A DNA stretch of 64,000 bases, from assembly GCF_025685425.1 (NCBI RefSeq), contig NZ_JAGTAS010000057.1, forward strand, positions 310,001 through 374,000. Reading direction: 5' to 3'. The DNA is from Terriglobus albidus. GTDB lineage: Bacteria; Acidobacteriota; Terriglobia; Terriglobales; Acidobacteriaceae. Of the stretch, positions 1 to 64,000 are shown in pieces; the stretch's first letter is position 1, and each line of letters begins with the position of its first letter. The notes below the pieces were generated by a model. The model did no database searches. It saw nothing but the letters and a program-made list of their open reading frames with translations, and was not told the DNA's origin. The position numbers and the translations under genes were made by a program.

Positions 1-30
1 GTGTTTCGGCACCTTTTCTTGGAGGCAGCG

Positions 31-3000
31 ATGAGCCTGCTACGACATTTCGGAATGTCGCGTTTTATCTTTGTTCTGTTCCTTCTTCTTCTCTTACCGT
101 CCATTACAAACGCACAGACCGTCTCTGCCACATTGGTTGGCACTGTTACGGACAAGACCGGCGCGGCCGCGCCAAACGCCCGGGTAGTCGCACGCGAAAC
201 CTCTACCAACGCACTGCGGGAGGCCATCACGAACGATAGCGGCAACTATACGTTCTCTGATATTCCCCCGGGCAACTACGCCATCTCCGTCGAGATGCAG
301 GGTTTCAAGAAAGAGACCCGCGCATCCGTCGATGTGATCGTAAACACAACTTCGCGCGTGGACTTTAGCCTTACCCCTGGTGCGGCGACTGAAGAGATTA
401 CTGTCACGGATACCATTCCGCTGCTGCAGACAGACCGTGCGGACGTCAGCACCAAGCTGGAAGCGGAAAAACTCGCGAACCTGCCCGTGGGGACCAACCG
501 CAATTTCCAGTCTCTGCTTAATCTTGTACCCGGCACGACGCCGGCGACGTTCCAGCACTCACAGTTCTTCAACGCCAGCGCATCGCTGCAGACAGAAGCG
601 AACGGTCTGCCTCGCATGGGCAACGTCTATCAGATCGAAGGTATTGACGACAATGAACGTACCGGCCTGCTGCAGGTGCTCATTCCTCCGGCAGATTCAA
701 TTCAGACGGTAGATACGTCGACCAACAACTACGAAGCGGAGCTTGGGCGCGCTGTCGGCGCCGTAGTGAATGTGACGTTGAAATCTGGAAGCAATGCATT
801 CCACGGCAGCGCTTCAGAGTATCTACAGAACGACTACCTCAACGCGCGCTCGTACTTCTCGACTAAAGTAGGCAAAGTTGCCTACAACTACTTCGGCGGC
901 AACCTGAGCGGTCCCATCATCAAGGACAAGCTGTTCTTCTATGGCGATTACTTCCGCACCTCCGACCATGAAGCCAATAGCAACACGGTAACGATTCCGT
1001 TCAAGAAGGCGACGACCTGCGTCGGTGGCTTCTACGATCTGAGCGATGGCTATACTGCAAACGGTAAGGGCCAGGTCTATGACCCTTCAACGGGCACTCA
1101 GAGCGGCAGCAACACCGGCCGGGGCCGTACGCCGTTTGCCGGCAACCTCATTCCCTGCGGACGCGTGAACCCGGTCAGCGCAGCTCTGCTGGCGCTGATG
1201 CCGGCGCCCAATACAAACCTCAGTTCAACTGGCTCACCCAGCAACAACTACTTCATCAATCTTCCATTTCAGAAGACCTCGGACAACTATGACGGCAAGG
1301 TCGACTGGCAGATCAGGGCCACGGATCGCCTGAGCGGCCGCTTCAGCTATCAAAAGAACAACCTGTTTCAGGCGCCAATCTTCGGCAACTTTGCCGGCGG
1401 ACCTTCTCCGAACGGAGGCTTCGCAGGGCGCGGCGTTCAGAAAGCATGGAGCACAGGCGGCAACTACACGCACACTTTCTCGCCCACACTCCTCACCGAG
1501 GTCCGTCTGGGCGTGGCTCACTACAGGAACGACGCGCAACCTTCTGACTACGGCAACAAGGATGCAACCACTATTGGCGTTCCAGGTGTGAATCTTGACG
1601 CCTTGACCTCCGGCCAGGTGGGCATCAATCTTGGCAGCTTCTCGCAGCCGACCATCGGCTACTCCGCTTCTCTGCCGTGGATCCGGGCAGAGGCAAACAT
1701 TGACTTCGTCAATCACTGGACGAAGGTTATGGGCAACCATCAGTTCAAGTTCGGTGTAGATCTTCGCCGGGTGCGCGATGATTTGCTTCAGGGCCAGACA
1801 TACAGCCCCCGTGGACTCTACACCTTCGGCCAGAATCAGACCGGATTGAACGGCGGCCCTGCGACTGACTTTCACAACGATCTTGCTTCCTTCCTGCTTG
1901 GCCTGCCGAGTGCCGCCGGCCGTGACCTGTTCACCTATTTCCCCACCTATCGTCAGTGGTGGTTCTTTGCCTTTGCAGGCGATAAATGGAATGCCACATC
2001 AAGGCTAACGCTGGACTACGGCCTGCGCTGGGAGTTCTATCCGCCGGCCACAGCTCGCAAGGCAGGACAGTTCTCCAACTACAACCCCTCGAATAACACG
2101 CTGGTAATCGCAGGAATCGGCGGCAACCCTTCCAACCTGGGAATGACGACGCGATACAGCTACTTCGCTCCCCGTACAGGCTTTGCCTTCCGCGTGAATG
2201 ACAAGCTGGTGGTCCGTGGCGGCTTTGGCATGAGCTACATGCCGTTTGAAGACAACAGCTATGCCTATAACTATCCGGTACGCGCCAATAACGCGTATTC
2301 CCAATCCACATTACAGAACAGCTACGGTCCTGCCGTGCTGGCCGACAACACGACACCGGCGACCTTCCAGGCAGGCTTCCCGGCTCCCGTGCCGGTGACG
2401 GTTCCCTCCAACGGCATCATCTCGATTGCTCCGGGTACCGCTCTGAACTCTTCTTCTTATACTTATATTCCGCTGAACTATCGCAATCCATACGTAGAGA
2501 GCTATAACCTGTTTGTGCAGCAGGCTCTGCCATGGGATTTCTCGCTGTCGGTTGGCTATGTCGGCAATCACGGCGTGGGGATGGGTGCAGGACAGAACAT
2601 CAATCTCTCTTCGCGTCTTGGCGGCGGCAATGCTGACCTGCCATTGAATATCGCCTTCGGAAGGACGGCAGCAGTCACGCAGTACTTCATCGGCACGTCC
2701 ACCAACTACAACTCGCTTCAGGTATCGTTGAACCGTCGCTTCACGCACGGCTTCTCCAACATCACCTCGTTCACCTATGGCAAAGGGCTGAATCTTTTCA
2801 ATGGAGACGATGGTGGCTTCATGTTCTATCAGAACATTCGCCGCAACTACGCTCCTACCGATTACGACCGCAAGTTCAACCTACAGGAGGCGTTTACCTA
2901 CGAGCTTCCGTTCGGTAGAGGCAAAAAGTTCTTCAATCATGGAATTGGGGCCTACACCGTCGGAGGTTGGAAGCTGTCGGGCGTAGTCTCGGTTGTGAGC

Positions 3001-3480
3001 GGTACCCCATTCACCGTAACCGCGAACAATAATCTCAATACGCCGGGCTGGACCCAGACGGCCAACCTCACTGGCAAGTTCACCAAGCTGGGTGGCGGAC
3101 CGGGACATAAGTGGTTCGATACCTCGGTCTTCTCGCAGCCGGCAGGTTGCACGGCTGTCTGCTCGGAGAACTCGGGCACAACGGTCGGCAACACGGCGCG
3201 CAACGCATTCCGCGGACCTGGATTTGTGCAGAACAACGCTTCGATCTTCAAAACGTTCCCGGTCTATAAGGAAGGCACCACATTGGATATCCGTATGGAC
3301 GTCTTCCAGGTGTCGAATACTCCACAATTTGCAACTCCAACCACCAGCACTGGTCCGGATGTTGCGAACATTACCGGCGGAACCTTCGGTCAGATCACCC
3401 GCACCATTGGCAGTGGCAGTGGTGTGAATGGAACGGGAGGCGGCCGCTCACTGCAACTGGCCGCGATCCTGAAGTTCTAA
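31..3480 (+). CDS. TonB-dependent receptor, Oar-like, with N-terminal carboxypeptidase-regulatory domain
   Basis: Outer-membrane receptor of about 1,149 residues, probably importing oligosaccharides or other large substrates. The open frame continues to the window edge, but the ATG at 31 is preceded by GGAGG at 21-25 and opens a signal peptide (charged start, leucine run, then ITNAQ near residue 29). Residues about 33-115 form the carboxypeptidase regulatory-like (CarboxypepD_reg) fold, starting around GTVTDKTGAAAPNARV. A plug-like region follows (about 125-230), then a long barrel rich in aromatic and Asn residues, ending in a terminal Phe (ILKF) as expected for a BAM-inserted barrel. Acidobacteria carry dozens of such paralogues. 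The substrate cannot be read from sequence; the downstream hydrolases suggest plant or microbial glycans. A strong hairpin follows the stop codon. Confidence 0.93.
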   Translation: MSLLRHFGMSRFIFVLFLLLLLPSITNAQTVSATLVGTVTDKTGAAAPNARVVARETSTNALREAITNDSGNYTFSDIPPGNYAISVEMQGFKKETRASVDVIVNTTSRVDFSLTPGAATEEITVTDTIPLLQTDRADVSTKLEAEKLANLPVGTNRNFQSLLNLVPGTTPATFQHSQFFNASASLQTEANGLPRMGNVYQIEGIDDNERTGLLQVLIPPADSIQTVDTSTNNYEAELGRAVGAVVNVTLKSGSNAFHGSASEYLQNDYLNARSYFSTKVGKVAYNYFGGNLSGPIIKDKLFFYGDYFRTSDHEANSNTVTIPFKKATTCVGGFYDLSDGYTANGKGQVYDPSTGTQSGSNTGRGRTPFAGNLIPCGRVNPVSAALLALMPAPNTNLSSTGSPSNNYFINLPFQKTSDNYDGKVDWQIRATDRLSGRFSYQKNNLFQAPIFGNFAGGPSPNGGFAGRGVQKAWSTGGNYTHTFSPTLLTEVRLGVAHYRNDAQPSDYGNKDATTIGVPGVNLDALTSGQVGINLGSFSQPTIGYSASLPWIRAEANIDFVNHWTKVMGNHQFKFGVDLRRVRDDLLQGQTYSPRGLYTFGQNQTGLNGGPATDFHNDLASFLLGLPSAAGRDLFTYFPTYRQWWFFAFAGDKWNATSRLTLDYGLRWEFYPPATARKAGQFSNYNPSNNTLVIAGIGGNPSNLGMTTRYSYFAPRTGFAFRVNDKLVVRGGFGMSYMPFEDNSYAYNYPVRANNAYSQSTLQNSYGPAVLADNTTPATFQAGFPAPVPVTVPSNGIISIAPGTALNSSSYTYIPLNYRNPYVESYNLFVQQALPWDFSLSVGYVGNHGVGMGAGQNINLSSRLGGGNADLPLNIAFGRTAAVTQYFIGTSTNYNSLQVSLNRRFTHGFSNITSFTYGKGLNLFNGDDGGFMFYQNIRRNYAPTDYDRKFNLQEAFTYELPFGRGKKFFNHGIGAYTVGGWKLSGVVSVVSGTPFTVTANNNLNTPGWTQTANLTGKFTKLGGGPGHKWFDTSVFSQPAGCTAVCSENSGTTVGNTARNAFRGPGFVQNNASIFKTFPVYKEGTTLDIRMDVFQVSNTPQFATPTTSTGPDVANITGGTFGQITRTIGSGSGVNGTGGGRSLQLAAILKF

Positions 3481-3499
3481 AACTCAGCAGCGCCCAAAC

Positions 3500-3533
3500 G
3501 AGACGACCTCGTACAAAAGTACGAGGTCGTCTC
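3500..3533 (+). terminator. Perfect hairpin after the TonB receptor gene
   Basis: A 15-bp perfect inverted repeat (GAGACGACCTCGTAC and its complement) with an AAAA loop begins 20 bp after the receptor stop codon. Only a short T run (ATTTAA) follows, so it is either an intrinsic terminator with a weak U tract or an mRNA 3'-end stabiliser. Stem length and placement make a termination or 3'-end role very likely. Confidence 0.75.
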
Positions 3534-3554
3534 ATTTAAGCTCTCAACCATAAG

Positions 3555-3686
3555 CCTGCTGTACTTAACTCTGACGGCTTCGTGCTTCGCAATATAAGCG
3601 GGATCGATGTCGACACCCAGCCCAGGTCCAGAGGGAACTGTCATCGCGCCATGTGCAGTTGACCTCGATTCAAAGCCATTTTTTTA
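3555..3686 (-). pseudogene. C-terminal remnant of an enolase-superfamily (mandelate racemase-like) gene
   Basis: Read on the minus strand from about 3686 to 3560, one frame encodes a fragment containing GAMTVPSGPGLGVDIDPAY followed by IAKHEAV. This matches the conserved C-terminal tail of mandelate racemase/muconate-lactonising family sugar-acid dehydratases (usual pattern P-x-G-P-G-L-G-V-x-x-D). A TAA stop lies just upstream in the same frame, no start or catalytic domain is present, and the frame runs on into the neighbouring hairpin without a native stop. It is most simply a decayed gene end left between the receptor gene and repeat copy A. Confidence 0.5.
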
Positions 3687-3734
3687 TTCAGCCTTTGCTC
3701 GTGACCGTTTTGGACTATCGGCAGCGAGAACATA

Positions 3735-3852
3735 CTAGAGCATTTTCACTGTTGCTGGGTATTCCGGAAAAGGTATGCAGCGGCGTTTTCATTGCGGAAA
3801 ACGCCCATAAATGTGGAAGCCCTGCTCTACACCTACAGTGAAAATGGTCTAG
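3735..3852 (+). repeat. Palindromic element, copy A (118 bp, forward)
   Basis: The left end CTAGAGCATTTTCACTGT and the reverse complement of the right end (CTAGACCATTTTCACTGT) match at 17 of 18 positions, so the copy is bounded by near-perfect terminal inverted repeats. An internal hairpin GGCGTTTTC-ATTGCG-GAAAACGCC lies in the middle. The element gives rise to a spurious upstream extension of the SGNH hydrolase frame (MRKTPI...). It is one of eight copies in the window. Confidence 0.85.
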
Positions 3853-3956
3853 TGTCCTGTGTGCATTGCTGTCCGCGAGTCAAGCCTTGCCCAAAGAGTC
3901 CCAAGTTTGGCACCATCGATTGCATTATTGATTTTTTACCTCGGAGCGTTTTCTCA

Positions 3957-5159
3957 ATGCGTGTTCAGCAATGGTGTGCGATTGGCTTTCTGCTTACAAC
4001 GATCTCAATGACAGGGGCTCAGACTGCGACCCCCATGGTGATGACGGGAACCTGGGCTACCGCGCCCGTCCAGGCGCTCACCAAAACCACCGACACCGGT
4101 GATAAGACGATTCGCAACATCGTTCACGTTTCCCTTGGATCAACCGACACCGTCAGTGTGCAGTTGACCAATGAGTTCGGGATTGAACCGCTCACCGTAG
4201 GCGCCGCCACCATCGCCCTCAGACAGACGGACAATACAGTGTCCACACCCGTTGCCTTGTCCTTTCAGGGGCAGGCGAGCATTGTGATTCCCCCCGGCAA
4301 GTTCGTCTGGAGCGATGCGGTTCATTTGCCCTTCCCTGCGATGAGCGACGTTGCCGTAAGCCTGTTTATCCCCACGCAGCCAATGACCTTCGTCTCTCAA
4401 CATAACTTTGCGGATGCAACCAACTATCTGGCTCCGGGAAACCAAGTATCCGCCCTTACCCTGACAGACGCAACGAAGTTGATGAGCTTCCGCTACCTGA
4501 AATCTGTCGCGGTCTCCTCTCCTTCCCAGGGAGCTGTTCTCTGTTTTGGCGACAGCATCACAGATGGCTCCAGAAGTACTGTCGATACGAACCAGCGCTG
4601 GCCTGATCTACTGGCCAAGCGTTTGGCGGCCAATCCCGCAACGGCAACCATGGCCGTGATGAATGTTGGGATTGGCGGCAATCGCGTTCTCCACGATGTA
4701 ACCGGCCCAAGTGCGCTGTCGCGATTCGACCGCGATGTTCTGGAGCTTGCGAACGTCAAGTATGTCGTTCTGCTGGAAGGTATTAACGACATCGGACACA
4801 GCTATGACCAGAAGAATCCCTACGATCATGTATCGGTTCAGGAGCTCATCGCGGCAGATCGTCTGCTGATCACACGCGCTCACGCAAACGGACTGAAGAT
4901 CATCGGTGCAACACTTACGCCATACCTCCCTACCGGATACTCTTCGCCCGCGGGAGAGCAGGTGCGTGCTGCACTGAACCAGTGGATACGGACAGGAGGC
5001 GAATTTGATGGCGTCATTGATTTCGACAAAGCGACATCCGACTCCGCAAAGCGGGACGCATTTCTTCCCACCTACGACAGCGGCGATCACCTACACCCGA
5101 ACGATGCGGGAATGAAAGGCATGGCCGATTCCATCGATCTGACGCTATTCACGAAATAG
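3957..5159 (+). CDS. Secreted SGNH/GDSL-family esterase
   Basis: Extracytoplasmic hydrolase of 400 residues. The ATG at 3957 opens a signal peptide (RVQQWCAIGFLLTT...GAQ); the longer open frame upstream lies in a repeat element and is not coding. The C-terminal half is an SGNH fold: block I GDSITDG with nucleophile Ser about 200, block II around VGIGGNRVL, block III GIND, and block V DHLHP with Asp about 377 and His about 380. The N-terminal ~190 residues look like a beta-sandwich accessory domain, as in rhamnogalacturonan or acetylxylan esterase-like SGNH proteins. Likely role: deacylating a polysaccharide outside the cytoplasm. The stop codon TAG is contributed by the left end of repeat copy B. 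Confidence 0.88.
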   Translation: MRVQQWCAIGFLLTTISMTGAQTATPMVMTGTWATAPVQALTKTTDTGDKTIRNIVHVSLGSTDTVSVQLTNEFGIEPLTVGAATIALRQTDNTVSTPVALSFQGQASIVIPPGKFVWSDAVHLPFPAMSDVAVSLFIPTQPMTFVSQHNFADATNYLAPGNQVSALTLTDATKLMSFRYLKSVAVSSPSQGAVLCFGDSITDGSRSTVDTNQRWPDLLAKRLAANPATATMAVMNVGIGGNRVLHDVTGPSALSRFDRDVLELANVKYVVLLEGINDIGHSYDQKNPYDHVSVQELIAADRLLITRAHANGLKIIGATLTPYLPTGYSSPAGEQVRAALNQWIRTGGEFDGVIDFDKATSDSAKRDAFLPTYDSGDHLHPNDAGMKGMADSIDLTLFTK

Positions 5160-5271
5160 AGTATTTTCACTGTTGCTGGGTATCCCGGAAAAGGCGTGCA
5201 GCGACGTTTTCATTGCGGAAAACGCCCATAGATGCGGATCCTCTGGGTACACCTGCAGTGAAATGCTCTAG
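5157..5271 (+). repeat. Palindromic element, copy B (115 bp, forward)
   Basis: Ends TAGAGTATTTTCACTG and CAGTGAAATGCTCTAG, with central ACGTTTTCATTGCGGAAAACGCC. The first three bases are the TAG stop of the SGNH hydrolase, so the element abuts the coding sequence exactly. It lies about 50 bp before the nucleoside hydrolase start. Confidence 0.85.
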
Positions 5272-5323
5272 CGTAACGGCTTGCCGAGATTGGGGCAGGA
5301 TTTTCTGGAAGGTGGTGGAGAAG

Positions 5324-6262
5324 ATGCACAGCATCAGACGAATTTATTGCTTCGCGATACTACTTTGCCTGTTGGCGCAGCCTTCACATAGCCAGACAGC
5401 GGCGCCCATTTCTGCCAGCCACCAGGTCATCCTCGATACTGACATCGGCGACGACATCGATGATGCATTTGCCCTGGCGCTTGCACTTCAGAGCAGAGAA
5501 ATCAGCCTGCTCGGCGTTACAACCGCCACCGGGGATACACAGACCCGTGCCCAGCTTGCCCTTCGCATGCTGCGCGAGTCTGGACACGGTTCTATCCCGG
5601 TGGCTCCAGGGCGGGCGACACGCCCGCCTACAACGCTCACTCAGGAAGACTTTGCCAAAGACGTAGACTTCCGAGGAGTTCGCCTTCCTTCCGCGGTTGA
5701 CTTCACTCTGGCGCAGATTCGTAAACATCCACGTCAGATTGAACTGGTGGCGATTGGCCCTCTTACCAATCTGGCAGACATGATTGACAAAGATCCCGCG
5801 ACATTTCACCTTCTGAAGAGAATCGTGATCATGGGAGGCGATATCCCAACCGAGACCGAAAAAGCTTCGCCAGAGTGGAACATCAAGAACGACATCGCTG
5901 CGGCGCAGAAGGTCTTCAGTTCCGGGGTTCCCATGACGGTGTTCCCTCTCAATTCCACTCGCTTGAGACTCGATCCGGAGAAACGGAAGACCATCTTCCG
6001 TCATGCATCTCCCCTTACCTATATGCTGACGGCACTCTACTATCAGTGGGGTCAAGAGACGCCCACCCTTTACGATGCGATGACCATCGCATCACTGCTG
6101 CAGCCGGATGTTTGCCCGACCATGCCGATGCAGGTAAGTGTCGACGAAAAAGGATCGACCGTCCCATCCTCCGGAAGGCCCAACGTAGAGGTCTGCCTCA
6201 CGGCCCATGAAGAGCAGTTCTTCCAGCTTTACCTGCAGCGCATACTGGCGCAACGTCCATAG
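5324..6262 (+). CDS. Exported inosine/uridine-preferring nucleoside hydrolase
   Basis: Hydrolyses N-glycosidic bonds of ribonucleosides, releasing base and ribose. The protein has 313 residues. Start at 5324 follows GGTGGTGGAG and opens a signal peptide (MHSIRRIYCFAILLCLLAQ...SQT), so the enzyme is probably periplasmic. The calcium-binding family signature DTDIGDDIDDA lies at residues about 38-48. IGPLTNLA, the IMGGD block and late NVEVCL complete the IUNH fold. The longer upstream frame starts inside repeat copy B and should be discarded. Together with the SGNH hydrolase it suggests scavenging of extracellular nucleosides and glycans. Confidence 0.92.
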   Translation: MHSIRRIYCFAILLCLLAQPSHSQTAAPISASHQVILDTDIGDDIDDAFALALALQSREISLLGVTTATGDTQTRAQLALRMLRESGHGSIPVAPGRATRPPTTLTQEDFAKDVDFRGVRLPSAVDFTLAQIRKHPRQIELVAIGPLTNLADMIDKDPATFHLLKRIVIMGGDIPTETEKASPEWNIKNDIAAAQKVFSSGVPMTVFPLNSTRLRLDPEKRKTIFRHASPLTYMLTALYYQWGQETPTLYDAMTIASLLQPDVCPTMPMQVSVDEKGSTVPSSGRPNVEVCLTAHEEQFFQLYLQRILAQRP

Positions 6263-6305
6263 CCTGCGTGCAATTCGACAGAAGAGGGATTTGTTAGATT
6301 CGACG

Positions 6306-7718
6306 TTACTTTCCCTGGAAGATGCGATCGGCAAACTCAATAAAGTACGGCCAATTTGGTGCGGGAGTGTGGCCATACTGGTGCTGCCGGAATGCGATTC
6401 TGCCGGTATTGACGAACGTATTCATGGGCGGAAAGGTGCTGGTATTCAATCCTTTCACTCCATAGACCTCCCAGGCCGGACTAGCCGCCGCGGCTGCCAT
6501 GAACATGCCCTGAGCATCTTGCCAGGCATCTCCGGGAAGGTACTTCGGGTCTTCGATGAAGGCTCCTCCACCGATAAACAGAGCGCGTGGAGCAGCCAGA
6601 GCGATGAATTCGTGGCTATCCACCGGCATCTCATTGGTCGTGTGACCTGCGGCGGCATAACGCAGGAAATTCCCTGCAAACCAGTGAAACTCTGAGTTGC
6701 CCGCCAGATTACCCATCGCTTCGCCATAGTTGCGGCGGTAAAGGTTGGCTCCGCCTGCGCCCGAAGACGAGATGTACCCGATGGCGATGCGCGGATCGTC
6801 AACCATGGCAACCAACGCAGCCTTGCCTCCACGCGAATGACCAGTGACGCCAATCTTCGTGCCATCCACATCTGGATCAGTCAGCAGATAGTCCACGATG
6901 CGGCTGTCGCCCCATCCCCACGCGCGCAGGACACCCCAATCGTCCAGGCTGCGGGGCTGCCCCTTGTTCACCAGACCGATAATGCCGCTGGTCAGGCCCG
7001 CGCCGTTGTCGGCCTGCACTTCGTTCGAGACGCGGCTGACAAAACCCCATCCATGCTTCAGCAGAAGCTCCGAGGAGTCCGGCGGATTCTCCGGCATGGA
7101 CAGCATATGCACCGGCTGGCCCGCTGCCGCTGGCGGACGGACTGGGCGTGGGCGGGTCGATCCACCGCCGATGATAACGGGCACCTTCTTGCCTTTTGCT
7201 GACACCGGTGTCACCAAGTCGGCGTGGATATCAACAGTGATGGCTGGATACGCCGAGTTATCCGTGTGCCCAACGAGATGTTTCACAACCGCCGGGACGC
7301 CAGAGACCGCCGTCTCCTCTGTGCCGGCAACCGTCCAGCTCACCGATGGGATCGTCGCGGGGAATTTGCCGTAAATATCGTCGTCAAACAGCGCTTTGAT
7401 CTCCTTGCGCCGCTGCTCCCACTGCGCTCGCGTCTTTACCTTGGTTCCGTTCTGCAGTGTCATCAACTCCGGCAGCTTGGGAAAGGGATTCGCCTTGGAC
7501 TCGTCGTAGTTCGCATTTCCCGGCTTGCCGATATCGTATGCGGTCACGCCCGGTTGCATCGCCGTAATGCCCAGCAGTTTCAGCTCTCGATTGCGCTCGG
7601 CGGCATTGCCCGCTTCAATGCGCGCCCGCTCCTCCGGAGAAGGCATCTGGCCCACTACGGCGCCAGTAACGACGATTGCGCTAAACGCAGCCAAAGCAAG
7701 CCTGGTGCGGATCTTCAT
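6306..7718 (-). CDS. Alpha/beta hydrolase, CE15 glucuronoyl-esterase-like
   Basis: Secreted hydrolase of 470 residues. The start at 7718 has GAGGAG immediately upstream and a signal peptide (KIRTRLALAAFSAIVVTGAVVGQ). The nucleophile elbow is GHSRGGKAA with Ser about 295; the conserved block after it (GAGGANLYRRNYGE) and the late HEFIALAAPRALF plus GHTPAP segments match the 4-O-methyl-glucuronoyl methylesterase (CE15) fold, which cleaves lignin-glucuronoxylan esters. Classical CE15 enzymes have GCSRxGKGA at the elbow, so the His and second Gly mark a divergent subgroup; acetylxylan esterase activity is an alternative. It is convergent with the nucleoside hydrolase gene. Confidence 0.82.
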   Translation of the reverse strand: MKIRTRLALAAFSAIVVTGAVVGQMPSPEERARIEAGNAAERNRELKLLGITAMQPGVTAYDIGKPGNANYDESKANPFPKLPELMTLQNGTKVKTRAQWEQRRKEIKALFDDDIYGKFPATIPSVSWTVAGTEETAVSGVPAVVKHLVGHTDNSAYPAITVDIHADLVTPVSAKGKKVPVIIGGGSTRPRPVRPPAAAGQPVHMLSMPENPPDSSELLLKHGWGFVSRVSNEVQADNGAGLTSGIIGLVNKGQPRSLDDWGVLRAWGWGDSRIVDYLLTDPDVDGTKIGVTGHSRGGKAALVAMVDDPRIAIGYISSSGAGGANLYRRNYGEAMGNLAGNSEFHWFAGNFLRYAAAGHTTNEMPVDSHEFIALAAPRALFIGGGAFIEDPKYLPGDAWQDAQGMFMAAAAASPAWEVYGVKGLNTSTFPPMNTFVNTGRIAFRQHQYGHTPAPNWPYFIEFADRIFQGK

Positions 7719-7884
7719 AGGTCTCCTCAGAAAGTAGAGTCGATCACGATGCTGTAGCATGCGACATGGGATTTAGTTTCGAACCCGAATAATACTCCTT
7801 CGCGGCGTTGAAGTGCACCGGGGATCGCGGGCGCCGAGGGCTCTCGCAATGGCAGAACGAACGATATCCAGAAGCCTATGATGG

Positions 7885-10209
7885 ATGTCGCGTATGACGA
7901 TCACCCGCAGAGCCTTTACCTACAGTGCTGCCGCTACTCTTTTGGCTACCACCGGGCCTCAGTTCACTTCGGCCGCACCAGTATCCAATCTGACGCGTGA
8001 TCGGGACCTTTCAACGGAATGGGATCTCTATGCTGAAGGAGAGATCGCTCAACGGGCAATCAACCTTCCGCATTCCCCGGTAGCTCTATCCTGGCATCAA
8101 TGGCAATCGTCTTCCTGGGAAAAAGTGTGGGTGTACCGGCGAAACGTAACCCTGCCGAATCTCTTGTCAAAAGAACGGCTTTTTCTTTCCGTCGAGCGCG
8201 CGTTGGCCAGCGCACAGGTGATAGTGAATGGGCGCCCGGTCGGATCTCACGAAGGAGGTTTCACTCCCTTCGAGTGCGAGATTACAGACGCAGTACGCAC
8301 CGGGACAAATCAGATTGAGATCCAGCTTGATTCAAGATGGTTGAATGTTCCGCCTTCCGGATCTCCGAAGGGAGTCGCCTCCGTAGACTACTATCTTCCA
8401 GGCGGCATCAACGGCCGCATCACACTACGGACGCAGCCGCGAACTGCGATTACAGACCTTTGGGCACAATCCAAAGCGGTCTTGAGTGATTCCCCAACTC
8501 TCGAAGTTCTAGTCAGCGTGGACGCGGACACGACCTCCGATGCGATCCTCGCCGCCAGACTCTTCGATGAAAGCAAGCTTGTTCATTCCCAGAGGCAGCC
8601 TCAAAAACTAGTTGCCGGCATAGAGATAGCGACACTGGTAATGGAGCCGCTCCATGGAATCAAACTTTGGAGTCCCGACACTCCCAGCCTCTATCGACTG
8701 GAGACCTCCCTTCTCATCAAGGGCCGAACGGTACACACCAGGTCGATTCGTTTCGGATTTCGGGATGCACGCTTCGAGCTTGACGGCTTTTATCTGAACG
8801 GAAAGAAAACCCGAATCTTCGGTCTGGACCGTCATGAACTGTTTCCGTACGTCGGATTTGCCGCCTCGGAACGCTCCATGCGGCGGGATGCAGCCTACCT
8901 TCGCAATATTCTCAACTGCAACATGGTTCGCTGCTCACATTATCCGCAGTCTCCTGCGTTTCTCGACGCCTGCGATGAACTGGGACTTCTGGTCTGGGAA
9001 GAGATCCCTGGCTGGCAGTATCTCGGCGATGCGGCATGGAAGGATGTTGCGCTTCGAAACGTTGAGGAGATGATTCGGAGAGACCGTCATCACCCTTCCA
9101 TCATCATCTGGGGCACTCGCATTAACGAGTCGGCGAACGATCCCGCGTTCTATCAACGCACGCACGATCTTGCGAAGCAGCTCGATCCCACGCGGCCGAC
9201 GTCGGGCAGTATGACGCCGTCATCCCGTTCCGATTGGAAGGAACATTGGCATGAGGACACGTTTGCCTTCGACGACTATCATGCCGCTTCCGACGGCAGC
9301 GTAGGTATCGATCCGGCCCTGCCGGGGGTGCCCTACATGCTTGCCGAGGCGGTTGGACAGTATTCCTACGGTACAGCCAAAAATTTCCTTAGGCGATACC
9401 GGCGGGCAGGTATCCCGGAGGAGCAGAATGCGCAGGCATTGCTTCACGCCCAGGCTCATGATCGTGCGGCAAGAGATCCGCGAAATGCCGGAGTGATTGC
9501 ATGGTGCGCCTATGACTACGCCAGCCCGATGAATGCCTACAACGGGGTCAAGTGTCCCGGCGTTGTCGATACTTTCCGGATTCCGAAACTGGGCGCCTCC
9601 TTTTACATGGCGCAGGTCGATCCGGCGAAACGGGTGGTCCTTGAACCCAGCTTTTATTGGGACGCCAGACTGCATGTGAGTACGGGACCGGCGGCGATTT
9701 TTTCAAACTGCAACGAGCTCCGAGTCTTCCTGAACGATCAACATCAGGCAACGCTACAACCCGATATTACAAACTATCCGAAGACTGCCTACCCGCCCTT
9801 CATCACGGATCTCCCCTGGGAACAAGCAGGAACGTCCGTGTTGCGGATCGATGGGTATATCCGGGGGAAACGGGTTGTGTCGCGTTCCTTCACCGGAGAC
9901 CGCACTCACGACCGGTTATGGGTTACAGCCGACGATGCCGCAATTGCAGGAGATGGAATCGACAGCACACGGGTCGCTTTCGGCGTAGAAGATGAGTTCG
10001 GGAACGCACGGCCCGTTGCCGATGGAGTGATCACTGTGACACTTAATGGCCCGGGCAAGATGGTCGGCGATACAACTTTCGATCTCACCGACTCGGGTGC
10101 GGTAGGAGCAGTTTGGGTTCGAGGCGTGCCTGGGCAACACGGATCTGTTCAACTCACGGTCAGCCATCCGGCATTTGCATCGAAATCCGTGGTCGTCAGT
10201 ATGCTGTAA
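7885..10209 (+). CDS. Glycoside hydrolase family 2 protein (beta-galactosidase/beta-glucuronidase-like), Tat-type signal
   Basis: A 774-residue secreted glycosidase. The N terminus carries a twin-arginine-like signal (TITRRAFTYSAAATLL...SAAP); an ATG at 7894 is an alternative start and neither has a clear ribosome site. Order of parts: GH2 sugar-binding jelly roll (about 40-180), immunoglobulin-like domain (about 185-295), TIM barrel (about 300-590) and C-terminal beta domains (about 600-770). Expected acid/base Glu about 415 in TRINES (family WxxxNE) and nucleophile Glu about 488 in MLAEAVGQY. Substrate (galactoside, glucuronide or mannoside) cannot be assigned. It belongs with the preceding hydrolases as a carbohydrate-utilisation group. 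Confidence 0.88.
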   Translation: MSRMTITRRAFTYSAAATLLATTGPQFTSAAPVSNLTRDRDLSTEWDLYAEGEIAQRAINLPHSPVALSWHQWQSSSWEKVWVYRRNVTLPNLLSKERLFLSVERALASAQVIVNGRPVGSHEGGFTPFECEITDAVRTGTNQIEIQLDSRWLNVPPSGSPKGVASVDYYLPGGINGRITLRTQPRTAITDLWAQSKAVLSDSPTLEVLVSVDADTTSDAILAARLFDESKLVHSQRQPQKLVAGIEIATLVMEPLHGIKLWSPDTPSLYRLETSLLIKGRTVHTRSIRFGFRDARFELDGFYLNGKKTRIFGLDRHELFPYVGFAASERSMRRDAAYLRNILNCNMVRCSHYPQSPAFLDACDELGLLVWEEIPGWQYLGDAAWKDVALRNVEEMIRRDRHHPSIIIWGTRINESANDPAFYQRTHDLAKQLDPTRPTSGSMTPSSRSDWKEHWHEDTFAFDDYHAASDGSVGIDPALPGVPYMLAEAVGQYSYGTAKNFLRRYRRAGIPEEQNAQALLHAQAHDRAARDPRNAGVIAWCAYDYASPMNAYNGVKCPGVVDTFRIPKLGASFYMAQVDPAKRVVLEPSFYWDARLHVSTGPAAIFSNCNELRVFLNDQHQATLQPDITNYPKTAYPPFITDLPWEQAGTSVLRIDGYIRGKRVVSRSFTGDRTHDRLWVTADDAAIAGDGIDSTRVAFGVEDEFGNARPVADGVITVTLNGPGKMVGDTTFDLTDSGAVGAVWVRGVPGQHGSVQLTVSHPAFASKSVVVSML

Positions 10210-10250
10210 CCCACCTCTCGGCGGCGCCAAGAAGTGGGCTACCCGTCCAT
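10209..10250. repeat. Short hairpin repeat, second family (degenerate copy)
   Basis: The sequence CCCACCTCTCGGC...GCCAAGAAGTGGG forms an imperfect stem and is followed by CTACCCGTCCATGG. This matches the arrangement at 13282-13320 (CCCACATCTCGGC...GCCGAGATATGGG then CCACCCGTCCGTGA). It lies at the 3' ends of two convergent genes and may act as a transcript terminus. Confidence 0.55.
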
Positions 10251-10257
10251 GGAGCGC

Positions 10258-12450
10258 CTATTTCGGCGCGTTCTCGACCTTGGGGAGAGCAAAGGCTACA
10301 TAAGAACCATGCACGATCTTCGGAGTCGTTGTGCCAAAGTATGTTGACGCAGCGGCGGCACAGAAAACGATGTATTGCCGCCCGCCGATCTCATAGACAG
10401 CCGGGATACCTTCAAGAGCCTCATCAACAGTAGCTTCCCAGAGGACCTTGCCACTGGATGAATCCAGTGCACGCACTTTATGATCGCGCGTGCCCGTGAA
10501 GATAAGGCCGCCCGCTGTCACAACCGGGCCGACCTTCGGCATCTGCGAGCCGGTGTCCTTTATGCCCTTTTCTGCAAGTTCAGGCACTTCGCCAAGCGCG
10601 ATCTTCCAGCGGATATCGCCCGTGTTCAGATCGTATGCAGTAAGTGACGTCCAGGGAGGAGCAATCGCCGGAAGACCATTCCGTCCCACCATGAATCCAA
10701 ACCCGCTGCGATAGTGCGCCGTCGTCGGATCCACAACCTTCGGCTTTGAAGCATCCACATCCACGGCGGGCGCGAGATCCGGCTGCGCAAGATAGGCGAG
10801 GACGTTGCCCGCATCCACTTCCGAAATTTTTGCAAACGCCGGCATCTGCCCTTTCCCGTACTGCATGACTTCGCGAATCTGCTCGTCTGATAGCCGCGTC
10901 CTGACGTCGGCCAGTGACGGGATGAGGGGCGGTTTTCCCGCACGATCCGCACCATGGCAGATGCTGCAATTTGCTTTATAAAGATCGCGGCCCTGCGCTA
11001 CCGGAGGTCCGGACCGATCCACATCATTCGACAGCTCAAGCTTCAACATTGCGGGCAGATCTTTCGAAACGACATAGACCATCCCGGCAGGATCAGCCGC
11101 CGCGCCGCCAAAGTTCGCTCCGCCATTATTGCCTGGCATCTGCACGGTATTTTGTGTCGCCGGTGGCGTAAAGAGGCCGTGATTCTTCGCCTCCAGCATC
11201 TGTTTGCGAAATGTATCGCGCTCATCAGCATCGAGGTAAGGATTGATCTCGTCCGCAGTAAAGCTCTGCCGTGCAAAAGGCAACGGCTTGGTTGGAAACG
11301 GCTGCGTCGGCCAGGTCTCCTCGCCAGGCATGTCGGACTTCATCTGCGGCCGTTCTTCAATAGGCCACAGCGGCTTGCCGGTTGCCCGATCGAAGACCCA
11401 CAGAAACCCCGTCTTGCCCGGCTGCGCAACAACATCGACCATCTTGCCGTCATGCTTCACCGTGGTCAGCATGGGCGTGGTGGCATTGTCATAGTCCCAT
11501 ATGTCGTGATGGACCATCTGGTAGTACCAGACAAGCTTCCCGGTACGCGCGTTCAAGGCGAGCAGCGAATCACCATAGAGGTTCTTGCCGAGCCGGTTTG
11601 CGCCATAGAAGTTGTACTTCGGACTGGCCGTAGGCACATAGACAATGCCACGTTTCTCATCCAGCGCCATGCCTTGCCAGGCATTGGCTCCGCCGGCCGT
11701 CTTCCAGGCATCCTTCGGCCAGGTTTCGTAACCTGCTTCCCCTGGATGCGGAATCGTATGGAAGATCCACGCCATCTTGCCCGTCAGCACGTCATAGGCG
11801 CGCACATCGCCCGGCGCCGAGTTGTACTCCTCATTCGTGGCAGAACCCAGAATGAGCAGATTCTCGTAGACCCGGCCAGGATTGACCGACTGCACCAGCG
11901 TCAGCGTATGCGGATCGCGCCCCAACCCCTCTCGCAGATCGACGCAACCGTTCTTACCGAAGGTCGTGATGCTCTTGCCCGTGCGCGCGTCGATCGCCTG
12001 CAGAGAGTTGTTCACGGCAAAAAGAAGCCGGCGGTCCGATCGGTCAGCACTCTCCCAGTAGTTCAGGCCGCGGTACGTAAGCAGGGTCGCCTTCGGATCC
12101 GTGGGATGCACCCACAGCTCTTTGCCCGTAGCTGCATCCAGCGCAACGATGGAGTTCTCTTTCGCCAGCACATACATCACGCCGTCAATCACAAGAGGAT
12201 TGAAAAGATACTTGCGATTGTCGCTGGTGGAATACTTCCAAGCCACCTGCAACTGCTTCACATTGGTGCGATTGACCTGCCGCAGGGCTGAGTACTGAGC
12301 GCCATCCGCGGCGCCGCCATACTCCCGCCAGGTTGTGTGCGCCTTATCAGTGTGCGGCTTTGCGGATTGCGCCAGGAGAACACCGGGAACGAATCCGAGC
12401 ATCGTTACGGCAATAGTTTGCCAGGGCCTGTTCAGGGAGCTGTTTTGCAT
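10258..12450 (-). CDS. PQQ-dependent dehydrogenase with inserted cytochrome c domain
   Basis: Periplasmic quinoprotein of about 730 residues that would oxidise a sugar or alcohol with PQQ and pass electrons to its own haem c. The start at 12450 gives a signal peptide (NSSLNRPWQTIAVTMLGFV...LLAQ); the longer open frame has no signal. The beta-propeller begins near WREYGGAADG, with tryptophan-docking repeats such as ALDAATGKELWVH. The catalytic region around HHDIWDYDNAT resembles membrane glucose dehydrogenase. At about 495-499 a CSICH haem site begins a cytochrome domain of about 85 residues, after which the propeller resumes (SLTAYDLNTGDIRW). The haem domain is thus an insertion, not a C-terminal tail. 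Confidence 0.88.
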   Translation of the reverse strand: MQNSSLNRPWQTIAVTMLGFVPGVLLAQSAKPHTDKAHTTWREYGGAADGAQYSALRQVNRTNVKQLQVAWKYSTSDNRKYLFNPLVIDGVMYVLAKENSIVALDAATGKELWVHPTDPKATLLTYRGLNYWESADRSDRRLLFAVNNSLQAIDARTGKSITTFGKNGCVDLREGLGRDPHTLTLVQSVNPGRVYENLLILGSATNEEYNSAPGDVRAYDVLTGKMAWIFHTIPHPGEAGYETWPKDAWKTAGGANAWQGMALDEKRGIVYVPTASPKYNFYGANRLGKNLYGDSLLALNARTGKLVWYYQMVHHDIWDYDNATTPMLTTVKHDGKMVDVVAQPGKTGFLWVFDRATGKPLWPIEERPQMKSDMPGEETWPTQPFPTKPLPFARQSFTADEINPYLDADERDTFRKQMLEAKNHGLFTPPATQNTVQMPGNNGGANFGGAAADPAGMVYVVSKDLPAMLKLELSNDVDRSGPPVAQGRDLYKANCSICHGADRAGKPPLIPSLADVRTRLSDEQIREVMQYGKGQMPAFAKISEVDAGNVLAYLAQPDLAPAVDVDASKPKVVDPTTAHYRSGFGFMVGRNGLPAIAPPWTSLTAYDLNTGDIRWKIALGEVPELAEKGIKDTGSQMPKVGPVVTAGGLIFTGTRDHKVRALDSSSGKVLWEATVDEALEGIPAVYEIGGRQYIVFCAAAASTYFGTTTPKIVHGSYVAFALPKVENAPK

Positions 12451-12592
12451 GCCAATTTTCTCGTTATCGAAGCACTCAAATCCTCTCATCTTTGAGGCAC
12501 AACAATCCACTCGGATGAAGCGGGCGTTTACCAGGGATTTTTCTGATTTAGACTTCGTAGCGGCTGGCAATCGATCACAAGGAGTGGAAGGC

Positions 12593-13270
12593 ATGCTGGT
12601 TTGGCACTCATTTTTATTGGCATTCAGTGCCCTGTTGCCGCTTATCAACCCACTGGGCTCAGCTTTGGTCTTTCTCGGCCTTGCCGGCGACGCGCCTAAA
12701 CCGGTCTACAAAAGTCTCGCGCGGAAGATTGCGCTCAATAATGTGATCTTCCTTGGGATCTTCGAACTCCTGGGCTCGACCATCCTGAAGTTCTTTGGAA
12801 TCTCTCTCCCGATCGTGCAGGTCTCGGGCGGTCTCGTGATTGCCGCCATTGGGTGGTCTGTTCTCAACGAGAAGGACTCCGAGGCCGCGGCAAAGGATAA
12901 ACAGGAAGAAGCCCACATCATGCCTGAAAACCAACTGCACAGCCTGGAAGAAAAGGCGTTCTACCCATTCACCTTTCCAGTCACCTCCGGCCCCGGAACG
13001 CTGGTCGTTCTGCTCACCCTCAGCGCCAGGTTTTCCGAGGGCCCCGATAGCGCGGTCATCCTTGCCCATCTGGCGCTTTTCCTTGCAATTGTCGCGGTCA
13101 GCCTGCTGGTGTTTGTGTGCTATGCACATGCCGCGAAACTCACGAAGCGAATCCCGGCCTCAACCGCCCACGGTATCTTGCGGGTAGTGGCATTCATACT
13201 TCTTTGCATCGGCGTGCAGATTACATGGAATGGAGCTTCGGCATTGGTCGCAACGTTATCTCGTCATTAG
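12593..13270 (+). CDS. MarC-family integral membrane protein
   Basis: A 225-residue inner-membrane protein with about six hydrophobic segments. The start at 12593 is fixed by AAGGAG eight bases upstream; the longer frame upstream runs antisense through the PQQ dehydrogenase start. Family hallmarks include the early [15 protein letters not shown] segment, [12 protein letters not shown], and [14 protein letters not shown] in the middle, followed by paired C-terminal helices. MarC/YchE proteins have no firmly established transport substrate despite their old link to multiple antibiotic resistance. A hairpin repeat follows the stop. Confidence 0.9.
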
Positions 13271-13281
13271 ATTTCTGCAAA

Positions 13282-13353
13282 CCCACATCTCGGCAATGCC
13301 GAGATATGGGCCACCCGTCCGTGATGAAAACAAAAAGGCGTGGGCCACCCAGC
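13282..13353. repeat. Hairpin repeat, second family, with following half-unit
   Basis: CCCACATCTCGGC (13282-13294) pairs with GCCGAGATATGGG (13298-13310) around an AAT loop with one mismatch. It is followed by CCACCCGTCCGTGATG and, after a short A-rich spacer, by GTGGGCCACCCAGCTGTGA. The same GTGGGC(C/T)ACCCG motif occurs at 10234. The placement after marC would also suit a transcription terminator. Confidence 0.55.
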
Positions 13354-13383
13354 TGTGATTTAGACGATCCAATCAAGAAGGCC

Positions 13384-13728
13384 ATGAATATTCAGATTAA
13401 ACGAGCCTATGAACCGGCTGCCCCGTCCGACGGATTCCGCATCCTTATCGATCGCCTGTGGCCACGAGGGTTATCCAAGGCAAAGGCCCATATTGACCTT
13501 TGGTTGAAAGAGATTGCTCCGAGCCCGGAGTTGAGGACATGGTTCGGCCATGATCCAGCCAAATGGAAAGAGTTCCGCTCTCGCTACCTGGCGGAACTAC
13601 GCGAAAAACGAGTAGAAATCGATCAGATCAGAGAAAAGGCCAGGGACGGAGTGGTGACGCTGGTATACGCGGCAAAAGACGAACAACATAACGATGCTGT
13701 TGTGCTTTATGAGCGGCTTAACCGCTGA
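13384..13728 (+). CDS. DUF488 (YeaO-like) family protein
   Basis: Small soluble protein of 114 residues starting at [11 protein letters not shown], with AAGAAGG just upstream; the longer frame crosses the hairpin repeat. Family landmarks are [13 protein letters not shown] near the N terminus, [20 protein letters not shown], then YLAEL and a C-terminal [18 protein letters not shown] segment. DUF488 proteins have no settled biochemical role. It may be co-transcribed with marC despite the intervening hairpin. Confidence 0.9.
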
Positions 13729-13791
13729 TAAAGCTCGCTACCATAAACGCTTGCATGACTCCGCCGTGACATTTGGAATTGCAGCCCATCT

Positions 13792-15498
13792 TCAGGATCG
13801 TGCAGAGGTCTTCAATTGCGATTCCGGCAAAACATCGGCATATACCGTCTGCTGTGGCAGAACAATGGAGAAGCAGGTTCCATGCTCGGAAGGATCAGTT
13901 GAGGTTTCAAACTCGATCGTTCCGCCATGTCCTTCCACAAATTGCCTGGCGATAAACAGCCCGATCCCTGTGCCGATGGTATGCCTCGTCGTGAAAAACG
14001 GTTCGAAGATGCGCGCATGATCGTGGTAAGGAATCCCGCAGCCAGTGTCCTTAATGGAAAGACGGACGGCGGGTCCATCTTCCTGCACCAGGTCATCCAC
14101 GGTGACGTTGAGATCTCCACCATCCGGCATGGCGTAGATTGCATTAATGATGAGATTCGAGATGGCCTGCATCATCTCCCCGGTACGCAGCACCAGCCTG
14201 GCTTCCGAGTTCAGACTGGTTTTCACGCGTATTCCAATAGTTTTGCAGCGAGGCCCATAGATGCGGAGCACATCTGCCACGAGAGTCGAGATCGAGATCA
14301 GAGCTACGGCCGAGTGCTCTCGGTAGAAGCCCAACGTCTGCCGGGCGAGATGGGCAATGCGTACTAGCTCTGTCTCTGCATCCTCCGCATAGGCGAGAAC
14401 CTGAGAAGAATTCGCGGCGTTCGATCTGATGAGGAAGACAAGATTCAGCACCGCTTCAAGAGGATTATTGATCTCGTGAGCGATCGTAGCGGCCATTCGC
14501 CCCGCAGCCGCCAGCTTCTCAGCCTGGATCAAAGCTTTCTCTATATTTTTCCGGCGGGTCAGATCGCGCACGATGGAAGATGCACCGACGACTGCGCCGG
14601 AGCTGTCACGAATGGGAGAGATACCTAGATCCACGTGCAGAGTGCGCCCGTCTTTCGTCAAGCGAAGCGTTTCATAGTTTTCAAGCTTCTCGCCATTGCG
14701 GATGCGGCCGAGAATGGCCTTTTCCTCTTCGTGGAGATGCTCAGGGACGAGGTCAAAGATCGGCCTTCCTATCATCTCCTCCTTAGTGAAACCCAAGATT
14801 TGCGCCGCTGCCTGATTCCAGCTTGTGATGCGGCCTTGCAGATCTTTACTCAGGATCACGTCATCGGACGATTCCACGATAGCGGCGAGGGCCGCTACGT
14901 GGCCTGCCACGTTCATGAGGTTAAGTTTCGATTTTTCCAGATCCGCGATCTTCCGAGTAAGTTGCTCGCGAAGCCTTACATTCTCAATAGCAGCGGCGGC
15001 CTGAGCAGCGACGGCACCGAGCAGATCTTCGCAGTCCCGCTCGAAGATTCCTACCTGTTCGTGCCCATAGAAGAGACCTCCTAGGACTTCGCCGGAGCTC
15101 GCCTTGACCGGAACAGCGAGATAGCTGCGAACGGGCAGATGCCCGTCCGGCATTCCTTTGAATGGGGCATTGTGCCCATAACGAGGATCTTTGGTGATGT
15201 CGGCGGAGCGAACGATCCCGGTCCCCTCGAAGGTAGCCGCGAACACGTCGGTGTTGCGGGGCATCGGAAACTTTGCGAACTTCTCTCGGGCGACGCCCGA
15301 AAGCGTATAGAGGGAATAACGCTCCCCTTGATCGTCAATGACGTTGTAGAAAAGAGCGCCAAACTGAGCGCCACATAATTCCAGCCCTGCGTCGGTTGCA
15401 GCTTGCACGATCGCTTGCAGGTCAAGGTTTTTGGCTAGCAGTAGCCCTGACTGGACGACGAGTTCTAGTTTTCGCTGGTCCGAATTTAAAAGGCCCAT
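13792..15498 (-). CDS. GAF-PAS sensor histidine kinase
   Basis: Soluble sensor kinase of about 568 residues. Domains in order: GAF (about 15-165, ending with a C-terminal [22 protein letters not shown] helix), PAS with C-terminal PAC (about 205-325; [15 protein letters not shown]), phosphoacceptor region with H-box TIAHEINNP (His about 341), and HATPase_c (about 445-555) with N-box [10 protein letters not shown]1 DTGCG and G2 GTGIGL. No membrane segment is visible, so it probably senses a cytoplasmic or redox signal. The start at 15498 is chosen because the frame farther upstream runs into repeat copy C. A receiver-only gene lies divergently at 16005 and is a plausible partner. Confidence 0.9.
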
Positions 15499-15589
15499 AC
15501 CGTCATTTCGCAACGGGGAACGATGCAGACATACACTATCGGGTTCGGGGAGAAACCGGGAGGTAGAGATCTGGTCCGATATGGATATT

Positions 15590-15707
15590 CTAGAGCGTTT
15601 TCCCTGTTGCTGGGTATCCCGGAAGGGGCGTGCAGCGGCGTTTTCATGGCGGAAAACGCCCATAGATGCGGATGCCCTGGACTACACCTACAGGGAAAAT
15701 GCTCCAG
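15590..15707 (+). repeat. Palindromic element, copy C (118 bp, forward)
   Basis: Left end CTAGAGCGTTTTCCCTGT, right end ACAGGGAAAATGCTCCAG, central GGCGTTTTCATGGCGGAAAACGCC. The right end is duplicated together with about 27 bp of flank (see the tandem repeat). Confidence 0.85.
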
Positions 15708-15770
15708 CCTGAGCCTGATCGCTCTGATTAGGGAAAATGCCTCCAGCCTGAGCCTGATCGCTCTGATTTA
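15693..15770 (+). repeat. Two-unit tandem duplication of element end plus flank
   Basis: Units 15693-15730 (38 bp) and 15731-15770 (40 bp) are nearly identical. Each starts GGGAAAATGC, contains CTCCAGCCTGAGCCTGATCG and ends GCTCTGATT(T)A; unit two has an extra C and an extra T. The duplicated block joins the right terminus of repeat copy C to 27 bp of adjacent sequence. Confidence 0.8.
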
Positions 15771-16004
15771 AGGAACCCAGGTTAATCGACTCTCTGAACT
15801 GTCAGCCACCGCACAGTTCACAGAACTGGAAATTGCAAGTGCACGCCCCAGCCGGCATTGATAGAGTCGATTTCGATGCTTTATTTAAGGGTGTTCTCAT
15901 CTGCCCTCTTGCAATGCCGCCATTCGATACGTTAAAAGTGATACACGTCCGGGCCATAGTTTACAAAGTCGCCCTCTCTCTGGGGGTCCAAGTAGGCCAC
16001 GGCT

Positions 16005-16424
16005 ATGGAGTGGTTTGCTTCGAACGCTATGGAAGATCGCCTTGGAAATAGACAGCGAATTTACGTCGTTGATGACGAGCACGTAATTGCCACGACGCTC
16101 GCGATCATTCTCACCCAGAATGGCTTCGATGCCCGGGCATTCGGGTCTGCAAAAGAGGCTTTAGCCGCTGCTGAGGCATTGCCTCCCAACCTTCTGTTGA
16201 CCGACGTCGTCATGCCGGACATGAATGGCATCGAGTTGGCGATCCAATTTCGCCAAAAGTTTCCTGAGTGTAAGGTTCTTTTGTTCTCCGGCCAGGCCGC
16301 CACAAACAACCTGCTCAAGGAAGCGAAGGGAGCGGGATACGATCTGGAACTGCTATCCAAACCTGTCCACCCGCAAGATCTTCTTGCAAGGCTTAACTCC
16401 GATTCGGTCACTGGAAAACAATAA
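16005..16424 (+). CDS. Stand-alone response-regulator receiver domain
   Basis: A 139-residue single-domain receiver with no output domain. Acidic pocket VDDEH near residues 22-26, phosphoacceptor Asp about 67 in LLTDVVMPD, switch Ser in LLFSGQ and conserved Lys in LLSKPVHP. An ATG at 16029 (MEDRLGNR) is an alternative start; the 16005 ATG has AGTAGG about 10 bases upstream. It lies divergent from the GAF-PAS kinase and may relay or sink phosphate from it. Confidence 0.88.
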   Translation: MEWFASNAMEDRLGNRQRIYVVDDEHVIATTLAIILTQNGFDARAFGSAKEALAAAEALPPNLLLTDVVMPDMNGIELAIQFRQKFPECKVLLFSGQAATNNLLKEAKGAGYDLELLSKPVHPQDLLARLNSDSVTGKQ

Positions 16425-16487
16425 ATAGTTTGCGAACGACGGCGCCCATTGATGTAGTCGTCATGGCCGTGAACTCGATTGAGATAC

Positions 16488-16525
16488 GGCTGCTGGAGAG
16501 CAACGCCGTGCCCTCCAGCCCAGCC
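16488..16525. terminator. Possible bidirectional terminator between convergent genes
   Basis: GGCTGCTGGAG and CTCCAGCCCAGCC form a roughly 11-bp stem with a two-base bulge and a 14-base loop. It lies between the 3' ends of the receiver gene and the DUF4142 gene. There is no T tract, so support is moderate at best. Confidence 0.3.
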
Positions 16526-16567
16526 TAGAGCAATTCTCCTGTCGTATCGCCCAGAACTCCATCGTCT

Positions 16568-17233
16568 TTATTTTGCACTGCTGGACGCTTTCGACTTACC
16601 GTCGACTGCGACATTGTGGTTTTGTGCGATCTGCTCAATGAGACGCAGGTGCTGGGAGATTACGCCCGTGCCCTGACGCGCAACTTGCTTAACGTTTGGA
16701 TCCTGCGTCAACTGTGCTTCATCTTTGAATTCTTTCAGGTCTTGTTTGTGATCTTTCACCATTGCCTGGATGTAGGCTTCATCGAACTGACTGCCGGAAA
16801 GCGCTCCGAGCCGCGCAATGAGTTGCTTATCCTTTTTTGATGGCTCCTTAGGCTCTTTGACTCCCATCTGCTGCGCTATCGGTTTTATCTGGTCACCAAG
16901 CTGTGTATGGTCGTCTACCATCTTCTGACCAAATTGCCTTACATCTTCGCTTTGCGACTTTTGCTGTGCCAATTGTCCCAATTCCACCTCGGCGGTTCCA
17001 CCTTCAAGCGCCTTCTTGACGAAGTCCTTGTCAGTCGTCGCCTGCTGATTCATGGAGTTGGCATCAGGCCCCATCCCTCCTGAATTCATAGGCTGCTGAT
17101 TAGGCATGTTGGGCTGTTGCTGGCCGGAAGCACCGGGTTGGTTCTGGCCGATAGCGATCGTACTTGCCAGCAGCGTGGACATCGTGCACAGGAGAAACCT
17201 GCTGCACGTTCGCTTTGTGACTATCGTGATCAT
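16568..17233 (-). CDS. DUF4142 domain-containing exported protein
   Basis: Secreted helical protein of 221 residues. Start at 17233 has GGAG seven bases upstream and gives a signal peptide (TKRTCSRFLLCTMSTLLAS...IGQ). A low-complexity Gln/Asn/Pro/Gly linker (residues about 29-65) precedes the DUF4142 domain (about 70-205), a ferritin-like four-helix bundle with FVKKALEGGTAEVELGQLA, then VRQFGQKMVDDH, and a last helix with QHLRLIEQIA. Function of the family is unknown; many are envelope or stress proteins. Confidence 0.88.
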   Translation of the reverse strand: MITIVTKRTCSRFLLCTMSTLLASTIAIGQNQPGASGQQQPNMPNQQPMNSGGMGPDANSMNQQATTDKDFVKKALEGGTAEVELGQLAQQKSQSEDVRQFGQKMVDDHTQLGDQIKPIAQQMGVKEPKEPSKKDKQLIARLGALSGSQFDEAYIQAMVKDHKQDLKEFKDEAQLTQDPNVKQVARQGTGVISQHLRLIEQIAQNHNVAVDGKSKASSSAK

Positions 17234-17586
17234 CAACAATCTCCTTTCCTGAAACTGAAACTCCCCGGCAGCTTGCCTATCGCGTTCCAAAGACTCGCTG
17301 GATACTCCGGCATATCGAAACGTCTCCTCTACTGAGCTGCCCGGCCGATGTGGTTCGCGAATGTCATAACCGGCTTCCGAGAGGTGATACGAGAACGCCA
17401 CATCGGCAATTTTGGAAGTAGCGGCGGCTCAATACCGGAAAACGTCTACGTCACCCGGAAGGATGCTATTTAGAGAGAGGCAATGATCAGCCCGTTGCCC
17501 CCAAATACCGCCGGAGAGAAAGAGTTCATATCAATTTCCACCTCTTCCGTGGGGCAAAATTCAGGGGCGTTATAGCTGCAAGGAAT

Positions 17587-18423
17587 TCAGGGTAATGGGA
17601 GTCCGGCCTTCTGATACAGTGCCGGGCGACATCGCTCCCAGTGTTCTGCGAGCCATTCGTCCGCCGGCCGGTCATAGTAACTCCAAGGAAGATGCTTGGC
17701 ATTCATGCCAACGAAGTGGGCGCCACAGCGGCCAAGCTCCGGCGAACGAGGCCAGAATGGAGAACAGATACTAACCTCAGAAGTCTTCACCAGGTATAAA
17801 GGGCTATTGCGCAGCATGGCTGCCGCCTGCAGCCCCTGCTCTTCGATCTCAGAAGTCAGGTCGGCGCGGCTTCCGGAACGATGTTCCACCTCTTCCAATA
17901 CCGCAGCGAGCGAACTCTGTAGATCGTGGTACGGTGGCAGTCCACGAATTCCTGCGTTAAAAGAACCCGGGGGACATAGCGCATCAAAGCTGCCGAGACA
18001 GCGGTCCACATCTTCGGCAAACAGATATCCATCCACCGTGTCGAGCCACGCCTGGATACCTCGCGTCATTGTCCAGAGGATACAGTCGTTATCCAGGGCG
18101 AGTTCGTATCGTTCAGGATGAGTGCGTAGCGGAACCAGCTTCCACCCCATCCCTTCCATCAAACTTTCTTTCGTGTGCTGCAGGAGAACCTTGGGCGCGT
18201 CAAGAAGTGTCGTCTCGCGCCATTCCACGTCCGCCGGAAGACCAGCTGTTCGCTGCTGGGCTTCGGGCAGGGGTACGCTGTTAACACAAACCACGTACCG
18301 GGCGCCAGGACCAAATAGCCGCGCGGCGCATGCGACGGAGAGACGCAGCATCTCAAACCCGCGCGCATGTACATTGCCAATAGTCCAACGAATCGCCAAA
18401 CGATCAGAATTAGAAACCGTCAT
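17587..18423 (-). CDS. Putative glycosyltransferase (GT-A-like), first half of glycan cluster
   Basis: A 278-residue protein that I cannot place in a named family with certainty. It starts SDRLAIRWTIGNVHARGFEMLRLS, a nucleotide-sugar-binding style opening, and has a DND motif (about 111-113, in ELALDNDCILW) that resembles the metal-binding DxD of GT-A transferases. The segment PPGSFNAGIRGLPP also fits a transferase acceptor loop. The start at 18423 overlaps the upstream gene by 14 bp, so it is translationally coupled to the acyltransferase, GT4 and deacetylase genes upstream. It is probably the last gene of this transcript. Confidence 0.65.
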   Translation of the reverse strand: MTVSNSDRLAIRWTIGNVHARGFEMLRLSVACAARLFGPGARYVVCVNSVPLPEAQQRTAGLPADVEWRETTLLDAPKVLLQHTKESLMEGMGWKLVPLRTHPERYELALDNDCILWTMTRGIQAWLDTVDGYLFAEDVDRCLGSFDALCPPGSFNAGIRGLPPYHDLQSSLAAVLEEVEHRSGSRADLTSEIEEQGLQAAAMLRNSPLYLVKTSEVSICSPFWPRSPELGRCGAHFVGMNAKHLPWSYYDRPADEWLAEHWERCRPALYQKAGLPLP

Positions 18424-19444
18424 AGAACCGCCTGGCGTTCCCCGCTGTTGCTGGTTCTTCAGCATCCCTGCGAAGAACAAAACCATAGGTTGGATTTCGT
18501 TCCAGGTGCCAGAGTGTCTTGTATTCCTCTTCTCCGCGGAGCATATCGATCGTCTGCACCCCCTGACCGGCGGCCTGCTTTATGGCTAAGGCCAGCAGTA
18601 ACGTGCCAGGCCTAAGAGCTGCGTGCTCAATGGAATATGCCGTCAGGTAGAAGTATTGGCATCGTTCGGATCGTGTTGGCGGATCTATCAGGGAGTACAA
18701 GATAGCCAGAGATTCACCGTTCAACTTCAAGGTGCATAGTTGTAAGACTCCCGCTGCTGCCAGCAAAGGAAGCGCCTGGGAATGCCATGCGAGCACGCGT
18801 TCGTCTGCCAGCACTCCGGGAAGCCCGCTTCCCTGCCAGCGTGCGGTGTGCATCTGCCGCATATCTTCAAAGGTATCGGCGCACGTTTCCCGATCCGCAC
18901 TTATGAACTCCACAGAACCTTCACGCATCGCACGGTTCAGGTAATACCTGACGTTGCTCCGAATCTTCCGCGGCAACTCCGCTATGGCGACTGCAGGCAT
19001 GCGGCCGCAGCTTTCCCCATCGAATCTTCCCGCAGCCACGAGTCGAGACATTGCCTGCAGCAGTTTCGATTCCGGCCTCAACTGAGTGGGTATCATTACA
19101 TCCCAGTCTTGATCCACCATGAGTCGCTCGAGAGCCTGCCGCACATCTTCCACTTTGCATAAAGAAGAAAAGACACCGTCCAGGTAATCACTCGTTCCCG
19201 CTCCGAGGAGAAGAAGTTGGCGCTCTTCTGCATTGGGATAGATATAGAACGGAAGAAACCCTTCACAGTTTCCATTTACATGGATACAAAGGCAGCGCAG
19301 GCCGGGCTGACCAAACTCTCTCCACCACGGTATCAACCATGCGGGACTCTGGAATGGTGTAGCCTGCGGGTCTGCCTTCCATAGGCTCTCCCATTCCGGG
19401 GCAAAGGCCTCCAACTCTTCGGTGCTGCGCAAAATTTCATGCAC
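18410..19444 (-). CDS. CelD/BcsL-like GNAT-fold acyltransferase
   Basis: A 344-residue protein of the acetyltransferase family that includes cellulose-biosynthesis CelD/BcsL and FemAB-like enzymes. Characteristic blocks: WESLWKADPQATPFQSPAWL near the N terminus, then FLPFYI, a middle PRKIRSNVRYYLNRAMREG helix pair, and a C-terminal LAIKQAAGQGVQTIDMLRGEEEYK followed by W. Start: a GTG at 19444 with GGAG seven bases upstream overlaps the preceding stop by 8 bp; an ATG at 19549 would overlap the GT4 gene by 113 bp and is less likely. It probably acylates a sugar or aminosugar, matching the adjacent PIG-L deacetylase. Confidence 0.8.
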   Translation of the reverse strand: MHEILRSTEELEAFAPEWESLWKADPQATPFQSPAWLIPWWREFGQPGLRCLCIHVNGNCEGFLPFYIYPNAEERQLLLLGAGTSDYLDGVFSSLCKVEDVRQALERLMVDQDWDVMIPTQLRPESKLLQAMSRLVAAGRFDGESCGRMPAVAIAELPRKIRSNVRYYLNRAMREGSVEFISADRETCADTFEDMRQMHTARWQGSGLPGVLADERVLAWHSQALPLLAAAGVLQLCTLKLNGESLAILYSLIDPPTRSERCQYFYLTAYSIEHAALRPGTLLLALAIKQAAGQGVQTIDMLRGEEEYKTLWHLERNPTYGFVLRRDAEEPATAGNARRFYDGF

Positions 19445-20498
19445 AGAGCTGCTCCGCGCGGCGATTCTTTGCCATCGATTTATAGACTTCCAGATAAACC
19501 TGTACCATTCGTCCGCTCCCGAAGCGCTCGGCCGCTCGCCTGCATACATAGCGTGAGATGGAAGAGACGCGATGCACTGCCTCAGCCATCTCTTCCGGGT
19601 TATTAACCAGGAAGCCTGTCACGCCATCCTGGACAATGGACCGAAGTGCGCCGGATGGATACGCGATCACGGGAGTGCCGGCGGCGAGCGCTTCCAAAGC
19701 CACAAGGGAACTCGTCTCGGGCGCGAGAGTGGGGTGAAGCAAGCACTCCGCCTCGGCCAGCAGTCGCTGGCGGTTCTCGGATTCAACAGGACCCAGCATC
19801 CTATGCCTCGGCCCGGTAGCCCCGTTCAAGCGTGGCCGAATTTCGGACTCGTAATAAAGGCGGTGGGCCTCATATGGATACACTTGCCCAGCCAGCAGCA
19901 CGCATGTTCCTGCCAGCGTGCCTGCCTGCAGGGCTGCATGCTGATTCTTCTCTGGGCAAATACGCCCCATAGCGAGCGCAAAATCAGCCTTTTGAGCCTC
20001 CAGGTCCACTGGAGGCAGATCCACTCCATTAGGAATCACGATGCAATTGCGTAGCTCAGGTGGACAGCTCCGTCTTTGCCATTCGGAGACGCAGCAGAAC
20101 TGGAGATTCCGCCTTTTCATCCATATCTCCGCCGGATACCAGGAAACAGGCATATGCAGCGTTACAAGTGTCGGCACCTCATCAGGCACGGTGTAGGCAT
20201 GAAAATCGATCCCATGCATATGAATCACGTCAATCTGATATGTAGAAAGGGCATGGTCAATTGCGGACTGAAACTGCTTACAGCACCTGGAGCGATCGTC
20301 CTCGGTGAAAGCTCCCGGCAATGGGGCCGGGACCAGTGTTCCACGGACTTCGGAGCCTTCTGATGCCACAACGATCGAGCAGTGTCCGTTTTGTACCAAG
20401 GCGCGGTCCAGATCACTCAGAATCTTTTCCGCCCCTCCAACCGCAGCCGCGTGTACAGGAGCAAACGGATAGGCGATGCTTAATACAGTGAGTGGCAT
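19437..20498 (-). CDS. Glycosyltransferase family 4
   Basis: GT-B transferase of 353 residues. The N-terminal domain opens with LTVLSIAYPFAPV and GGAEKILSDLDRAL. The C-terminal Rossmann half has the donor-binding stretch ALAMGRICPEKNQH (about 172-185) and the EX7E-type region HPTLAPETSSLVALEALAAG followed by TPVIAY. It overlaps the PIG-L gene by 19 bp and the acyltransferase gene by a few bases. Expected to add a sugar to a lipid-linked or free acceptor in the cytoplasm. Confidence 0.9.
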   Translation of the reverse strand: MPLTVLSIAYPFAPVHAAAVGGAEKILSDLDRALVQNGHCSIVVASEGSEVRGTLVPAPLPGAFTEDDRSRCCKQFQSAIDHALSTYQIDVIHMHGIDFHAYTVPDEVPTLVTLHMPVSWYPAEIWMKRRNLQFCCVSEWQRRSCPPELRNCIVIPNGVDLPPVDLEAQKADFALAMGRICPEKNQHAALQAGTLAGTCVLLAGQVYPYEAHRLYYESEIRPRLNGATGPRHRMLGPVESENRQRLLAEAECLLHPTLAPETSSLVALEALAAGTPVIAYPSGALRSIVQDGVTGFLVNNPEEMAEAVHRVSSISRYVCRRAAERFGSGRMVQVYLEVYKSMAKNRRAEQLCA

Positions 20499-21361
20499 GT
20501 AACTTCCATGACATGGTTGAGTTCTCGTCGGGCAGCCTGAGCCAATTCGCAGAAGTGCCGGGGCGTCATACCCCAGGAAAACTGGTCATAAAACACGCGG
20601 CCCCGATGAGGAGGCTCAGCGAAGTCATACTCGGGCGCAATACGGAAGGCCTCATGTTGTAGAGGAAAATACTTCAGAGTTTCCTGTTGCGTTGCAAAGC
20701 ACGCAAATAGCTCGCGTTTGTGCTGCCGTTCGTCAGAAGTCAGACGATAAAGCACCTCCGGAGTATCGTTTCCGTCGGGGAGAAAACAGCCTGTCTCGAT
20801 ACCATGCGGGCCCTGATGATAAAAAGCGGGCTCCACAATGACCGGATATCTATATCCTTCGTTCCGCATTTGTTGTATTGCACAGTGAACTACGAATGCG
20901 CAGGCATCGTGGTCGGGATGCCCTCCCTCATACGGATGGGTAAAAAGCACTTCCGGCTTATCCTGCCGCAGCAGCCACAGGATCTTCCCGGTTAAGTCGA
21001 CCAGGTGCAGACTTGCTTCCTGATCAGGCACTTCAAGGCATTCATGGTGCATTTTGGCGACGCCTGCTACTCGTAACGCTTGGTTCAGCTCATGTTGCCT
21101 GGCTGTTCTGTACTCTTCACGCGTCGCAAATCCACAGTCCCTATAGTGCTGTTCGTTGCGGGGAGCTCCATCGGTGACATGGATCAAGCGTGATGACAAA
21201 AAATTCTCAAGGCGTGCACCCAGCCCTATGGTCTCATCATCTGGATGGGCGAACACAAGCAAAGCTCGCGGATCGGCACCATGCTTATGCTCTATTGCGG
21301 TGGAGCGGCACAGCACCTCCAGCAAATCAGATCGCGCCATCGAACTTCCAGGGGCCATCAT
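20480..21361 (-). CDS. PIG-L (LmbE-like) N-acetylglucosamine deacetylase
   Basis: Zinc-dependent deacetylase of 293 residues. The metal and catalytic motif AHPDDE is at about 38-43; the second site THPYEGGHPDHDAC at about 141-154 supplies the third histidine. Family members deacetylate GlcNAc-containing lipids or glycosides. An internal ATG at 21340 with GGAAG upstream is a plausible shorter start. First gene of a four-gene overlapping unit with GT4, acyltransferase and a GT-like protein, suggesting deacetylation then re-acylation of an aminosugar. Confidence 0.9.
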   Translation of the reverse strand: MMAPGSSMARSDLLEVLCRSTAIEHKHGADPRALLVFAHPDDETIGLGARLENFLSSRLIHVTDGAPRNEQHYRDCGFATREEYRTARQHELNQALRVAGVAKMHHECLEVPDQEASLHLVDLTGKILWLLRQDKPEVLFTHPYEGGHPDHDACAFVVHCAIQQMRNEGYRYPVIVEPAFYHQGPHGIETGCFLPDGNDTPEVLYRLTSDERQHKRELFACFATQQETLKYFPLQHEAFRIAPEYDFAEPPHRGRVFYDQFSWGMTPRHFCELAQAARRELNHVMEVTCHSLY

Positions 21362-21519
21362 GCGCGATGAGATGCGGTGAACATCAGGGTAGCTGCCAGC
21401 TCAACGTGCAGTTCGCAAATCGGCGTTGATGCTTGACGGATGCGTAAATCGTAAATTGGCCGCGAAGAAGACGAACGAGCATTTTCAGCGGTTTAGATGT
21501 CTAGTGATGGGATAGATGG

Positions 21520-22269
21520 TTACCGGAATCTAAGGTAACCCCACATCTCTGGAATGTGCATGTTTACCGCTCCCTGCGGAGACCACACCCAGTTGTCCTC
21601 ACTGGACTGGCCTGCTTTCCACTCCACACGGCTGAAGTTGACGCGCCATTCCGTGCCTGGCTTAGGCGGCTCTACCGGAAGCCGTGACGTGAATGCCACC
21701 CATGGAATGGCGATCTCGACAGTCCATCCTTTGTCGGTGTCATCGCTCTTGTTCAGGGTGCCTTTCAACGAAACCGCTGTTTTCAGGCCCGGGATATTCC
21801 AGGAGTTATCGGCCTTGCCGCCGTGCCGGTAGGGCTTGTTAAGGAACAGGTCCCAGGAAGTATTCAGCGCATTAATCTCAAACTCAAAGTAGCCGGGCAA
21901 GCCGGTGAGAGGCTTCAGAAACAGCTCGAAATCGTTGTCATGAAAGATGACCGAATCATGTTCAGTCAGTTTCGCTTTGATGTCGGGCTCTTCCATCTCG
22001 GCGCCAATGTAGAGATAGGTGTCATCCCACAACATCTTCATACGCGTACGAAAACGCGGGAGCGGCTTGGCATCGCCTTCAATATCTACAAAATCAGTGC
22101 TCCAGGAAGCTGACTTCCAGGCGCGGTCATCCAGTCTGCCATCGATGACCAGCGGTTTTGCCGTGCGCTTACAGTCATAGCTCTTCGGAGTCTGCGCGAC
22201 GGCAATAGGAAGTATGAGGGCCAGGGCTCCGGCCGCGAGAGAGCGAATGCAGAAAGGAAGGGTGCCCAT
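21520..22269 (-). CDS. Exported carbohydrate-binding family 9-like protein
   Basis: Secreted protein of 249 residues. The start at 22269 (GTLPFCIRSLAAGALALI...AVAQ) gives a signal peptide. The rest is one CBM9-like/DOMON-type beta sandwich: PLVIDGRLDDRAWKSASWS, then FRTRMKMLWDDTYLYIGAEM, FHDNDFELFLKP, and a C-terminal VNFSRVEW and WVWSPQGAVNMHIPE. Such stand-alone domains bind saccharides or are associated with outer-membrane glycan use; no enzyme domain is present. A 158-bp gap separates it from the PIG-L gene downstream. Confidence 0.85.
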   Translation of the reverse strand: MGTLPFCIRSLAAGALALILPIAVAQTPKSYDCKRTAKPLVIDGRLDDRAWKSASWSTDFVDIEGDAKPLPRFRTRMKMLWDDTYLYIGAEMEEPDIKAKLTEHDSVIFHDNDFELFLKPLTGLPGYFEFEINALNTSWDLFLNKPYRHGGKADNSWNIPGLKTAVSLKGTLNKSDDTDKGWTVEIAIPWVAFTSRLPVEPPKPGTEWRVNFSRVEWKAGQSSEDNWVWSPQGAVNMHIPEMWGYLRFR

Positions 22270-22398
22270 GAGGATAGAGTCATCATAGGTGGTCTCCCTG
22301 AAGGCGAACTCGGTCAAAATACCTACGTCTGGGCGCTTCCCGCAGCAAGAACCCCGCGAGGCAGCAGTGAATGCCGATCAACGATTTCCGGTGGCGCA

Positions 22399-22872
22399 TC
22401 AGGAAGTGGTCTTACCCATAAGCTTGATGAAATAAAACGTCATGCGCGTTTGACCAGTGTTCCGAACACCATGCAGCACATTGGATTCGGCGAAGACCAT
22501 ATCGCCTGCCTTTACCTGTGAAGCCACTCCATTGAGGAAGAATTCACCTGTTCCCTCACCCACAATCATGATCTCTTCTTCGGGATGTTGGTGCGGGGGA
22601 TGTGGCTGCGCTCCTGGCTCCAAGGTCACAAGGCCGGAGGCTAGTGCCACAAGCTGTTTTGTCGGCCCATTGAAGTGCACGTAAGCCTTCGCGCCGGGTG
22701 CGGCGCCCTCCGGCTGCAGGCTCTCTACCTTCACAACGCTGCTCTGAAGCAATGGACCGTTGGTCTTGGTATCCACATGAGTAATCTGCGGTCCAGATTG
22801 CGCCAGAACGTCGGGGATCATAGCCGTTCCGGTCAATGCAGTCATGGAAGTCAAGAGTTGCCGTCGATTCAT
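22399..22872 (-). CDS. Exported cupin-domain protein
   Basis: A 157-residue single-cupin protein with a Tat-like leader (NRRQLLTSMTALTGTAMI...LAQ); start at 22872 has GGAGGAG upstream. The metal-binding motif 1 is visible as PHPPHQHPEEEIMIVGEGTG and motif 2 includes GDMVFAESNVLHGVRN. The fold and export suggest a periplasmic dioxygenase, isomerase or sugar-binding protein; the substrate is unknown. An AraC-type regulator gene lies just upstream in the same direction. Confidence 0.85.
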   Translation of the reverse strand: MNRRQLLTSMTALTGTAMIPDVLAQSGPQITHVDTKTNGPLLQSSVVKVESLQPEGAAPGAKAYVHFNGPTKQLVALASGLVTLEPGAQPHPPHQHPEEEIMIVGEGTGEFFLNGVASQVKAGDMVFAESNVLHGVRNTGQTRMTFYFIKLMGKTTS

Positions 22873-22940
22873 ACTTCTCCTCCGCAGCAAGTCTACAAGA
22901 CACACGACCCAACTGGGTTGAGCTACGACTCTTCGCCCAG

Positions 22941-23789
22941 TTATTCACTATCACGAGCGACATCAACCGATGACCCCGGAGAGAACTCGAATCGAGATGA
23001 CAATGCAGCCAGTTCCCGGGTCCAGGACTTCGGTGTGCGTCCAAAGACGGAGCGAAACAAATCGATAAAAGTACTTGGCTCCTGGTACCCCACGGCATAA
23101 GAGACCTCTTTGATGCTCAGGCCGGACACCAGTAACTGGACGGCCTTCATCAAACGGACCTGCCTTCGCCAGGATTCGAAATCCAACCCCACCTCACGCT
23201 GATACACCCGCTGCAGGGTTCTGACGCCTATACCCACCGAGGCGCACATTGCCGCTACCGAATGCCGGTCTTCCAGCCCGTTGAGTACTTGCTCTGCGAC
23301 AGCAAGAGCTCGTGTATCTCGCGGAAGAGCAATACCGGTCGGAATTGGAGTCGAACGCTTTAGCTGGGCTATGAGTATGTCCCGATAGGCGCACTCCAAA
23401 CGGCTGCGTACTCGAATTCTCCCCATGCCGACAATCTGAAAAATCAGCTCGCGAAGAAACGGGACTACATGGAACGTCGTGCAGGTAGCCCACGCTGTAT
23501 GGAGTCCGGGACGCAGATAGAGTGTGCGCATGGAAACATGCTCAGGCATTCGAATGCTATGCGGCGTGTATGCAGGAATCCAGAGACCGAAGTGGGGCGG
23601 CAATAGCCAGAAATTCTGCCCGGAAGCAATCTCCATCACTCCACGGCTTGCATAGACAAGTTGGTCCGCGCCATGAGAATGGAGCGCGATGTGCGAGTTG
23701 CGTGGGTACTCTCGCTCATGCGTGGCAATGGCAATGCCCGGGCCAGGATCATTTTCCTTCACAAGCAAAGGATGACGCATAATCCGCAT
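22941..23789 (-). CDS. AraC-family transcriptional regulator
   Basis: Regulator of 282 residues with an N-terminal cupin-like sensing domain (about 15-150, HSHGADQLVYASRGVMEI then IPAYTPHSIRMP) and a C-terminal double helix-turn-helix (about 170-270) containing VAAMCASVGIGVRTLQRVY and the signature AVGYQEPSTFIDLFRSVFG. It is divergent from the DUF1552 gene across about 130 bp and in line with the cupin gene, so it may control either. Confidence 0.92.
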   Translation of the reverse strand: MRIMRHPLLVKENDPGPGIAIATHEREYPRNSHIALHSHGADQLVYASRGVMEIASGQNFWLLPPHFGLWIPAYTPHSIRMPEHVSMRTLYLRPGLHTAWATCTTFHVVPFLRELIFQIVGMGRIRVRSRLECAYRDILIAQLKRSTPIPTGIALPRDTRALAVAEQVLNGLEDRHSVAAMCASVGIGVRTLQRVYQREVGLDFESWRRQVRLMKAVQLLVSGLSIKEVSYAVGYQEPSTFIDLFRSVFGRTPKSWTRELAALSSRFEFSPGSSVDVARDSE

Positions 23790-23920
23790 TTTATGCCGTA
23801 CCTACCTCTTTGCGACATCATGATTTGAGAGGAGGATGATCCTGTAGAAAGGCGTCAAAGCGGCGATCAATAAGCTCGCCGGTGGCAACTTCACTACAGG
23901 CAAGAGGAGGAACAAAGACA

Positions 23921-25291
23921 ATGTTCATCACCAGAAATTACCTCTCGCGGCGGACCGTCCTGCAGGGATTGGGTGTCACCCTGGGCCTTCCCTTTCTGGA
24001 CGCGATGGTTCCTGCTCAAACGCCACTGCACCTGACCGCCGCAGCACCGAAGGCGCGGTTTATAGCAATTGAGATGGTGCACGGCGCTGCCGGAAGCACT
24101 GCCATTGGGCGATCCATGAACTACTGGTCGCCGGCTCAGGAAGGAAGAGACTTCGCTTTCACGAAGTCATTGCAGCCGCTCGAACCGCTACGTGACTACA
24201 TCACCGTCGTCAGCAATACAGAGCTGCACAATGCGATGTCACTCGTGCCGGAAGAAGACGGGCCGATGGCGGATCATGCCCGGTCCTCTGCTGTCTTTCT
24301 GACCGCCGCGCATCCCAGGAGAACCGCAGGCGGAGACATTCATGCCGGACCTTCTATCGATCAAATCTACGCGAGGGCGGTCGGCCGCGATACCTGGCTA
24401 CCCTCGATGCAACTTTGTATTGAAGACAACTCCGTCGCAGGAGAGTGCGGCTATGGCTACAGCTGCAGCTACACGCACACCATCAGCTGGGCATCTCCTA
24501 CAACTCCGTTGCCCATGGAACGTTCTCCTCGACGTGTATTTAACAGCATGTTCGCGCCAGACGCGGGGAACGGACAAGCGACTGGGACCAATACAGCAGC
24601 CAGCATCCTCGATTCGCTCTCCGATGCCGTCAGGAGTGCCAAGCGGCGGCTTGGTGTTCGAGACCGGACGACCCTGGCCGACTATCTGGATGATGTCCGT
24701 GCGATTGAGAAGCGCATTCAGGAGATTGAACGTCGCAATGCAACGGCTCCGAAGACTCAGAGCAGCGAACCTCTCAGCGTACCTGACTCCTTCAACGATC
24801 ATGTCGACCTGATGTTCGATCTCCAGCTTCTTGCCCTTACCTGTGACCTGACCCGCGTGATTACGTTCAAGATGGGCGCCGACCGGAGCCAGCGCATCTT
24901 CCCCGAGAGTGGCGTTACAACTCCGTTTCACACACTCTCGCATCACCGTGAATCCCCTGAGAAGATAGAGGAGTTCGCCAGGCTGAATCAATATCATGTC
25001 GGCAAAGCCGCCCAATTTATCGACAATTTGCGATGGACAAAAGATGGGGACGGCAACCTCCTCGATCACTCCCTTGTACTCTACGGAAGCCCGATGGGCG
25101 ACTCGCATGTGCATGAGCATCGGTTCCTTCCTCTATTTCTTGCGGGCAAGGCGAACGGAGCGCTGCAAGGAAATCGGCACGTGGTCTGCCCTGCCGATAC
25201 GCCAATGGCCAATGTTCTTCTCACGGTTGTGCGTCGACTTGGCGTCGACGCTCATCAGATAGGCGACAGCACAGGAGAGATTGCGCTATAG
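23921..25291 (+). CDS. DUF1552 domain-containing exported protein
   Basis: A 456-residue protein with a Tat-type leader (FITRNYLSRRTVLQGLGVTLGLP then FLDAM), common in Acidobacteria and Planctomycetes. AGGAGG lies 10 bases before the start at 23921. The body has the family patterns YWSPAQEGRDFAF, a GDIHAGPSIDQIYA block and LGVDAHQIGDSTGEI at the end, reminiscent of sulfatase/alkaline-phosphatase folds (DUF1501/DUF1552). These genes usually sit beside a DUF1592/DUF1588 cytochrome protein, which is absent here. The TAG stop lies within the left end of repeat copy D. Confidence 0.9.
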   Translation: MFITRNYLSRRTVLQGLGVTLGLPFLDAMVPAQTPLHLTAAAPKARFIAIEMVHGAAGSTAIGRSMNYWSPAQEGRDFAFTKSLQPLEPLRDYITVVSNTELHNAMSLVPEEDGPMADHARSSAVFLTAAHPRRTAGGDIHAGPSIDQIYARAVGRDTWLPSMQLCIEDNSVAGECGYGYSCSYTHTISWASPTTPLPMERSPRRVFNSMFAPDAGNGQATGTNTAASILDSLSDAVRSAKRRLGVRDRTTLADYLDDVRAIEKRIQEIERRNATAPKTQSSEPLSVPDSFNDHVDLMFDLQLLALTCDLTRVITFKMGADRSQRIFPESGVTTPFHTLSHHRESPEKIEEFARLNQYHVGKAAQFIDNLRWTKDGDGNLLDHSLVLYGSPMGDSHVHEHRFLPLFLAGKANGALQGNRHVVCPADTPMANVLLTVVRRLGVDAHQIGDSTGEIAL

Positions 25292-25392
25292 CCCTGTTGC
25301 CCGCTAACCCGGAAGAGCGTGCAGCGACATTTTCATTGCGGACACGCCCATGATGCGGAGGCTTTGGACTACCCTACAGAGAAAATGATCTA
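25286..25392 (+). repeat. Palindromic element, copy D (degenerate, forward)
   Basis: CTATAGCCCTGTTGC lacks the CATTTTC of the usual left end, but the middle (GTGCAGCGACATTTTCATTGCGGACACGCCCAT) and right end (ACAGAGAAAATGATCTA) follow the consensus. The TAG within its first six bases is the stop codon of the DUF1552 gene. Confidence 0.7.
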
Positions 25393-25556
25393 ACGACAAC
25401 GCCCACAATTCCTCTAAATCCTGGGGTACAACTCCTACCTGGGAAACCTGCGGTGTTCACTTAGAAATTCCTTTTTCGCACATATTTCCGGTAACCTGGC
25501 GAACACTCCTCGCAAGAATCGCTACAATCGTTGGGACATTGAAGGAGGTCTTCGCT

Positions 25557-26645
25557 ATGAACCGTTGCATGTGCGCCCTGACTCTCGGCGCGGCGTCACT
25601 GTTGACGCTCTCTCAAGCCGGCTGCAAGGGCAGGCAAACAACGATGCAGGCTCCTTTGGAGTCGACGAAGACTACCGCAGATATCGAACAGCTAAGTCCG
25701 GAATTATCCACGATTATCCCTGACGGAGCCAGGCTCGAAAAAATGGCCACGGGATTCACATGGACCGAGGGGCCGGTGTGGGTACCGCCGGGCATGCTAA
25801 TGTTTGCGGATATTCCGAGCAACAGCATTCGGCAGATGGCCCCGGATGGCAAGGTTACGATCTGGCTGCAACCGAGCGGTTATATAGCTAAAGAGCCCTT
25901 TGGCGGCACGGAGCCGGGGACAAATGGGATGACGCTCGATGACAAGCTGCACCTGACCGTGGCAGGCCATGCGGCACGTAACATTCTTCGGTTCGAGACG
26001 ATGGACCCCAAGGGGACAAAGACAATTCTGGCCGACAGCTACGAGGGCAAGCCTCTCAACAGCCCGAACGATGTTGTGTATGGTCCGGATGGCTCGCTTT
26101 ATTTCACAGATCCGCCTTACGGTCTTCCGACGCAGCAGGATGATGACCCGTCGAAGAAGCTAAAGGTGAATGGCGTGTATCGCATTCCGAACGCAACAGC
26201 AGTCAAAGCTGGATCGGCTCCGAATCGCGCGAAGCTGCAGTTGCTGATCGGCGATTTACCGCGGCCGAATGGCATCGCGATCTCACCGGATAACAAGTGG
26301 CTTTATGTCGCTGACTCACAGCAAAAGAAGTGGATGCGGTATCCGCTGAAGAGCGACGGTACAGTGGGACAAGGCACGGTGTTTCTGGACGCCTCATCAG
26401 CAAAAGGCACAGGAACTTCAGATGGCATGAAGGTGGATTCGCAAGGAAATCTATTCGCGACCGGTCCGGGCGGCGTATGGATCATCACACCAGAAGGCAA
26501 GCACCTGGGAACGATCCTCACCGAAAAGCCAACCGCCAATGTGGCGTGGGGCGGCCAAGACGGTAAGACACTCTACCTGACGACGAGTGACGCAATCTAT
26601 CGTATTGGTTTGAAAGTCACTGGCTACCGTCCGTGGGTTCATTGA
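25557..26645 (+). CDS. SMP-30/gluconolactonase-like lipoprotein
   Basis: A 362-residue six-bladed propeller lactonase of the SMP-30/LRE family. Start at 25557 follows GAAGGAGG; the leader ends in the lipobox LSQAGC, so the protein is probably membrane-anchored on the periplasmic side. Metal-site blocks: FTWTEGPVWVPPG (Glu), LNSPNDVVYGPDGSLYFTD (Asn-Asp) and PNGIAISPDNKWLYVADS (Asn, Asp). It would hydrolyse a sugar lactone such as gluconolactone, the product expected from PQQ glucose oxidation, but the PQQ enzyme is 13 kb away and the link is inference. Confidence 0.92.
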   Translation: MNRCMCALTLGAASLLTLSQAGCKGRQTTMQAPLESTKTTADIEQLSPELSTIIPDGARLEKMATGFTWTEGPVWVPPGMLMFADIPSNSIRQMAPDGKVTIWLQPSGYIAKEPFGGTEPGTNGMTLDDKLHLTVAGHAARNILRFETMDPKGTKTILADSYEGKPLNSPNDVVYGPDGSLYFTDPPYGLPTQQDDDPSKKLKVNGVYRIPNATAVKAGSAPNRAKLQLLIGDLPRPNGIAISPDNKWLYVADSQQKKWMRYPLKSDGTVGQGTVFLDASSAKGTGTSDGMKVDSQGNLFATGPGGVWIITPEGKHLGTILTEKPTANVAWGGQDGKTLYLTTSDAIYRIGLKVTGYRPWVH

Positions 26646-26808
26646 AGCGGAAAGAAGCCGCACGTCTATCCCCTGCAATGGTTTGAATGGCATCTTGGCC
26701 GTTGCGAGAATCAACTGAGGCCGCATAATTTACGGGGAACAAGTCAGCGACGCTGCATCTGCAAAGATGGCGTGGTATCCGAAACGCATCGAGCCGTCAG
26801 AAGAAAGC

Positions 26809-27126
26809 TCATGCAGCGCGCGAGGATTTCGATCTTGTCTTCGCATCGGCGCGCACCAGCTTATTGAAATTGCTGGATTTTCCAGTTGCCGTCTTTTCCT
26901 GGTACACAAGGGTGAGGCCACTTTCATCAAACTTCTCAAAGAACGCGTCCCACGAAATCTCCTTCAGGTTGTCGTCTTTTCTATTCTTAGCCTTCCTGAA
27001 CATAAACCGAAGAATTCCCGGCTCTCCTTCTGATTCCGTTGAGCTAACTTCGGCTGGAACAGCACCCCGGGCTTCGGCCCATTTGCGAATTTCGTCATGA
27101 TTCTGTGTTGTGTGCGATAGCGGCAT
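26809..27126 (-). CDS. Small conserved protein of unknown function
   Basis: A 105-residue soluble protein with AGGAAGAAGGTG before the start at 27126. Visible segments: HDEIRKWAEARGAVPAEV at the N terminus, an acidic linker, GILRFMF, then LKEISWDAFFEKFDESGLTLVYQE and a basic tail. I recall close homologues in many bacteria, often mislabelled as a 1,4-alpha-glucan branching enzyme, but it contains no catalytic domain. The strong start site and sequence character support it as a real gene. The longer frame upstream enters repeat copy E. Confidence 0.75.
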   Translation of the reverse strand: MPLSHTTQNHDEIRKWAEARGAVPAEVSSTESEGEPGILRFMFRKAKNRKDDNLKEISWDAFFEKFDESGLTLVYQEKTATGKSSNFNKLVRADAKTRSKSSRAA

Positions 27127-27170
27127 ATTTGAGCACCTTCTTCCTAAATGAGATCGTCGTTCTGCGCGCG

Positions 27171-27288
27171 TTAGAGCATTTTCCCTGTAGGTGTAGCGTA
27201 GGGCTCCCGAATCTATGGGCGTTTTCCGCAATGAAAACGCCGCTGCAATCCTCTTCCGGGATACCCCGCTACAGGGAAAATGCGACTA
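27171..27288 (-). repeat. Palindromic element, copy E (118 bp, reverse)
   Basis: Reverse-oriented copy: ends TTAGAGCATTTTCCCTGT and ACAGGGAAAATGCGACTA, central GGCGTTTTCCGCAATGAAAACGCC. It is joined head-to-tail to copy F, the two sharing CTA at 27286-27288. Confidence 0.85.
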
Positions 27289-27402
27289 AAGCATTTTCCC
27301 TGTAGGTGTAGAGTAGGCTTCCGCATCTCCAGGCATTTTCCGCAATGAAAACGCCACTGCACGTCACTTCCGGAATACCCAGCAACAGGGAAAATGATTT
27401 AG
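27286..27402 (-). repeat. Palindromic element, copy F (117 bp, reverse)
   Basis: CTAAAGCATTTTCCCTGT ... ACAGGGAAAATGATTTAG with central GGCATTTTCCGCAATGAAAACGCC. Same orientation as copy E and immediately adjacent. Together they fill most of the 325-bp gap between the small protein gene and the nucleotidyltransferase gene; no gene is visible there. Confidence 0.85.
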
Positions 27403-27451
27403 ATGTCCATAAATTCGTTACGTTGCCAGCCCCGCAACAGATCAAGGAGAC

Positions 27452-28228
27452 CTATCCGGCTGCGTGATGCAGGATAGAAGAATTGAGTGGAACGCTATCG
27501 GGTTCCCGCTTCTGGTTCAACATGAACTGAGCGCGTTGATAGCCATCCAGTGTTCCCGTGTCTACATATTCCTCACCCGTGTGGGAACCGAAGACTTCTC
27601 CTCCCAGAGTGATCCAGGCATTTAGCAGTGTTCCAAAATACTCATCGCGACGCTCGGCTTTACACCACAACTGATGCAAGGTGTGAAAGATATGGCCAGG
27701 GATCTTCATCGCACCCCAAATCCAGTTGGAGCCGGGTGTGGGGTGCTTGACTTCGATACATGTGACACGGTTTTCAAGATCGGTGATGACCGCGTCGAAG
27801 GGACTCGCGTCATCCACCGGGAACAGGAGGAGAGAAAACTTATCATCTGGCAAGGATGCGAGCGCGTCCATGGGATACCAGATCGTATCGGGGAGGCCGA
27901 TCACCACGGGTTCATCGGGAGACACCAGGGGAGCGGCACGAAATACAGCATCGCAAAGTCCGTTTGGAGTCTGCTGCACGACATAAGCAATATCGACTCC
28001 CCATACTCGTGACCCAAAATAAGAGAGAATATCTGCCTTCCCTGGGGATATCACAAAGCAAAGTTTTGTGGCTCCGGCGAGAATCATTCGTTCTACGAGA
28101 TATTCGCTTACGGCTTTGGGAGATTCGCGCCCATTATGCATTTTGCTACCCACAGGAAGGAGTTCCTTCGAAAAGGCCAGTGGTTGAATGCGGCTGCCAC
28201 TGCCTGCGGCTGGAATAATGCCCCACAT
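27452..28228 (-). CDS. Sugar-phosphate nucleotidyltransferase (RfbA/GalU-type)
   Basis: A 258-residue GT-A nucleotidyltransferase that would activate a sugar-1-phosphate with an NTP. N-terminal signature IIPAAGSGSRIQPLAFSKEL (G-x-G-x-R plus K), then QQTPNGLCDAVFRA, metal/phosphate region VIGLPDTIWYP, and the catalytic region EVKHPTPGSNWIWGAMKIP. The C terminus has EEYVDTGTLDGYQ. It lies 13 bp downstream of a CgeB-like transferase and is the distal gene of the main cluster. Confidence 0.88.
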   Translation of the reverse strand: MWGIIPAAGSGSRIQPLAFSKELLPVGSKMHNGRESPKAVSEYLVERMILAGATKLCFVISPGKADILSYFGSRVWGVDIAYVVQQTPNGLCDAVFRAAPLVSPDEPVVIGLPDTIWYPMDALASLPDDKFSLLLFPVDDASPFDAVITDLENRVTCIEVKHPTPGSNWIWGAMKIPGHIFHTLHQLWCKAERRDEYFGTLLNAWITLGGEVFGSHTGEEYVDTGTLDGYQRAQFMLNQKREPDSVPLNSSILHHAAG

Positions 28229-28241
28229 CTCTCACCTCTAT

Positions 28242-29339
28242 TCACGCAGCTATGGAAGACTTGGCGGTGGTACCGTGACAGTCCTCAAAGATATGAATCA
28301 ACTGGCATGCCCTGCTCTCAGCCGTATGGTTTTCCATGACACGCGTCTGCGCGGCACCAGCAATTTGTCGGAGCTCGCGGTCACTCATCTCAAGCATCTC
28401 GGTTACCTGCTGGGATGTTTCGACCGGAAGAATTTCTATGCCGGGTCTAAAAAACTCTTCTAGCCCTTCCCATACATCTGTCACAATCGGCACGCCACAG
28501 GCAGCGGCTTCAAACAGTCTTCCCGACGGGCAGTATCCAAACTCTTTCATCGCACCGCGTGTGACATTCAAGGTAGCGCGTCCGGAACAGAAAAATGCTG
28601 GGTGAAGATCAGGTGGAAGATGCCGTACGAAATGGATATTTGCCGCCCAGGGAAAATCGGCCGGATATTGGGCGCCTGCGATAAAGAACCGCTGACCGGG
28701 GCATCGCTGCGCAGGTTTCAGCAGCAGTTCCTGCAACGCCTCCTGACGGTCCGCCGCATATGTCCCTAAATAATTGAGAGCCGAGGAATATTCAGCGCAG
28801 GGCTGAACCTGGTGATAGAAGCGGCCGTCGACCCAGCCATATAAAGGCTGCACCCGCTTTGCGCCGAGCCGCGATCGAAGATCGGTGAGAGCTCTGCCGC
28901 CAGTAAAACTCAAGACCAGATCGAAGGCTCCAAGTCCCTCTTCAGGCAGATAGAACATTTTTGAACCCCGGCGCAAACTCTGCAACGTAACCGGAGTATC
29001 CATATCGTAGAAAACGGTCAACCCTTTGGCGTGCTCCATAACCAGATGACAAACTTCGGCGCCCGAAGGACAGTAGCTGGTAACCATCGCAACATCGGCA
29101 CGATGCATCTCGGCCGGCAGCTTCTCTGCTATATCGTCAAGGTCATCATAAAATCGCAACTCAACACCAGTTGGAATTGGCCATGCATCCTGAGTATCGG
29201 CATAGTAACTCACAATTTTCTCGAAGAAGACGACCTCGTGTCCCTGGCGGGCGAGTGCTGTCAGCATTCCCCGCCACAGTGAGGCATGGCCGTTCCCCCA
29301 CGATGATGAGACGGTTAGCCCGAATATGATGATCCGCAT
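28242..29339 (-). CDS. CgeB-like glycosyltransferase, paralogue 1
   Basis: A 365-residue GT-B protein of the CgeB/DUF3880-type group. The start at 29339 is chosen because the sequence then begins RIIIFGLTVSSSWGNGHA, the same opening as paralogue 2 at 33177. Central FYDMDTPVTLQSLRRG and SFTGGRALTDL, C-terminal acceptor/donor part with NYLGTYAADRQEAL, then RLFEAAACGVPIVTD and EEFFRPGIEIL. The last block is the GT-B donor-binding motif. Next gene downstream is the nucleotidyltransferase. Confidence 0.85.
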   Translation of the reverse strand: MRIIIFGLTVSSSWGNGHASLWRGMLTALARQGHEVVFFEKIVSYYADTQDAWPIPTGVELRFYDDLDDIAEKLPAEMHRADVAMVTSYCPSGAEVCHLVMEHAKGLTVFYDMDTPVTLQSLRRGSKMFYLPEEGLGAFDLVLSFTGGRALTDLRSRLGAKRVQPLYGWVDGRFYHQVQPCAEYSSALNYLGTYAADRQEALQELLLKPAQRCPGQRFFIAGAQYPADFPWAANIHFVRHLPPDLHPAFFCSGRATLNVTRGAMKEFGYCPSGRLFEAAACGVPIVTDVWEGLEEFFRPGIEILPVETSQQVTEMLEMSDRELRQIAGAAQTRVMENHTAESRACQLIHIFEDCHGTTAKSSIAA

Positions 29340-29622
29340 GGGCCGTTTCCTGCAGGTGAGATTGAATATCCGGCACACTTCCGAGCGCCGATACACAGTA
29401 CTCAGATGCGGGAAGTAGATGGATCTATATAGAACCTGCCGAAAAAAGCGAAGCAGACGTGCGACATAAAACAAATGGCTGGATTAGGCTGGCGCCATGA
29501 GATTTGTGACGCAATCTGACGTACACACGTTTTGGCGGCTGACCAACAGATGCACCCTTCGCTACGTCTGAAGATGCACTTAGCTCAAACAAGCCTTTCC
29601 ACGAGCTGAGTTACCGGTGGCG

Positions 29623-30393
29623 ATGAACAACGAGACACAGCAAACGATTCAATCGAAGATCTCTGAGCTTGCTCCGTGGTTCCATAACCTTCGCCTCGCG
29701 GGCGTAGAAACAGCTCCCGCTCATTTTCTTGGCGACTATCCGAGCGTGAAGTGGGAGAGGTTCCGTGCAGCGATCCCGGAAGACCTGAGTGGTAAGTCAG
29801 TGCTCGATATCGGGTGCAATGCGGGATTCTACTCGCTGGAGATGAAACGTCGTGGCGCAGCTCGCGTTCTGGGCATCGATTCTGACGAGCGCTATCTGGA
29901 GCAGGCGAAGCTCGCCGCTGAGATAGAAGATGTCGATATCGACTTCCAAAATCTATCCGTCTGGGATATCGCTCTTCTTCAGGAACGCTTCGATCTCGTC
30001 CTGTTTATGGGAGTTTTTTATCATCTTCGTCATCCTTTGCTTGCTCTGGATCTGATTCACGAATTCGCCGCAAAAGATCTTCTCGTTTTTCAAAGTCTTC
30101 AGCGAGGGAGCAATGAGATCGTCCAGACAGCAAAGGATTACGATTTCTCCGAAACCGGCCTGTTCGATCGCCCTGATTATCCGCGGATGCATTTCATTGA
30201 GCATAGTTACGCCCATGACCCGACAAACTGGTGGGTTCCGAATCGTGCGTGCGTTGAGGCGATGTTACGCTCGGCAGGCTTCAATATCCTTAGTCACCCC
30301 GAAGAGGAGGTTTATGTATGTAGCCGGCGGGAGATTCCTGTCCCACCCGACGGACCGCACTGTGTCTTTCCTGCGAAAGATGTGACTCGATGA
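29623..30393 (+). CDS. Class I SAM methyltransferase (TIGR04290-like)
   Basis: A 256-residue methyltransferase. SAM motif I VLDIGCNAGFYSLEMKRRGA followed by VLGIDSDERYLEQA; motif near FDLVLFMGVFYHLRHPLLAL as in CmoB/DUF1698 proteins; C-terminal GLFDRPDYPRMHFIEHSY and TNWWVPN. This pattern is what I remember of TIGR04290 ('Rta_06860 family'), regularly found in the rhizo-twelve glycan system. A GTG at 29617 is an alternative start. First of three plus-strand genes coupled by ATGA overlaps inside an otherwise minus-strand cluster. Confidence 0.87.
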   Translation: MNNETQQTIQSKISELAPWFHNLRLAGVETAPAHFLGDYPSVKWERFRAAIPEDLSGKSVLDIGCNAGFYSLEMKRRGAARVLGIDSDERYLEQAKLAAEIEDVDIDFQNLSVWDIALLQERFDLVLFMGVFYHLRHPLLALDLIHEFAAKDLLVFQSLQRGSNEIVQTAKDYDFSETGLFDRPDYPRMHFIEHSYAHDPTNWWVPNRACVEAMLRSAGFNILSHPEEEVYVCSRREIPVPPDGPHCVFPAKDVTR

Positions 30394-31430
30394 ACATCAT
30401 CCATTCCACGCTCAAGCTTGCAGAGCAGTATCTGGAGCTGCGATCGCTGGATGATGCGCTCGCCTGCTTCACATTGGCGGAGCGTATGGGTGCTGATCCC
30501 GATCGATGTGCCTGCGGTCGCTGGTTCGCGTGGATGCTTCTGGGTGAGTTCGAACACGCATGGGAAGAGAGCGACGCCATTCGTTCCCGGGGTATCCCGG
30601 ACCCGCATCGCTTCTGGCAAGGACAGGATATTCGGGAGCAGCGGGTCATCGTACGGTGTTTGCACGGCCTGGGAGATGCGGTACAGCAACTCCGCTATAT
30701 CGCCCCTTTGCGTATGCGGGCAAAAAACGTCATCGTCCAAACCCCTCCAGAACTGATGGAACTCGCAGCCTGCGTGGCGGGTGACAACAATGTGATCTCC
30801 TGGATTACCCCGCATCAGCCAGAACCTTACTGGGATGTGCAGGTGGAGGTGACGGAACTCTCCTACCTCTTTCGGTCCACAGTGGATTCTATTCCTCCAG
30901 CGCCTTATCTTCCTCTGCCACACAAGGCCATCGAGTCGGCCCTATTCGAACTAGGCCCCAGGCGAAGACCACGTATCGGTGTCGTGTGGCAGGCGGGCTC
31001 GTGGGACAGCGCAAGAAGCATCCCATTGCATCAGCTTCTGCCGGTATTTGAGATGGATGGTCTTGAGTTCTGGAACTTGCAGGGGGGCCCCGCAAGGCGT
31101 CAGTGGAGCGAGCTTCCCTTTCAGGGCCGCCTACGAGACTGCCGCGCTTGCGAGCATGGACTGCTCTCGCTCGCCTCGGTAATCTCTCACCTCGATCTCG
31201 TCATCACCGTGGATACACTAGTTGCCCATCTGGCCGGCGCCCTCGATATCCCTACGTGGGTGCTGTTGCAACATGCAGCCGACTGGCGTTGGCTGGTTTC
31301 CCGCTCCGATTGCCCCTGGTATTCCTCCGTCCGTTTGTTTCGCCAACATCGCCCAGGGACGTGGGAGCCAGTGATCAGGGCCGTGGAAGCTGCGCTCCGA
31401 GATCGAAGGAAGGAGATCATGGCCGCATGA
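30390..31430 (+). CDS. GT9/heptosyltransferase-like protein with N-terminal TPR-like helices
   Basis: A 346-residue protein. The first ~80 residues are helical and TPR-like (AEQYLELRSLDDALACFTLA). The remainder resembles the ADP-heptose:LPS heptosyltransferase (GT9) fold without strong N-terminal conservation: VIVRCLHGLGDAVQQLRYI, RIGVVWQAGSWDSARSIPL and VITVDTLVAHLAGALDIPTW, then WRWLVSRSDCPWY. The D-T-x-x-x-H-L-A-G block is the GT9 donor-site signature. The start overlaps the methyltransferase stop by ATGA, and its own stop overlaps the HAD gene in the same way. Confidence 0.82.
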   Translation: MNIIHSTLKLAEQYLELRSLDDALACFTLAERMGADPDRCACGRWFAWMLLGEFEHAWEESDAIRSRGIPDPHRFWQGQDIREQRVIVRCLHGLGDAVQQLRYIAPLRMRAKNVIVQTPPELMELAACVAGDNNVISWITPHQPEPYWDVQVEVTELSYLFRSTVDSIPPAPYLPLPHKAIESALFELGPRRRPRIGVVWQAGSWDSARSIPLHQLLPVFEMDGLEFWNLQGGPARRQWSELPFQGRLRDCRACEHGLLSLASVISHLDLVITVDTLVAHLAGALDIPTWVLLQHAADWRWLVSRSDCPWYSSVRLFRQHRPGTWEPVIRAVEAALRDRRKEIMAA

Positions 31431-32101
31431 GAGAGAATTGGGATCGTTTCGACGCTTACCTGTTCGATATCGATGGAACACTACTCGAATGTGTAGACGC
31501 GGTCCACTATTTCGCGTTCTGCGATGTGCTCACAACTATCGCAGGCCGTCCCATGAATCTTGACGGAGTAACCACCCATGGAAATACCGACATAGGCATC
31601 CTTCGTGACGCTCTGCGACAAGGGGGTCTGCCGGATGAGATGTGGAGAGATCGACTAGCGGAGATGCGAAGCCAGATGGCCACCTATGTGAATGCGCGAA
31701 TCGAGCAGGTATGCGCCCGACCGCATAAAGCCATCCACAAAGCGCTTCTACACCTTCGGAGCCGCAGGGCCTATCTCGGAGTGGCTACCGGTAATCTCGA
31801 AGCGATTGGGACAATCAAACTGCGATCCGCAGGACTATTCGAGTACTTTCAATTCGCCGCCTGGAGCGATCGTCACGAGATTCGCAGGGACGTGTTCGCG
31901 GAGGCACTCGCACGAGTACGGGAAGACATGGGGAAAGACACGTCGATCCTCATCGTAGGCGATACACCTGCCGATATCGAAGCAGCGAAGTATCATCACG
32001 TCCCTGTATTAGCGGTAGCGACTGGCATCTTTTCCGCCGTAGAGCTTGCTGCCTGTAGCCCCGAGATCTGCCTGAATTCGTTTTCTGACCTGATGGGATG
32101 A
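31427..32101 (+). CDS. HAD-superfamily phosphatase
   Basis: A 224-residue HAD hydrolase with motif I LFDIDGTLLE, motif II VATGN, motif III basic region around RRDVFAEAL and motif IV VGDTPADIEAA; a helical cap lies between motifs I and II. The start at 31427 overlaps the GT9-like stop (ATGA); the longer open frame upstream lies within that gene. Likely dephosphorylates a sugar phosphate in the pathway. Its 3' end overlaps, antisense, the last 106 bp of the CgeB-like gene 31996-33177. Confidence 0.9.
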   Translation: MRENWDRFDAYLFDIDGTLLECVDAVHYFAFCDVLTTIAGRPMNLDGVTTHGNTDIGILRDALRQGGLPDEMWRDRLAEMRSQMATYVNARIEQVCARPHKAIHKALLHLRSRRAYLGVATGNLEAIGTIKLRSAGLFEYFQFAAWSDRHEIRRDVFAEALARVREDMGKDTSILIVGDTPADIEAAKYHHVPVLAVATGIFSAVELAACSPEICLNSFSDLMG

Positions 32102-33177
32102 GACTTGCCCGCAGAACAGTCCTCAATGATCCGTTCAAACTGAAGAACACGATGCAGAGAAGTGTGCTCGCTCAGAATGCGATCTCGCGCATCCCTGCCG
32201 ATGCGCAACCGTTCTTCCTCAGAGAGGCTGGCCAGAACATCGACGACCTCCCTCTCGTTATCGACCAGCAGTATCTCCCGCGCGGGTGTAAAGAACTCCT
32301 CGATACCGTGCCATCTGTCGGAGATGATGACCGCGCCACACGCGGCTGCTTCAAAGAGACGTACCGACGGAGAATAGCCTGCCGTTATCATCTCCTTTCG
32401 CGTGAGATTCAGTGTAAACCGCGAAGAGGAATAAAACGCGGGATGTTGCGCGGGCGCTACGTGGTTGATATGTCGTACGTTCTTGGACCACTCAAGGGTC
32501 GTCGGATACTGAGGCCCCGCAACGATGAACTTCATATCCGTCATTGATCTGGCGGTTCCATCAAGCCAGGCAGAGAGCTTCTGCTGTCTATCGGACGCAT
32601 AGGTCCCGAGATAGCTCAGATCACAGCGAAACCTCTCCCTGGTCTTCCGGGGGCGATGAATCTCAGGATCGACCGAGCAGTAAAAAGGAATCGCCCTGGG
32701 AGACTTGAACCTGCGTTCTATCTCATTCGTGATTGGCCCTCCCGAAAACGACAGATATGCATCGTAGGCCGGGACATACGTTGCCTCAAGATAATCAGTC
32801 CTGCCGTATGCACGAAGCCGGGCGATTGTAATTGGCGTATCGATGTCGTAAAAGAGCAGCGGCCGGCAGTCATGCTCCAGCAGAGCCTGAGTCGCAACGA
32901 TTGCATCTGGAAAGTATGAGCCAACAATGACGCTGTCCGCATCGCGGGCAAGCTGGAGCAATCGGCGACGCGATCTTTGCCAGCTTCTGTAGAGATGAAC
33001 GGTGCACCATGGAAACTCCGCCGTATCGCGGTTGCTCCGGTACCATTCGACATCTTTCTCCACGAAATGCACTGTGTGACCACGCGCCGCAAGGGCTCTC
33101 ACAAGAGAACGATATGTCGTCGCGTGACCGTTTCCCCAGGACGATGTAATTGTCAGACCAAAGATTACGATCTTCAT
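31996..33177 (-). CDS. CgeB-like glycosyltransferase, paralogue 2
   Basis: A 393-residue GT-B protein close to paralogue 1: opening KIVIFGLTITSSWGNGHA, then FYDIDTPITIARLRAYG, LSFSGGPITNEIE, LSYLGTYASDRQQKL, and RLFEAAACGAVIISDRWHG followed by IEEFFTPAREILL. A C-terminal extension of about 35 residues lacks similarity to paralogue 1 and is the part lying antisense to the HAD gene. Start ATG overlaps the stop of the upstream transferase (ATGA). Likely transfers a hexose or deoxy-hexose in sequence with its neighbours. Confidence 0.86.
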   Translation of the reverse strand: MKIVIFGLTITSSWGNGHATTYRSLVRALAARGHTVHFVEKDVEWYRSNRDTAEFPWCTVHLYRSWQRSRRRLLQLARDADSVIVGSYFPDAIVATQALLEHDCRPLLFYDIDTPITIARLRAYGRTDYLEATYVPAYDAYLSFSGGPITNEIERRFKSPRAIPFYCSVDPEIHRPRKTRERFRCDLSYLGTYASDRQQKLSAWLDGTARSMTDMKFIVAGPQYPTTLEWSKNVRHINHVAPAQHPAFYSSSRFTLNLTRKEMITAGYSPSVRLFEAAACGAVIISDRWHGIEEFFTPAREILLVDNEREVVDVLASLSEEERLRIGRDARDRILSEHTSLHRVLQFERIIEDCSAGKSHPIRSENEFRQISGLQAASSTAEKMPVATANTGT

Positions 33178-34268
33178 GCCGGGACCTTTCTGATCGTCTG
33201 AGATCTTTGATGCAGATGTTCCCTAAAGATTTTCTCTACCTGTTGCGCTCTCCTGGCATAGGTATGTTGCCGCAAGGCTCGCTGCAGCGCTGCCTTCCCT
33301 ATCTGCCGTCTTTCCACCGGAGAGGTCTCACGAAGCGCCTTCACGACATCGCTTGCCGTCTGTACGACAAGAACTTCTTTCCCTGGTTCGAAACAGTCGT
33401 CGATCCCTTTCCAGTCGTCGCAGATCATGCAGGCTCCGGCGCCCGCACCTTCAAACATGCGGGTTGGGGGCGAGAATCCAAACGACGCCATGGAAGACCG
33501 GTTGATATTCATGACAAACCCAGCAGAGCAGTTAACTGCATTGTGCATTTCGGTGGGGACGTGGCCGATCCAGCGGACGTTTTGAGGGATTGTCTTATCC
33601 GCCCAGCCCTCACCTCCAAGAACAAACCGCTTTTCCGGAGCCTGCTCCGCCGCAGTTAGAAATAATTCATCCACTCGCTTTTCCCGGTCGGGAAGGCGAT
33701 TGCCGAGAAAGACGAGATCACAGTCATAGGACCGGACTGGAGGAACAGGATAGTGAGTCTCGGGATCGAGCGCGTTATAAACGTTGTAATAGGCTTGCGC
33801 GCCAAAGCTCGAATAGCCCGAACAACTCTCCGGTCCGCCGCCGTAGCTGAGTATGGCATCGAAGCACGGGATCAGAGTAAGAAACGGATCCGCAGGATCG
33901 GCTGTGAGACGAGCGATCGTAGCTGGAGAATCGACATCCCAGAAAAACGATGGCTTGTACTCGGCGAGATTCGCGACCAATCTCTCAAGAATCACATCAT
34001 GAGTCCCGACTCCGCTATGCTTGATGACGATATCTGCATCACTGCTGTTATCTATCACCTCTTCTTCCGTTCCAGGTTGGTACACGATCGAGCGGACATA
34101 GGAAAAATCTCCCTCATCGAGATGTTGCTGGCGACCAAATGCATCGGGTTCCGCGAAGACAATCTCATGACCGCGCTTCGCCAGATATTTATAGATCCCG
34201 CGATAGTACGTGGCCGCCCCATTCCAGTAGGACGATAAAATGCTGGAACCTACGGCGAAGATCTTCAT
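33174..34268 (-). CDS. CgeB-like glycosyltransferase, paralogue 3
   Basis: A 364-residue GT-B protein. It begins KIFAVGSSILSSYWNGAA, has FFWDVDSPATIARLTADP, LSYGGGPESC, LVFLGNRLPDREKRVDEL and TRMFEGAGAGACMICDDWKG, then CFEPGKEVLVV. More distant from paralogues 1 and 2 than they are from each other. ATGA overlaps on both sides indicate translational coupling within the block. Confidence 0.85.
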   Translation of the reverse strand: MKIFAVGSSILSSYWNGAATYYRGIYKYLAKRGHEIVFAEPDAFGRQQHLDEGDFSYVRSIVYQPGTEEEVIDNSSDADIVIKHSGVGTHDVILERLVANLAEYKPSFFWDVDSPATIARLTADPADPFLTLIPCFDAILSYGGGPESCSGYSSFGAQAYYNVYNALDPETHYPVPPVRSYDCDLVFLGNRLPDREKRVDELFLTAAEQAPEKRFVLGGEGWADKTIPQNVRWIGHVPTEMHNAVNCSAGFVMNINRSSMASFGFSPPTRMFEGAGAGACMICDDWKGIDDCFEPGKEVLVVQTASDVVKALRETSPVERRQIGKAALQRALRQHTYARRAQQVEKIFREHLHQRSQTIRKVPA

Positions 34269-35380
34269 CGCGAGACCTCCTCGCAGATTGCCGTCAGTTC
34301 TTCAGCGCGATGCCTGCACGTGTGACGCTGTAACACCGTCTCCAGACCTCTCAAGGCTTGTTCTTCTGCCGCAGCGGAATCATTCAACAGGTGTGCCATC
34401 GTTTTGCGCATCTCCTCGCCGTTTCGCACGAAATGGAAATCGCCTGGCCGGAACAGATGTTCGATATCCTGCCAGGGGGCTGATATCAAGGGAATGCCGC
34501 AGGCTAAGGCCTCAAACACCCGAATCGTGGGAATGCCGTACATGGCAGTTGCATAGTGCCGGCGAGGAATGTGGACCGTCAGCCGCGACTCAGAAAAGAC
34601 CTCCGGCGCATCCAGGTTTGGAAGGTATCCCCCAAATGTGATTCCGGCGTTTTCAAGCGCGAAGATTCCCCGTTCCGGATACCTCACACCGAAGACCACC
34701 GGTGAAACCAGCTGCAGCTCGGATATTGGACGGACCAGGAATTCACAGATCTCCTGCGACCGCTCATCATCGCCCCAATTGCCGATCCATACGAGATCAT
34801 GTTTCTTTTCCGGGCAACAGAGTGGATGGAATACGCTCGTGTCCGCTGCTTCGTGAAGGATCCAGGTATTTCTCATCCCGAGCGTCTCGATATAGAGATG
34901 CTGAAGACTTTCACCAAATGCCAGGACACCATCAAACCGGCTAACACCCAACAAGTGAATCTGTTCAGGATCAGAAGAGGCGCGATGATGAGTGTCATGA
35001 AACAGCAGCTTGAACCTTAGCTCATTACGAAGCGCCAGTAGCATCTGTGTAAGGGCAGGAGAGTTCCACTCGTGCACGATCACGATCTCCGTATCCCTCA
35101 ATTCATGCTTCCAGTGAGCATCATCCTTGAGGGTTTGATCGCTATAGAGCCGCACGACGATCTCTGGAAATCGATGGTGGAAGTCATTCACGGACCTGCG
35201 TCCCTTGCTCTCCAGAACAAGATTCTGGATCGACCAGTTCTCCGACAATTCGTACGCCACTACTTCATGACCGAGGGCTATCAACTCCCGGATCAGCCCC
35301 CGAAGGAAATGGGCATTGCCGTTATTCCAGTCCGAGCGGATTGAATGCGCGAAATACGCGATGCGGAATTTACGCTGCAT
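34265..35380 (-). CDS. CgeB-like glycosyltransferase, paralogue 4
   Basis: A 371-residue GT-B protein, the most divergent of the four. N terminus FRIAYFAHSIRSDWNNGNAHF keeps the W-x-N-G-x-A/N-A feature. Further blocks: LLFHDTHHRASS (in place of the D-[MIV]-D-[TS] site of the others), GVLAFGESLQHLY, LVWIGNWGDDERSQEI, and RVFEALACGIPLISAPWQDI followed by EHLFRPGDFHF. It overlaps the GT4 gene by 11 bp and paralogue 3 by 4 bp. Confidence 0.83.
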   Translation of the reverse strand: MQRKFRIAYFAHSIRSDWNNGNAHFLRGLIRELIALGHEVVAYELSENWSIQNLVLESKGRRSVNDFHHRFPEIVVRLYSDQTLKDDAHWKHELRDTEIVIVHEWNSPALTQMLLALRNELRFKLLFHDTHHRASSDPEQIHLLGVSRFDGVLAFGESLQHLYIETLGMRNTWILHEAADTSVFHPLCCPEKKHDLVWIGNWGDDERSQEICEFLVRPISELQLVSPVVFGVRYPERGIFALENAGITFGGYLPNLDAPEVFSESRLTVHIPRRHYATAMYGIPTIRVFEALACGIPLISAPWQDIEHLFRPGDFHFVRNGEEMRKTMAHLLNDSAAAEEQALRGLETVLQRHTCRHRAEELTAICEEVSR

Positions 35381-36473
35381 GGCGAATACCCTGCGCTGCT
35401 GAAACGAACTTGTTGAACAGCTGGAGATAACCCCTCACCATCTGCTCCCGGTTGAATAGCTGTGCTCTGTTTCGCGCTGCATCTTGCAACTTCTGGAGCT
35501 TCTCGATGTCGCTCGACAATTCGCTGACGAGCGCGGGCAGCTCGGAGGGGTCTGAAAAGTACGTAGCCGCATCCTGCCACACTTCACGCAAACTTGGAAT
35601 ATCTCTCAGTAAAAGCGCGCACCCACAAAGAGCGGCCTCCAGCGGAGCCAACCCGAAGGGTTCATAGATCGAGCTGCAAAGATAAATGGAACTCATTGAA
35701 AACAGCTTTATGATCTCCATCGCGGAGATCGGGCCCAATACGGTGGCGCCTCCCGGAATACGTTGCAGCCGGTTGCTCTCATGCTGCCTTGATCCAGCGA
35801 TCACATAGGGGATAGGAAAAGTGACGTCGTTCAAAGTATGAATTCCTTTTGCTTCGTCCCATATCCTGCCCACTGTTATCATCTGCATTGCTTTAGGGCC
35901 AGCGCAGTCGCACTCAAGCAAACGTCCGTTTGTGATTACTTCGGCTTCGGAACCATATCCAAATCGGCGCTCCAACTCTTGTGCCATCCAGTACGTGGGC
36001 GCCACAATCGCGGTAGCCTTTTTTAGACCGTGCTCGACTAAATGCATATAGTTGTGCAGCCAGGCGCTAGCGGGAAGCTCCTCTTTTCGGCAAGCTGCTG
36101 CCCAGCTCAATACATCGCTATGCGCGGTTACTATCGTTGGAACCATGTCCGAGAGCCCGCCGAAGCAGTATTGACTGCTATGAATTACCTGCGGACCAAA
36201 GTCCTCCGCCAGAGATCGCAATAAAGGGAATGCTTGATCCTGAACCAAACCGTTTTCCGTCATCCACTCCAGCGGAAGTTCCGACGGGATGTAGCGAAAA
36301 CGACGATGGCTTTTATGGAGAAGTTCTTCGCATGTCACCATCTGCAGAGCAGACGGCCGGCCGCCAAAGCTGACGAGGAGAACTTCACAGCCCGCCTCAA
36401 GATATCCCTGCACTAATTCCCGAGTAAATGTCCAGACGCCGCCGACCGTATCGGTAGTCATCAGGATGCGCAT
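35370..36473 (-). CDS. Glycosyltransferase family 4
   Basis: A 367-residue GT-B transferase. Start at 36473 overlaps the radical SAM gene by 13 bp. N terminus RILMTTDTVGGVWTFTRELV; C-terminal donor half with MQMITVGRIWDEAKG and the EX7E-type block SSIYEPFGLAPLEAALCGCALLL. The opening TDTVGGVWTY/F is typical of a GT4 subgroup found with CgeB-like and B12-radical-SAM genes (my recollection). Likely a cytoplasmic sugar transferase in the pathway. Confidence 0.9.
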   Translation of the reverse strand: MRILMTTDTVGGVWTFTRELVQGYLEAGCEVLLVSFGGRPSALQMVTCEELLHKSHRRFRYIPSELPLEWMTENGLVQDQAFPLLRSLAEDFGPQVIHSSQYCFGGLSDMVPTIVTAHSDVLSWAAACRKEELPASAWLHNYMHLVEHGLKKATAIVAPTYWMAQELERRFGYGSEAEVITNGRLLECDCAGPKAMQMITVGRIWDEAKGIHTLNDVTFPIPYVIAGSRQHESNRLQRIPGGATVLGPISAMEIIKLFSMSSIYLCSSIYEPFGLAPLEAALCGCALLLRDIPSLREVWQDAATYFSDPSELPALVSELSSDIEKLQKLQDAARNRAQLFNREQMVRGYLQLFNKFVSAAQGIRHAA

Positions 36474-37768
36474 TCGAGCTCCCTCAGCGATAGAGGCCGT
36501 TGTTCCTGGATGTCGCTATAGCCGCGGTCCGCAAAGTTCTGCAGATAGAAGGCATGTGCTCGCTCCCAGGCGCCGTCGTCAGGAGGAGCTCCAAACGTAT
36601 GGACGTATTGGGGACTTCCGGGGAACGGAAACATCGGGACAGGTTCGCTGACCCACACTCCCGCGGATTTCAAGTATGCCTGAAACTTCTGGACGGCCGC
36701 AGGATCGTCTTTCGTCGTTGCAATGAGATTCGCCTGAACCCAGGGGATGTGTTTCCTGGCACAGACCAGGAGCTGCTGAATATGTTCGGTGGAAAGCCGG
36801 CAGTTCTTATTGAGCTCGTCCCTTCCCTCCTCAGTAATGGATTCGATACCGCATTCAAAAGAGACACAGTGAGCTCGCTGGAGCAGATCCAGAGATTCCT
36901 CGTCCCAAAGATCGATACGAGTCTGGAAGCCGATCGCGAGCGGCCGCGTGGAAAGTTCCTCCAGTAGGTGGCGTACCTGCTTGCCCACACCGAAGATCTC
37001 GTCGATGAAGTAGATGTAATCCACGCCCCGGCCAATGAGCTGATCTATTTCTGCAAGGACGGCGGCCAGATCGCGTTCACGGAATTTATTGCGAAACAGG
37101 GTCTTGTTGCAGAAGCTACAGGAATAAGGACAGCCACGGGCGAACTCGACTTCGGCGCCAAGCTTGAGGTGGTCTCCTCCATTGCCGCGAAAGACGTGGT
37201 GAAGATGATGGTGCCGCTCCACGGGATACGCCGCGTAGTCGAGAGCCGGAAGGTCTTTCATATTTGTCACACCAAGCCCTTCGGCCATGCGCATACGTCC
37301 CAGCTCGTCGCGCCAGCAGCACCCGGGTACCATCTCCCACGGCATGGAGGCCAGCAGTGGAAGCGTCTCATCCGGCTCTCCCCGCAGGATGATCTCCACC
37401 CCGGTTTTGGACATTGCACTCGTGGGTGTTGCCGAACCGTGCGGTCCAATCAGCACCGTTGTGGACTCTTTCCGCAGCTCTGCGATCCAGGTGCGCGGCA
37501 CTCTGAGTTCCGGTTGAGGGCAACGCCAGAACAGATATGAAGGTGCTGATGGTACTACCAGGAAGTCCTCGTTGAACCGGTCGAGACGTGTGCGTACCTC
37601 GCACGGATTCAGCAACTCCATGTTCGCATCAATCAGCAAAGCCTCATGTCCAGCCTGGCGGAGATTCTCCTGAGCCGAAAGCAGCTCAAGCGGAAAATGC
37701 GGCTCGGCACAACCAAAGTAGGTTGAACCGGCGAAGGACCATTGCGGATTTACCAGAGCAAACTTCAT
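36461..37768 (-). CDS. B12-binding-type radical SAM protein (TIGR04295-like)
   Basis: A 435-residue radical SAM enzyme. Start at 37768 overlaps the epimerase stop (ATGA); the longer frame upstream is antisense-phase read-through of that gene. Residues about 1-150 form a Rossmann-like B12-binding-type domain (KFALVNPQWSFAGSTYFGCA, LLIDANMELL), but I do not see a DxHxxG cobalamin motif. The 4Fe-4S cluster motif CPYSCSFC has cysteines at about 213, 217 and 220. YIYFIDEIFG and SFECGIESITEEGRDEL are later radical SAM blocks. It resembles what I recall as TIGR04295 of the rhizo-twelve system. It probably performs radical methylation or rearrangement of the glycan or a nucleotide sugar. Confidence 0.87.
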   Translation of the reverse strand: MKFALVNPQWSFAGSTYFGCAEPHFPLELLSAQENLRQAGHEALLIDANMELLNPCEVRTRLDRFNEDFLVVPSAPSYLFWRCPQPELRVPRTWIAELRKESTTVLIGPHGSATPTSAMSKTGVEIILRGEPDETLPLLASMPWEMVPGCCWRDELGRMRMAEGLGVTNMKDLPALDYAAYPVERHHHLHHVFRGNGGDHLKLGAEVEFARGCPYSCSFCNKTLFRNKFRERDLAAVLAEIDQLIGRGVDYIYFIDEIFGVGKQVRHLLEELSTRPLAIGFQTRIDLWDEESLDLLQRAHCVSFECGIESITEEGRDELNKNCRLSTEHIQQLLVCARKHIPWVQANLIATTKDDPAAVQKFQAYLKSAGVWVSEPVPMFPFPGSPQYVHTFGAPPDDGAWERAHAFYLQNFADRGYSDIQEQRPLSLRELECAS

Positions 37769-38847
37769 GCCACCTTCACCTCGAACGGTAGATTTGGCAG
37801 TTCCGATGGAGCGGGAGAGAGATGCTCCTTCCAGAAGAGATGAATATCGCGAAGCGTTTTTTCCAGTGATGCCCGTGCCCTCCACCCTGTGTCTCGCGAG
37901 AGTCGGGAGGTATCGGAAACATAAAGGGGCTGATCACCGGCACGGGTAGCCCGATAGTCGAGACGCAGGCGACTTCCTGTAATCTTCTCCAATTGCGCGA
38001 TCAGCTCTCTTAGAGAGATCGCACGGGATGGTCCCCCGCCGACGTTGTAGACTTCGCCCGCACATCGGTCGCGATGCAGCCGAACAGCACACATCGCATT
38101 CACAAGATCACTCACATCAAGCACATCGCGCACCTGGCAACCATCGCCGTAAATAGCGATTGGGCTGCCTGTCAGTGCGGAATAAAGAAAATGTGCGACC
38201 CAGCCCTGATCCTCATTGCCAAACTGGCGCTTCCCGGCAATACACGACATGCGGAAAACAACAGCAGGAATCCCGAAGATACGGGCATAGTCACGCACGT
38301 ACTGATCCGCCGCGCCTTTGGAGCAGCCGTACGGCGAATGAAAGTCCAGGGGCTGCTCCTCGTTCACTCCGCAGAATCCTGGGATGGCGGCACAGTAGCG
38401 GGAGCCGCGGCGTTCTACGGGCACGTTGCGCAGGGCTCCATAGACTTTATTGGTTGAGGTAAACAATAGAAGCGGGCTCATCTTTGAGCGCCGTGCCGCC
38501 TCAAGGAGGTGAAATGTTCCCTGGGCGTTGATCGCGAAGTCGGTTTCCGGATCATCGATCGATGAGGTTACGGCGACCTGAGCGGCGAAGTGATAGATCT
38601 CTCCAACGCCGTGAACAGCCTCCGTCACCGCGTGCTGATTGCGAATATCGGCATGAACGAATTCCAGCCTTCCCTGGGGAGCAATCGCTCGGAGCCATTT
38701 AAGGTTGCGTTCCGTACCTGAACGAGACAGATTGTCAAAGATACGAACAGTGAGATCGGTTTCTGTCAGCAGACGCTCCGCCAGATTGCAGCCGATGAAG
38801 CCGGCGCCACCAGTGATCAATACCGGTCTTGAGGATAGTTTTGACAT
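37765..38847 (-). CDS. NAD-dependent epimerase, CDP-paratose/tyvelose 2-epimerase-like
   Basis: A 360-residue extended SDR. NAD site GGAGFIGCNLA (about 13-23), YHFAAQVAVTSSIDDP, TSTNKVYG (130-137) and catalytic YGCSK (Tyr 173, Lys 177). The run GVNEEQPLDFHSPYGCSKG plus AADQYVRDYARIFG and FGNEDQGWVAHF closely follows the pattern I know from CDP-paratose 2-epimerase (TyvE/RfbE), rather than GalE. Whether the substrate is truly a CDP-3,6-dideoxyhexose is open, because no CDP-glucose 4,6-dehydratase or 3-dehydrase gene is visible nearby. AGTAAGGG lies just before the start. Confidence 0.87.
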   Translation of the reverse strand: MSKLSSRPVLITGGAGFIGCNLAERLLTETDLTVRIFDNLSRSGTERNLKWLRAIAPQGRLEFVHADIRNQHAVTEAVHGVGEIYHFAAQVAVTSSIDDPETDFAINAQGTFHLLEAARRSKMSPLLLFTSTNKVYGALRNVPVERRGSRYCAAIPGFCGVNEEQPLDFHSPYGCSKGAADQYVRDYARIFGIPAVVFRMSCIAGKRQFGNEDQGWVAHFLYSALTGSPIAIYGDGCQVRDVLDVSDLVNAMCAVRLHRDRCAGEVYNVGGGPSRAISLRELIAQLEKITGSRLRLDYRATRAGDQPLYVSDTSRLSRDTGWRARASLEKTLRDIHLFWKEHLSPAPSELPNLPFEVKVA

Positions 38848-38884
38848 CCCTTACTGCCTTTCTCTGTTACCGCAGCAGTTAGTC

Positions 38885-40006
38885 TTATGCCGTCAGCCCG
38901 AATGCAGCCAGCTCGGTCAACATCTTGTCGGCGCGGTCCTCAGGCTCCTGGTGCGCCAGCCACGCCGCAAGTTCCGCAAAGCCACACTCGTGCGAGATCT
39001 TCGGCTCGTAGCCCAGTAATTTCCTCGCCTTCGAGATGTCGGCAAAACAATGGCGAATGTCACCGGCTCGATATTTGTGAGATACCGTCGGCAGGATCTC
39101 TCTACCCAGAGCATGGGCGAGTTTTTCTGCTACCTGCCGAATCGTAATCGGGACACCACAACCGATATTGATCACGTGATCGTTGGACTCGGGCCTTTCC
39201 ATGGCGAGCATATTCGCTCTCACGATGTCCTGAACGTGCACGAAATCACGCATCTGTTCACCATCTTCAAAAATGAGCGGCTGTTTGCCATTGAGCATGC
39301 GCGAAGCAAAGACGGCAGCAACTCCGGTATAAGGATTTGAGAGCGCCTGGCGCGTCCCGTAGATATTGAAGAACCGCAATGCGGTCACTGGAACACCGTA
39401 CGTTCTTCCGAAGATGAGGCACATCTCTTCCTGATCACGCTTTGAAAGGGCATACATCGAATTGATCTCGGATGGCTTGCTCTCATTGGTCGGAACCGGT
39501 GTCAGTACCGCATGGCAAAGATAGCAGCGGGGGTTCCATGCCCCAGACCTCAGCTGATCGATGGATCGAACCCGCGGCGCTGCATCCATGCCGCACTCGA
39601 GGCATTTGTAACGCCCCTCGCCATAGATCGACATCGACGAAGCGACCACAACCTTTTCCAATGTTTGCTTGGAATCAAGAATGGCCTGCAGTAACTCGGC
39701 CGTTCCCTGTGTATTGATGCTCATGTAGCGGCTGATTTCATACATCGACTGTCCTACGCCGACGGCGGCTGCAAAGTGATATACAACATCGATTCCCCGC
39801 AGCGCTCGCCGAATCGCATCTGCATCTCGCACATCGTCCCGAATTAGTTCCACATTCCGCGAAAGATACTCCGGAACTCCTCCCAAGTGGACCTGTGGAG
39901 TCAGGTTATCCAGCACACGCACTCTATGCCCTGCCTGAAGCAGGCCGTCTGCCAAATGCGAGCCAACAAATCCCGCCCCTCCCGTAATCAACACATGTTT
40001 GCTCAT
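38885..40006 (-). CDS. NAD-dependent epimerase with zinc-ribbon insert, dTDP-L-rhamnose 4-epimerase-like
   Basis: A 373-residue extended SDR. NAD site GGAGFVGSHLA, then YHFAAAVGVGQSMYE, SSMSIYGEG, catalytic YALSK (Tyr about 185, Lys about 189), and RFFNIYGTRQALSNPYTGV. Between the Ser block and the Tyr it carries two Cys pairs (CLEC at about 135-138 and CYLC at about 161-164), a zinc-ribbon-like insertion that I associate with dTDP-L-rhamnose 4-epimerases. That enzyme makes dTDP-6-deoxy-L-talose. The start overlaps the glycosidase stop (ATGA). Confidence 0.87.
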   Translation of the reverse strand: MSKHVLITGGAGFVGSHLADGLLQAGHRVRVLDNLTPQVHLGGVPEYLSRNVELIRDDVRDADAIRRALRGIDVVYHFAAAVGVGQSMYEISRYMSINTQGTAELLQAILDSKQTLEKVVVASSMSIYGEGRYKCLECGMDAAPRVRSIDQLRSGAWNPRCYLCHAVLTPVPTNESKPSEINSMYALSKRDQEEMCLIFGRTYGVPVTALRFFNIYGTRQALSNPYTGVAAVFASRMLNGKQPLIFEDGEQMRDFVHVQDIVRANMLAMERPESNDHVINIGCGVPITIRQVAEKLAHALGREILPTVSHKYRAGDIRHCFADISKARKLLGYEPKISHECGFAELAAWLAHQEPEDRADKMLTELAAFGLTA

Positions 40007-40929
40007 GCGCGTGCCAATGCCTCCTCGACAGGTGATTTTTCCGGTGATGCAAGGCAATAGCGCTCTACTGCCCAGGCCGCGAATTCAGCGAATTGCCGAG
40101 GGTCTCTGGGTGGGCTCGTATGGTGCTCTTCCAGTCCGAGATGGCCAGGTGTGAAGCACAACGTCACAGCCACCTCAAATGGCGCCAGCGCCTCCATCAT
40201 GCGATCGAACCACGCAACCGCATTCGGTCGATAGAAATCCGCCCAGCTCAAGCCTGTCCGCAAATGACGCACGCCGAGGCGATGCATCCAATGAACGGCA
40301 TTCTCCAGCCGCGGATCTTCAAAGTGAAACCACTGGCAGATCCCAATGCTTCCATCTGCCGGAAATGCCTCGAGCATCGGCTTCGGAGAACCGTCGTGAC
40401 GTAATAGCCCGAGATAGTAATGGCGGTAGTATGCGGACCCTTCGGCCTCTTTGTGCCGCGTCTCCGCCGGCCAGGATGGAGGCAGATCAAAAAGAGAGTA
40501 CCAATAGACTCTTGCGGCGCCATGTAGTAGCTGCAGAGTCCGCTTCAGCCCAAAGGTGCCGATCTCTTCCGCACCGAAGGTGGAAGCGCCGACCTCGGTG
40601 ACCCACACAGGTAGCTCGCTGACCTCTCCGGCTTCCAGAAGCCTCTGCGGCCATTCTTCAATCCGCCAGTGATTCCAATCCAATGGAAAGCCATGGACAC
40701 CGACAGCATCAACATGCTGCAGAGTGCCATACGATTTCATCAGGCGAAGGAAGTCGACGTCGCAGGAAGACACCCCTCCCAGGACGACCGGCAAATCTGG
40801 AGCAATCTCCCTGATAGCCTCCGAAGCGCATCGCACTGTCTCGGCATAGATCCGCCAGTCCGGATCAAGATGGAAGTTCCAGTGAGATAAGTTATTGGGC
40901 TCGTTCCAGAGAACGATCGAATCCACCAT
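40003..40929 (-). CDS. Glycoside hydrolase (clan-A-like TIM barrel) with apparently permuted order
   Basis: A 308-residue protein; start at 40929 has AAGGAAGG seven bases upstream, whereas the ATG at 40965 has no properly spaced site. The acid/base motif LWNEPNN occurs at residues 7-13, where a clan-A glycosidase normally has about 130 residues before it. The nucleophile-type WVTEVGAS follows at about 109-116 and the strand-8 segment YWYSLFDLPPSW at about 142-153. After that, residues about 193-293 (IGICQWFHFEDPRLENAV, LGVRHLRTGLSWADFY, VAVTLCFTPGHLG, FAAWAVERYC) look like the first three barrel strands. Strand order would thus be 4-8 then 1-3. No signal peptide is visible, so it may act in the cytoplasm. 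It lies upstream of, and coupled to, the epimerase gene. Confidence 0.78.
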   Translation of the reverse strand: MVDSIVLWNEPNNLSHWNFHLDPDWRIYAETVRCASEAIREIAPDLPVVLGGVSSCDVDFLRLMKSYGTLQHVDAVGVHGFPLDWNHWRIEEWPQRLLEAGEVSELPVWVTEVGASTFGAEEIGTFGLKRTLQLLHGAARVYWYSLFDLPPSWPAETRHKEAEGSAYYRHYYLGLLRHDGSPKPMLEAFPADGSIGICQWFHFEDPRLENAVHWMHRLGVRHLRTGLSWADFYRPNAVAWFDRMMEALAPFEVAVTLCFTPGHLGLEEHHTSPPRDPRQFAEFAAWAVERYCLASPEKSPVEEALARA

Positions 40930-41086
40930 CGCGCAACCTTCCTTGAGCGCCACGAAGGCATACATTCCTTCATTGCTCTACTTTTGCCTAGGAAGGTAAA
41001 TACCTTTTGATGGTTGTGGCGAAGCTCTCGGAAACGGGCGAATGTCGTAAGGTGACGCCCAGGATGGGGTGCCAAAGGCGCTCGAG

Positions 41087-41713
41087 TTACGATGCCTGTG
41101 CAGTTCTAAGACCAGAGGCATTCTCTGAGGGGAAGTGCAGGACCCTCCGGACAGAGGTTTGCGAACTATCTCCCAGACACAAGTCGATCGTTTTCTGTAA
41201 TTCCGTGAAATTAAAAGGCTTGCAGAGGAATTCACAGCGGCTCGATTTGTCCTGGCGGAGAGATTCGATCCGTGCGGTATCGGTGCTCATGACAATAGCG
41301 GAAAGCTGCTGGCGAGCTTCGCAAATACGTCTTACCAGATCCATCCCGTCCATTCCGGGGATGTCCAGGCCGGTCAAGAGGAGATCAAGCCGCTCCAGCT
41401 CATTCAACTTGGTCATTGCCTCTTCCGCACCTTGGCAAGCGGTCACATCGTAGCCCGAAAGCGAAAGAAAACTTTCGATGAATGTCCGTTGCGTGGGATC
41501 AGCTTCCACCAGAAGGACTGTTTTCATGGCATGTTTATGCCCGGCATTCAGCCATGCTGAAAGCTCATCAGGGTGCGCTAAAACAATGTTCTGGGATGCA
41601 CCTTCGGGACGATGGACGGGTAATCCAAGGTTGTGTTCCCAACGTTGTACGGTTCGAACGCCCTTTCCAAAGAAAGAGGCGATCTCTTTCCAAGAGCTAA
41701 GAATCTGACTCAT
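41087..41713 (-). CDS. Response regulator with N-terminal HTH and degenerate receiver
   Basis: A 208-residue protein. Residues 1-60 are a MerR/excisionase-like winged helix (SSWKEIASFFGKGVRTVQRW, then LPVHRPEG), a type frequent in Acidobacteria. Residues about 64-185 are a receiver (TVLLVEADPTQ; FLCKPF with Lys 165). The phosphoacceptor position is Gly 115 (LLLTGLDIPGMDG, codon GGC) instead of the expected Asp in TD-L-x-M-P-G, so classical phosphorylation is unlikely. It sits at the head of the main minus-strand cluster, 157 bp before the glycosidase start, and is a candidate regulator. Confidence 0.85.
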   Translation of the reverse strand: MSQILSSWKEIASFFGKGVRTVQRWEHNLGLPVHRPEGASQNIVLAHPDELSAWLNAGHKHAMKTVLLVEADPTQRTFIESFLSLSGYDVTACQGAEEAMTKLNELERLDLLLTGLDIPGMDGMDLVRRICEARQQLSAIVMSTDTARIESLRQDKSSRCEFLCKPFNFTELQKTIDLCLGDSSQTSVRRVLHFPSENASGLRTAQAS

Positions 41714-41770
41714 CGTCTGACACCTTTACAGTAGGGAGAAATTTTGGTGTACGTGCTTCAGAGCGCGATC

Positions 41771-41800
41771 TTTATAGCAATAACTTATTAAAACTTACAA
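41771..41800 (-). promoter_or_regulatory. Possible sigma-70-like promoter of the response regulator/glycan cluster
   Basis: Read on the minus strand: TTGTAA, an 18-base spacer, then TATAAA, ending about 57 bases before the response regulator start codon. The surrounding sequence is much richer in A+T than the rest of the window. Matches to the consensus are 4/6 and 5/6. Confidence 0.35.
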
Positions 41801-41845
41801 GCCTTGAGTTCATTTATTTTATACGCCTCAGAATCGAGTGTTTCG

Positions 41846-41880
41846 ACTAGGGATATACCTAGTTTTGTCACTAAATGACA
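41846..41880. promoter_or_regulatory. Two adjacent inverted repeats, possible operators
   Basis: ACTAGG-GATATA-CCTAGT (41846-41863) and TGTCA-CTAAA-TGACA (41866-41880) are perfect-arm inverted repeats three bases apart, upstream of the promoter-like sequence. They may be binding sites of dimeric regulators, possibly the adjacent HTH response regulator. Confidence 0.4.
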
Positions 41881-41890
41881 GACGAGACGG

Positions 41891-42031
41891 ATAGAGCATT
41901 CCCTGTAGGTCTAGAGTATGGTTCCGCACCTATGGGCGCTTTCCGCAATGAAAATGCCGCTGCTCGCTCCTCCGGGACACCCATCCTTCCTGGATACCCA
42001 TCTTCCTGGACACCGAATGGAAGATGATTCT
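41891..42031 (-). repeat. Palindromic element, copy G (rearranged, reverse)
   Basis: Left part ATAGAGCATTCCCTGTAGGT and the central GGCGCTTTCCGCAATGAAAATGCC are recognisable. The right half contains a small internal duplication (CACCCATCCTTCCTGGATACC, CATCTTCCTGGACACC) and ends near GAAGATGATTCT, so its exact limit is uncertain. Confidence 0.65.
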
Positions 42032-42100
42032 GGAATCGTGAACAGCCTTAGTAAGCGGTGCCGCACCATTTTGTTGACAACGGTATATCTGCGTCATAAC

Positions 42101-43522
42101 TCATTTGCTGCGCAGTCGCAGACGGGCAAACTGGGCGGCAAAGTAGCCGCACATTCCATGGACGCCGGTTCCGGGCAGCGTTGCCGCCGAGCAGATCAAG
42201 ATCGATGGATCGGGAGTCAGATAGCCCCTCCATGATGGCCGTGCAATCATCTGCCGCACTGAATGGAGCCCGCATCCGATGTCCCCGCCAACGAAGTTCG
42301 GATTATCCGCTTCCAGAAGGGTTGGGTCGCGAACAGAGCGCCGCAGGATCCGATCTCTGAACCCAGGAGCGAAGCGTTCGATCTGTGTTTCGATACGATC
42401 CGCCATATCAGTATTGGAACCGTTCGGCACATGACAATATCCCCAGGCCGTATGCTTCCCTTCCGGAGCTCTGGAAGAATCAAAGAGGGAATGCTGTGCT
42501 GCGATGACAAATGGCCGTTCCGGGATCTTTCCCTGCTGCACGGCTTCTTCTGAAGCCAGAATCTCTTCCGCAGAGCCGCCCAGGTGTACCGTCCCGGCCC
42601 GCCGGCAGGATGGGGCTTCCCAGGGAATAGGCGCGTCAAGTGCCCAGTCCATCTTGAAGGCTCCTGGACCGTATGTATATCCAGCCAGCTTCCGGCGAAA
42701 CCCCTCAGGGAAACGGTGACCGGCGATGCGCAGCAGTTCACGCGGAGAAAGATCGCAAAGCACAAGGCGCGACTTCGGCAATTCATCGACGGAGTTAACC
42801 CGGGAACCTGTCTGCAATGCGACGCCGAACTTCTTCAAATAGCCAACGAGTGCGGCGGCAAGCTTTCCTGCTCCCCCGCGAGGAAATGGCCAGCCTGCTC
42901 CATGTCCGCTTGCAGCCAGAAGCAGTCCAAAACCGGCACTGAGCGAAGCGGTCATCGGAAGATTCGCATGAGCTGCGATGCCGGTAAGCAGCGCCCTGGC
43001 CGGTTCGGCGCGAAACGTCTCTATAAGACGAGTCTGTGAACGGGTGGACCACGCGCCAAAACGAAACAGTCCACCGGGCGTCTTCAAGCTGCCGGATTGG
43101 CCCATCATAATGCCAATCAACCGGTCCCAGTTCTCTGCCGTTGTGCCAAGGAGCTTCCGGTAAGCGTCGGCATCCTCCTCGAGAGACCTGGCAGTTGCCT
43201 CCAGCGACCGCTCCAGCACAACAGCCCGTCCCCCCTCAAGGGGATGGGCAAGGGGAGCCTCCGGATGCACCCACTCTAATCCGAAGCTCTCCAGAGGCAT
43301 GGCGCGAAACGCAGGTGAACTGACAGCGAGCGGGAAGATGGAAGAACAGACGTCATGCGCAAAGCCGGGCACGGTAAGCGGAAGAGTTTTGACGCCTCCG
43401 CCAAGTTCCTCCGCTGCTTCCAGAACAAGCACGCTATAGCCAGCCTGTGCCAGCACTGCTGCCGCGCTGAGCCCATTCGGCCCGGATCCTACCACGATGC
43501 AGTCCCAGCTCCGCGGAAGCAC
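42101..43522 (-). CDS. FAD-dependent oxidoreductase of the phytoene-desaturase/CrtI type
   Basis: A 473-residue flavoprotein. N-terminal dinucleotide site IVVGSGPNGLSAAAVLAQAGY, then LEAAEELGGGVKT; C-terminal FAD block IYLICSAATLPGTGVHGMCG (ILICSAATLPGTGVHG in this protein). It belongs to the broad NAD(P)/FAD-dependent desaturase/isomerase group related to CrtI and RetSat. No carotenoid genes are nearby, so the substrate is unknown. It ends 8 bp upstream-side of... the GlgX gene follows directly in the same direction. Confidence 0.87.
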   Translation of the reverse strand: MLPRSWDCIVVGSGPNGLSAAAVLAQAGYSVLVLEAAEELGGGVKTLPLTVPGFAHDVCSSIFPLAVSSPAFRAMPLESFGLEWVHPEAPLAHPLEGGRAVVLERSLEATARSLEEDADAYRKLLGTTAENWDRLIGIMMGQSGSLKTPGGLFRFGAWSTRSQTRLIETFRAEPARALLTGIAAHANLPMTASLSAGFGLLLAASGHGAGWPFPRGGAGKLAAALVGYLKKFGVALQTGSRVNSVDELPKSRLVLCDLSPRELLRIAGHRFPEGFRRKLAGYTYGPGAFKMDWALDAPIPWEAPSCRRAGTVHLGGSAEEILASEEAVQQGKIPERPFVIAAQHSLFDSSRAPEGKHTAWGYCHVPNGSNTDMADRIETQIERFAPGFRDRILRRSVRDPTLLEADNPNFVGGDIGCGLHSVRQMIARPSWRGYLTPDPSILICSAATLPGTGVHGMCGYFAAQFARLRLRSK

Positions 43523-43530
43523 TGTTCCTC

Positions 43531-45648
43531 TCAGTGTTCCTGCGGCTCAGTAGAGAACAGCAGGAGCGAACGTGCCGTCACCTCGTATTCCGTACCGGGT
43601 GCGTGGGTGCTTTGCCCGGCGGTGACTGTGAGATTCGTATCGACCAACAGATTCCAGCCTTTCCTGCCGCACTCGGGCAGCCTGAACGGGACAGCATCGG
43701 CACTCCCATTCAGAATCAGCAATAGCGTCGTGCTATCACTCCCCATTTGTAATCCTGTGGTCCTGCTTCGACCATCCAGCAGCATGCCGACACACTTCAT
43801 GCCGGCGTCATCCCAATGCTCAGCCTGCATCTCCTGACCATTTGGGTGAAGCCACTGCAGATCTTTGCTGCCAAAGGCCTCGTCATATTGCCCGACATAG
43901 AACCTCGGGCGACGAAGAGCTGGAAACTTTTTTCTCAGACCGATGACGTACTTTGCAAATTCCAGGAGTTGCTGATTTTTGTCTCGCATCTCCCAATCGA
44001 TCCAGGAGATCTCATTGTCCTGGCAATAGGCATTGTTATTACCCTGCTGTGTACGACCGAACTCATCTCCGGCGAGAAGCATCGGCGTTCCCTGCCCGAA
44101 GAACAGCGTGGCGAGCAGATTCTTCATCTGCCGCAGTCGCAAATCTTTGATCTTCTGGTCTTCCGTCGGCCCTTCAACGCCGCAGTTCCAGGAATGGTTA
44201 TCGTTGCTGCCATCCTGGTTGTTTTCGCCATTGGCTTCGTTGTGCTTGTCATTGAAGGTCACAAGGTCGTTCAGGGTGAATCCATCGTGCGCTGTTATGA
44301 AGTTAACTGTGGCCCATGGCCGCCTGCCGCCGTGATTAAACAGGTCCCCCGAAGCGGTAAGGCGAGGAGCAATCTTTCCTGCCGTTGCCTCTCCGCGCCA
44401 GAAATCCCGTACTGTATCGCGGAAGAGATCATTCCATTCCGCCCATCCCGGAGGAAAACCACCGACTTGATATCCCCCAGGACCGCAGTCCCATGGCTCA
44501 GCGATCAGCTTGACGGACGCAAGTACCGGATCCTGCGAACAAACCTTGAGAAAGCCGCCCTCGGAATCGAATCCCGTCGCTTCCCTTCCCAGCACCGTAC
44601 CCAGATCGAACCGGAAGCCATCGACATTTGTCTGTTCGACCCAATAACGGAGCGAGTCCATGACCATTTGCAGGACGCGGGGATGGCTCACGTTTACCGT
44701 GTTTCCCGTCCCCGTCTCATTGAGATAGTACCGCCGCTGATCCGGCACCAGGCGGTAGTAGCTGGCGTTGTCGATACCTTTAAACGAAAGGGTGGGCCCT
44801 TTCTCGTTGCCTTCGGCAGTGTGGTTATAGACCACATCCAGAATGACCTCGAGGCCATTCTCGTGGTAACGGGCCACCATCTCCTTGAACTCTTTGAGCG
44901 TGTCTGGCCGATTGGAGGCATAACGCGGATCCGGTGCGAAAAAACCAATGGTGTTGTATCCCCAGTAATTACGGAGTCCTTTCTCCAGCAGGTAGTTATC
45001 GTCAACAAAGGTATGGATCGGGAGAAACTCGACCGAGGTAATTCCCAGCGACCGCAGATATGCAATCACCTGCGGATCCGCGGCGCCGGCATATGTTCCC
45101 TGGATCTCTTCCGGCATACCGGGATATCTCCTGGTGAGTCCGCGCACGTGAGCCTCATAGATGAGGGTCTCGCTCCATCCAATACGCTTGCGGCGACGTT
45201 CTCCGCTGAAGTCGAAGTTGGGATCTACGACAATACACTTCGGGACATATGGCGCCGAGTCGCGCTCGTCAAACGTCAAATCGTCGCCCGATTCCACTTT
45301 GTAGCCAAAGATCGCGGGATTCCACACCACCTCACCGATATGCGCATAGGCATACGGATCGAGAAGCAGCTTGTGGTGATTGAAACGGTATCCGGATGTG
45401 GGCTCATAGGGACCGTACACTCTGTACCCATAACGCTGTCCGAAACCGGCGCCACGGAGGTATCCGTGCCAGATCTCGTTCGTGTGTTCGGGCAGCTCAA
45501 TGCGCTCAAGCTCAGTCTTCCCATCTTCCGAAAACAGGCAGAGTTCAACTTTGCTCGCGTTGGCAGAAAACAAGGCGAAGTTCACTCCATCGCCATCCCA
45601 TAACGCCCCTAGCCGGGTCGGAGTACCTTCTTCTAGCTTGTATGACAT
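43531..45648 (-). CDS. glgX: Glycogen debranching enzyme GlgX
   Basis: Isoamylase-type GH13 enzyme of about 705 residues that removes alpha-1,6 branches from glycogen limit dextrin in the cytoplasm. N-terminal CBM48 (about 5-110: GTPTRLGALWDGDGVNFALF, then YRVYGPYEP), followed by the barrel. Catalytic Asp in GFRFDLGTVLGRE, Glu in IAEPWDCGPGGYQ and transition-state Asp in ITAHDGFTLNDLV; the C-terminal beta domain starts near residue 610. Length and order match the family. It lies 8 bp before the FAD oxidoreductase stop-to-start junction, the oxidoreductase start being downstream of this stop, so the two are probably co-transcribed. Confidence 0.95.
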   Translation of the reverse strand: MSYKLEEGTPTRLGALWDGDGVNFALFSANASKVELCLFSEDGKTELERIELPEHTNEIWHGYLRGAGFGQRYGYRVYGPYEPTSGYRFNHHKLLLDPYAYAHIGEVVWNPAIFGYKVESGDDLTFDERDSAPYVPKCIVVDPNFDFSGERRRKRIGWSETLIYEAHVRGLTRRYPGMPEEIQGTYAGAADPQVIAYLRSLGITSVEFLPIHTFVDDNYLLEKGLRNYWGYNTIGFFAPDPRYASNRPDTLKEFKEMVARYHENGLEVILDVVYNHTAEGNEKGPTLSFKGIDNASYYRLVPDQRRYYLNETGTGNTVNVSHPRVLQMVMDSLRYWVEQTNVDGFRFDLGTVLGREATGFDSEGGFLKVCSQDPVLASVKLIAEPWDCGPGGYQVGGFPPGWAEWNDLFRDTVRDFWRGEATAGKIAPRLTASGDLFNHGGRRPWATVNFITAHDGFTLNDLVTFNDKHNEANGENNQDGSNDNHSWNCGVEGPTEDQKIKDLRLRQMKNLLATLFFGQGTPMLLAGDEFGRTQQGNNNAYCQDNEISWIDWEMRDKNQQLLEFAKYVIGLRKKFPALRRPRFYVGQYDEAFGSKDLQWLHPNGQEMQAEHWDDAGMKCVGMLLDGRSRTTGLQMGSDSTTLLLILNGSADAVPFRLPECGRKGWNLLVDTNLTVTAGQSTHAPGTEYEVTARSLLLFSTEPQEH

Positions 45649-45819
45649 GCGGTCACGTCCTGAGGACCTTTGGATGCAGGAAACGTGCATTCCTTTGGCT
45701 CCGGCACGAATTAGTAGCCTTTATGCGCCCCACCGATCCGGACGCCCCACTGATCCGGCAACATCTTTCCTGCAATCTGGCATCGAACCGGTACCGAATG
45801 CAGAGGGAGAGGAGAGACT

Positions 45820-46686
45820 GTGCGCCGCGCTTCACCAGGAACTTCGCTTCTGGAAGGACTCGAACCACTCATCGAAGCCGTGCAACAGAAACGACTCATT
45901 CTTTTTGTCGGCGGAGGCGCGTCACAGAATCTCGGCCTGCCGGACTTTACCGCACTGGTAAAGCACCTGGCGCAGGAACTCGGGACAGAACAACCGGCGC
46001 TAGCATACCCTGACTATCCCATCATCGCGGAAGCGTATCTTCTCAAACATGGCAAACTTGGTCCTCTGAGAAGCTGGATGGACCTCACCTGGCACCCTAA
46101 CAGCGTTTCGATTGCAGATTCTGAGCTGCACCGGCTCATTGTAGAGATCGGGTTCTCGACCATCTACACCACCAATTATGACCGTTGGCTGGAACGGGCC
46201 TTCGAACAATATAAAAAGCCGTTTCACAAGATAGCCAACGTGGCGGACCTGACTCAGCATGCAGCCGGTGCGACGGAGATTATCAAGTTCCACGGCGACT
46301 TCGAAGATGACGAGTCGCTGGTCCTCACAGAGTCGAGCTATTTCCAGCGTATGCTCTTTGAGAGCCCGCTGGATCTGCGGCTACGATCAGACAGTCTGGC
46401 CCGTCCAATACTCTTTATCGGTTACAGCCTTCACGACATCAATACACGCTATTTGCTTTTTCGCCTGCAGGAGCTCTGGAGAAACTCCGTTTACGGCAAC
46501 CAGCGGCCACTATCCTACATTGTGATGAACCAGCACGATCTCCCACAGGAAGCGGTTCTACGCAGCCGCGGAGTCATACCCATCGTCCTTGAAAACCTGG
46601 ATGCGGGTGAGGCTGTCACTCGCCTTCTCCGGGAATTGAGCAACTCCGTCTCTAAGGCGAAACCGAAGAAAACATCCTCGTCCTGA
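45820..46686 (+). CDS. Stand-alone SIR2-like domain protein
   Basis: A 288-residue SIR2-family protein (SIR2_2-like). It starts at GTG 45820, with GAGGAG five bases upstream. NAD-binding blocks: RLILFVGGGASQNLGLPDF (G-A-S in place of G-A-G-I-S of classical sirtuins), IYTTNYDRWLE (T-x-N-x-D), KFHGDFEDDESLVLT (the catalytic His) and FIGYSLHDINTRYLL. No zinc ribbon is present, so it is not a classical deacetylase. Related domains act as NAD-depleting effectors in Thoeris, DSR and other anti-phage systems, but here no partner gene (TIR, HerA, Argonaute) adjoins. It is divergent from glgX. Confidence 0.85.
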   Translation: MRRASPGTSLLEGLEPLIEAVQQKRLILFVGGGASQNLGLPDFTALVKHLAQELGTEQPALAYPDYPIIAEAYLLKHGKLGPLRSWMDLTWHPNSVSIADSELHRLIVEIGFSTIYTTNYDRWLERAFEQYKKPFHKIANVADLTQHAAGATEIIKFHGDFEDDESLVLTESSYFQRMLFESPLDLRLRSDSLARPILFIGYSLHDINTRYLLFRLQELWRNSVYGNQRPLSYIVMNQHDLPQEAVLRSRGVIPIVLENLDAGEAVTRLLRELSNSVSKAKPKKTSSS

Positions 46687-46834
46687 TGGTGGTCCGCACA
46701 CCGAGGTCGAATGAGCATACACTTCTAATGACGCTGGCAGGACTAGGGACGTCCCTTGGACGCACGCGTCACGTGACGCCAGCAATCCGTGCCTTCCTGC
46801 CTCTACTATTTATTGACAGCAAAAGGAATTTCTT

Positions 46835-49800
46835 ATGGCAGACACCTCCCAGCGCACACCAGCTCACGAAAAAGCCCCTCACGCGGAGCAGGATCAGAAC
46901 CTGGATCTGGAACTCGTTCAGGATACCTTGCAGGTAAGTGATGGCCCCGACGAAGCCACGAGCAGCGACAGCGAAAGCGGTCCTCAGGTAAGCGTGGTCG
47001 TTGAGAACAGTGAGGAGCAGCAGGCTCCGGCATTGCCGTACCCGGTCGTTGCCATGGGCGCCTCAGCCGGCGGACTGCAGGCATTTGTCTCACTCTTCGA
47101 AAACCTTCCCGAAGATACGGGCATGGCGTTCGCCGTGATCTCCCATCTCGCCCCCGACCAGCCGAGCTTCATGCCGGAAATCCTGTCCCGGCACACTGAG
47201 ATGCCGGTCCAGGCCATGCATAGCGGGCAGAAGATGGAACCCAACCACGTCTACGTTCTGCCGCCGAATCAGGTCGCGCAGTTACGGCATGGTGTGATCC
47301 ATTTGCACGAAAGGCAGCGTCTCCGGGAACGGCATCATCTGCCGATCGATGCGTTTTTCTATTCGATCGCCGCAGACCAGCGAAATCACGCGATAGGAGT
47401 GGTGCTCTCAGGCGCAGACTCCGACGGAGCCCTGGGGTTAAAGGCCATCAAAGGGGAAGGCGGTATCGCCCTGGTGCAGTCGCCTGAAACCGCGCAACAG
47501 GGCAGTATGCCGCTCAGCTCCATTGCGGCAGACCACGTCGACCTCATTGTCCCGCCGGCGCAGTTAGGCATAGAGCTGGCCCGTTTGGCCCACCAGTTCT
47601 TCCGCCCCGAGGTCCGATCCCTGGAGACCGGCGAGGCGCCACCCACCGACGAACAGAGTTACAACCGCATTCTCCAGCTGCTTCGCAGCCAGTCTGGACT
47701 CGAGCTCCGGCAATATAAGCCGGAGACCATCCGCCGCCGCATTGCCAGGCGCATGATCCTGCTGCGTATCGAAACACTCGCGGAATATCTCCGGTTTCTT
47801 CAAATACGGACTGACGAACTGCGCGTCCTGCAGGAAGATGTCCTTATCAGCGTGACGCGCTTCTTCCGAGATCCGGATTTCTGGCTGTCCCTCAGCACCA
47901 ATATCCTGCCAACTTTCTTTCAGAATCGCTCGCCGGAGAAGCCGGTGCGCATCTGGTGCGCGGGATGCTCCACAGGCGAAGAAGCCTATTCCCTGGCGAT
48001 TACATTGCTCGAATACCTTACCTCCCACGGCATGGATACCGCGGTTCAGATCTTCGGCACCGATGCCAGCGAACACTCGATTGAGCAGGCGCGTACGGCA
48101 ATCTACCCGGAGACGCTCGCTGCGGAGATCTCGCCAGAGCGCCTGCGCCGTTTCTTCACCAAAGTGGATAGCGGATATCAGGTCTCCAAACGAGTGCGGG
48201 ATTGCTGCATCTTCGCCCGCCAGAATCTGTGTATTGATCCACCCTTCTCGCACATCGACTTCCTGAGCTGCCGGAATGTCATGATCTATTTCAATCAGAC
48301 GCTGCAAAAACAGGTCATGTCGACCTTTCACTATGCGCTCGAGCCGGATGGGTACATGCTCTTGGGCATGTCGGAAAGTCTGCGCGATTACACGGATCTG
48401 TTTAATGCCGTCGACCGGAAATACAAGATCTACTCCAAAGTCGGAGGTTCCTCCCAGCGGCCTTACAGCCTGACCCAGGCGTTTTCCGTAACCAATATCT
48501 CGATGGGTATGCGTGAGTCCATCGGCTCTTTCATGAATGAGGGCTGGACGGAATTGGAGCTACAGCGAGCCGCCGATCGCATCGTCCTCGCGCGTTACGG
48601 CCCTCCGGGTCTGATCGTCGATGATCGACTGAACGTTCTGCAGGCACGGGGACAGACAGCTCCCTTCGTCGAACTGGCCTCAGGCGCCGTGAGCTGGAAC
48701 CTCTCGCGGGTGCTTCGAGAAGATATCTCCGCAGAGGTCAAGGTGGCAACGGAACGTTCCATTCAGGAAAACATCCCTGTCTCGAGCACCATTCCGATGC
48801 GAAGTGAGGAGGGCACCGAGATGTTATTGCAGCTCGATGTCTTGCCAATTACCAGCGCAACAGCGAGAACACGCTGCTTTCTGATTCTGTTTTCTACTCC
48901 GGAAGCAAAATCCAAATCGGAGGCCTTCCACCAGGCTGCACTTCCGGTGTTGTCGATCGACGATAAGGAAAAACTGATCGCGCAACTGCGTCAAGATCTG
49001 ACTTCGACGCGGTTTCATTTGCAGTCACTGATCGAAGAGCGAGATGCCCGCAATCAGGAGCTCGTCTCGGCAAACGAAGAGATTCAGTCAGCCAACGAAG
49101 AACTCCAGAGCACTAACGAAGAGCTGGAAACGACCAAAGAAGAGCTGCAGTCCGCGAACGAGGAGCTGCAGACTGTCAATGAGGAGCTGCAGCAGCGGAA
49201 TGCCGTTCTAACCCAGACCGGCAATGACCTCACCAACCTGCTGACCAGCGTCAATATGCCCTTGCTCATGTTGACGGAGAACCTGCACATCCGCCAGTTC
49301 ACTCCGCCGATGGAGCGACTCCTCAATGTCCGGGCCTCCGACATCGGCCGCTCGATCTCAGAGCTTCGTCTCCAGCTCTCGATCGACGACATCGAACCGA
49401 TTCTGCTCGATGTGCTTGATACATTAGGAACCCGCGAAGTGGAAGTACAGGATCGCGAGGGCCGTTGGTATCTGCTGCGGGTTCGCCCCTATCGCACCAC
49501 GGACAACAAAATTGAAGGCCTGGTGGTTCTTCTGGTCGATATTGATCAGCTCCGAAGCAGCCAGCAAGAGCTCCGTGAAGCACGCGATTTCGCCAATACG
49601 GTCGTCCAAAGCGTGCCCGTCCCGGTAGTGGTGCTCAAAGCCGATTGCACCGTCAGGAGTGTAAATAACTCATTCCGTGAGCTGACACAGATGAAGGATA
49701 GCGACCTCATCGGAAGGTCGTTTCCTGATCTGGCTAACCTCTTCTGGGGTGTCAATGGCCTTACGGAGCAGTTGCACGAGCTCGCAAAATCCGCAGCAGG

Positions 49801-50689
49801 GACCGCGATTGAACTGGAACACGAATCCACGACCGCCCAGCGAAAGACCATCAGTATCAAAGCACAGGCTCTATCAACCGATGGTGATCGGATTCTTTTA
49901 CTCACGCTGGAAGATGTCACTCTCCACAAAGAGGCTGAGCGTGCACTCAACCAGCAGCAGGAAGCTCTTCAGAACGAGGTCGAAGTGACTGGAAAGACGT
50001 TATTGCAGGCACGCGAACAACTTTCAGAGCTGGCGGCCCATCTCTTCTCGGTACAGGAAGAAGAACGGCAGTATGTGGCCCGTGAGTTACACGACGATAT
50101 CAGCCAGCGGCTTTCAGCGCTGGAGATTCTTTGTGATACGTGGCGAGGCCGAACCAATAATCCGGAAGAAAAGCGGGACCTGGCATCGCTCCACGATCAG
50201 CTTCATGCACTGAACGACGATATCCGTACCATCTCTCACCGCCTGCATCCTTCCATCCTGAACCACCTCGGGCTTGCCGCTGCCGTACGTGCTTTGGTCG
50301 ACGACTTTCGCGAGCGGGAAAAGATGCCGGCTACGTTCGCAGAATCGGATATTCCGGAAAAGCTCGACCAGGTTATCAGCACCTCACTCTATCGGATTAC
50401 GCAGGAAGCACTTCGGAATGTAGGCAAACATGCCGGACCGACTCACGTTAAGGTAATGTTGACCGGTGAGGATCACACTATCCGCTTATCGGTGCGAGAT
50501 TTCGGAATCGGATTCGATCAGGAATCTGAATACCCTTTGCATGGCCTTGGTTTGATTTCAATGAAGGAGCGGGCCCGCATCGCGGGAGGCAGCTTTGAAA
50601 TACTCTCGTCTCTCGGAGAGGGCGTCTCAATTACCGTAACCGTTCCTAATGGAGCCCACCTTGCGAAGAATCCGAATTCTGATCGCTGA
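46835..50689 (+). CDS. CheB-CheR-PAS-histidine kinase fusion
   Basis: A 1,284-residue multidomain sensor with AAGGAA before the start. Order: acidic N-terminal tail; CheB methylesterase (about 69-252, GASAGGL Ser, SHLAP His, LSGADSDG Asp); CheR methyltransferase (about 274-538, RRIARRM, then WCAGCSTGEEAYSLAI); PAS-like region (542-708); a long heptad coiled coil (about 710-793) of repeated ANEEL/TNEEL units; two PAS domains (about 796-905, 919-1022); HisKA_3 dimerisation with ARELHDDISQR (His 1086); HATPase (about 1189-1270, NVGKHAG and GLGLISM). The fusion is likely a cytoplasmic signalling hub and shares an operon with the LuxR-type regulator. Confidence 0.93.
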   Translation: MADTSQRTPAHEKAPHAEQDQNLDLELVQDTLQVSDGPDEATSSDSESGPQVSVVVENSEEQQAPALPYPVVAMGASAGGLQAFVSLFENLPEDTGMAFAVISHLAPDQPSFMPEILSRHTEMPVQAMHSGQKMEPNHVYVLPPNQVAQLRHGVIHLHERQRLRERHHLPIDAFFYSIAADQRNHAIGVVLSGADSDGALGLKAIKGEGGIALVQSPETAQQGSMPLSSIAADHVDLIVPPAQLGIELARLAHQFFRPEVRSLETGEAPPTDEQSYNRILQLLRSQSGLELRQYKPETIRRRIARRMILLRIETLAEYLRFLQIRTDELRVLQEDVLISVTRFFRDPDFWLSLSTNILPTFFQNRSPEKPVRIWCAGCSTGEEAYSLAITLLEYLTSHGMDTAVQIFGTDASEHSIEQARTAIYPETLAAEISPERLRRFFTKVDSGYQVSKRVRDCCIFARQNLCIDPPFSHIDFLSCRNVMIYFNQTLQKQVMSTFHYALEPDGYMLLGMSESLRDYTDLFNAVDRKYKIYSKVGGSSQRPYSLTQAFSVTNISMGMRESIGSFMNEGWTELELQRAADRIVLARYGPPGLIVDDRLNVLQARGQTAPFVELASGAVSWNLSRVLREDISAEVKVATERSIQENIPVSSTIPMRSEEGTEMLLQLDVLPITSATARTRCFLILFSTPEAKSKSEAFHQAALPVLSIDDKEKLIAQLRQDLTSTRFHLQSLIEERDARNQELVSANEEIQSANEELQSTNEELETTKEELQSANEELQTVNEELQQRNAVLTQTGNDLTNLLTSVNMPLLMLTENLHIRQFTPPMERLLNVRASDIGRSISELRLQLSIDDIEPILLDVLDTLGTREVEVQDREGRWYLLRVRPYRTTDNKIEGLVVLLVDIDQLRSSQQELREARDFANTVVQSVPVPVVVLKADCTVRSVNNSFRELTQMKDSDLIGRSFPDLANLFWGVNGLTEQLHELAKSAAGTAIELEHESTTAQRKTISIKAQALSTDGDRILLLTLEDVTLHKEAERALNQQQEALQNEVEVTGKTLLQAREQLSELAAHLFSVQEEERQYVARELHDDISQRLSALEILCDTWRGRTNNPEEKRDLASLHDQLHALNDDIRTISHRLHPSILNHLGLAAAVRALVDDFREREKMPATFAESDIPEKLDQVISTSLYRITQEALRNVGKHAGPTHVKVMLTGEDHTIRLSVRDFGIGFDQESEYPLHGLGLISMKERARIAGGSFEILSSLGEGVSITVTVPNGAHLAKNPNSDR

Positions 50690-51308
50690 CGACCACCCGC
50701 TGGTCGCGGAAGGCCTTCGCCAGCTCCTCAATGCAGAGTACGAGGTCGTTGGTATTTCGTCGAATGGAAGGTCGGTACTGACGGACGCGATCCGCCTTCA
50801 ACCGGATATTGTACTGCTGGACATCGCGATGCCTGAGCTGAATGGTATCGAAGCCGCCCGCCGGCTCCGAAAGCTGGTTCCTTCAGCCCAGATTGTTTTT
50901 GTAACGCAGCAAATCGATGTCCAATACCTCCGGGCGGCCTTTCGCGCCGGTGGTATTGGATACTGTGCAAAGCAATCGGCATCTACAGAGATTCTCGCTG
51001 CAGTGCGTCGGGCCGCGGCCGGAAAGCCGTACGTTACATCGCTGTTGAAGGCGTCATTGCCTTCGCTCTCACTGCAGGATCTCCGTCAGGCATCCGATAT
51101 CTTTCCTGACACGCTCACGCCCCGTCAGCGCGAGGTATTGCAACTTGTCGCCGAGGGAAAATCCGTCAAAGAGATCTCAGCATCACTCAATATCTCTTCG
51201 AAGACCGTGGAGTTTCATAAAAGCGCCCTCATGAATGAACTGGGAATCCGCACGACTGCGGAACTGACTCGATACGCGATCTCACGCGGTATCGTCACTC
51301 TCAATTAA
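50649..51308 (+). CDS. LuxR/NarL-type response regulator
   Basis: A 219-residue regulator. Receiver domain (about 8-125) with acidic pair in IADDHP, phosphoacceptor Asp 58 in VLLDIAMPE and Lys in GYCAKQ; C-terminal LuxR helix-turn-helix (about 150-213) with TPRQREVLQLVAEGKSVKEI and ISSKTVEFHKSALM. The start overlaps the kinase fusion by 41 bp, so it is translationally coupled and almost certainly the cognate target of that HisKA_3 kinase. Confidence 0.95.
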   Translation: MEPTLRRIRILIADDHPLVAEGLRQLLNAEYEVVGISSNGRSVLTDAIRLQPDIVLLDIAMPELNGIEAARRLRKLVPSAQIVFVTQQIDVQYLRAAFRAGGIGYCAKQSASTEILAAVRRAAAGKPYVTSLLKASLPSLSLQDLRQASDIFPDTLTPRQREVLQLVAEGKSVKEISASLNISSKTVEFHKSALMNELGIRTTAELTRYAISRGIVTLN

Positions 51309-51587
51309 CCGCTCGTCTCCCAAAACGCTGGGAGTCCTCCGAAGTCTCCCTCATGTCCCAGAGCCCCATCGTGCTCACGATGGATGATCCTCGCTTCTAC
51401 CTGGTCATGCCTCCGTATGTGTGTCTTCGATCCACGAAGTCAGGAGGACGCCGTGATGTGCCATAGAAGGCCGTCAGAGAGGAAGCGGGCAACTCTTCTA
51501 CTCCGCCCGCCATCAGCATTGTTCGAATAAAGACACGAAGATCGTTGTCTCACGAAGAACACAGGTTCACCGGCGAGTGGATTGACA

Positions 51588-53423
51588 ATGAAAAGTACGG
51601 GATCGAGAACCCTCTGGCTTGTACTGTTTGGCATCCTTGGCTTCTGGTTCATGCTGGGCTGCCACAAACAATCCTCCTCGACGTCTGCTTCCACAGGCGG
51701 TTCGATACACCCCTACACCGCGGAGATGGAAAAGGACGATGGTCAATGGGTCCGCGCGACCAAGGACTTCGCTAATACCCGCTACAGCTCCCTTTCGCAG
51801 ATTACGGCGCAAAATGTCGCACAGCTTCGCGTCTCCTGGACGTTTGCGACGACAGTGCCTCATGGCCAGGAAGCCGCTCCCATTGTGGCGAATAACACGA
51901 TGTATCTCGCTACGCCGTGGCCAAATGTGCTTTACGCACTGGACCTCACCAAGCCTGGCGCACCTCTGAAATGGAAATATGAGCCCCATCCTTCGCCGGC
52001 CGCGAAGGGCGAAGCATGTTGCGATTGGGTGACTCGCGGCGCCGTCTTCGACAACGGAAAGCTCTTTTTCAATACGCTCGACGGGTACACCATCGCTCTG
52101 AATGCCGATACCGGAGAACAGCTCTGGAGAACGCATCTCGCCGATCTCAACAATGGCGAGACCATCACGATGGCGCCGATGGTCGTGCGCAATCATGTCT
52201 TTGTCGGCAACTCCGGAGGAGAGTTCGGGGTTCGGGGATGGCTTGCGGCGCTTGATACCTCCAGCGGCAAACTTGCCTGGAAGGCCTACAGCACAGGGCC
52301 CGATAACGAAGTGCTTATCGGCTCTCGCTTTCATCCCTACTACGCGACAGACAAAGGCTCCGACCTCGGTGTAAAGACCTGGCCTCCAGACGCCTGGCGG
52401 ATCGGTGGTGGAACCGTATGGGGATTTCTCTCTTATGACCCTCAGCTCAACCTGATCTACTACGGAACTGCCAATCCGGGTCCGTGGAATCCAGAGGTCA
52501 GGCCCGGCGACAACAAGTGGACCGCCGGCATGTTCGCACGCGATCCCGATACGGGCGAGGCGGTCTGGTTCTATCAGATGTCTCCGCATGATCTTTTTGA
52601 CTGGGACGGCATCAATGAAGATGTGCTTGTCGATCTTCCCTGGCAGGGACAGCTTCGAAAAGTGCTCCTCCGTCCTGACCGCAATGGGCATGTCTACGTG
52701 ATCGACCGGGCAACCGGACAGGTGCTCTCTGCGAATCCATTCGCCTATACGAACACCACGACCGGCGTCGATCTTCGGACGGGAGCTCTGCAGCGGATTC
52801 CTGACAAAGCACCCAGAACCGGACAGGTGGTACGGAATATCTGCCCTGACGCTCCCGGAGCGAAGGACTGGCAACCCTCGTCTTTCTCGCCGCAGACGGG
52901 TCTTCTTTATATCCCCCACCAGAACATGTGTATGGATGAAGAAGGGACAGAGGTCAGCTATATCGCCGGAACTCCATATGTCGGGTCTTCTGTGCAGTAT
53001 TACGCGGGTCCAGGTGGCCACATGGGCGAGCTTACTGCGTGGGATCCGATCGCCGGTAAAGCTGTCTGGACAATCAAAGACAAATACCCGATCTGGAGCG
53101 GGACCGTCACCACCGCCGGAGGCCTGGTCTTCTTCGGCACCATGGATGGATGGTTCAAAGCGGCCGACGCAAAGACTGGGAATATCCTTTGGCAGTTCAA
53201 GACTGACTCCGGCATTATCGGTCAGCCGGTGAGCTACCGCGGCCCTGATGGAAAGCAATATATTGCGATCCTCTCGGGGATCGGCGGCTGGCCGGGCTCT
53301 ATCGTTGCCGGCCAGCTCGATACCCGCGATGGAACTGCGGCCAACGGGTGGGGAAAGGCGCTTCCCAACATCCGCAACGAGGTTACGGCAGGAGGGACAC
53401 TGTATGTTTTCTCTCTTCCGTAG
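51588..53423 (+). CDS. PQQ-dependent alcohol dehydrogenase, lanthanide-type (XoxF-like)
   Basis: Periplasmic quinoprotein of 611 residues that oxidises methanol or another primary alcohol. It has a hydrophobic leader ending near LGC (possible lipoprotein). Eight-bladed propeller with W-docking repeats. Active-site features: vicinal disulphide Cys 144-Cys 145; metal ligands Glu 212 in GGEFGVRG, Asn 296 in TANPGPWN, catalytic Asp 338 and an additional Asp 340 in FDWDGINE. The Asp two residues after the catalytic one is the mark of lanthanide-binding XoxF/ExaF enzymes (Ala in calcium MxaF). It has no cytochrome domain, in contrast to the enzyme at 10258. First gene of a nine-gene block with the oxidase; its 3' end overlaps the binding-protein gene. 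Confidence 0.9.
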   Translation: MKSTGSRTLWLVLFGILGFWFMLGCHKQSSSTSASTGGSIHPYTAEMEKDDGQWVRATKDFANTRYSSLSQITAQNVAQLRVSWTFATTVPHGQEAAPIVANNTMYLATPWPNVLYALDLTKPGAPLKWKYEPHPSPAAKGEACCDWVTRGAVFDNGKLFFNTLDGYTIALNADTGEQLWRTHLADLNNGETITMAPMVVRNHVFVGNSGGEFGVRGWLAALDTSSGKLAWKAYSTGPDNEVLIGSRFHPYYATDKGSDLGVKTWPPDAWRIGGGTVWGFLSYDPQLNLIYYGTANPGPWNPEVRPGDNKWTAGMFARDPDTGEAVWFYQMSPHDLFDWDGINEDVLVDLPWQGQLRKVLLRPDRNGHVYVIDRATGQVLSANPFAYTNTTTGVDLRTGALQRIPDKAPRTGQVVRNICPDAPGAKDWQPSSFSPQTGLLYIPHQNMCMDEEGTEVSYIAGTPYVGSSVQYYAGPGGHMGELTAWDPIAGKAVWTIKDKYPIWSGTVTTAGGLVFFGTMDGWFKAADAKTGNILWQFKTDSGIIGQPVSYRGPDGKQYIAILSGIGGWPGSIVAGQLDTRDGTAANGWGKALPNIRNEVTAGGTLYVFSLP

Positions 53424-54192
53424 TGTTCTCATCGCTGCTCTTGCACTGCCGCCGGTATGCCATGCGCAACGGGTTCTGCGTGTATGCGCAGATCCCGATA
53501 ATCTTCCATTTTCCAATCAAGCGCGTACGGGCTTCGACAATCGCATCGCAGAACTTCTGATTCGGGATCTTGGCCGCCAACCCGAATTCGTATGGGCACG
53601 GGCGAGGCGAGGGTTTCTTCGCGAACGCTTCAATCATGGCGATTGCGATTTATTGATGGGAACTCCTGATGGGCTTAAGCGAGTCCGTCAGACGCGACCG
53701 TATTACCAGTCAAGCTATGTCTTCGTGACCCGTACCGCAGATCATTGGCAGCTTTCCAGCTTCAGCGATCCTTCCATCGGATCACAGCGCATTGGTCTGC
53801 AGATTCTGGACGAGGATTTCTCTCCACCTTCGCTTCCGCTCATCCATTATGGGCATGCCTCGCAGCTCGTCGGATATCGATCGTTTGGATCTGAAGCGGG
53901 CGAGATTGTCCACGCTGTAGCTTCCCGCAAGGTCGGGTTTGCAGTTGTCTGGGGACCTGTGGCCGGATATTACGCGTCGCGTGAGCACGTCCCGCTTTCA
54001 CTGCATGCTGTAAGCCCAGCGATCGAAGATGGCATTCCCTTCCGGTATGACATTGCTATCGCAGTCCATTCCTCCGACCTGCAACTCGCTGACGCTCTGA
54101 ACCGGGCTATCGAAAAGAACTTATCCGAGATCCGGCACATCTTGAACTCGTATCACGTGCCTCAACTCGAAGAGAAGGAAGGTGGGCTATGA
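53404..54192 (+). CDS. XoxJ/MxaJ-like periplasmic binding protein
   Basis: Exported 262-residue solute-binding-fold protein; start at 53404 has GGAGGG eight bases upstream and lies 20 bp inside the end of the dehydrogenase gene. Signal peptide (FSLFRSVLIAALALPPVCHAQ). The mature N terminus RVLRVCADPDNLPFSN is the hallmark of the quinoprotein-dehydrogenase-associated MxaJ/XoxJ family, with later GDCDLLMGTPDG and YYQSSYVFVTR. Such proteins are needed for maturation or activation of XoxF/MxaF. Association supports the assignment of the upstream enzyme as a methanol dehydrogenase-type. Confidence 0.9.
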   Translation: MFSLFRSVLIAALALPPVCHAQRVLRVCADPDNLPFSNQARTGFDNRIAELLIRDLGRQPEFVWARARRGFLRERFNHGDCDLLMGTPDGLKRVRQTRPYYQSSYVFVTRTADHWQLSSFSDPSIGSQRIGLQILDEDFSPPSLPLIHYGHASQLVGYRSFGSEAGEIVHAVASRKVGFAVVWGPVAGYYASREHVPLSLHAVSPAIEDGIPFRYDIAIAVHSSDLQLADALNRAIEKNLSEIRHILNSYHVPQLEEKEGGL

Positions 54193-54743
54193 GGCCTATG
54201 CTCGTTTCCATCCTGCTTCTCGGCAGTCTGCTGACCGGGTGCAAGCGCGAGCAGCGGGTCTTCGATCCCGGAGCAGCCGGTTCACAGCCGGCCAACGGTA
54301 CCGTTCTCAGCGAGGTCGCCGCCGGTCAACAGCCGCCCAAAGGAAATCAGCCCAATCCTATTGCTGAAAGCGCTTACGCCGTCGCAGAAGGTAAGCGCTT
54401 CTATCAGGCCTACAACTGCGTCGGCTGCCATGCAAATGGCGGTGGCGCCATTGGTCCGGCGTTGATGGACTCGGAGTGGATCTACGGCAGCTCTCTCGAA
54501 CAGATCCACTCCACTATCGTGCAGGGCCGCCCCAATGGAATGCCGAGCTACGCCGGAAAGATTCCTGACTATCAGGTATGGGAGATCGCCGCCTATGTGA
54601 GATCGATGAGTGGACAACTTCCCTCTGATGTTGCTCCCTCGCGTTCTGATCACATGCCGATGGTTGTTCCCGAACAATCGCGTCCGCAGGAGCATCCAGG
54701 CGCGGAGCATCCTCAGCCTGTCGTCTCGGAGCCATCGCGATGA
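54189..54743 (+). CDS. Cytochrome c lipoprotein, probable XoxG-type electron acceptor
   Basis: A 184-residue c-type cytochrome with a lipobox at LLTGC (Cys 18). One haem site CVGCH (77-81) and a sixth-ligand Met in the GMPSYAGKI segment (class I cytochrome c). Pro/Gln-rich tails flank the haem domain. ATGA overlaps join it to both neighbours. Expected to carry electrons from the PQQ enzyme to the oxidase CuA subunit. Confidence 0.88.
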   Translation: MRPMLVSILLLGSLLTGCKREQRVFDPGAAGSQPANGTVLSEVAAGQQPPKGNQPNPIAESAYAVAEGKRFYQAYNCVGCHANGGGAIGPALMDSEWIYGSSLEQIHSTIVQGRPNGMPSYAGKIPDYQVWEIAAYVRSMSGQLPSDVAPSRSDHMPMVVPEQSRPQEHPGAEHPQPVVSEPSR

Positions 54744-55735
54744 TCTTCTCATTCATCTCGCCGATGTTCCCTGGCCACCAGACCCCGCTTTCGCCTGTCG
54801 GACCACAGGCGAGGCACATTGAACACAATCTGCTGTTGATCTTCTCCATTACATCCATCGTCTACGTCATCGTCATCGCGGTGCTTGCCTATGGAGTCGT
54901 CCGCAACCATGCACGCGAGGGCTTCGTGCCGCACACGCTGGTTGAAGATCCGGAGATCGAGCGTAAGGCAACCTGGATCGTCGGAGCGGCCCTGGGGCTC
55001 ACGATCATCCTGTTGCTGGTGATGATGGTCTCAAGCTTCTACACCAGTCACAGCACCGCTGTACTGGCCCAGGCACAGGCGATCAAGATCGATGTCTACG
55101 GTCACCAGTGGTGGTGGGAGGTGGAATATCCAATCAACGAACAGCCATATCGCATGGTTCGTACGGCCAACGAAATCCATGTGCCAGTCGGAGCGGTTGT
55201 TACCATCCATGCAACCTCGCGTGATGTCATCCATAGCTTCTGGGCGCCTAATATTCATGGGAAAAAAGATTTGCTCCCTGGCTATGAGAATGACCTCACG
55301 ATTCAGGTCGATCAGCCCGGAACATGGCGTGGCCAGTGTGCTGAATTCTGTGGCCTGCAACACGCGCACATGGCCTTCGACATTGTGGCGCAATCACGCG
55401 AAGACTTTGACCGCTGGTACGAGCAACAACTCTCTCCGGCCCCAGAACCTGCCTCATCGCAAGCCATTCATGGCCGCGAGGTCTTTCTCACGCACGCGTG
55501 CGTGATGTGCCATACCATCCGCGGAACGACGGCGGGCGCAACCGTGGGCCCCGACCTTACGCATCTTGCAAGTCGCTCCATGATTGCCGCGGGGACATTA
55601 AAGAACACGCGTGGCAATCTCGCGGGCTGGATCAGCAATGCGCAAAGCATCAAGCCTGGGGTACGCATGCCGCCAAATCCCATGCCCTCTTCTGACCTGA
55701 ACGACCTGCTTGCCTATCTGGAGACCTTGCGATGA
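54740..55735 (+). CDS. ctaC: Cytochrome c oxidase subunit II with fused cytochrome c (caa3 type)
   Basis: A 331-residue subunit. Two N-terminal membrane helices (about 32-54 and 76-99); cupredoxin domain with CuA ligands in CAEFCGLQHAHM (Cys 200, Cys 204, His 208, Met 211) and an upstream His in DVIHSFW; C-terminal class I cytochrome with CVMCH (254-258). The fused haem makes this a caa3-type oxidase. Start overlaps the preceding stop (ATGA). Confidence 0.95.
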   Translation: MIFSFISPMFPGHQTPLSPVGPQARHIEHNLLLIFSITSIVYVIVIAVLAYGVVRNHAREGFVPHTLVEDPEIERKATWIVGAALGLTIILLLVMMVSSFYTSHSTAVLAQAQAIKIDVYGHQWWWEVEYPINEQPYRMVRTANEIHVPVGAVVTIHATSRDVIHSFWAPNIHGKKDLLPGYENDLTIQVDQPGTWRGQCAEFCGLQHAHMAFDIVAQSREDFDRWYEQQLSPAPEPASSQAIHGREVFLTHACVMCHTIRGTTAGATVGPDLTHLASRSMIAAGTLKNTRGNLAGWISNAQSIKPGVRMPPNPMPSSDLNDLLAYLETLR

Positions 55736-57678
55736 GTGAGCAGAGAGCTGCATTGATCGAACAGACAATCTCCACTGCTGAGGAAGCCGAACGCGCTCGC
55801 AATTTGGAGCGCATCTGGGCAGAGCCGAAGGGATTTATTGGCTGGTTCAAGGCGGTTCATCACACCACCATTGGCAAACGGTATATGGTGACCGCGTTTG
55901 CCTTCTTCCTTGCCGGAGGCCTGCTCGCAGGCGCGATGCGCCTGCAGCTTGCTTTTCCTGAATCCCACCTCATGAGCCCCGACCTCTACAACCAGATCTT
56001 CACCATGCACGGCAGCATCATGATGTTTCTCTTTGCTGTGCCCATGATGTTCGAGGCTCTTGCTGTTTACTTCGTCCCTCTTATGGTGGGCACTCGCAAC
56101 ATCGCGTTCCCTCGCCTGAATGCCTTCAGCTATTACCTCTTTCTCTTCGGCGGGCTGATGCTTTTCGCTTTCTTCTTTGTGAACTCAGGTCCCGACCGTG
56201 GATGGTTTGCCTATGTTCCGCTCTCCGGACCCGATTACGGTGCCGGCAAGCGAGCAGATATCTGGGCGCAGCTCATTACCTTTACCGAGGTCTCTGCCCT
56301 TGCAGTCGCCGTCGAGGTGATCGTCACCGTCTTCAAACTCCGTGCTCCGGGAATGTCGCTGAACCGTATCCCCATCTTCGTTTGGGGCCAGGTCGTCGTC
56401 GCATTCATGGTGATCTTCGCAATGCCTGGGGTCGTTGTCTCAAGCACCATGCTTCTGCTGGACCGTACCGCCTCGACACAATTCTTCAATCCAGCCGTCG
56501 GTGGCGACGTCCTGCTCTTTCAACACCTCTTCTGGTGGTTCGGTCATCCGGAGGTCTACATTATCTTTCTACCGGGCACGGCTATCGTCTCCACCATTGT
56601 CGCCACTTTCTCTCGTCGCCATGTCTTCGGTTATATGGCGCTGGTGCTCTCGCTTATCGCCACCGGCTTTGTTGCCTTCGGGTTGTGGGTGCATCACATG
56701 TTTGCCACAGGCATTCCACAGATGAGCGAAGCCTTCTTCACCGCCGCCAGCATGATGATTGCCATTCCAGCCGGGGCCCAGATCTTCTGCTGGCTGGCAA
56801 CCATCGTGACCGGAAAGCCGGTGCTCAAAACACCTATGTGGTGGGTGCTTGGCTTCTTTTTTGTCTTCATCATCGGCGGCATGACCGGTATCTTCGTGGC
56901 CTCTGTTCCGGTCGATCTCCAGGTTCATGACACGTACTTCGTTGTCGCCCACTTCCACTATGTGCTTATTGGAGGGGCCGTTTTTCCCCTGTTTGGCGCC
57001 TTCGCTTACTGGTTCCCAAAGATTACCGGCCGTATGCTCTCCGAACGAATCGGTATGTGGAGCTTCTGGCTCTTCACCATCGGGTTCAACATTACTTTCT
57101 TCCCGATGCATATCCTCGGTTTGCGAGGAATGCCGCGTCGCGTCTACACCTATCCCGCAGATGCCGGCTGGACTGTACTCAATCAGATCCAGTCCTGCGG
57201 TTACCTTTTGCTGTTTGCCGGCGTCTCTCTCTTCTTGTGGAATGTCTGGACGTCTCTTCGCCGCGGAGAAGCCGCACCGCCGAATCCATGGCAGGCAGGC
57301 GGTCTGGAGTGGGCAACAGATTCTCCGCCTCGTGCCTATAACTTTCTGAACCTGCCTACGGTCAACGGGAGTGAAGCGCTGTGGGATGCGTTGCCGGATC
57401 AGCCTGTCATCTCTGGCCTTCACGAGGATGTACGCGAGATTGTTACCACCCGCATTCATGATGCCGAGCCGGACGGGCGCGACGAGTTGCCCGAGCCAAG
57501 TATCTGGCCATTTATAGCAGCTGTTGTCACCACTGCCCTCTTTATCGGCAGTATCTTCCGTCCTATCGCCGTTTCGATTGGAGCCATTCCGCTCGCCATT
57601 GCTCTCATTGGATGGTTCTGGCCCACGAGGGAGGAGTCGGAACGCCGGAGAAGGAGGGACATATGGCAGAAGAGCTAA
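55732..57678 (+). CDS. ctaD: Cytochrome c oxidase subunit I
   Basis: A 648-residue haem-copper oxidase subunit with 12 core helices and an extra C-terminal pair. Low-spin haem a ligand in FTMHGSIMM, CuB and cross-linked Tyr in WWFGHPEVYIIFLPG, CuB His pair in VHHMFATG and the haem a3/a histidines in HDTYFVVAHFHYVL. The His-Pro-Glu-Val-Tyr motif is characteristic of family A oxidases. Coupled by ATGA overlap to ctaC. Confidence 0.96.
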   Translation: MSEQRAALIEQTISTAEEAERARNLERIWAEPKGFIGWFKAVHHTTIGKRYMVTAFAFFLAGGLLAGAMRLQLAFPESHLMSPDLYNQIFTMHGSIMMFLFAVPMMFEALAVYFVPLMVGTRNIAFPRLNAFSYYLFLFGGLMLFAFFFVNSGPDRGWFAYVPLSGPDYGAGKRADIWAQLITFTEVSALAVAVEVIVTVFKLRAPGMSLNRIPIFVWGQVVVAFMVIFAMPGVVVSSTMLLLDRTASTQFFNPAVGGDVLLFQHLFWWFGHPEVYIIFLPGTAIVSTIVATFSRRHVFGYMALVLSLIATGFVAFGLWVHHMFATGIPQMSEAFFTAASMMIAIPAGAQIFCWLATIVTGKPVLKTPMWWVLGFFFVFIIGGMTGIFVASVPVDLQVHDTYFVVAHFHYVLIGGAVFPLFGAFAYWFPKITGRMLSERIGMWSFWLFTIGFNITFFPMHILGLRGMPRRVYTYPADAGWTVLNQIQSCGYLLLFAGVSLFLWNVWTSLRRGEAAPPNPWQAGGLEWATDSPPRAYNFLNLPTVNGSEALWDALPDQPVISGLHEDVREIVTTRIHDAEPDGRDELPEPSIWPFIAAVVTTALFIGSIFRPIAVSIGAIPLAIALIGWFWPTREESERRRRRDIWQKS

Positions 57679-58286
57679 CGCGCGGTCGGCAAACTCTTGA
57701 TGTCTCGATGCTGCCAAACGTAACCTTTGCCGACAGAAGTCTCACGTGGTGGGGGACGATGGGCATGATGGCGATCGAGGCCGGCGTCTTTGCTCTGGTC
57801 ATCGCGGCATACTTCTATCTGCACTCGCGTTCCCAGGACTGGCCTCCAGGAGTTCTTCCGCCGGACCTTACATGGGGCACAGTTAATACCTTCATCTTCA
57901 TCCTGAGCGTGATCCCGACGGAGTGGTATCGGCGCCGCGCACATAAAGGTGATCTCGGTGCTGTCCGGCTCGGACTCGTTATCGCGACTTTCGTGGGTAT
58001 GGCAAACCTGGGCGTTCGCTACCTGGAGCTTCGTCACCTCAACTGTGATTGGAGCCAGACGGCCTATGGTTCTGCCGTGTGGTTCCTCATGGGACTTCAT
58101 ATTACCCATCTGCTTACCGATTGGGTGGAAACTATCGTCCTGACCGTGCTTTTTTACTCGCCTCACATTGAGGGCAAGCGATTCGTCGATGCTGAAGAGA
58201 ATGCCAGCTACTGGTATTTTGTCGTGCTCACCTGGATACCCATTTACCTGGTGCTCTATTGGGCTCCGCGTTGGCTGAGGAGCTGA
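57663..58286 (+). CDS. ctaE: Cytochrome c oxidase subunit III
   Basis: A 207-residue membrane protein with five hydrophobic helices. The start at 57663 follows AAGGAGGG and overlaps ctaD by 16 bp. Family markers: WWGTMGMMAIEAGVFALVIA, the central GLVIATFVGMANLGVRYLEL and GLHITHLLTDWVETIVL with the helix-6 His. It stabilises subunit I. Confidence 0.92.
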   Translation: MAEELTRGRQTLDVSMLPNVTFADRSLTWWGTMGMMAIEAGVFALVIAAYFYLHSRSQDWPPGVLPPDLTWGTVNTFIFILSVIPTEWYRRRAHKGDLGAVRLGLVIATFVGMANLGVRYLELRHLNCDWSQTAYGSAVWFLMGLHITHLLTDWVETIVLTVLFYSPHIEGKRFVDAEENASYWYFVVLTWIPIYLVLYWAPRWLRS

Positions 58287-58289
58287 ACC

Positions 58290-58673
58290 ATGCCAAGCCC
58301 AGTCAATATCCTGCGCCATTCTGAAGACGAAGGCCTCAACCTCCGCCTCTGGACCGGCATGCTCCTTCCTCCCTTGGCCGGAGGAGTGAATATCGTGGTC
58401 GGATATATCGTCAGCACGTATGACTGCAACGTACATAACCGGCATCTGGTGATGCTGGTCAATGTGCTGTCTCTCGGCGTTTGTGGTTTAGCGGCTCTGA
58501 TGCTGTCTCCGACACGCGCACGGATCGAGGCAGGATCCGATGATCCGCCCGTCACGCTACGCAGTTCACGGCTCTTCCTTCGTTGTCTCGGCTTGTGGTT
58601 TGCAGCCGGTTTCGCCCTGCTTGGCCTTGCAGGGACCCTCTCGACACTCATCCTGGGAGCCTGTGACCTGTGA
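58290..58673 (+). CDS. Small membrane protein in the oxidase operon
   Basis: A 127-residue protein with three predicted membrane helices (about 20-42, 52-74, 95-122). It begins SPVNILRHSEDEGLNLRLWT. I do not recognise a family; its place between ctaE and ctaG makes a small accessory (subunit IV-like) or assembly role likely. It starts 3 bp after ctaE and its TGA overlaps the ctaG start. Confidence 0.78.
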   Translation: MPSPVNILRHSEDEGLNLRLWTGMLLPPLAGGVNIVVGYIVSTYDCNVHNRHLVMLVNVLSLGVCGLAALMLSPTRARIEAGSDDPPVTLRSSRLFLRCLGLWFAAGFALLGLAGTLSTLILGACDL

Positions 58674-59608
58674 TGCCTGCATCCTCCATCGGCGCGTTCG
58701 TATTTCTGCTGCACGCTATGCACGACGCAGACGGCAACAGCGCAGAGGCTCTGCCTGCTCCTGATGATCTTTGGGCGCTCCACCATTGGACCTTCGAGCT
58801 ATCCATCATCCTGCCTCTGCTCCTCATGGGGAGCTGGTATCTCAGGGGAGCGCTGCGCCGCCGTAATCATTCGATTCTTCGTTGGCGTCACCTTGCCTTC
58901 GCTTCTGGCTGGCTCTCACTGGTGTTCGCCCTCGTCTCGCCTCTCCATCAGCTAGGCGATGCTTTGTTCAGTGCACACATGCTGCAGCACGAGATTCTTA
59001 TCCTGATTGCAGCCCCGCTCATTGCCGCCTCTCACTGCTCGGTGACCTTTCTGTATGCCTTGCCACGCATGCATCGCAAACGTGTTGGAGCTCTCATCTC
59101 TGGTATCGAGCGCAATCCATTGGTCTGCCTTCTCACGGCTCCGCTCTCCGCATGGCTGATTCACGCGGCCGCCCTGTGGGGATGGCATATCCCTGCGCTT
59201 TACCAGGCAACCGTGCGTTCCGACGTGATTCACGCTGTACAACATCTGACTTTTTTTCTGACTGGTCTGATCTTCTGGTCGGCCCTGTATGGTGCAGGCC
59301 GATCTTCCATGAGCTATGGCATGGCCACGCTTTATACCTTCGGCACCGCCGTTCACTGCAGTGCACTGGGGGCGTTGCTTACTTTCTCAACGGTCCTCTG
59401 GTACCCCATCTACACAGAACGCACGCAGATCTGGCATCTTACCGCTCTCGAAGACCAGCAGTTAGGCGGCCTGCTGATGTGGGTTCCGTCCGGACTCGTC
59501 TTCATAGCGATAGGGGTTCTCCTGTTCGCGAAGTGGCTTCACACTTCAGATAGACGGCTCCTCCATACCTCGATGGCTCCTGCTTCTGCCCGGAAGGAGG
59601 CTGCATGA
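58670..59608 (+). CDS. ctaG: Cytochrome c oxidase assembly protein, caa3-type CtaG
   Basis: A 312-residue protein with about seven membrane helices of the caa3_CtaG family, which helps insert copper into the oxidase. Landmarks: MLQHEILILIAAPLIAAS (His in helix), APLSAWLIHAAALWGWHIP and ALYQATVRSDVIHAVQH. The start is either GTG 58670 or ATG 58673, both within the overlap with the previous stop. Confidence 0.9.
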   Translation: MMPASSIGAFVFLLHAMHDADGNSAEALPAPDDLWALHHWTFELSIILPLLLMGSWYLRGALRRRNHSILRWRHLAFASGWLSLVFALVSPLHQLGDALFSAHMLQHEILILIAAPLIAASHCSVTFLYALPRMHRKRVGALISGIERNPLVCLLTAPLSAWLIHAAALWGWHIPALYQATVRSDVIHAVQHLTFFLTGLIFWSALYGAGRSSMSYGMATLYTFGTAVHCSALGALLTFSTVLWYPIYTERTQIWHLTALEDQQLGGLLMWVPSGLVFIAIGVLLFAKWLHTSDRRLLHTSMAPASARKEAA

Positions 59609-59940
59609 AAAATGTTCTCTTTCTCATTACCTGTGCTTCCCTCCTCGCAGGTTGCCATTCCAGCTCTGACCGGCAGGCGGAGACGTCGATGCGCTCCTAT
59701 GGATGCACCTCATGTCATACCATTCCAGGTGTGGCCGGCGCCCACTCCTATGTCGGTCCCCCTCTGGACCGGTTCGGCAATAGAACCTATATCGCCGGAA
59801 TTCTTCCAAACAATCCGCAAAACCTTTCTTACTGGCTACAACATCCACAGTCTGTACATCCGGGTTCAGCTATGCCTGAGATGCATCTCACGCAGCAGGA
59901 TGCTGACAGGATCGCCGCCTATCTGGAGCGGCTCCACTGA
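59605..59940 (+). CDS. Small cytochrome c lipoprotein
   Basis: A 111-residue protein with a lipobox LLAGC (Cys 17) and one haem site CTSCH (34-38); a Met in SAMPEMHL provides the probable axial ligand. Start overlaps the ctaG stop (ATGA). It is the last gene of the respiratory block and may feed the oxidase or sense electron flow. Confidence 0.87.
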   Translation: MKNVLFLITCASLLAGCHSSSDRQAETSMRSYGCTSCHTIPGVAGAHSYVGPPLDRFGNRTYIAGILPNNPQNLSYWLQHPQSVHPGSAMPEMHLTQQDADRIAAYLERLH

Positions 59941-59978
59941 AAGATCCATACACCCACACTACCGCGGAGAGAACACTT

Positions 59979-60383
59979 ATGAGCGTTACACTTCTGGAAG
60001 CAAAAGCCATCGTTGCGGCCGCCGAGCAAAAAGCTCAGGAGATCGGTATGCCGATGAATATTGCGGTTGTCGACACAGGCGGCAATCTTCTGTTGTTCGA
60101 AAGGATGGAAAACGCCTGGCTCGGCTCGGTCGACATCGCCATTAACAAGGCATGGACGGCACGCGCCTTCGATATCGAAACCAAAGCTCTTGGCGAACTC
60201 TCTCAGTCCGGAGATCAGTTCTTCGGCATTCACGCTTCCAATCAGGGACGCGTCATGATCTTCGCCGGCGGTGTTCCTCTGAAACGCGACGGGCGCGTAG
60301 TCGGCGCAATCGGCGTCAGCGGAGGCATGGGGAAACAGGACCAAGCCGTCGCGGAAGCGGGAGCGGAGGCATTCAGCGGATAG
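59979..60383 (+). CDS. GlcG/HbpS-family heme-degrading-like protein
   Basis: A 134-residue cytoplasmic protein of the GlcG/HbpS (DUF336) family. Signature segments: ALVDTGGNLL-type IAVVDTGGNLLLFERM, the ALGSVDIAINKAWTA-like GSVDIAINKAWTARAF and the C-terminal VPLKRDGRVVGAIGVSGG. Family members bind haem or small ligands; the actual role is uncertain. It follows the oxidase block by 38 bp and may share its transcript. Confidence 0.88.
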   Translation: MSVTLLEAKAIVAAAEQKAQEIGMPMNIAVVDTGGNLLLFERMENAWLGSVDIAINKAWTARAFDIETKALGELSQSGDQFFGIHASNQGRVMIFAGGVPLKRDGRVVGAIGVSGGMGKQDQAVAEAGAEAFSG

Positions 60384-60424
60384 GAGTCCTTCGCACTGAA
60401 GCCTTCCAACTGTACGAGGTTTAG

Positions 60425-60455
60425 GGTGCTGAGGCTGCCGCTGCGTCTCAGCACC
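60425..60455. terminator. Hairpin between convergent genes
   Basis: GGTGCTGAG (60425-60433) and CTCAGCACC (60447-60455) form a perfect 9-bp stem with a 13-base loop. It lies between the GlcG-like gene and the zinc alcohol dehydrogenase gene, which converge. No T tract is evident. Confidence 0.45.
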
Positions 60456-60461
60456 ATGCCA

Positions 60462-61655
60462 TCACGCTGCCCGGTCCAACCAGGGGTCGATGACGATCTT
60501 AGTGACGTTTTCCTGTTTATCTCGCCAAACCTTGTACATCTCAGGGGCCTCCTCCAACGAGATGCGGTGGCTAATGATATAGGTCGGATCGATCTGCCCC
60601 TTTTCAATTCGTTCCAGCAGGGGCTTCATATATGTGTGCATGTTGGTCTGGCCCATCTTCATGGTGATGCCCTTTCCAAACGCGGCTCCAAACGGAACCT
60701 TGTCCAGAAGCCCGCCATAGACACCCGGAATCGAGACCGTTCCTCCCTTGCGTACGGCCTGAATGGCCTGCCGAAGCACTACCGGACGATCCGTCTCCAT
60801 GAGAAACGCTGTCTTGATCGTGTCGTAGATGCCTTGCAACTCCGCGGAATGCCCTTCCAAACCCACTGCATCGATGCAGGAATCCGGACCGGTGCCGCCG
60901 GTCAGGTCTTTGATCGCGGTCAGGACGCTGACGTCCTCATCCGCATAGTTCACCGTAATCGCGCCGAGAGCACGAGCCAGAGCCAGTCGTTCCTCATATC
61001 GGTCAATCGCAATCACCCGTCCAGCTCCGAGCATAAAAGCACTGGCAATCGTAAACTGCCCGACGGGGCCGCATCCCCATACAGCAACCGTGTCTCCAGG
61101 CTGAATCTGTGCATTTTCGGCCGCCATATAGCCTGTGGGAAGAATGTCGGAGAGAAAGAGAACCTTCTCATCGCTGAGATCACTTTCGATTTTCAAAGGA
61201 CCTACGTCCGCAAACGGAACACGCGCATATTGTGCCTGTCCTCCGGCGTAACCTCCCATCATGTGCGAATATCCGAAGAGTCCCGACCCGGAATAACCGT
61301 AAGCAGCTTCCATCAGATGCGCATTGGGATTGGAGTTGTCACAGGCGGACCAGATCTTCTTCCTGCAAAAGAAACAGTTTCCACATGCGATGGTAAAGGG
61401 TACAACCACACGATCACCGCGCCGGAGGTTACCAACTCCGCTTCCGACGTCTTCAACAATTCCCATGAACTCGTGGCCCATGATATCGCCCGACTCCATC
61501 GTGGGAATGAAGCCGTCATAGAGATGCAGATCTGAACCGCAGATTGCTGTACGCGTAATGCGAATGATGGCATCGCGCGGATTGATGATCGACGGATCGG
61601 GTACGGTTTGCGTCTCGACCTTATACTTTCCCATCCAACAAATAGCCTTCATCAC
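60462..61655 (-). CDS. Zinc-dependent alcohol dehydrogenase, formaldehyde-dehydrogenase-like
   Basis: A 397-residue medium-chain dehydrogenase. Catalytic zinc ligands Cys 39 (TAICGSDLH), His 61 and Glu 62 (MGHEFMG); structural zinc Cys 91, 94, 97, 105 (CGNCFFC, then C). Rossmann motif [10 protein letters not shown]. The long insertion [20 protein letters not shown] followed by QAQYARVP is typical of glutathione-independent formaldehyde dehydrogenase-like enzymes. Formaldehyde would be the product of the XoxF-like enzyme encoded on the other side; the link is inference. Confidence 0.9.
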
Positions 61656-61676
61656 TCCACCTCGTGTCAGATCTAT

Positions 61677-62318
61677 TCAAGCCACCTTCGTTCCCGGAGG
61701 AGTCGTGACATTCTCCCCATAGAGGGATCGTTTGAAGCGGGCGATCAATCCCCGTTTCCCATGCGGCGCCTCCTGCGATCGCGGGATTTCTCCGGCCTCG
61801 GCAAGCGCTTTGAAGTGCCGCAGGTTTTCAATCACAGCCTGCTTTGGATTACGGCCGGACAAAGTCTCCCACGCGCTGGTGAGCTTACTCATGCGAAACT
61901 CCTGCAGCACGATGACATAGGTGCCACGTCCGCCGGGAGCCTTCTCAAAGATCACCTCTCCGGCGTTATCCGAGTCGCCGCCGATGGACCGCCAGGCAAT
62001 TCGTTCACCCGGTTCATCAGCAAGGATCTCGGAGTCCCATGTGATGACGGTGTCATCAGATCGCATGGTCCAACGGGAGGTTGTCTCTCCCGTGAGAACT
62101 ACCTCTTCGATCTCTTCCTGCCAAAGAGGCGCAAGCTCCGTCTTTCGCCAAAGGGCATATAGATCCTGGGGCGAACCCTGCACCAGGGCGCTGGTACGTA
62201 CCCATAGCTTGCCGTCCTTATCCTCGGGCGGCGGCAGATATCGTCCATCCAGGATGATCGAGGCGCCGCTCTGGCGCGGCAAAGGCTCGGCATTCGGCTT
62301 TTCGTTGAAGTTCACCAT
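61677..62318 (-). CDS. SRPBCC/cyclase-type lipid-binding-fold protein
   Basis: A 213-residue protein with a START-like domain (about 38-180) of the polyketide cyclase/dehydrase family: VRTSALVQGSPQDLYALWRK, then LAPLWQEEIEEV, TITWDSEILADEPGERIAWRS and the late RGTYVIVLQEF. The basic C-terminal tail (KRGLIARFKRSLYGENV) is typical of acidobacterial and proteobacterial members. Ligand unknown. 21 bp from the zinc dehydrogenase gene in the same direction, so both are probably in one transcript. Confidence 0.87.
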   Translation of the reverse strand: MVNFNEKPNAEPLPRQSGASIILDGRYLPPPEDKDGKLWVRTSALVQGSPQDLYALWRKTELAPLWQEEIEEVVLTGETTSRWTMRSDDTVITWDSEILADEPGERIAWRSIGGDSDNAGEVIFEKAPGGRGTYVIVLQEFRMSKLTSAWETLSGRNPKQAVIENLRHFKALAEAGEIPRSQEAPHGKRGLIARFKRSLYGENVTTPPGTKVA

Positions 62319-62356
62319 GTGTCGCTCCTGGCTGAAAATGTGATCTGAAAATTGCG

Positions 62357-63148
62357 CTATTTTTCGCTCTGCGGCTTTGCCTGTTTCTCGTGCATCGCTC
62401 CCTTCACCGCTCCAGGAACGAAGTTCGCGACCGCTCCTTCCAATTTCGTGGTCAATGAGTGGGAATAGACGTGGTCTTTTCCATCGAACAGGGCATCAAG
62501 CCCCTCGCGGGCGACGTCGTCCGGCTGACTCTGATTCTTACCCTCCGTTCCTACCTGGGTATCGTCCATGCCCGCGCGATGAAAGAAGTCCGTATTTGTC
62601 GGTCCAGGCTGCAGTGCGGTTACCGTGACATTGGTATCCCGAAGCTCATAGCGCAGGCTGTGCGCAAACGAGAGCAAGAAGGCCTTGGTCGCGGCATAGA
62701 CCGCCTCGCGAGGCGCCACCATCTCACCTGCGATGGATGACGTGAACAGGATCTTGCCGGCGTTCAGCTCATGCATCTGCCGAATGATGTATTTCGCAAG
62801 CTGTACGGCTCCAGTGCAGTTCAAGGAAACCATCCTCAGCTCTTCTTCCAGATCCGTCTCCCAGAACTGCCCACCCACACCGATGCCGGCATTAAGACAG
62901 GCGACGTCAACGGGCCGGCCTACGGATACCACTTTGTTCCAGAAGGCGTCCACGCCTTCGCGGGTTGCGAGATCCGCATTGAATTCCACGACTTCCGTGC
63001 CGTAGCTGCGAATCGCGGCCGTTGCCTCCGCGAGCCTTGGCCCTGCCGAACACACCACAAGGTCATATCCGCGCGAAGCAAGCTCTTTGGCAAGAGAAAG
63101 TCCGATGCCGCTGGAGGCACCGGTGACGATGGCAAACATCTCAGACAT
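62357..63148 (-). CDS. Short-chain dehydrogenase/reductase
   Basis: A 263-residue classical SDR. NAD(P) motif TGASSGIG (9-16), NAG in LNAGIGVGG, catalytic Ser 138, Tyr 151 and Lys 155 (YAATK). The start at 63148 is chosen because the longer frame upstream has no SDR similarity and runs through non-coding sequence. Substrate unknown. Possibly co-transcribed with the SRPBCC and zinc dehydrogenase genes downstream. Confidence 0.92.
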   Translation of the reverse strand: MSEMFAIVTGASSGIGLSLAKELASRGYDLVVCSAGPRLAEATAAIRSYGTEVVEFNADLATREGVDAFWNKVVSVGRPVDVACLNAGIGVGGQFWETDLEEELRMVSLNCTGAVQLAKYIIRQMHELNAGKILFTSSIAGEMVAPREAVYAATKAFLLSFAHSLRYELRDTNVTVTALQPGPTNTDFFHRAGMDDTQVGTEGKNQSQPDDVAREGLDALFDGKDHVYSHSLTTKLEGAVANFVPGAVKGAMHEKQAKPQSEK

Positions 63149-63770
63149 GGCTCGACTCCGAATTTCGGTGAGATCGTTCACTGAGGTTCTGGCAAGCGAC
63201 AAGCGCCAGGTCGACACTCGGTTTTGAACGCCGACTGTCTGCTCTAGAGAAGGCAGCTTGTTTTCAGGGGTTGCCCTGCGACCTTCAGACCAAATTGCGC
63301 CAAGTGCAAACGGTCGACGCCTCACCGCCCCGAAGAGACAAAGGTTGGGGAGCGTAAGAGGAATACAGCGGGCGTTCATTGCGGAAAACGCCCATAAATG
63401 CGGAAGCCCTACGCTACACCTACAGGGGAAAATGCTCTGGTTGGCCGATTTCCCTGGTGATTCTGGCCGGACAGTACAGCGGATCAGTCGCCAGTCTAAG
63501 GCTGCTACTCACATTTCAAACAAACGTGCTCTGTATCTTTCGCATCTCAACCACCAATCCGCCTATTCCGGCCTAGCTTGTCCCCTGCAAGACCCACACA
63601 GCGGGAGACGGAAAGCATATCAAGCGTGTCCCTCGCGCGGCCAAAAGCGAGTCCAGTCTCGACATGGGACCCAAGTTGATCGTCGCCGCCCCCCGAATCA
63701 AATACGGTTGAAGACCATCGCAAGAATTTCGAACGTCGACAAGGACATTCCTCACTGAAGGAGGACCACT
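63149..63770. other. Intergenic region upstream of divergent SDR and Cys-rich genes
   Basis: A 622-bp divergent gap. It contains truncated repeat copy H (63363-63438). Open frames here (for example about 63258-63758) are low in coding character and pass through the repeat. No tRNA-like or convincing promoter sequences are seen. Confidence 0.6.
63363..63438 (+). repeat. Palindromic element, copy H (5'-truncated, forward)
   Basis: Starts at TACAGCGGGCGTTCATTGCG and continues GAAAACGCCCATAAATGCGG to the right end ACAGGGGAAAATGCTCT. About 40 bp of the left end is missing. Confidence 0.75.
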
Positions 63771-64000
63771 ATGGCAACTTGCGAAGTTTGTGGAAATGAA
63801 TACGACAAAGCCTTCACGATCGAAGCCGCAGGGGCACGACACACCTTCGATAGCTTTGAATGCGCAATTCAGCTACTCGCACCCATTTGCGAACAATGCC
63901 GTTGCCGCGTCATTGGGCACGGAGTTGAAGTTGGTTCGCAGTTCTTCTGTTGCGCTCACTGTGCCAGACTCGCCACCTCAGCGGATGTCAAAGATCGGGC
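63771..64000 (+). CDS. Small Cys-rich putative zinc-binding protein (partial, cut by window end)
   Basis: The ATG at 63771 follows GAAGGAGG (63757-63764), and 76 codons are open to the window end. Cysteines are arranged as CEVC near the N terminus, SFEC, CEQCRC and FFCCAHC, with nearby histidines (RHTF, GHGV), suggesting two small zinc sites. Homologues I recall are annotated as prokaryotic metallothionein or zinc-ribbon proteins. The C terminus is outside the window. Confidence 0.8.
   Translation, partial: MATCEVCGNEYDKAFTIEAAGARHTFDSFECAIQLLAPICEQCRCRVIGHGVEVGSQFFCCAHCARLATSADVKDR

Follow-up and report, generated by a model that had tools for sequence, protein, structure and literature searches.

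A conserved gene block for putative oligosaccharide assembly, with a predicted circularly permuted glycosidase, in Terriglobus albidus

TIGR04290, a family of SAM-dependent methyltransferases, and TIGR04295, a family of radical SAM proteins with a B12-binding domain, are represented by NCBI models and mark an alphaproteobacterial gene cassette, which we take to be the one called 'Rhizo-twelve'. Beyond the models for these two genes, we found no paper on the system, on this name or on its product. Among glycosidases, the familiar naturally permuted barrel is that of the GH70 enzymes, extracellular, multidomain proteins that belong with GH13 to clan GH-H. The catalytic TIM barrel of the GH70 glucansucrases is circularly permuted (PMC5216370), and among the papers listed on permuted glycosidases those that use the term concern GH70.

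In this paper, we have analysed a window of 64,000 nucleotides from Terriglobus albidus, positions 27452-40929 of which hold a block of 13 genes. A first-pass annotation had read this block as a relative of the above cassette that makes a modified oligosaccharide, possibly attached to the surface and shared between phyla. We have computed which genes are present, how far they are conserved and occur together, and the permutation, fusion and catalytic-residue loss among the glycosidases of such cassettes; this sets out the core of the system, its occurrence in several phyla and the keeping together of its genes despite split loci, and assigns a likely chemistry to one epimerase.

Gene content and layout of the block

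The genes are as follows.

NT, 27452..28228, minus strand: RmlA-like sugar-1-phosphate nucleotidylyltransferase (PF00483, 34.3 bits against 21.2)
CgeB1, 28242..29339, minus strand: CgeB-like glycosyltransferase adjoining NT (PF13524, E 1e-35)
MT, 29617..30393, plus strand: TIGR04290 SAM-dependent methyltransferase (384.4 bits, cut-off 300)
GT9-like, 30390..31430, plus strand: weak C-terminal heptosyltransferase match (PF01075, 23.3 bits against 22)
HAD, 31427..32101, plus strand: HAD-family phosphatase (PF13419, E 1.3e-13)
CgeB2, 31996..33177, minus strand: CgeB-like glycosyltransferase (PF13524, E 7.9e-38)
CgeB3, 33174..34268, minus strand: CgeB-like glycosyltransferase (PF13524, E 3.5e-38)
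CgeB4, 34265..35380, minus strand: CgeB-like glycosyltransferase (PF13524, E 2.6e-31)
GT4, 35370..36473, minus strand: GT4 glycosyltransferase (PF13439, E 1.4e-16; PF00534, E 3.7e-13)
rSAM, 36461..37768, minus strand: TIGR04295 B12-binding-domain radical SAM protein (606.3 bits, cut-off 400)
EpiA, 37765..38847, minus strand: NDP-sugar epimerase, putatively of the CDP-tyvelose 2-epimerase kind (9rl0, E 3.1e-77; 1orr, E 4e-73)
EpiB, 38885..40006, minus strand: SDR NDP-sugar epimerase with a four-cysteine insert (PF01370, E 1.6e-53)
GHx, 40003..40929, minus strand: clan GH-A-like glycosidase, predicted to be circularly permuted (barrel strands ordered 4-8 then 1-3)

Every gene of the earlier list is present, 13 in total with the glycosidase. 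The mostly short overlaps described there, of 4-13 bp, are likewise borne out when ORF ends are combined with starts set by comparison with relatives: 4 bp for MT/GT9, GT9/HAD, CgeB2/CgeB3, CgeB3/CgeB4, rSAM/EpiA and EpiB/GHx, 11 bp for CgeB4/GT4 and 13 bp for GT4/rSAM, while gaps of 37 bp and 13 bp separate EpiA/EpiB and NT/CgeB1, respectively. The start of CgeB1, which adjoins NT in many relatives, was set by eye at MRIIIFGL, and the end of the block at 40929 agrees with a start codon at the equivalent place in relatives. MT, GT9 and HAD lie on the plus strand and the remaining ten genes on the minus strand, with HAD and CgeB2 overlapping tail to tail by 106 bp; neither the mixed strands nor this overlap had been mentioned in the first-pass annotation. 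Scans for sigma-70 promoters and terminators returned fewer sites than in shuffled sequence.

NT matches the glucose-1-phosphate thymidylyltransferase structure 1lvw at E 8.7e-12, and the solved structures nearest to MT are the tRNA (mo5U34)-methyltransferase 4p7c and others, at E 3e-12 and weaker. In rSAM, the cysteines C213, C217 and C220 (CxxxCxxC) are invariant across 10 sequences, and 4-epimerase structures align with EpiB as two pieces flanking its four-cysteine insert.

Conservation and distribution of the system

Marker scores below the family cut-offs, or a gene set present in no other genome, had been named beforehand as grounds for giving up the first reading. Both TIGR04290 and TIGR04295 score above the NCBI cut-offs in the window block, and comparison of gene neighbourhoods places the same set together in other genomes, including alphaproteobacterial plasmids with the genes in the same order. 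The core EpiB-EpiA-rSAM-GT4-CgeB4-CgeB3-CgeB2, common to the window block and the alphaproteobacterial cassette, is unbroken in 56 of the 58 loci that have all seven genes. This recurrence puts the grouping far beyond what chance would give. On the other hand, the Bradyrhizobium cassette has a UDP-xylose synthase, an INO1 and a phosphopentomutase, all three absent from the window block, whereas the latter includes the GT9-like and HAD genes (found in 22 and 16 of 90 sources, respectively) and belongs to a separate deep clade.

The block is one system, the genes of which are kept within a genome even if divided between loci. CgeB2-4 are missing from 8 of the 53 rSAM loci with full flanks, and a 'minimal' system of MT, EpiA and rSAM was considered for these; it was dropped because all 8 genomes carry CgeB3 elsewhere, where one or two paralogues adjoin it. 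In a set of 396 genomes from the window's phylum, TIGR04290 scores above its cut-off in 7, CgeB3 (E <= 1e-60) is present in the same 7, and TIGR04295 scores above its cut-off in 6 of them; six further genomes have a TIGR04290-like gene below the cut-off and none of the other cassette genes. One genome (G286) has MT, NT, CgeB1-4, GT4 and GHx together, while a search next to these genes did not find EpiB, EpiA or rSAM and no TIGR04295 match at E 1e-60 was found genome-wide; therefore, the modules are separable. Gene counts were taken from tblastn, as a simple ORF caller mistakes antisense shadow ORFs for genes where loci are rich in GC, and the ORF clusters c14, c18, c19, c24, c30 and c36 were judged by eye to be artefacts. 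No near-copies of the block were found on plasmids.

The description of the two families as markers of a system of Rhizobiales proves too narrow, since the gene set occurs in several bacterial phyla. To this extent the earlier idea of sharing between phyla holds; transfer into the window's lineage is not supported, because a tree that keeps the sampled Acidobacteriota together was not rejected (p-AU 0.195). The Acidobacteriota-dominated rSAM clade of the window (clade A) comprises 56 rows, i.e. 51 titled Acidobacteriota, the window itself, two genomes of its own genus and family, and two differently titled contigs, which are probably mis-binned. On the same grounds, the clade membership and the unrejected monophyly of Acidobacteriota, we have rejected a recent transfer from Rhizobiales. 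The gene phylogenies called for earlier were built for four genes and agree on a single deep split with 100% support; the tree of the methyltransferase fits the others less well (r 0.51-0.65, in correlations that ignore shared descent). An anti-phage defence system was also considered and rejected, as none of the 10 of 13 proteins scanned gave a full-length match to a PADLOC model, with partial matches only for MT (mad2, 1.1e-11) and rSAM (PDC-M51A, 7.7e-10).

Proposed product and its alternatives

As had been proposed, the kinds of enzyme encoded indicate a modified oligosaccharide, and the account we consider probable is that of one conserved system by which a short modified oligosaccharide is assembled, most likely in the cytosol, and trimmed by the permuted glycosidase. 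From the enzyme types we infer the reactions and their order. NT would activate a sugar, and EpiB together with the 2-epimerase-like EpiA would reshape the nucleotide sugars, joined in some relatives, it seems, by a UDP-glucose dehydrogenase or UDP-xylose synthase. GT4 and CgeB1-4 could then extend the chain by as many as five sugars, one after another. The B12 radical SAM protein would modify a carbon of a sugar, C-methylation being the likeliest change, and O-methylation of the chain would fall to the TIGR04290 enzyme. Finally, GHx may trim or recycle the glycan, by analogy with what the biosynthetic hydrolase PslG may do. The cytosol is the most likely location because the scanned ORFs include neither export nor carrier-lipid genes and there is no strong membrane segment.

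The possibility of a surface-attached product, raised in the first-pass annotation, gains no support from the 20 ORFs at 21.5-45.7 kb, which include no flippase, polymerase, ABC exporter, ligase or carrier-lipid transferase and hence lack the make-up of a Wzx/Wzy- or ABC-type surface polysaccharide locus; nor does any such gene appear in the 10 recurring neighbours to which Pfam assigned an identity, which represent part of the neighbour clusters. A surface glycan (O-antigen-like, capsular or lipid-linked), the export genes of which would lie in another part of the genome, is nevertheless suggested by PslG, the closest glycosidase, which belongs to an exported-polysaccharide pathway, by the weak resemblance of the GT9-like gene to heptosyltransferases, and by the fact that surface-glycan loci also carry NT, SDR epimerase, GT4 and CgeB-like enzymes; we consider it unlikely. 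Similarly doubtful is a more specific form of the favoured account, in which the chain would start on myo-inositol to give an inositol-headed oligosaccharide. It draws on the inositol-phosphate synthase and histidine-type phosphatase genes within the Bradyrhizobium and Azospirillum cassettes (of 90 sources, 5 have INO1 and 11 have HisP); however, so few sources have INO1 at the locus, and the one INO1-family gene of the window genome lies on a different contig, where none of the other cassette genes occurs within 8 kb. Less plausible again is glycosylation of a protein or small-molecule aglycone instead of a free oligosaccharide: CgeB of Bacillus is tied to glycosylation of the spore surface, but no candidate acceptor gene is a frequent neighbour in a cluster tally based on the crude ORF caller, and a methyltransferase with a glycosidase fits a capped, trimmed glycan.

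The glycosidase and its epimerase-fused paralogue

Returning to the trimming enzyme of the favoured account, GHx is, judging from its sequence and model, a naturally circularly permuted TIM barrel. BLASTP maps its two parts onto the canonical domain in swapped order, and its model has eight strands in the order 4-8, 1-3, as against 1-8 in the canonical domain. That the swap is an artefact of assembly or gene calling is scarcely credible, for although it was found via open reading frames, many from metagenome bins, it occurs in 55 of the 64 loci that have a match, including complete annotated Bradyrhizobium and Azospirillum brasilense plasmids, and 30 sequences can be aligned over their full length in this order. 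The canonical-order domain matches PslG at E 6.6e-15, and when the GHx sequence is rotated its own match to PslG improves to E 5.4e-9, against 0.001 unrotated, in a single stretch across the join. At E <= 0.001 the permuted model retrieves no more than two chains, each of them GH99; its VIA-align matches are generic TIM barrels, as expected of a rotated barrel under a sequential aligner, and exclude no family.

GHx has in common with PslG and the GH39-like enzymes of clan GH-A the eight-stranded barrel and the two catalytic glutamates (WNEPNN, TEVG), and differs in its rotated strand order. Its E10 and E112, invariant in 30 sequences, lie at the modelled strands E4-7 and E108-113, in agreement with the acid/base glutamate at the end of strand 4 and the nucleophile glutamate on strand 7 of a clan GH-A retaining glycosidase. 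Neither GHx nor its canonical paralogue has a Pfam match above cut-off, the only match of GHx being Glyco_hydro_cc at 15.8 bits against 21; for this reason we call it GH39-like and not GH39. As in GH70, the catalytic TIM barrel would be circularly permuted; unlike GH70, GHx is small and GH-A-like, and cassettes of the same type carry a canonical paralogue of it.

This paralogue is fused in frame to EpiA in 13 loci of other genomes. EpiA itself is predicted to group with the CDP-tyvelose (CDP-paratose) 2-epimerases, being closest among solved SDR enzymes to 9rl0 and 1orr (next best, 2.6e-33), with which it aligns nearly end to end and shares the stretches STNKVYG, PYGCSKGAADQY and DQGW; unlike these it occurs in fusions. 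The fused domain has lost its catalytic glutamates in 7 of the 8 genomes that also have the permuted GHx and in 0 of 8 without it, an association that amounts on the tree to about two independent contrasts; a match far from the rSAM gene of its genome (G682, 28% identity) was left out of the count. In the genome of L090, both glutamates are kept in the fused copy despite a permuted GHx. The fused domain of Tistrella likewise keeps both glutamates, and that of L100, titled Candidatus Solibacter, has glutamine in the two places.

GHx, as a circular permutant of the canonical EpiA-fused barrel, appears to have taken over the catalysis of the fused domain. Tentatively, bacteria of soil, lichens and crusts could be protected from drying by the product, a cytosolic oligosaccharide of a class not yet described that would be C-modified by the B12 radical SAM enzyme and O-methylated, with the trimming GHx a permuted paralogue that took over catalysis and left the EpiA-fused domain as a dead scaffold. 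The neighbour genes behind the stress link were picked after being seen. Together with its canonical, EpiA-fused and often inactivated paralogue, the permuted GHx offers a naturally occurring series in which the parent domain appears to have been supplanted by its own circular permutant, and this is directly testable with purified proteins.

Organization of the cassette and its relatives

The thirteen genes at window positions 27452-40929 are arranged on both strands as follows:

within 27452-40929, minus strand: GHx (glycosidase in permuted strand order)-EpiB-EpiA (SDR NDP-sugar epimerases)-rSAM (B12-binding-domain radical SAM protein)-GT4-CgeB4-CgeB3-CgeB2 (CgeB-like glycosyltransferases), an eight-gene run, and CgeB1-NT (nucleotidyltransferase)
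within 27452-40929, plus strand: MT (methyltransferase)-GT9-HAD (HAD-family phosphatase)

Within the eight-gene run, overlaps occur at GHx/EpiB (4 bp), EpiA/rSAM (4 bp), rSAM/GT4 (13 bp), GT4/CgeB4 (11 bp), CgeB4/CgeB3 (4 bp) and CgeB3/CgeB2 (4 bp), and EpiB and EpiA are separated by a 37 bp gap. The CgeB1/NT spacing is 13 bp, and 4 bp are shared at each of the MT/GT9 and GT9/HAD junctions. The 3' ends of HAD and CgeB2 overlap by 106 bp (31996-32101); their counterparts at the related locus L018 abut without overlap. As GC content is even (0.53-0.58 in all 32 steps of 2 kb along the window), composition marks no island. The two marker genes had been correctly named by the first-pass annotation, and the system it described is real and unusual: MT scores 384.4 bits with TIGR04290 (curated cut-off 300) and rSAM 606.3 bits with TIGR04295 (cut-off 400).

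Relatives were collected by searching genome contigs with an alignment of ten rSAM sequences, which confirmed at least 388 among at least 590 matching stretches; the best 80 of these, nine loci fetched earlier and the window gave 90 sources, of which at least one is a duplicate (L020 and L083 agree fully in their rSAM rows, are of equal length and seem to be a single contig). All 90 contain rSAM by construction. Presence of the other genes was called from the label of the top tblastn match (E <= 1e-8, coverage >= 0.3), and the resulting counts are lower bounds, since many contigs stop inside or near the cassette: EpiA 81, GT4 76, CgeB4 74, CgeB3 74, EpiB 72, CgeB2 70, MT 62, GHx 56, CgeB1 30, NT 27, GT9 22, HAD 16, a canonical glycosidase fused to EpiA 13, histidine-type phosphatase (HisP) 11, UDP-xylose synthase 10, UDP-glucose dehydrogenase 9 and inositol-phosphate synthase (INO1) 5. 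The gene order EpiB-EpiA-rSAM-GT4-CgeB4-CgeB3-CgeB2 is unbroken in 56 of the 58 sources with all seven core genes, and the remaining two deviate merely by a split or doubled match. At L018 (5166-6577), the UDP-glucose dehydrogenase gene adjoining the cassette is spread over two reading frames and looks broken or frameshifted.

Integrity, rarity and history of the system

CgeB2-4 are absent from eight of the 53 sources whose sequence extends 9.5 kb or more to both sides of rSAM. In all eight genomes a strong match to CgeB3 (E 6e-105 or better) lies at another place, accompanied by two weaker paralogue matches in six of them and by one in two. The cassette is thus one system, whose integrity is kept even when it is split between loci.

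The system is rare in the genome samples searched. Among 396 genomes of the phylum, including that of the window, TIGR04295 passes its cut-off in six, TIGR04290 in seven and CgeB3 (E <= 1e-60) in seven; TIGR04290 and CgeB3 mark the identical seven genomes, and TIGR04295 these minus G286. A TIGR04290-like gene is found at E <= 1e-40 in 13 of the 396, and the six with a sub-cut-off copy carry neither TIGR04295 nor CgeB3. The G286 cassette (locus L173, G286:C4:98000-117900, 19.9 kb) holds an INO1-like gene, CgeB1, NT, MT, GHx, CgeB2-4 and GT4; EpiB, EpiA and rSAM were not found in this stretch, so the cassette can occur without its NDP-sugar/rSAM part. Counting the centre genomes, 14 of 385 genomes from the class to which the Skermanella carrier belongs have a TIGR04295 match above cut-off, as do two of 292 from the phylum of a cyanobacterial carrier, these two being already known carriers. 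The window's own genome also has five adjacent weak TIGR04295-like radical SAM matches on one strand (G000:C50:282170-289860; L002, L003, L005-L007).

The window rSAM is up to 75% identical to its nearest named relatives, which are Acidobacteriaceae, and the choice of phylum for the 396 genomes rests on this kinship. The 89-row rSAM tree divides deeply into two clades at 100%. Of the 56 rows in clade A, 51 carry an Acidobacteriota title; the others are the window, two genomes from its own genus and family, and L029 and L030, whose contigs are titled Verrucomicrobia and Rhodanobacteraceae and which, nested within Acidobacteriaceae, are probably mis-binned. Clade B (33 rows) mixes Alphaproteobacteria, Deltaproteobacteria/Myxococcota, Cyanobacteriota, Nitrospira and other Acidobacteriota. 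The CgeB3, EpiB and CgeB4 trees agree on this split, again at 100%. Pairwise distances correlate at 0.75-0.88 between the seven core genes and less, at 0.51-0.65, between MT and the core, values which shared descent alone would raise. A tree holding the Acidobacteriota together (44 rows) was not rejected (p-AU 0.195). The core therefore has a common history, with carriers in several phyla, but these trees do not show that it passed between phyla to the lineage of the window.

A circularly permuted glycosidase and its canonical counterpart

GHx (308 aa) begins at the strand bearing the acid/base motif WNEPNN (E10), followed by the nucleophile motif TEVG (E112), and its C-terminal portion is the segment expected first in a canonical barrel. 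When the 320-residue GHx ORF was aligned by BLASTP to the Tistrella EpiA-fused protein, residues 17-195 matched 120-297 and 202-303 matched 10-113. AlphaFold2 models, with strand numbers assigned by us from the motifs, run through strands 4-8 and then 1-3 in the permuted protein (pLDDT 85.8, pTM 0.86), and 1-8 in the canonical domain of L084 (pLDDT 80.6, pTM 0.80). Foldseek places PslG first for the canonical domain (6.6e-15), followed by GH39, GH2, GH10 and GH5 enzymes; with the permuted model as query, E <= 0.001 is reached by two chains only, both GH99 (TM about 0.36), and the next ranks, GH128 (1.5e-3) and GH10 (2.2e-3), span just 142-159 columns. Once the GHx sequence is rotated, it matches PslG at E 5.4e-9 instead of 0.001, in a single stretch spanning the join. 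The swapped alignment order, the strand order and the gain on rotation are direct evidence that GHx is a natural circular permutant. By BLASTP, 64 of 89 loci have a glycosidase match (55 permuted, 7 canonical, 2 undetermined), and both catalytic glutamates are invariant across 30 permuted sequences. Neither form has a Pfam match above cut-off.

The canonical domain is joined in frame to EpiA at 13 loci. For a possible catalytic takeover, the two catalytic positions of the fused domain were read and the genomes searched for a permuted GHx.

Catalytic residues of the fused canonical domain, by locus (L) or genome (G)
Permuted GHx also present: L078 N/G; L082 Q/Q; L089 H/Q; L100 Q/Q; L087 T/A; L092 E/G; G753 both lost; L090 E/E
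No permuted copy found, both glutamates kept: L084, L097, G420, G438, G500, G564, G567, G665

One or both glutamates are missing in seven of the eight genomes also carrying the permuted form, L090 being the exception, and both are kept in all eight genomes, possibly incomplete, where no permuted copy was found. Excluded from the count were L077 (acid/base region out of frame, nucleophile kept), L014 and L016 (plasmid alone searched; both E/E) and L086 (E/E; search for GHx did not cover its genome). G665, whose match has the same coordinates as that on the L014 plasmid, seems to be of one species with L014. In the other six of 13 genomes of the alphaproteobacterial class, the permuted copy only was found in G450, G552, G610, G651 and G682, the last with an uncharacterised second match, and none in G476. 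Counted by genome, the contrast gives a Fisher p of 0.0014, but this count includes kindred genomes (G396 and G753 are near relatives, as are the Tistrella-like genomes); on the tree just two independent contrasts remain, in the predicted direction in most pairings, so significance cannot be claimed for the catalytic loss.

Predicted chemistry and neighbourhood

EpiA is closest to CDP-tyvelose 2-epimerases (E 3.1e-77 and 4e-73; next best 2.6e-33), a family to which TaCPa2E presumably belongs. TaCPa2E is a C2 epimerase acting on CDP-glucose (PMC9207888). This 2-epimerase assignment is new with the present analysis, as are the system's breadth, its integrity when split and the permuted glycosidase. 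EpiB, an SDR resembling 4-epimerases, carries an insert with four cysteines, and MT has only distant likeness to tRNA (mo5U34)-methyltransferase and EvdMO1. The best solved relatives of the rSAM profile, the apramycin-pathway enzyme 6fd2 and the B12-dependent methyltransferases 6wte and TokK, make C-methylation likely, with other radical chemistry also possible. PslG, an intracellular glycosyl hydrolase co-transcribed with the Psl genes (PMC9075953), may by analogy serve as a model for the role of GHx. Several alphaproteobacteria add INO1, a phosphatase or UDP-xylose synthase to the cassette, a hint that their version involves inositol and xylose.

A scan of 20 ORFs between 21.5 and 45.7 kb of the window found no exporter, flippase or carrier-lipid transferase, and the maximum 19-residue hydropathy is below 1.6 in 11 of the 13 cassette proteins (GT9 1.65, HAD 1.91). 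At least one of 12 stress/respiratory markers (including Zn-alcohol dehydrogenase, SRPBCC, catalase, ferritin-like, Ku, PQQ-dehydrogenase and cytochrome oxidase), picked from these same neighbourhoods, lies near the cassette at 23 of 53 loci versus 2 of 20 background stretches drawn solely from five genomes of the window's phylum (p 0.006). When 18 markers were tested one at a time, no more than two fell nominally below 0.05, and we regard the link as a lead only.

A PQQ-dependent alcohol dehydrogenase, cytochrome oxidase subunits and CtaG lie at 51582-59608, and a similar set is present, whole or in part, near the cassette in L014, L015, L018 and L089. Pfam identifies a PIG-L deacetylase and a GT4 in a second sugar-related block (17590-21361), to which inspection by eye adds a FemAB/BcsL-like protein and one further member; a PIG-L and GT4 pair adjoins the cassette in L081, L082 and L100 too. 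At 45820-46686, a 288 aa ORF has a SIR2-type look by eye.
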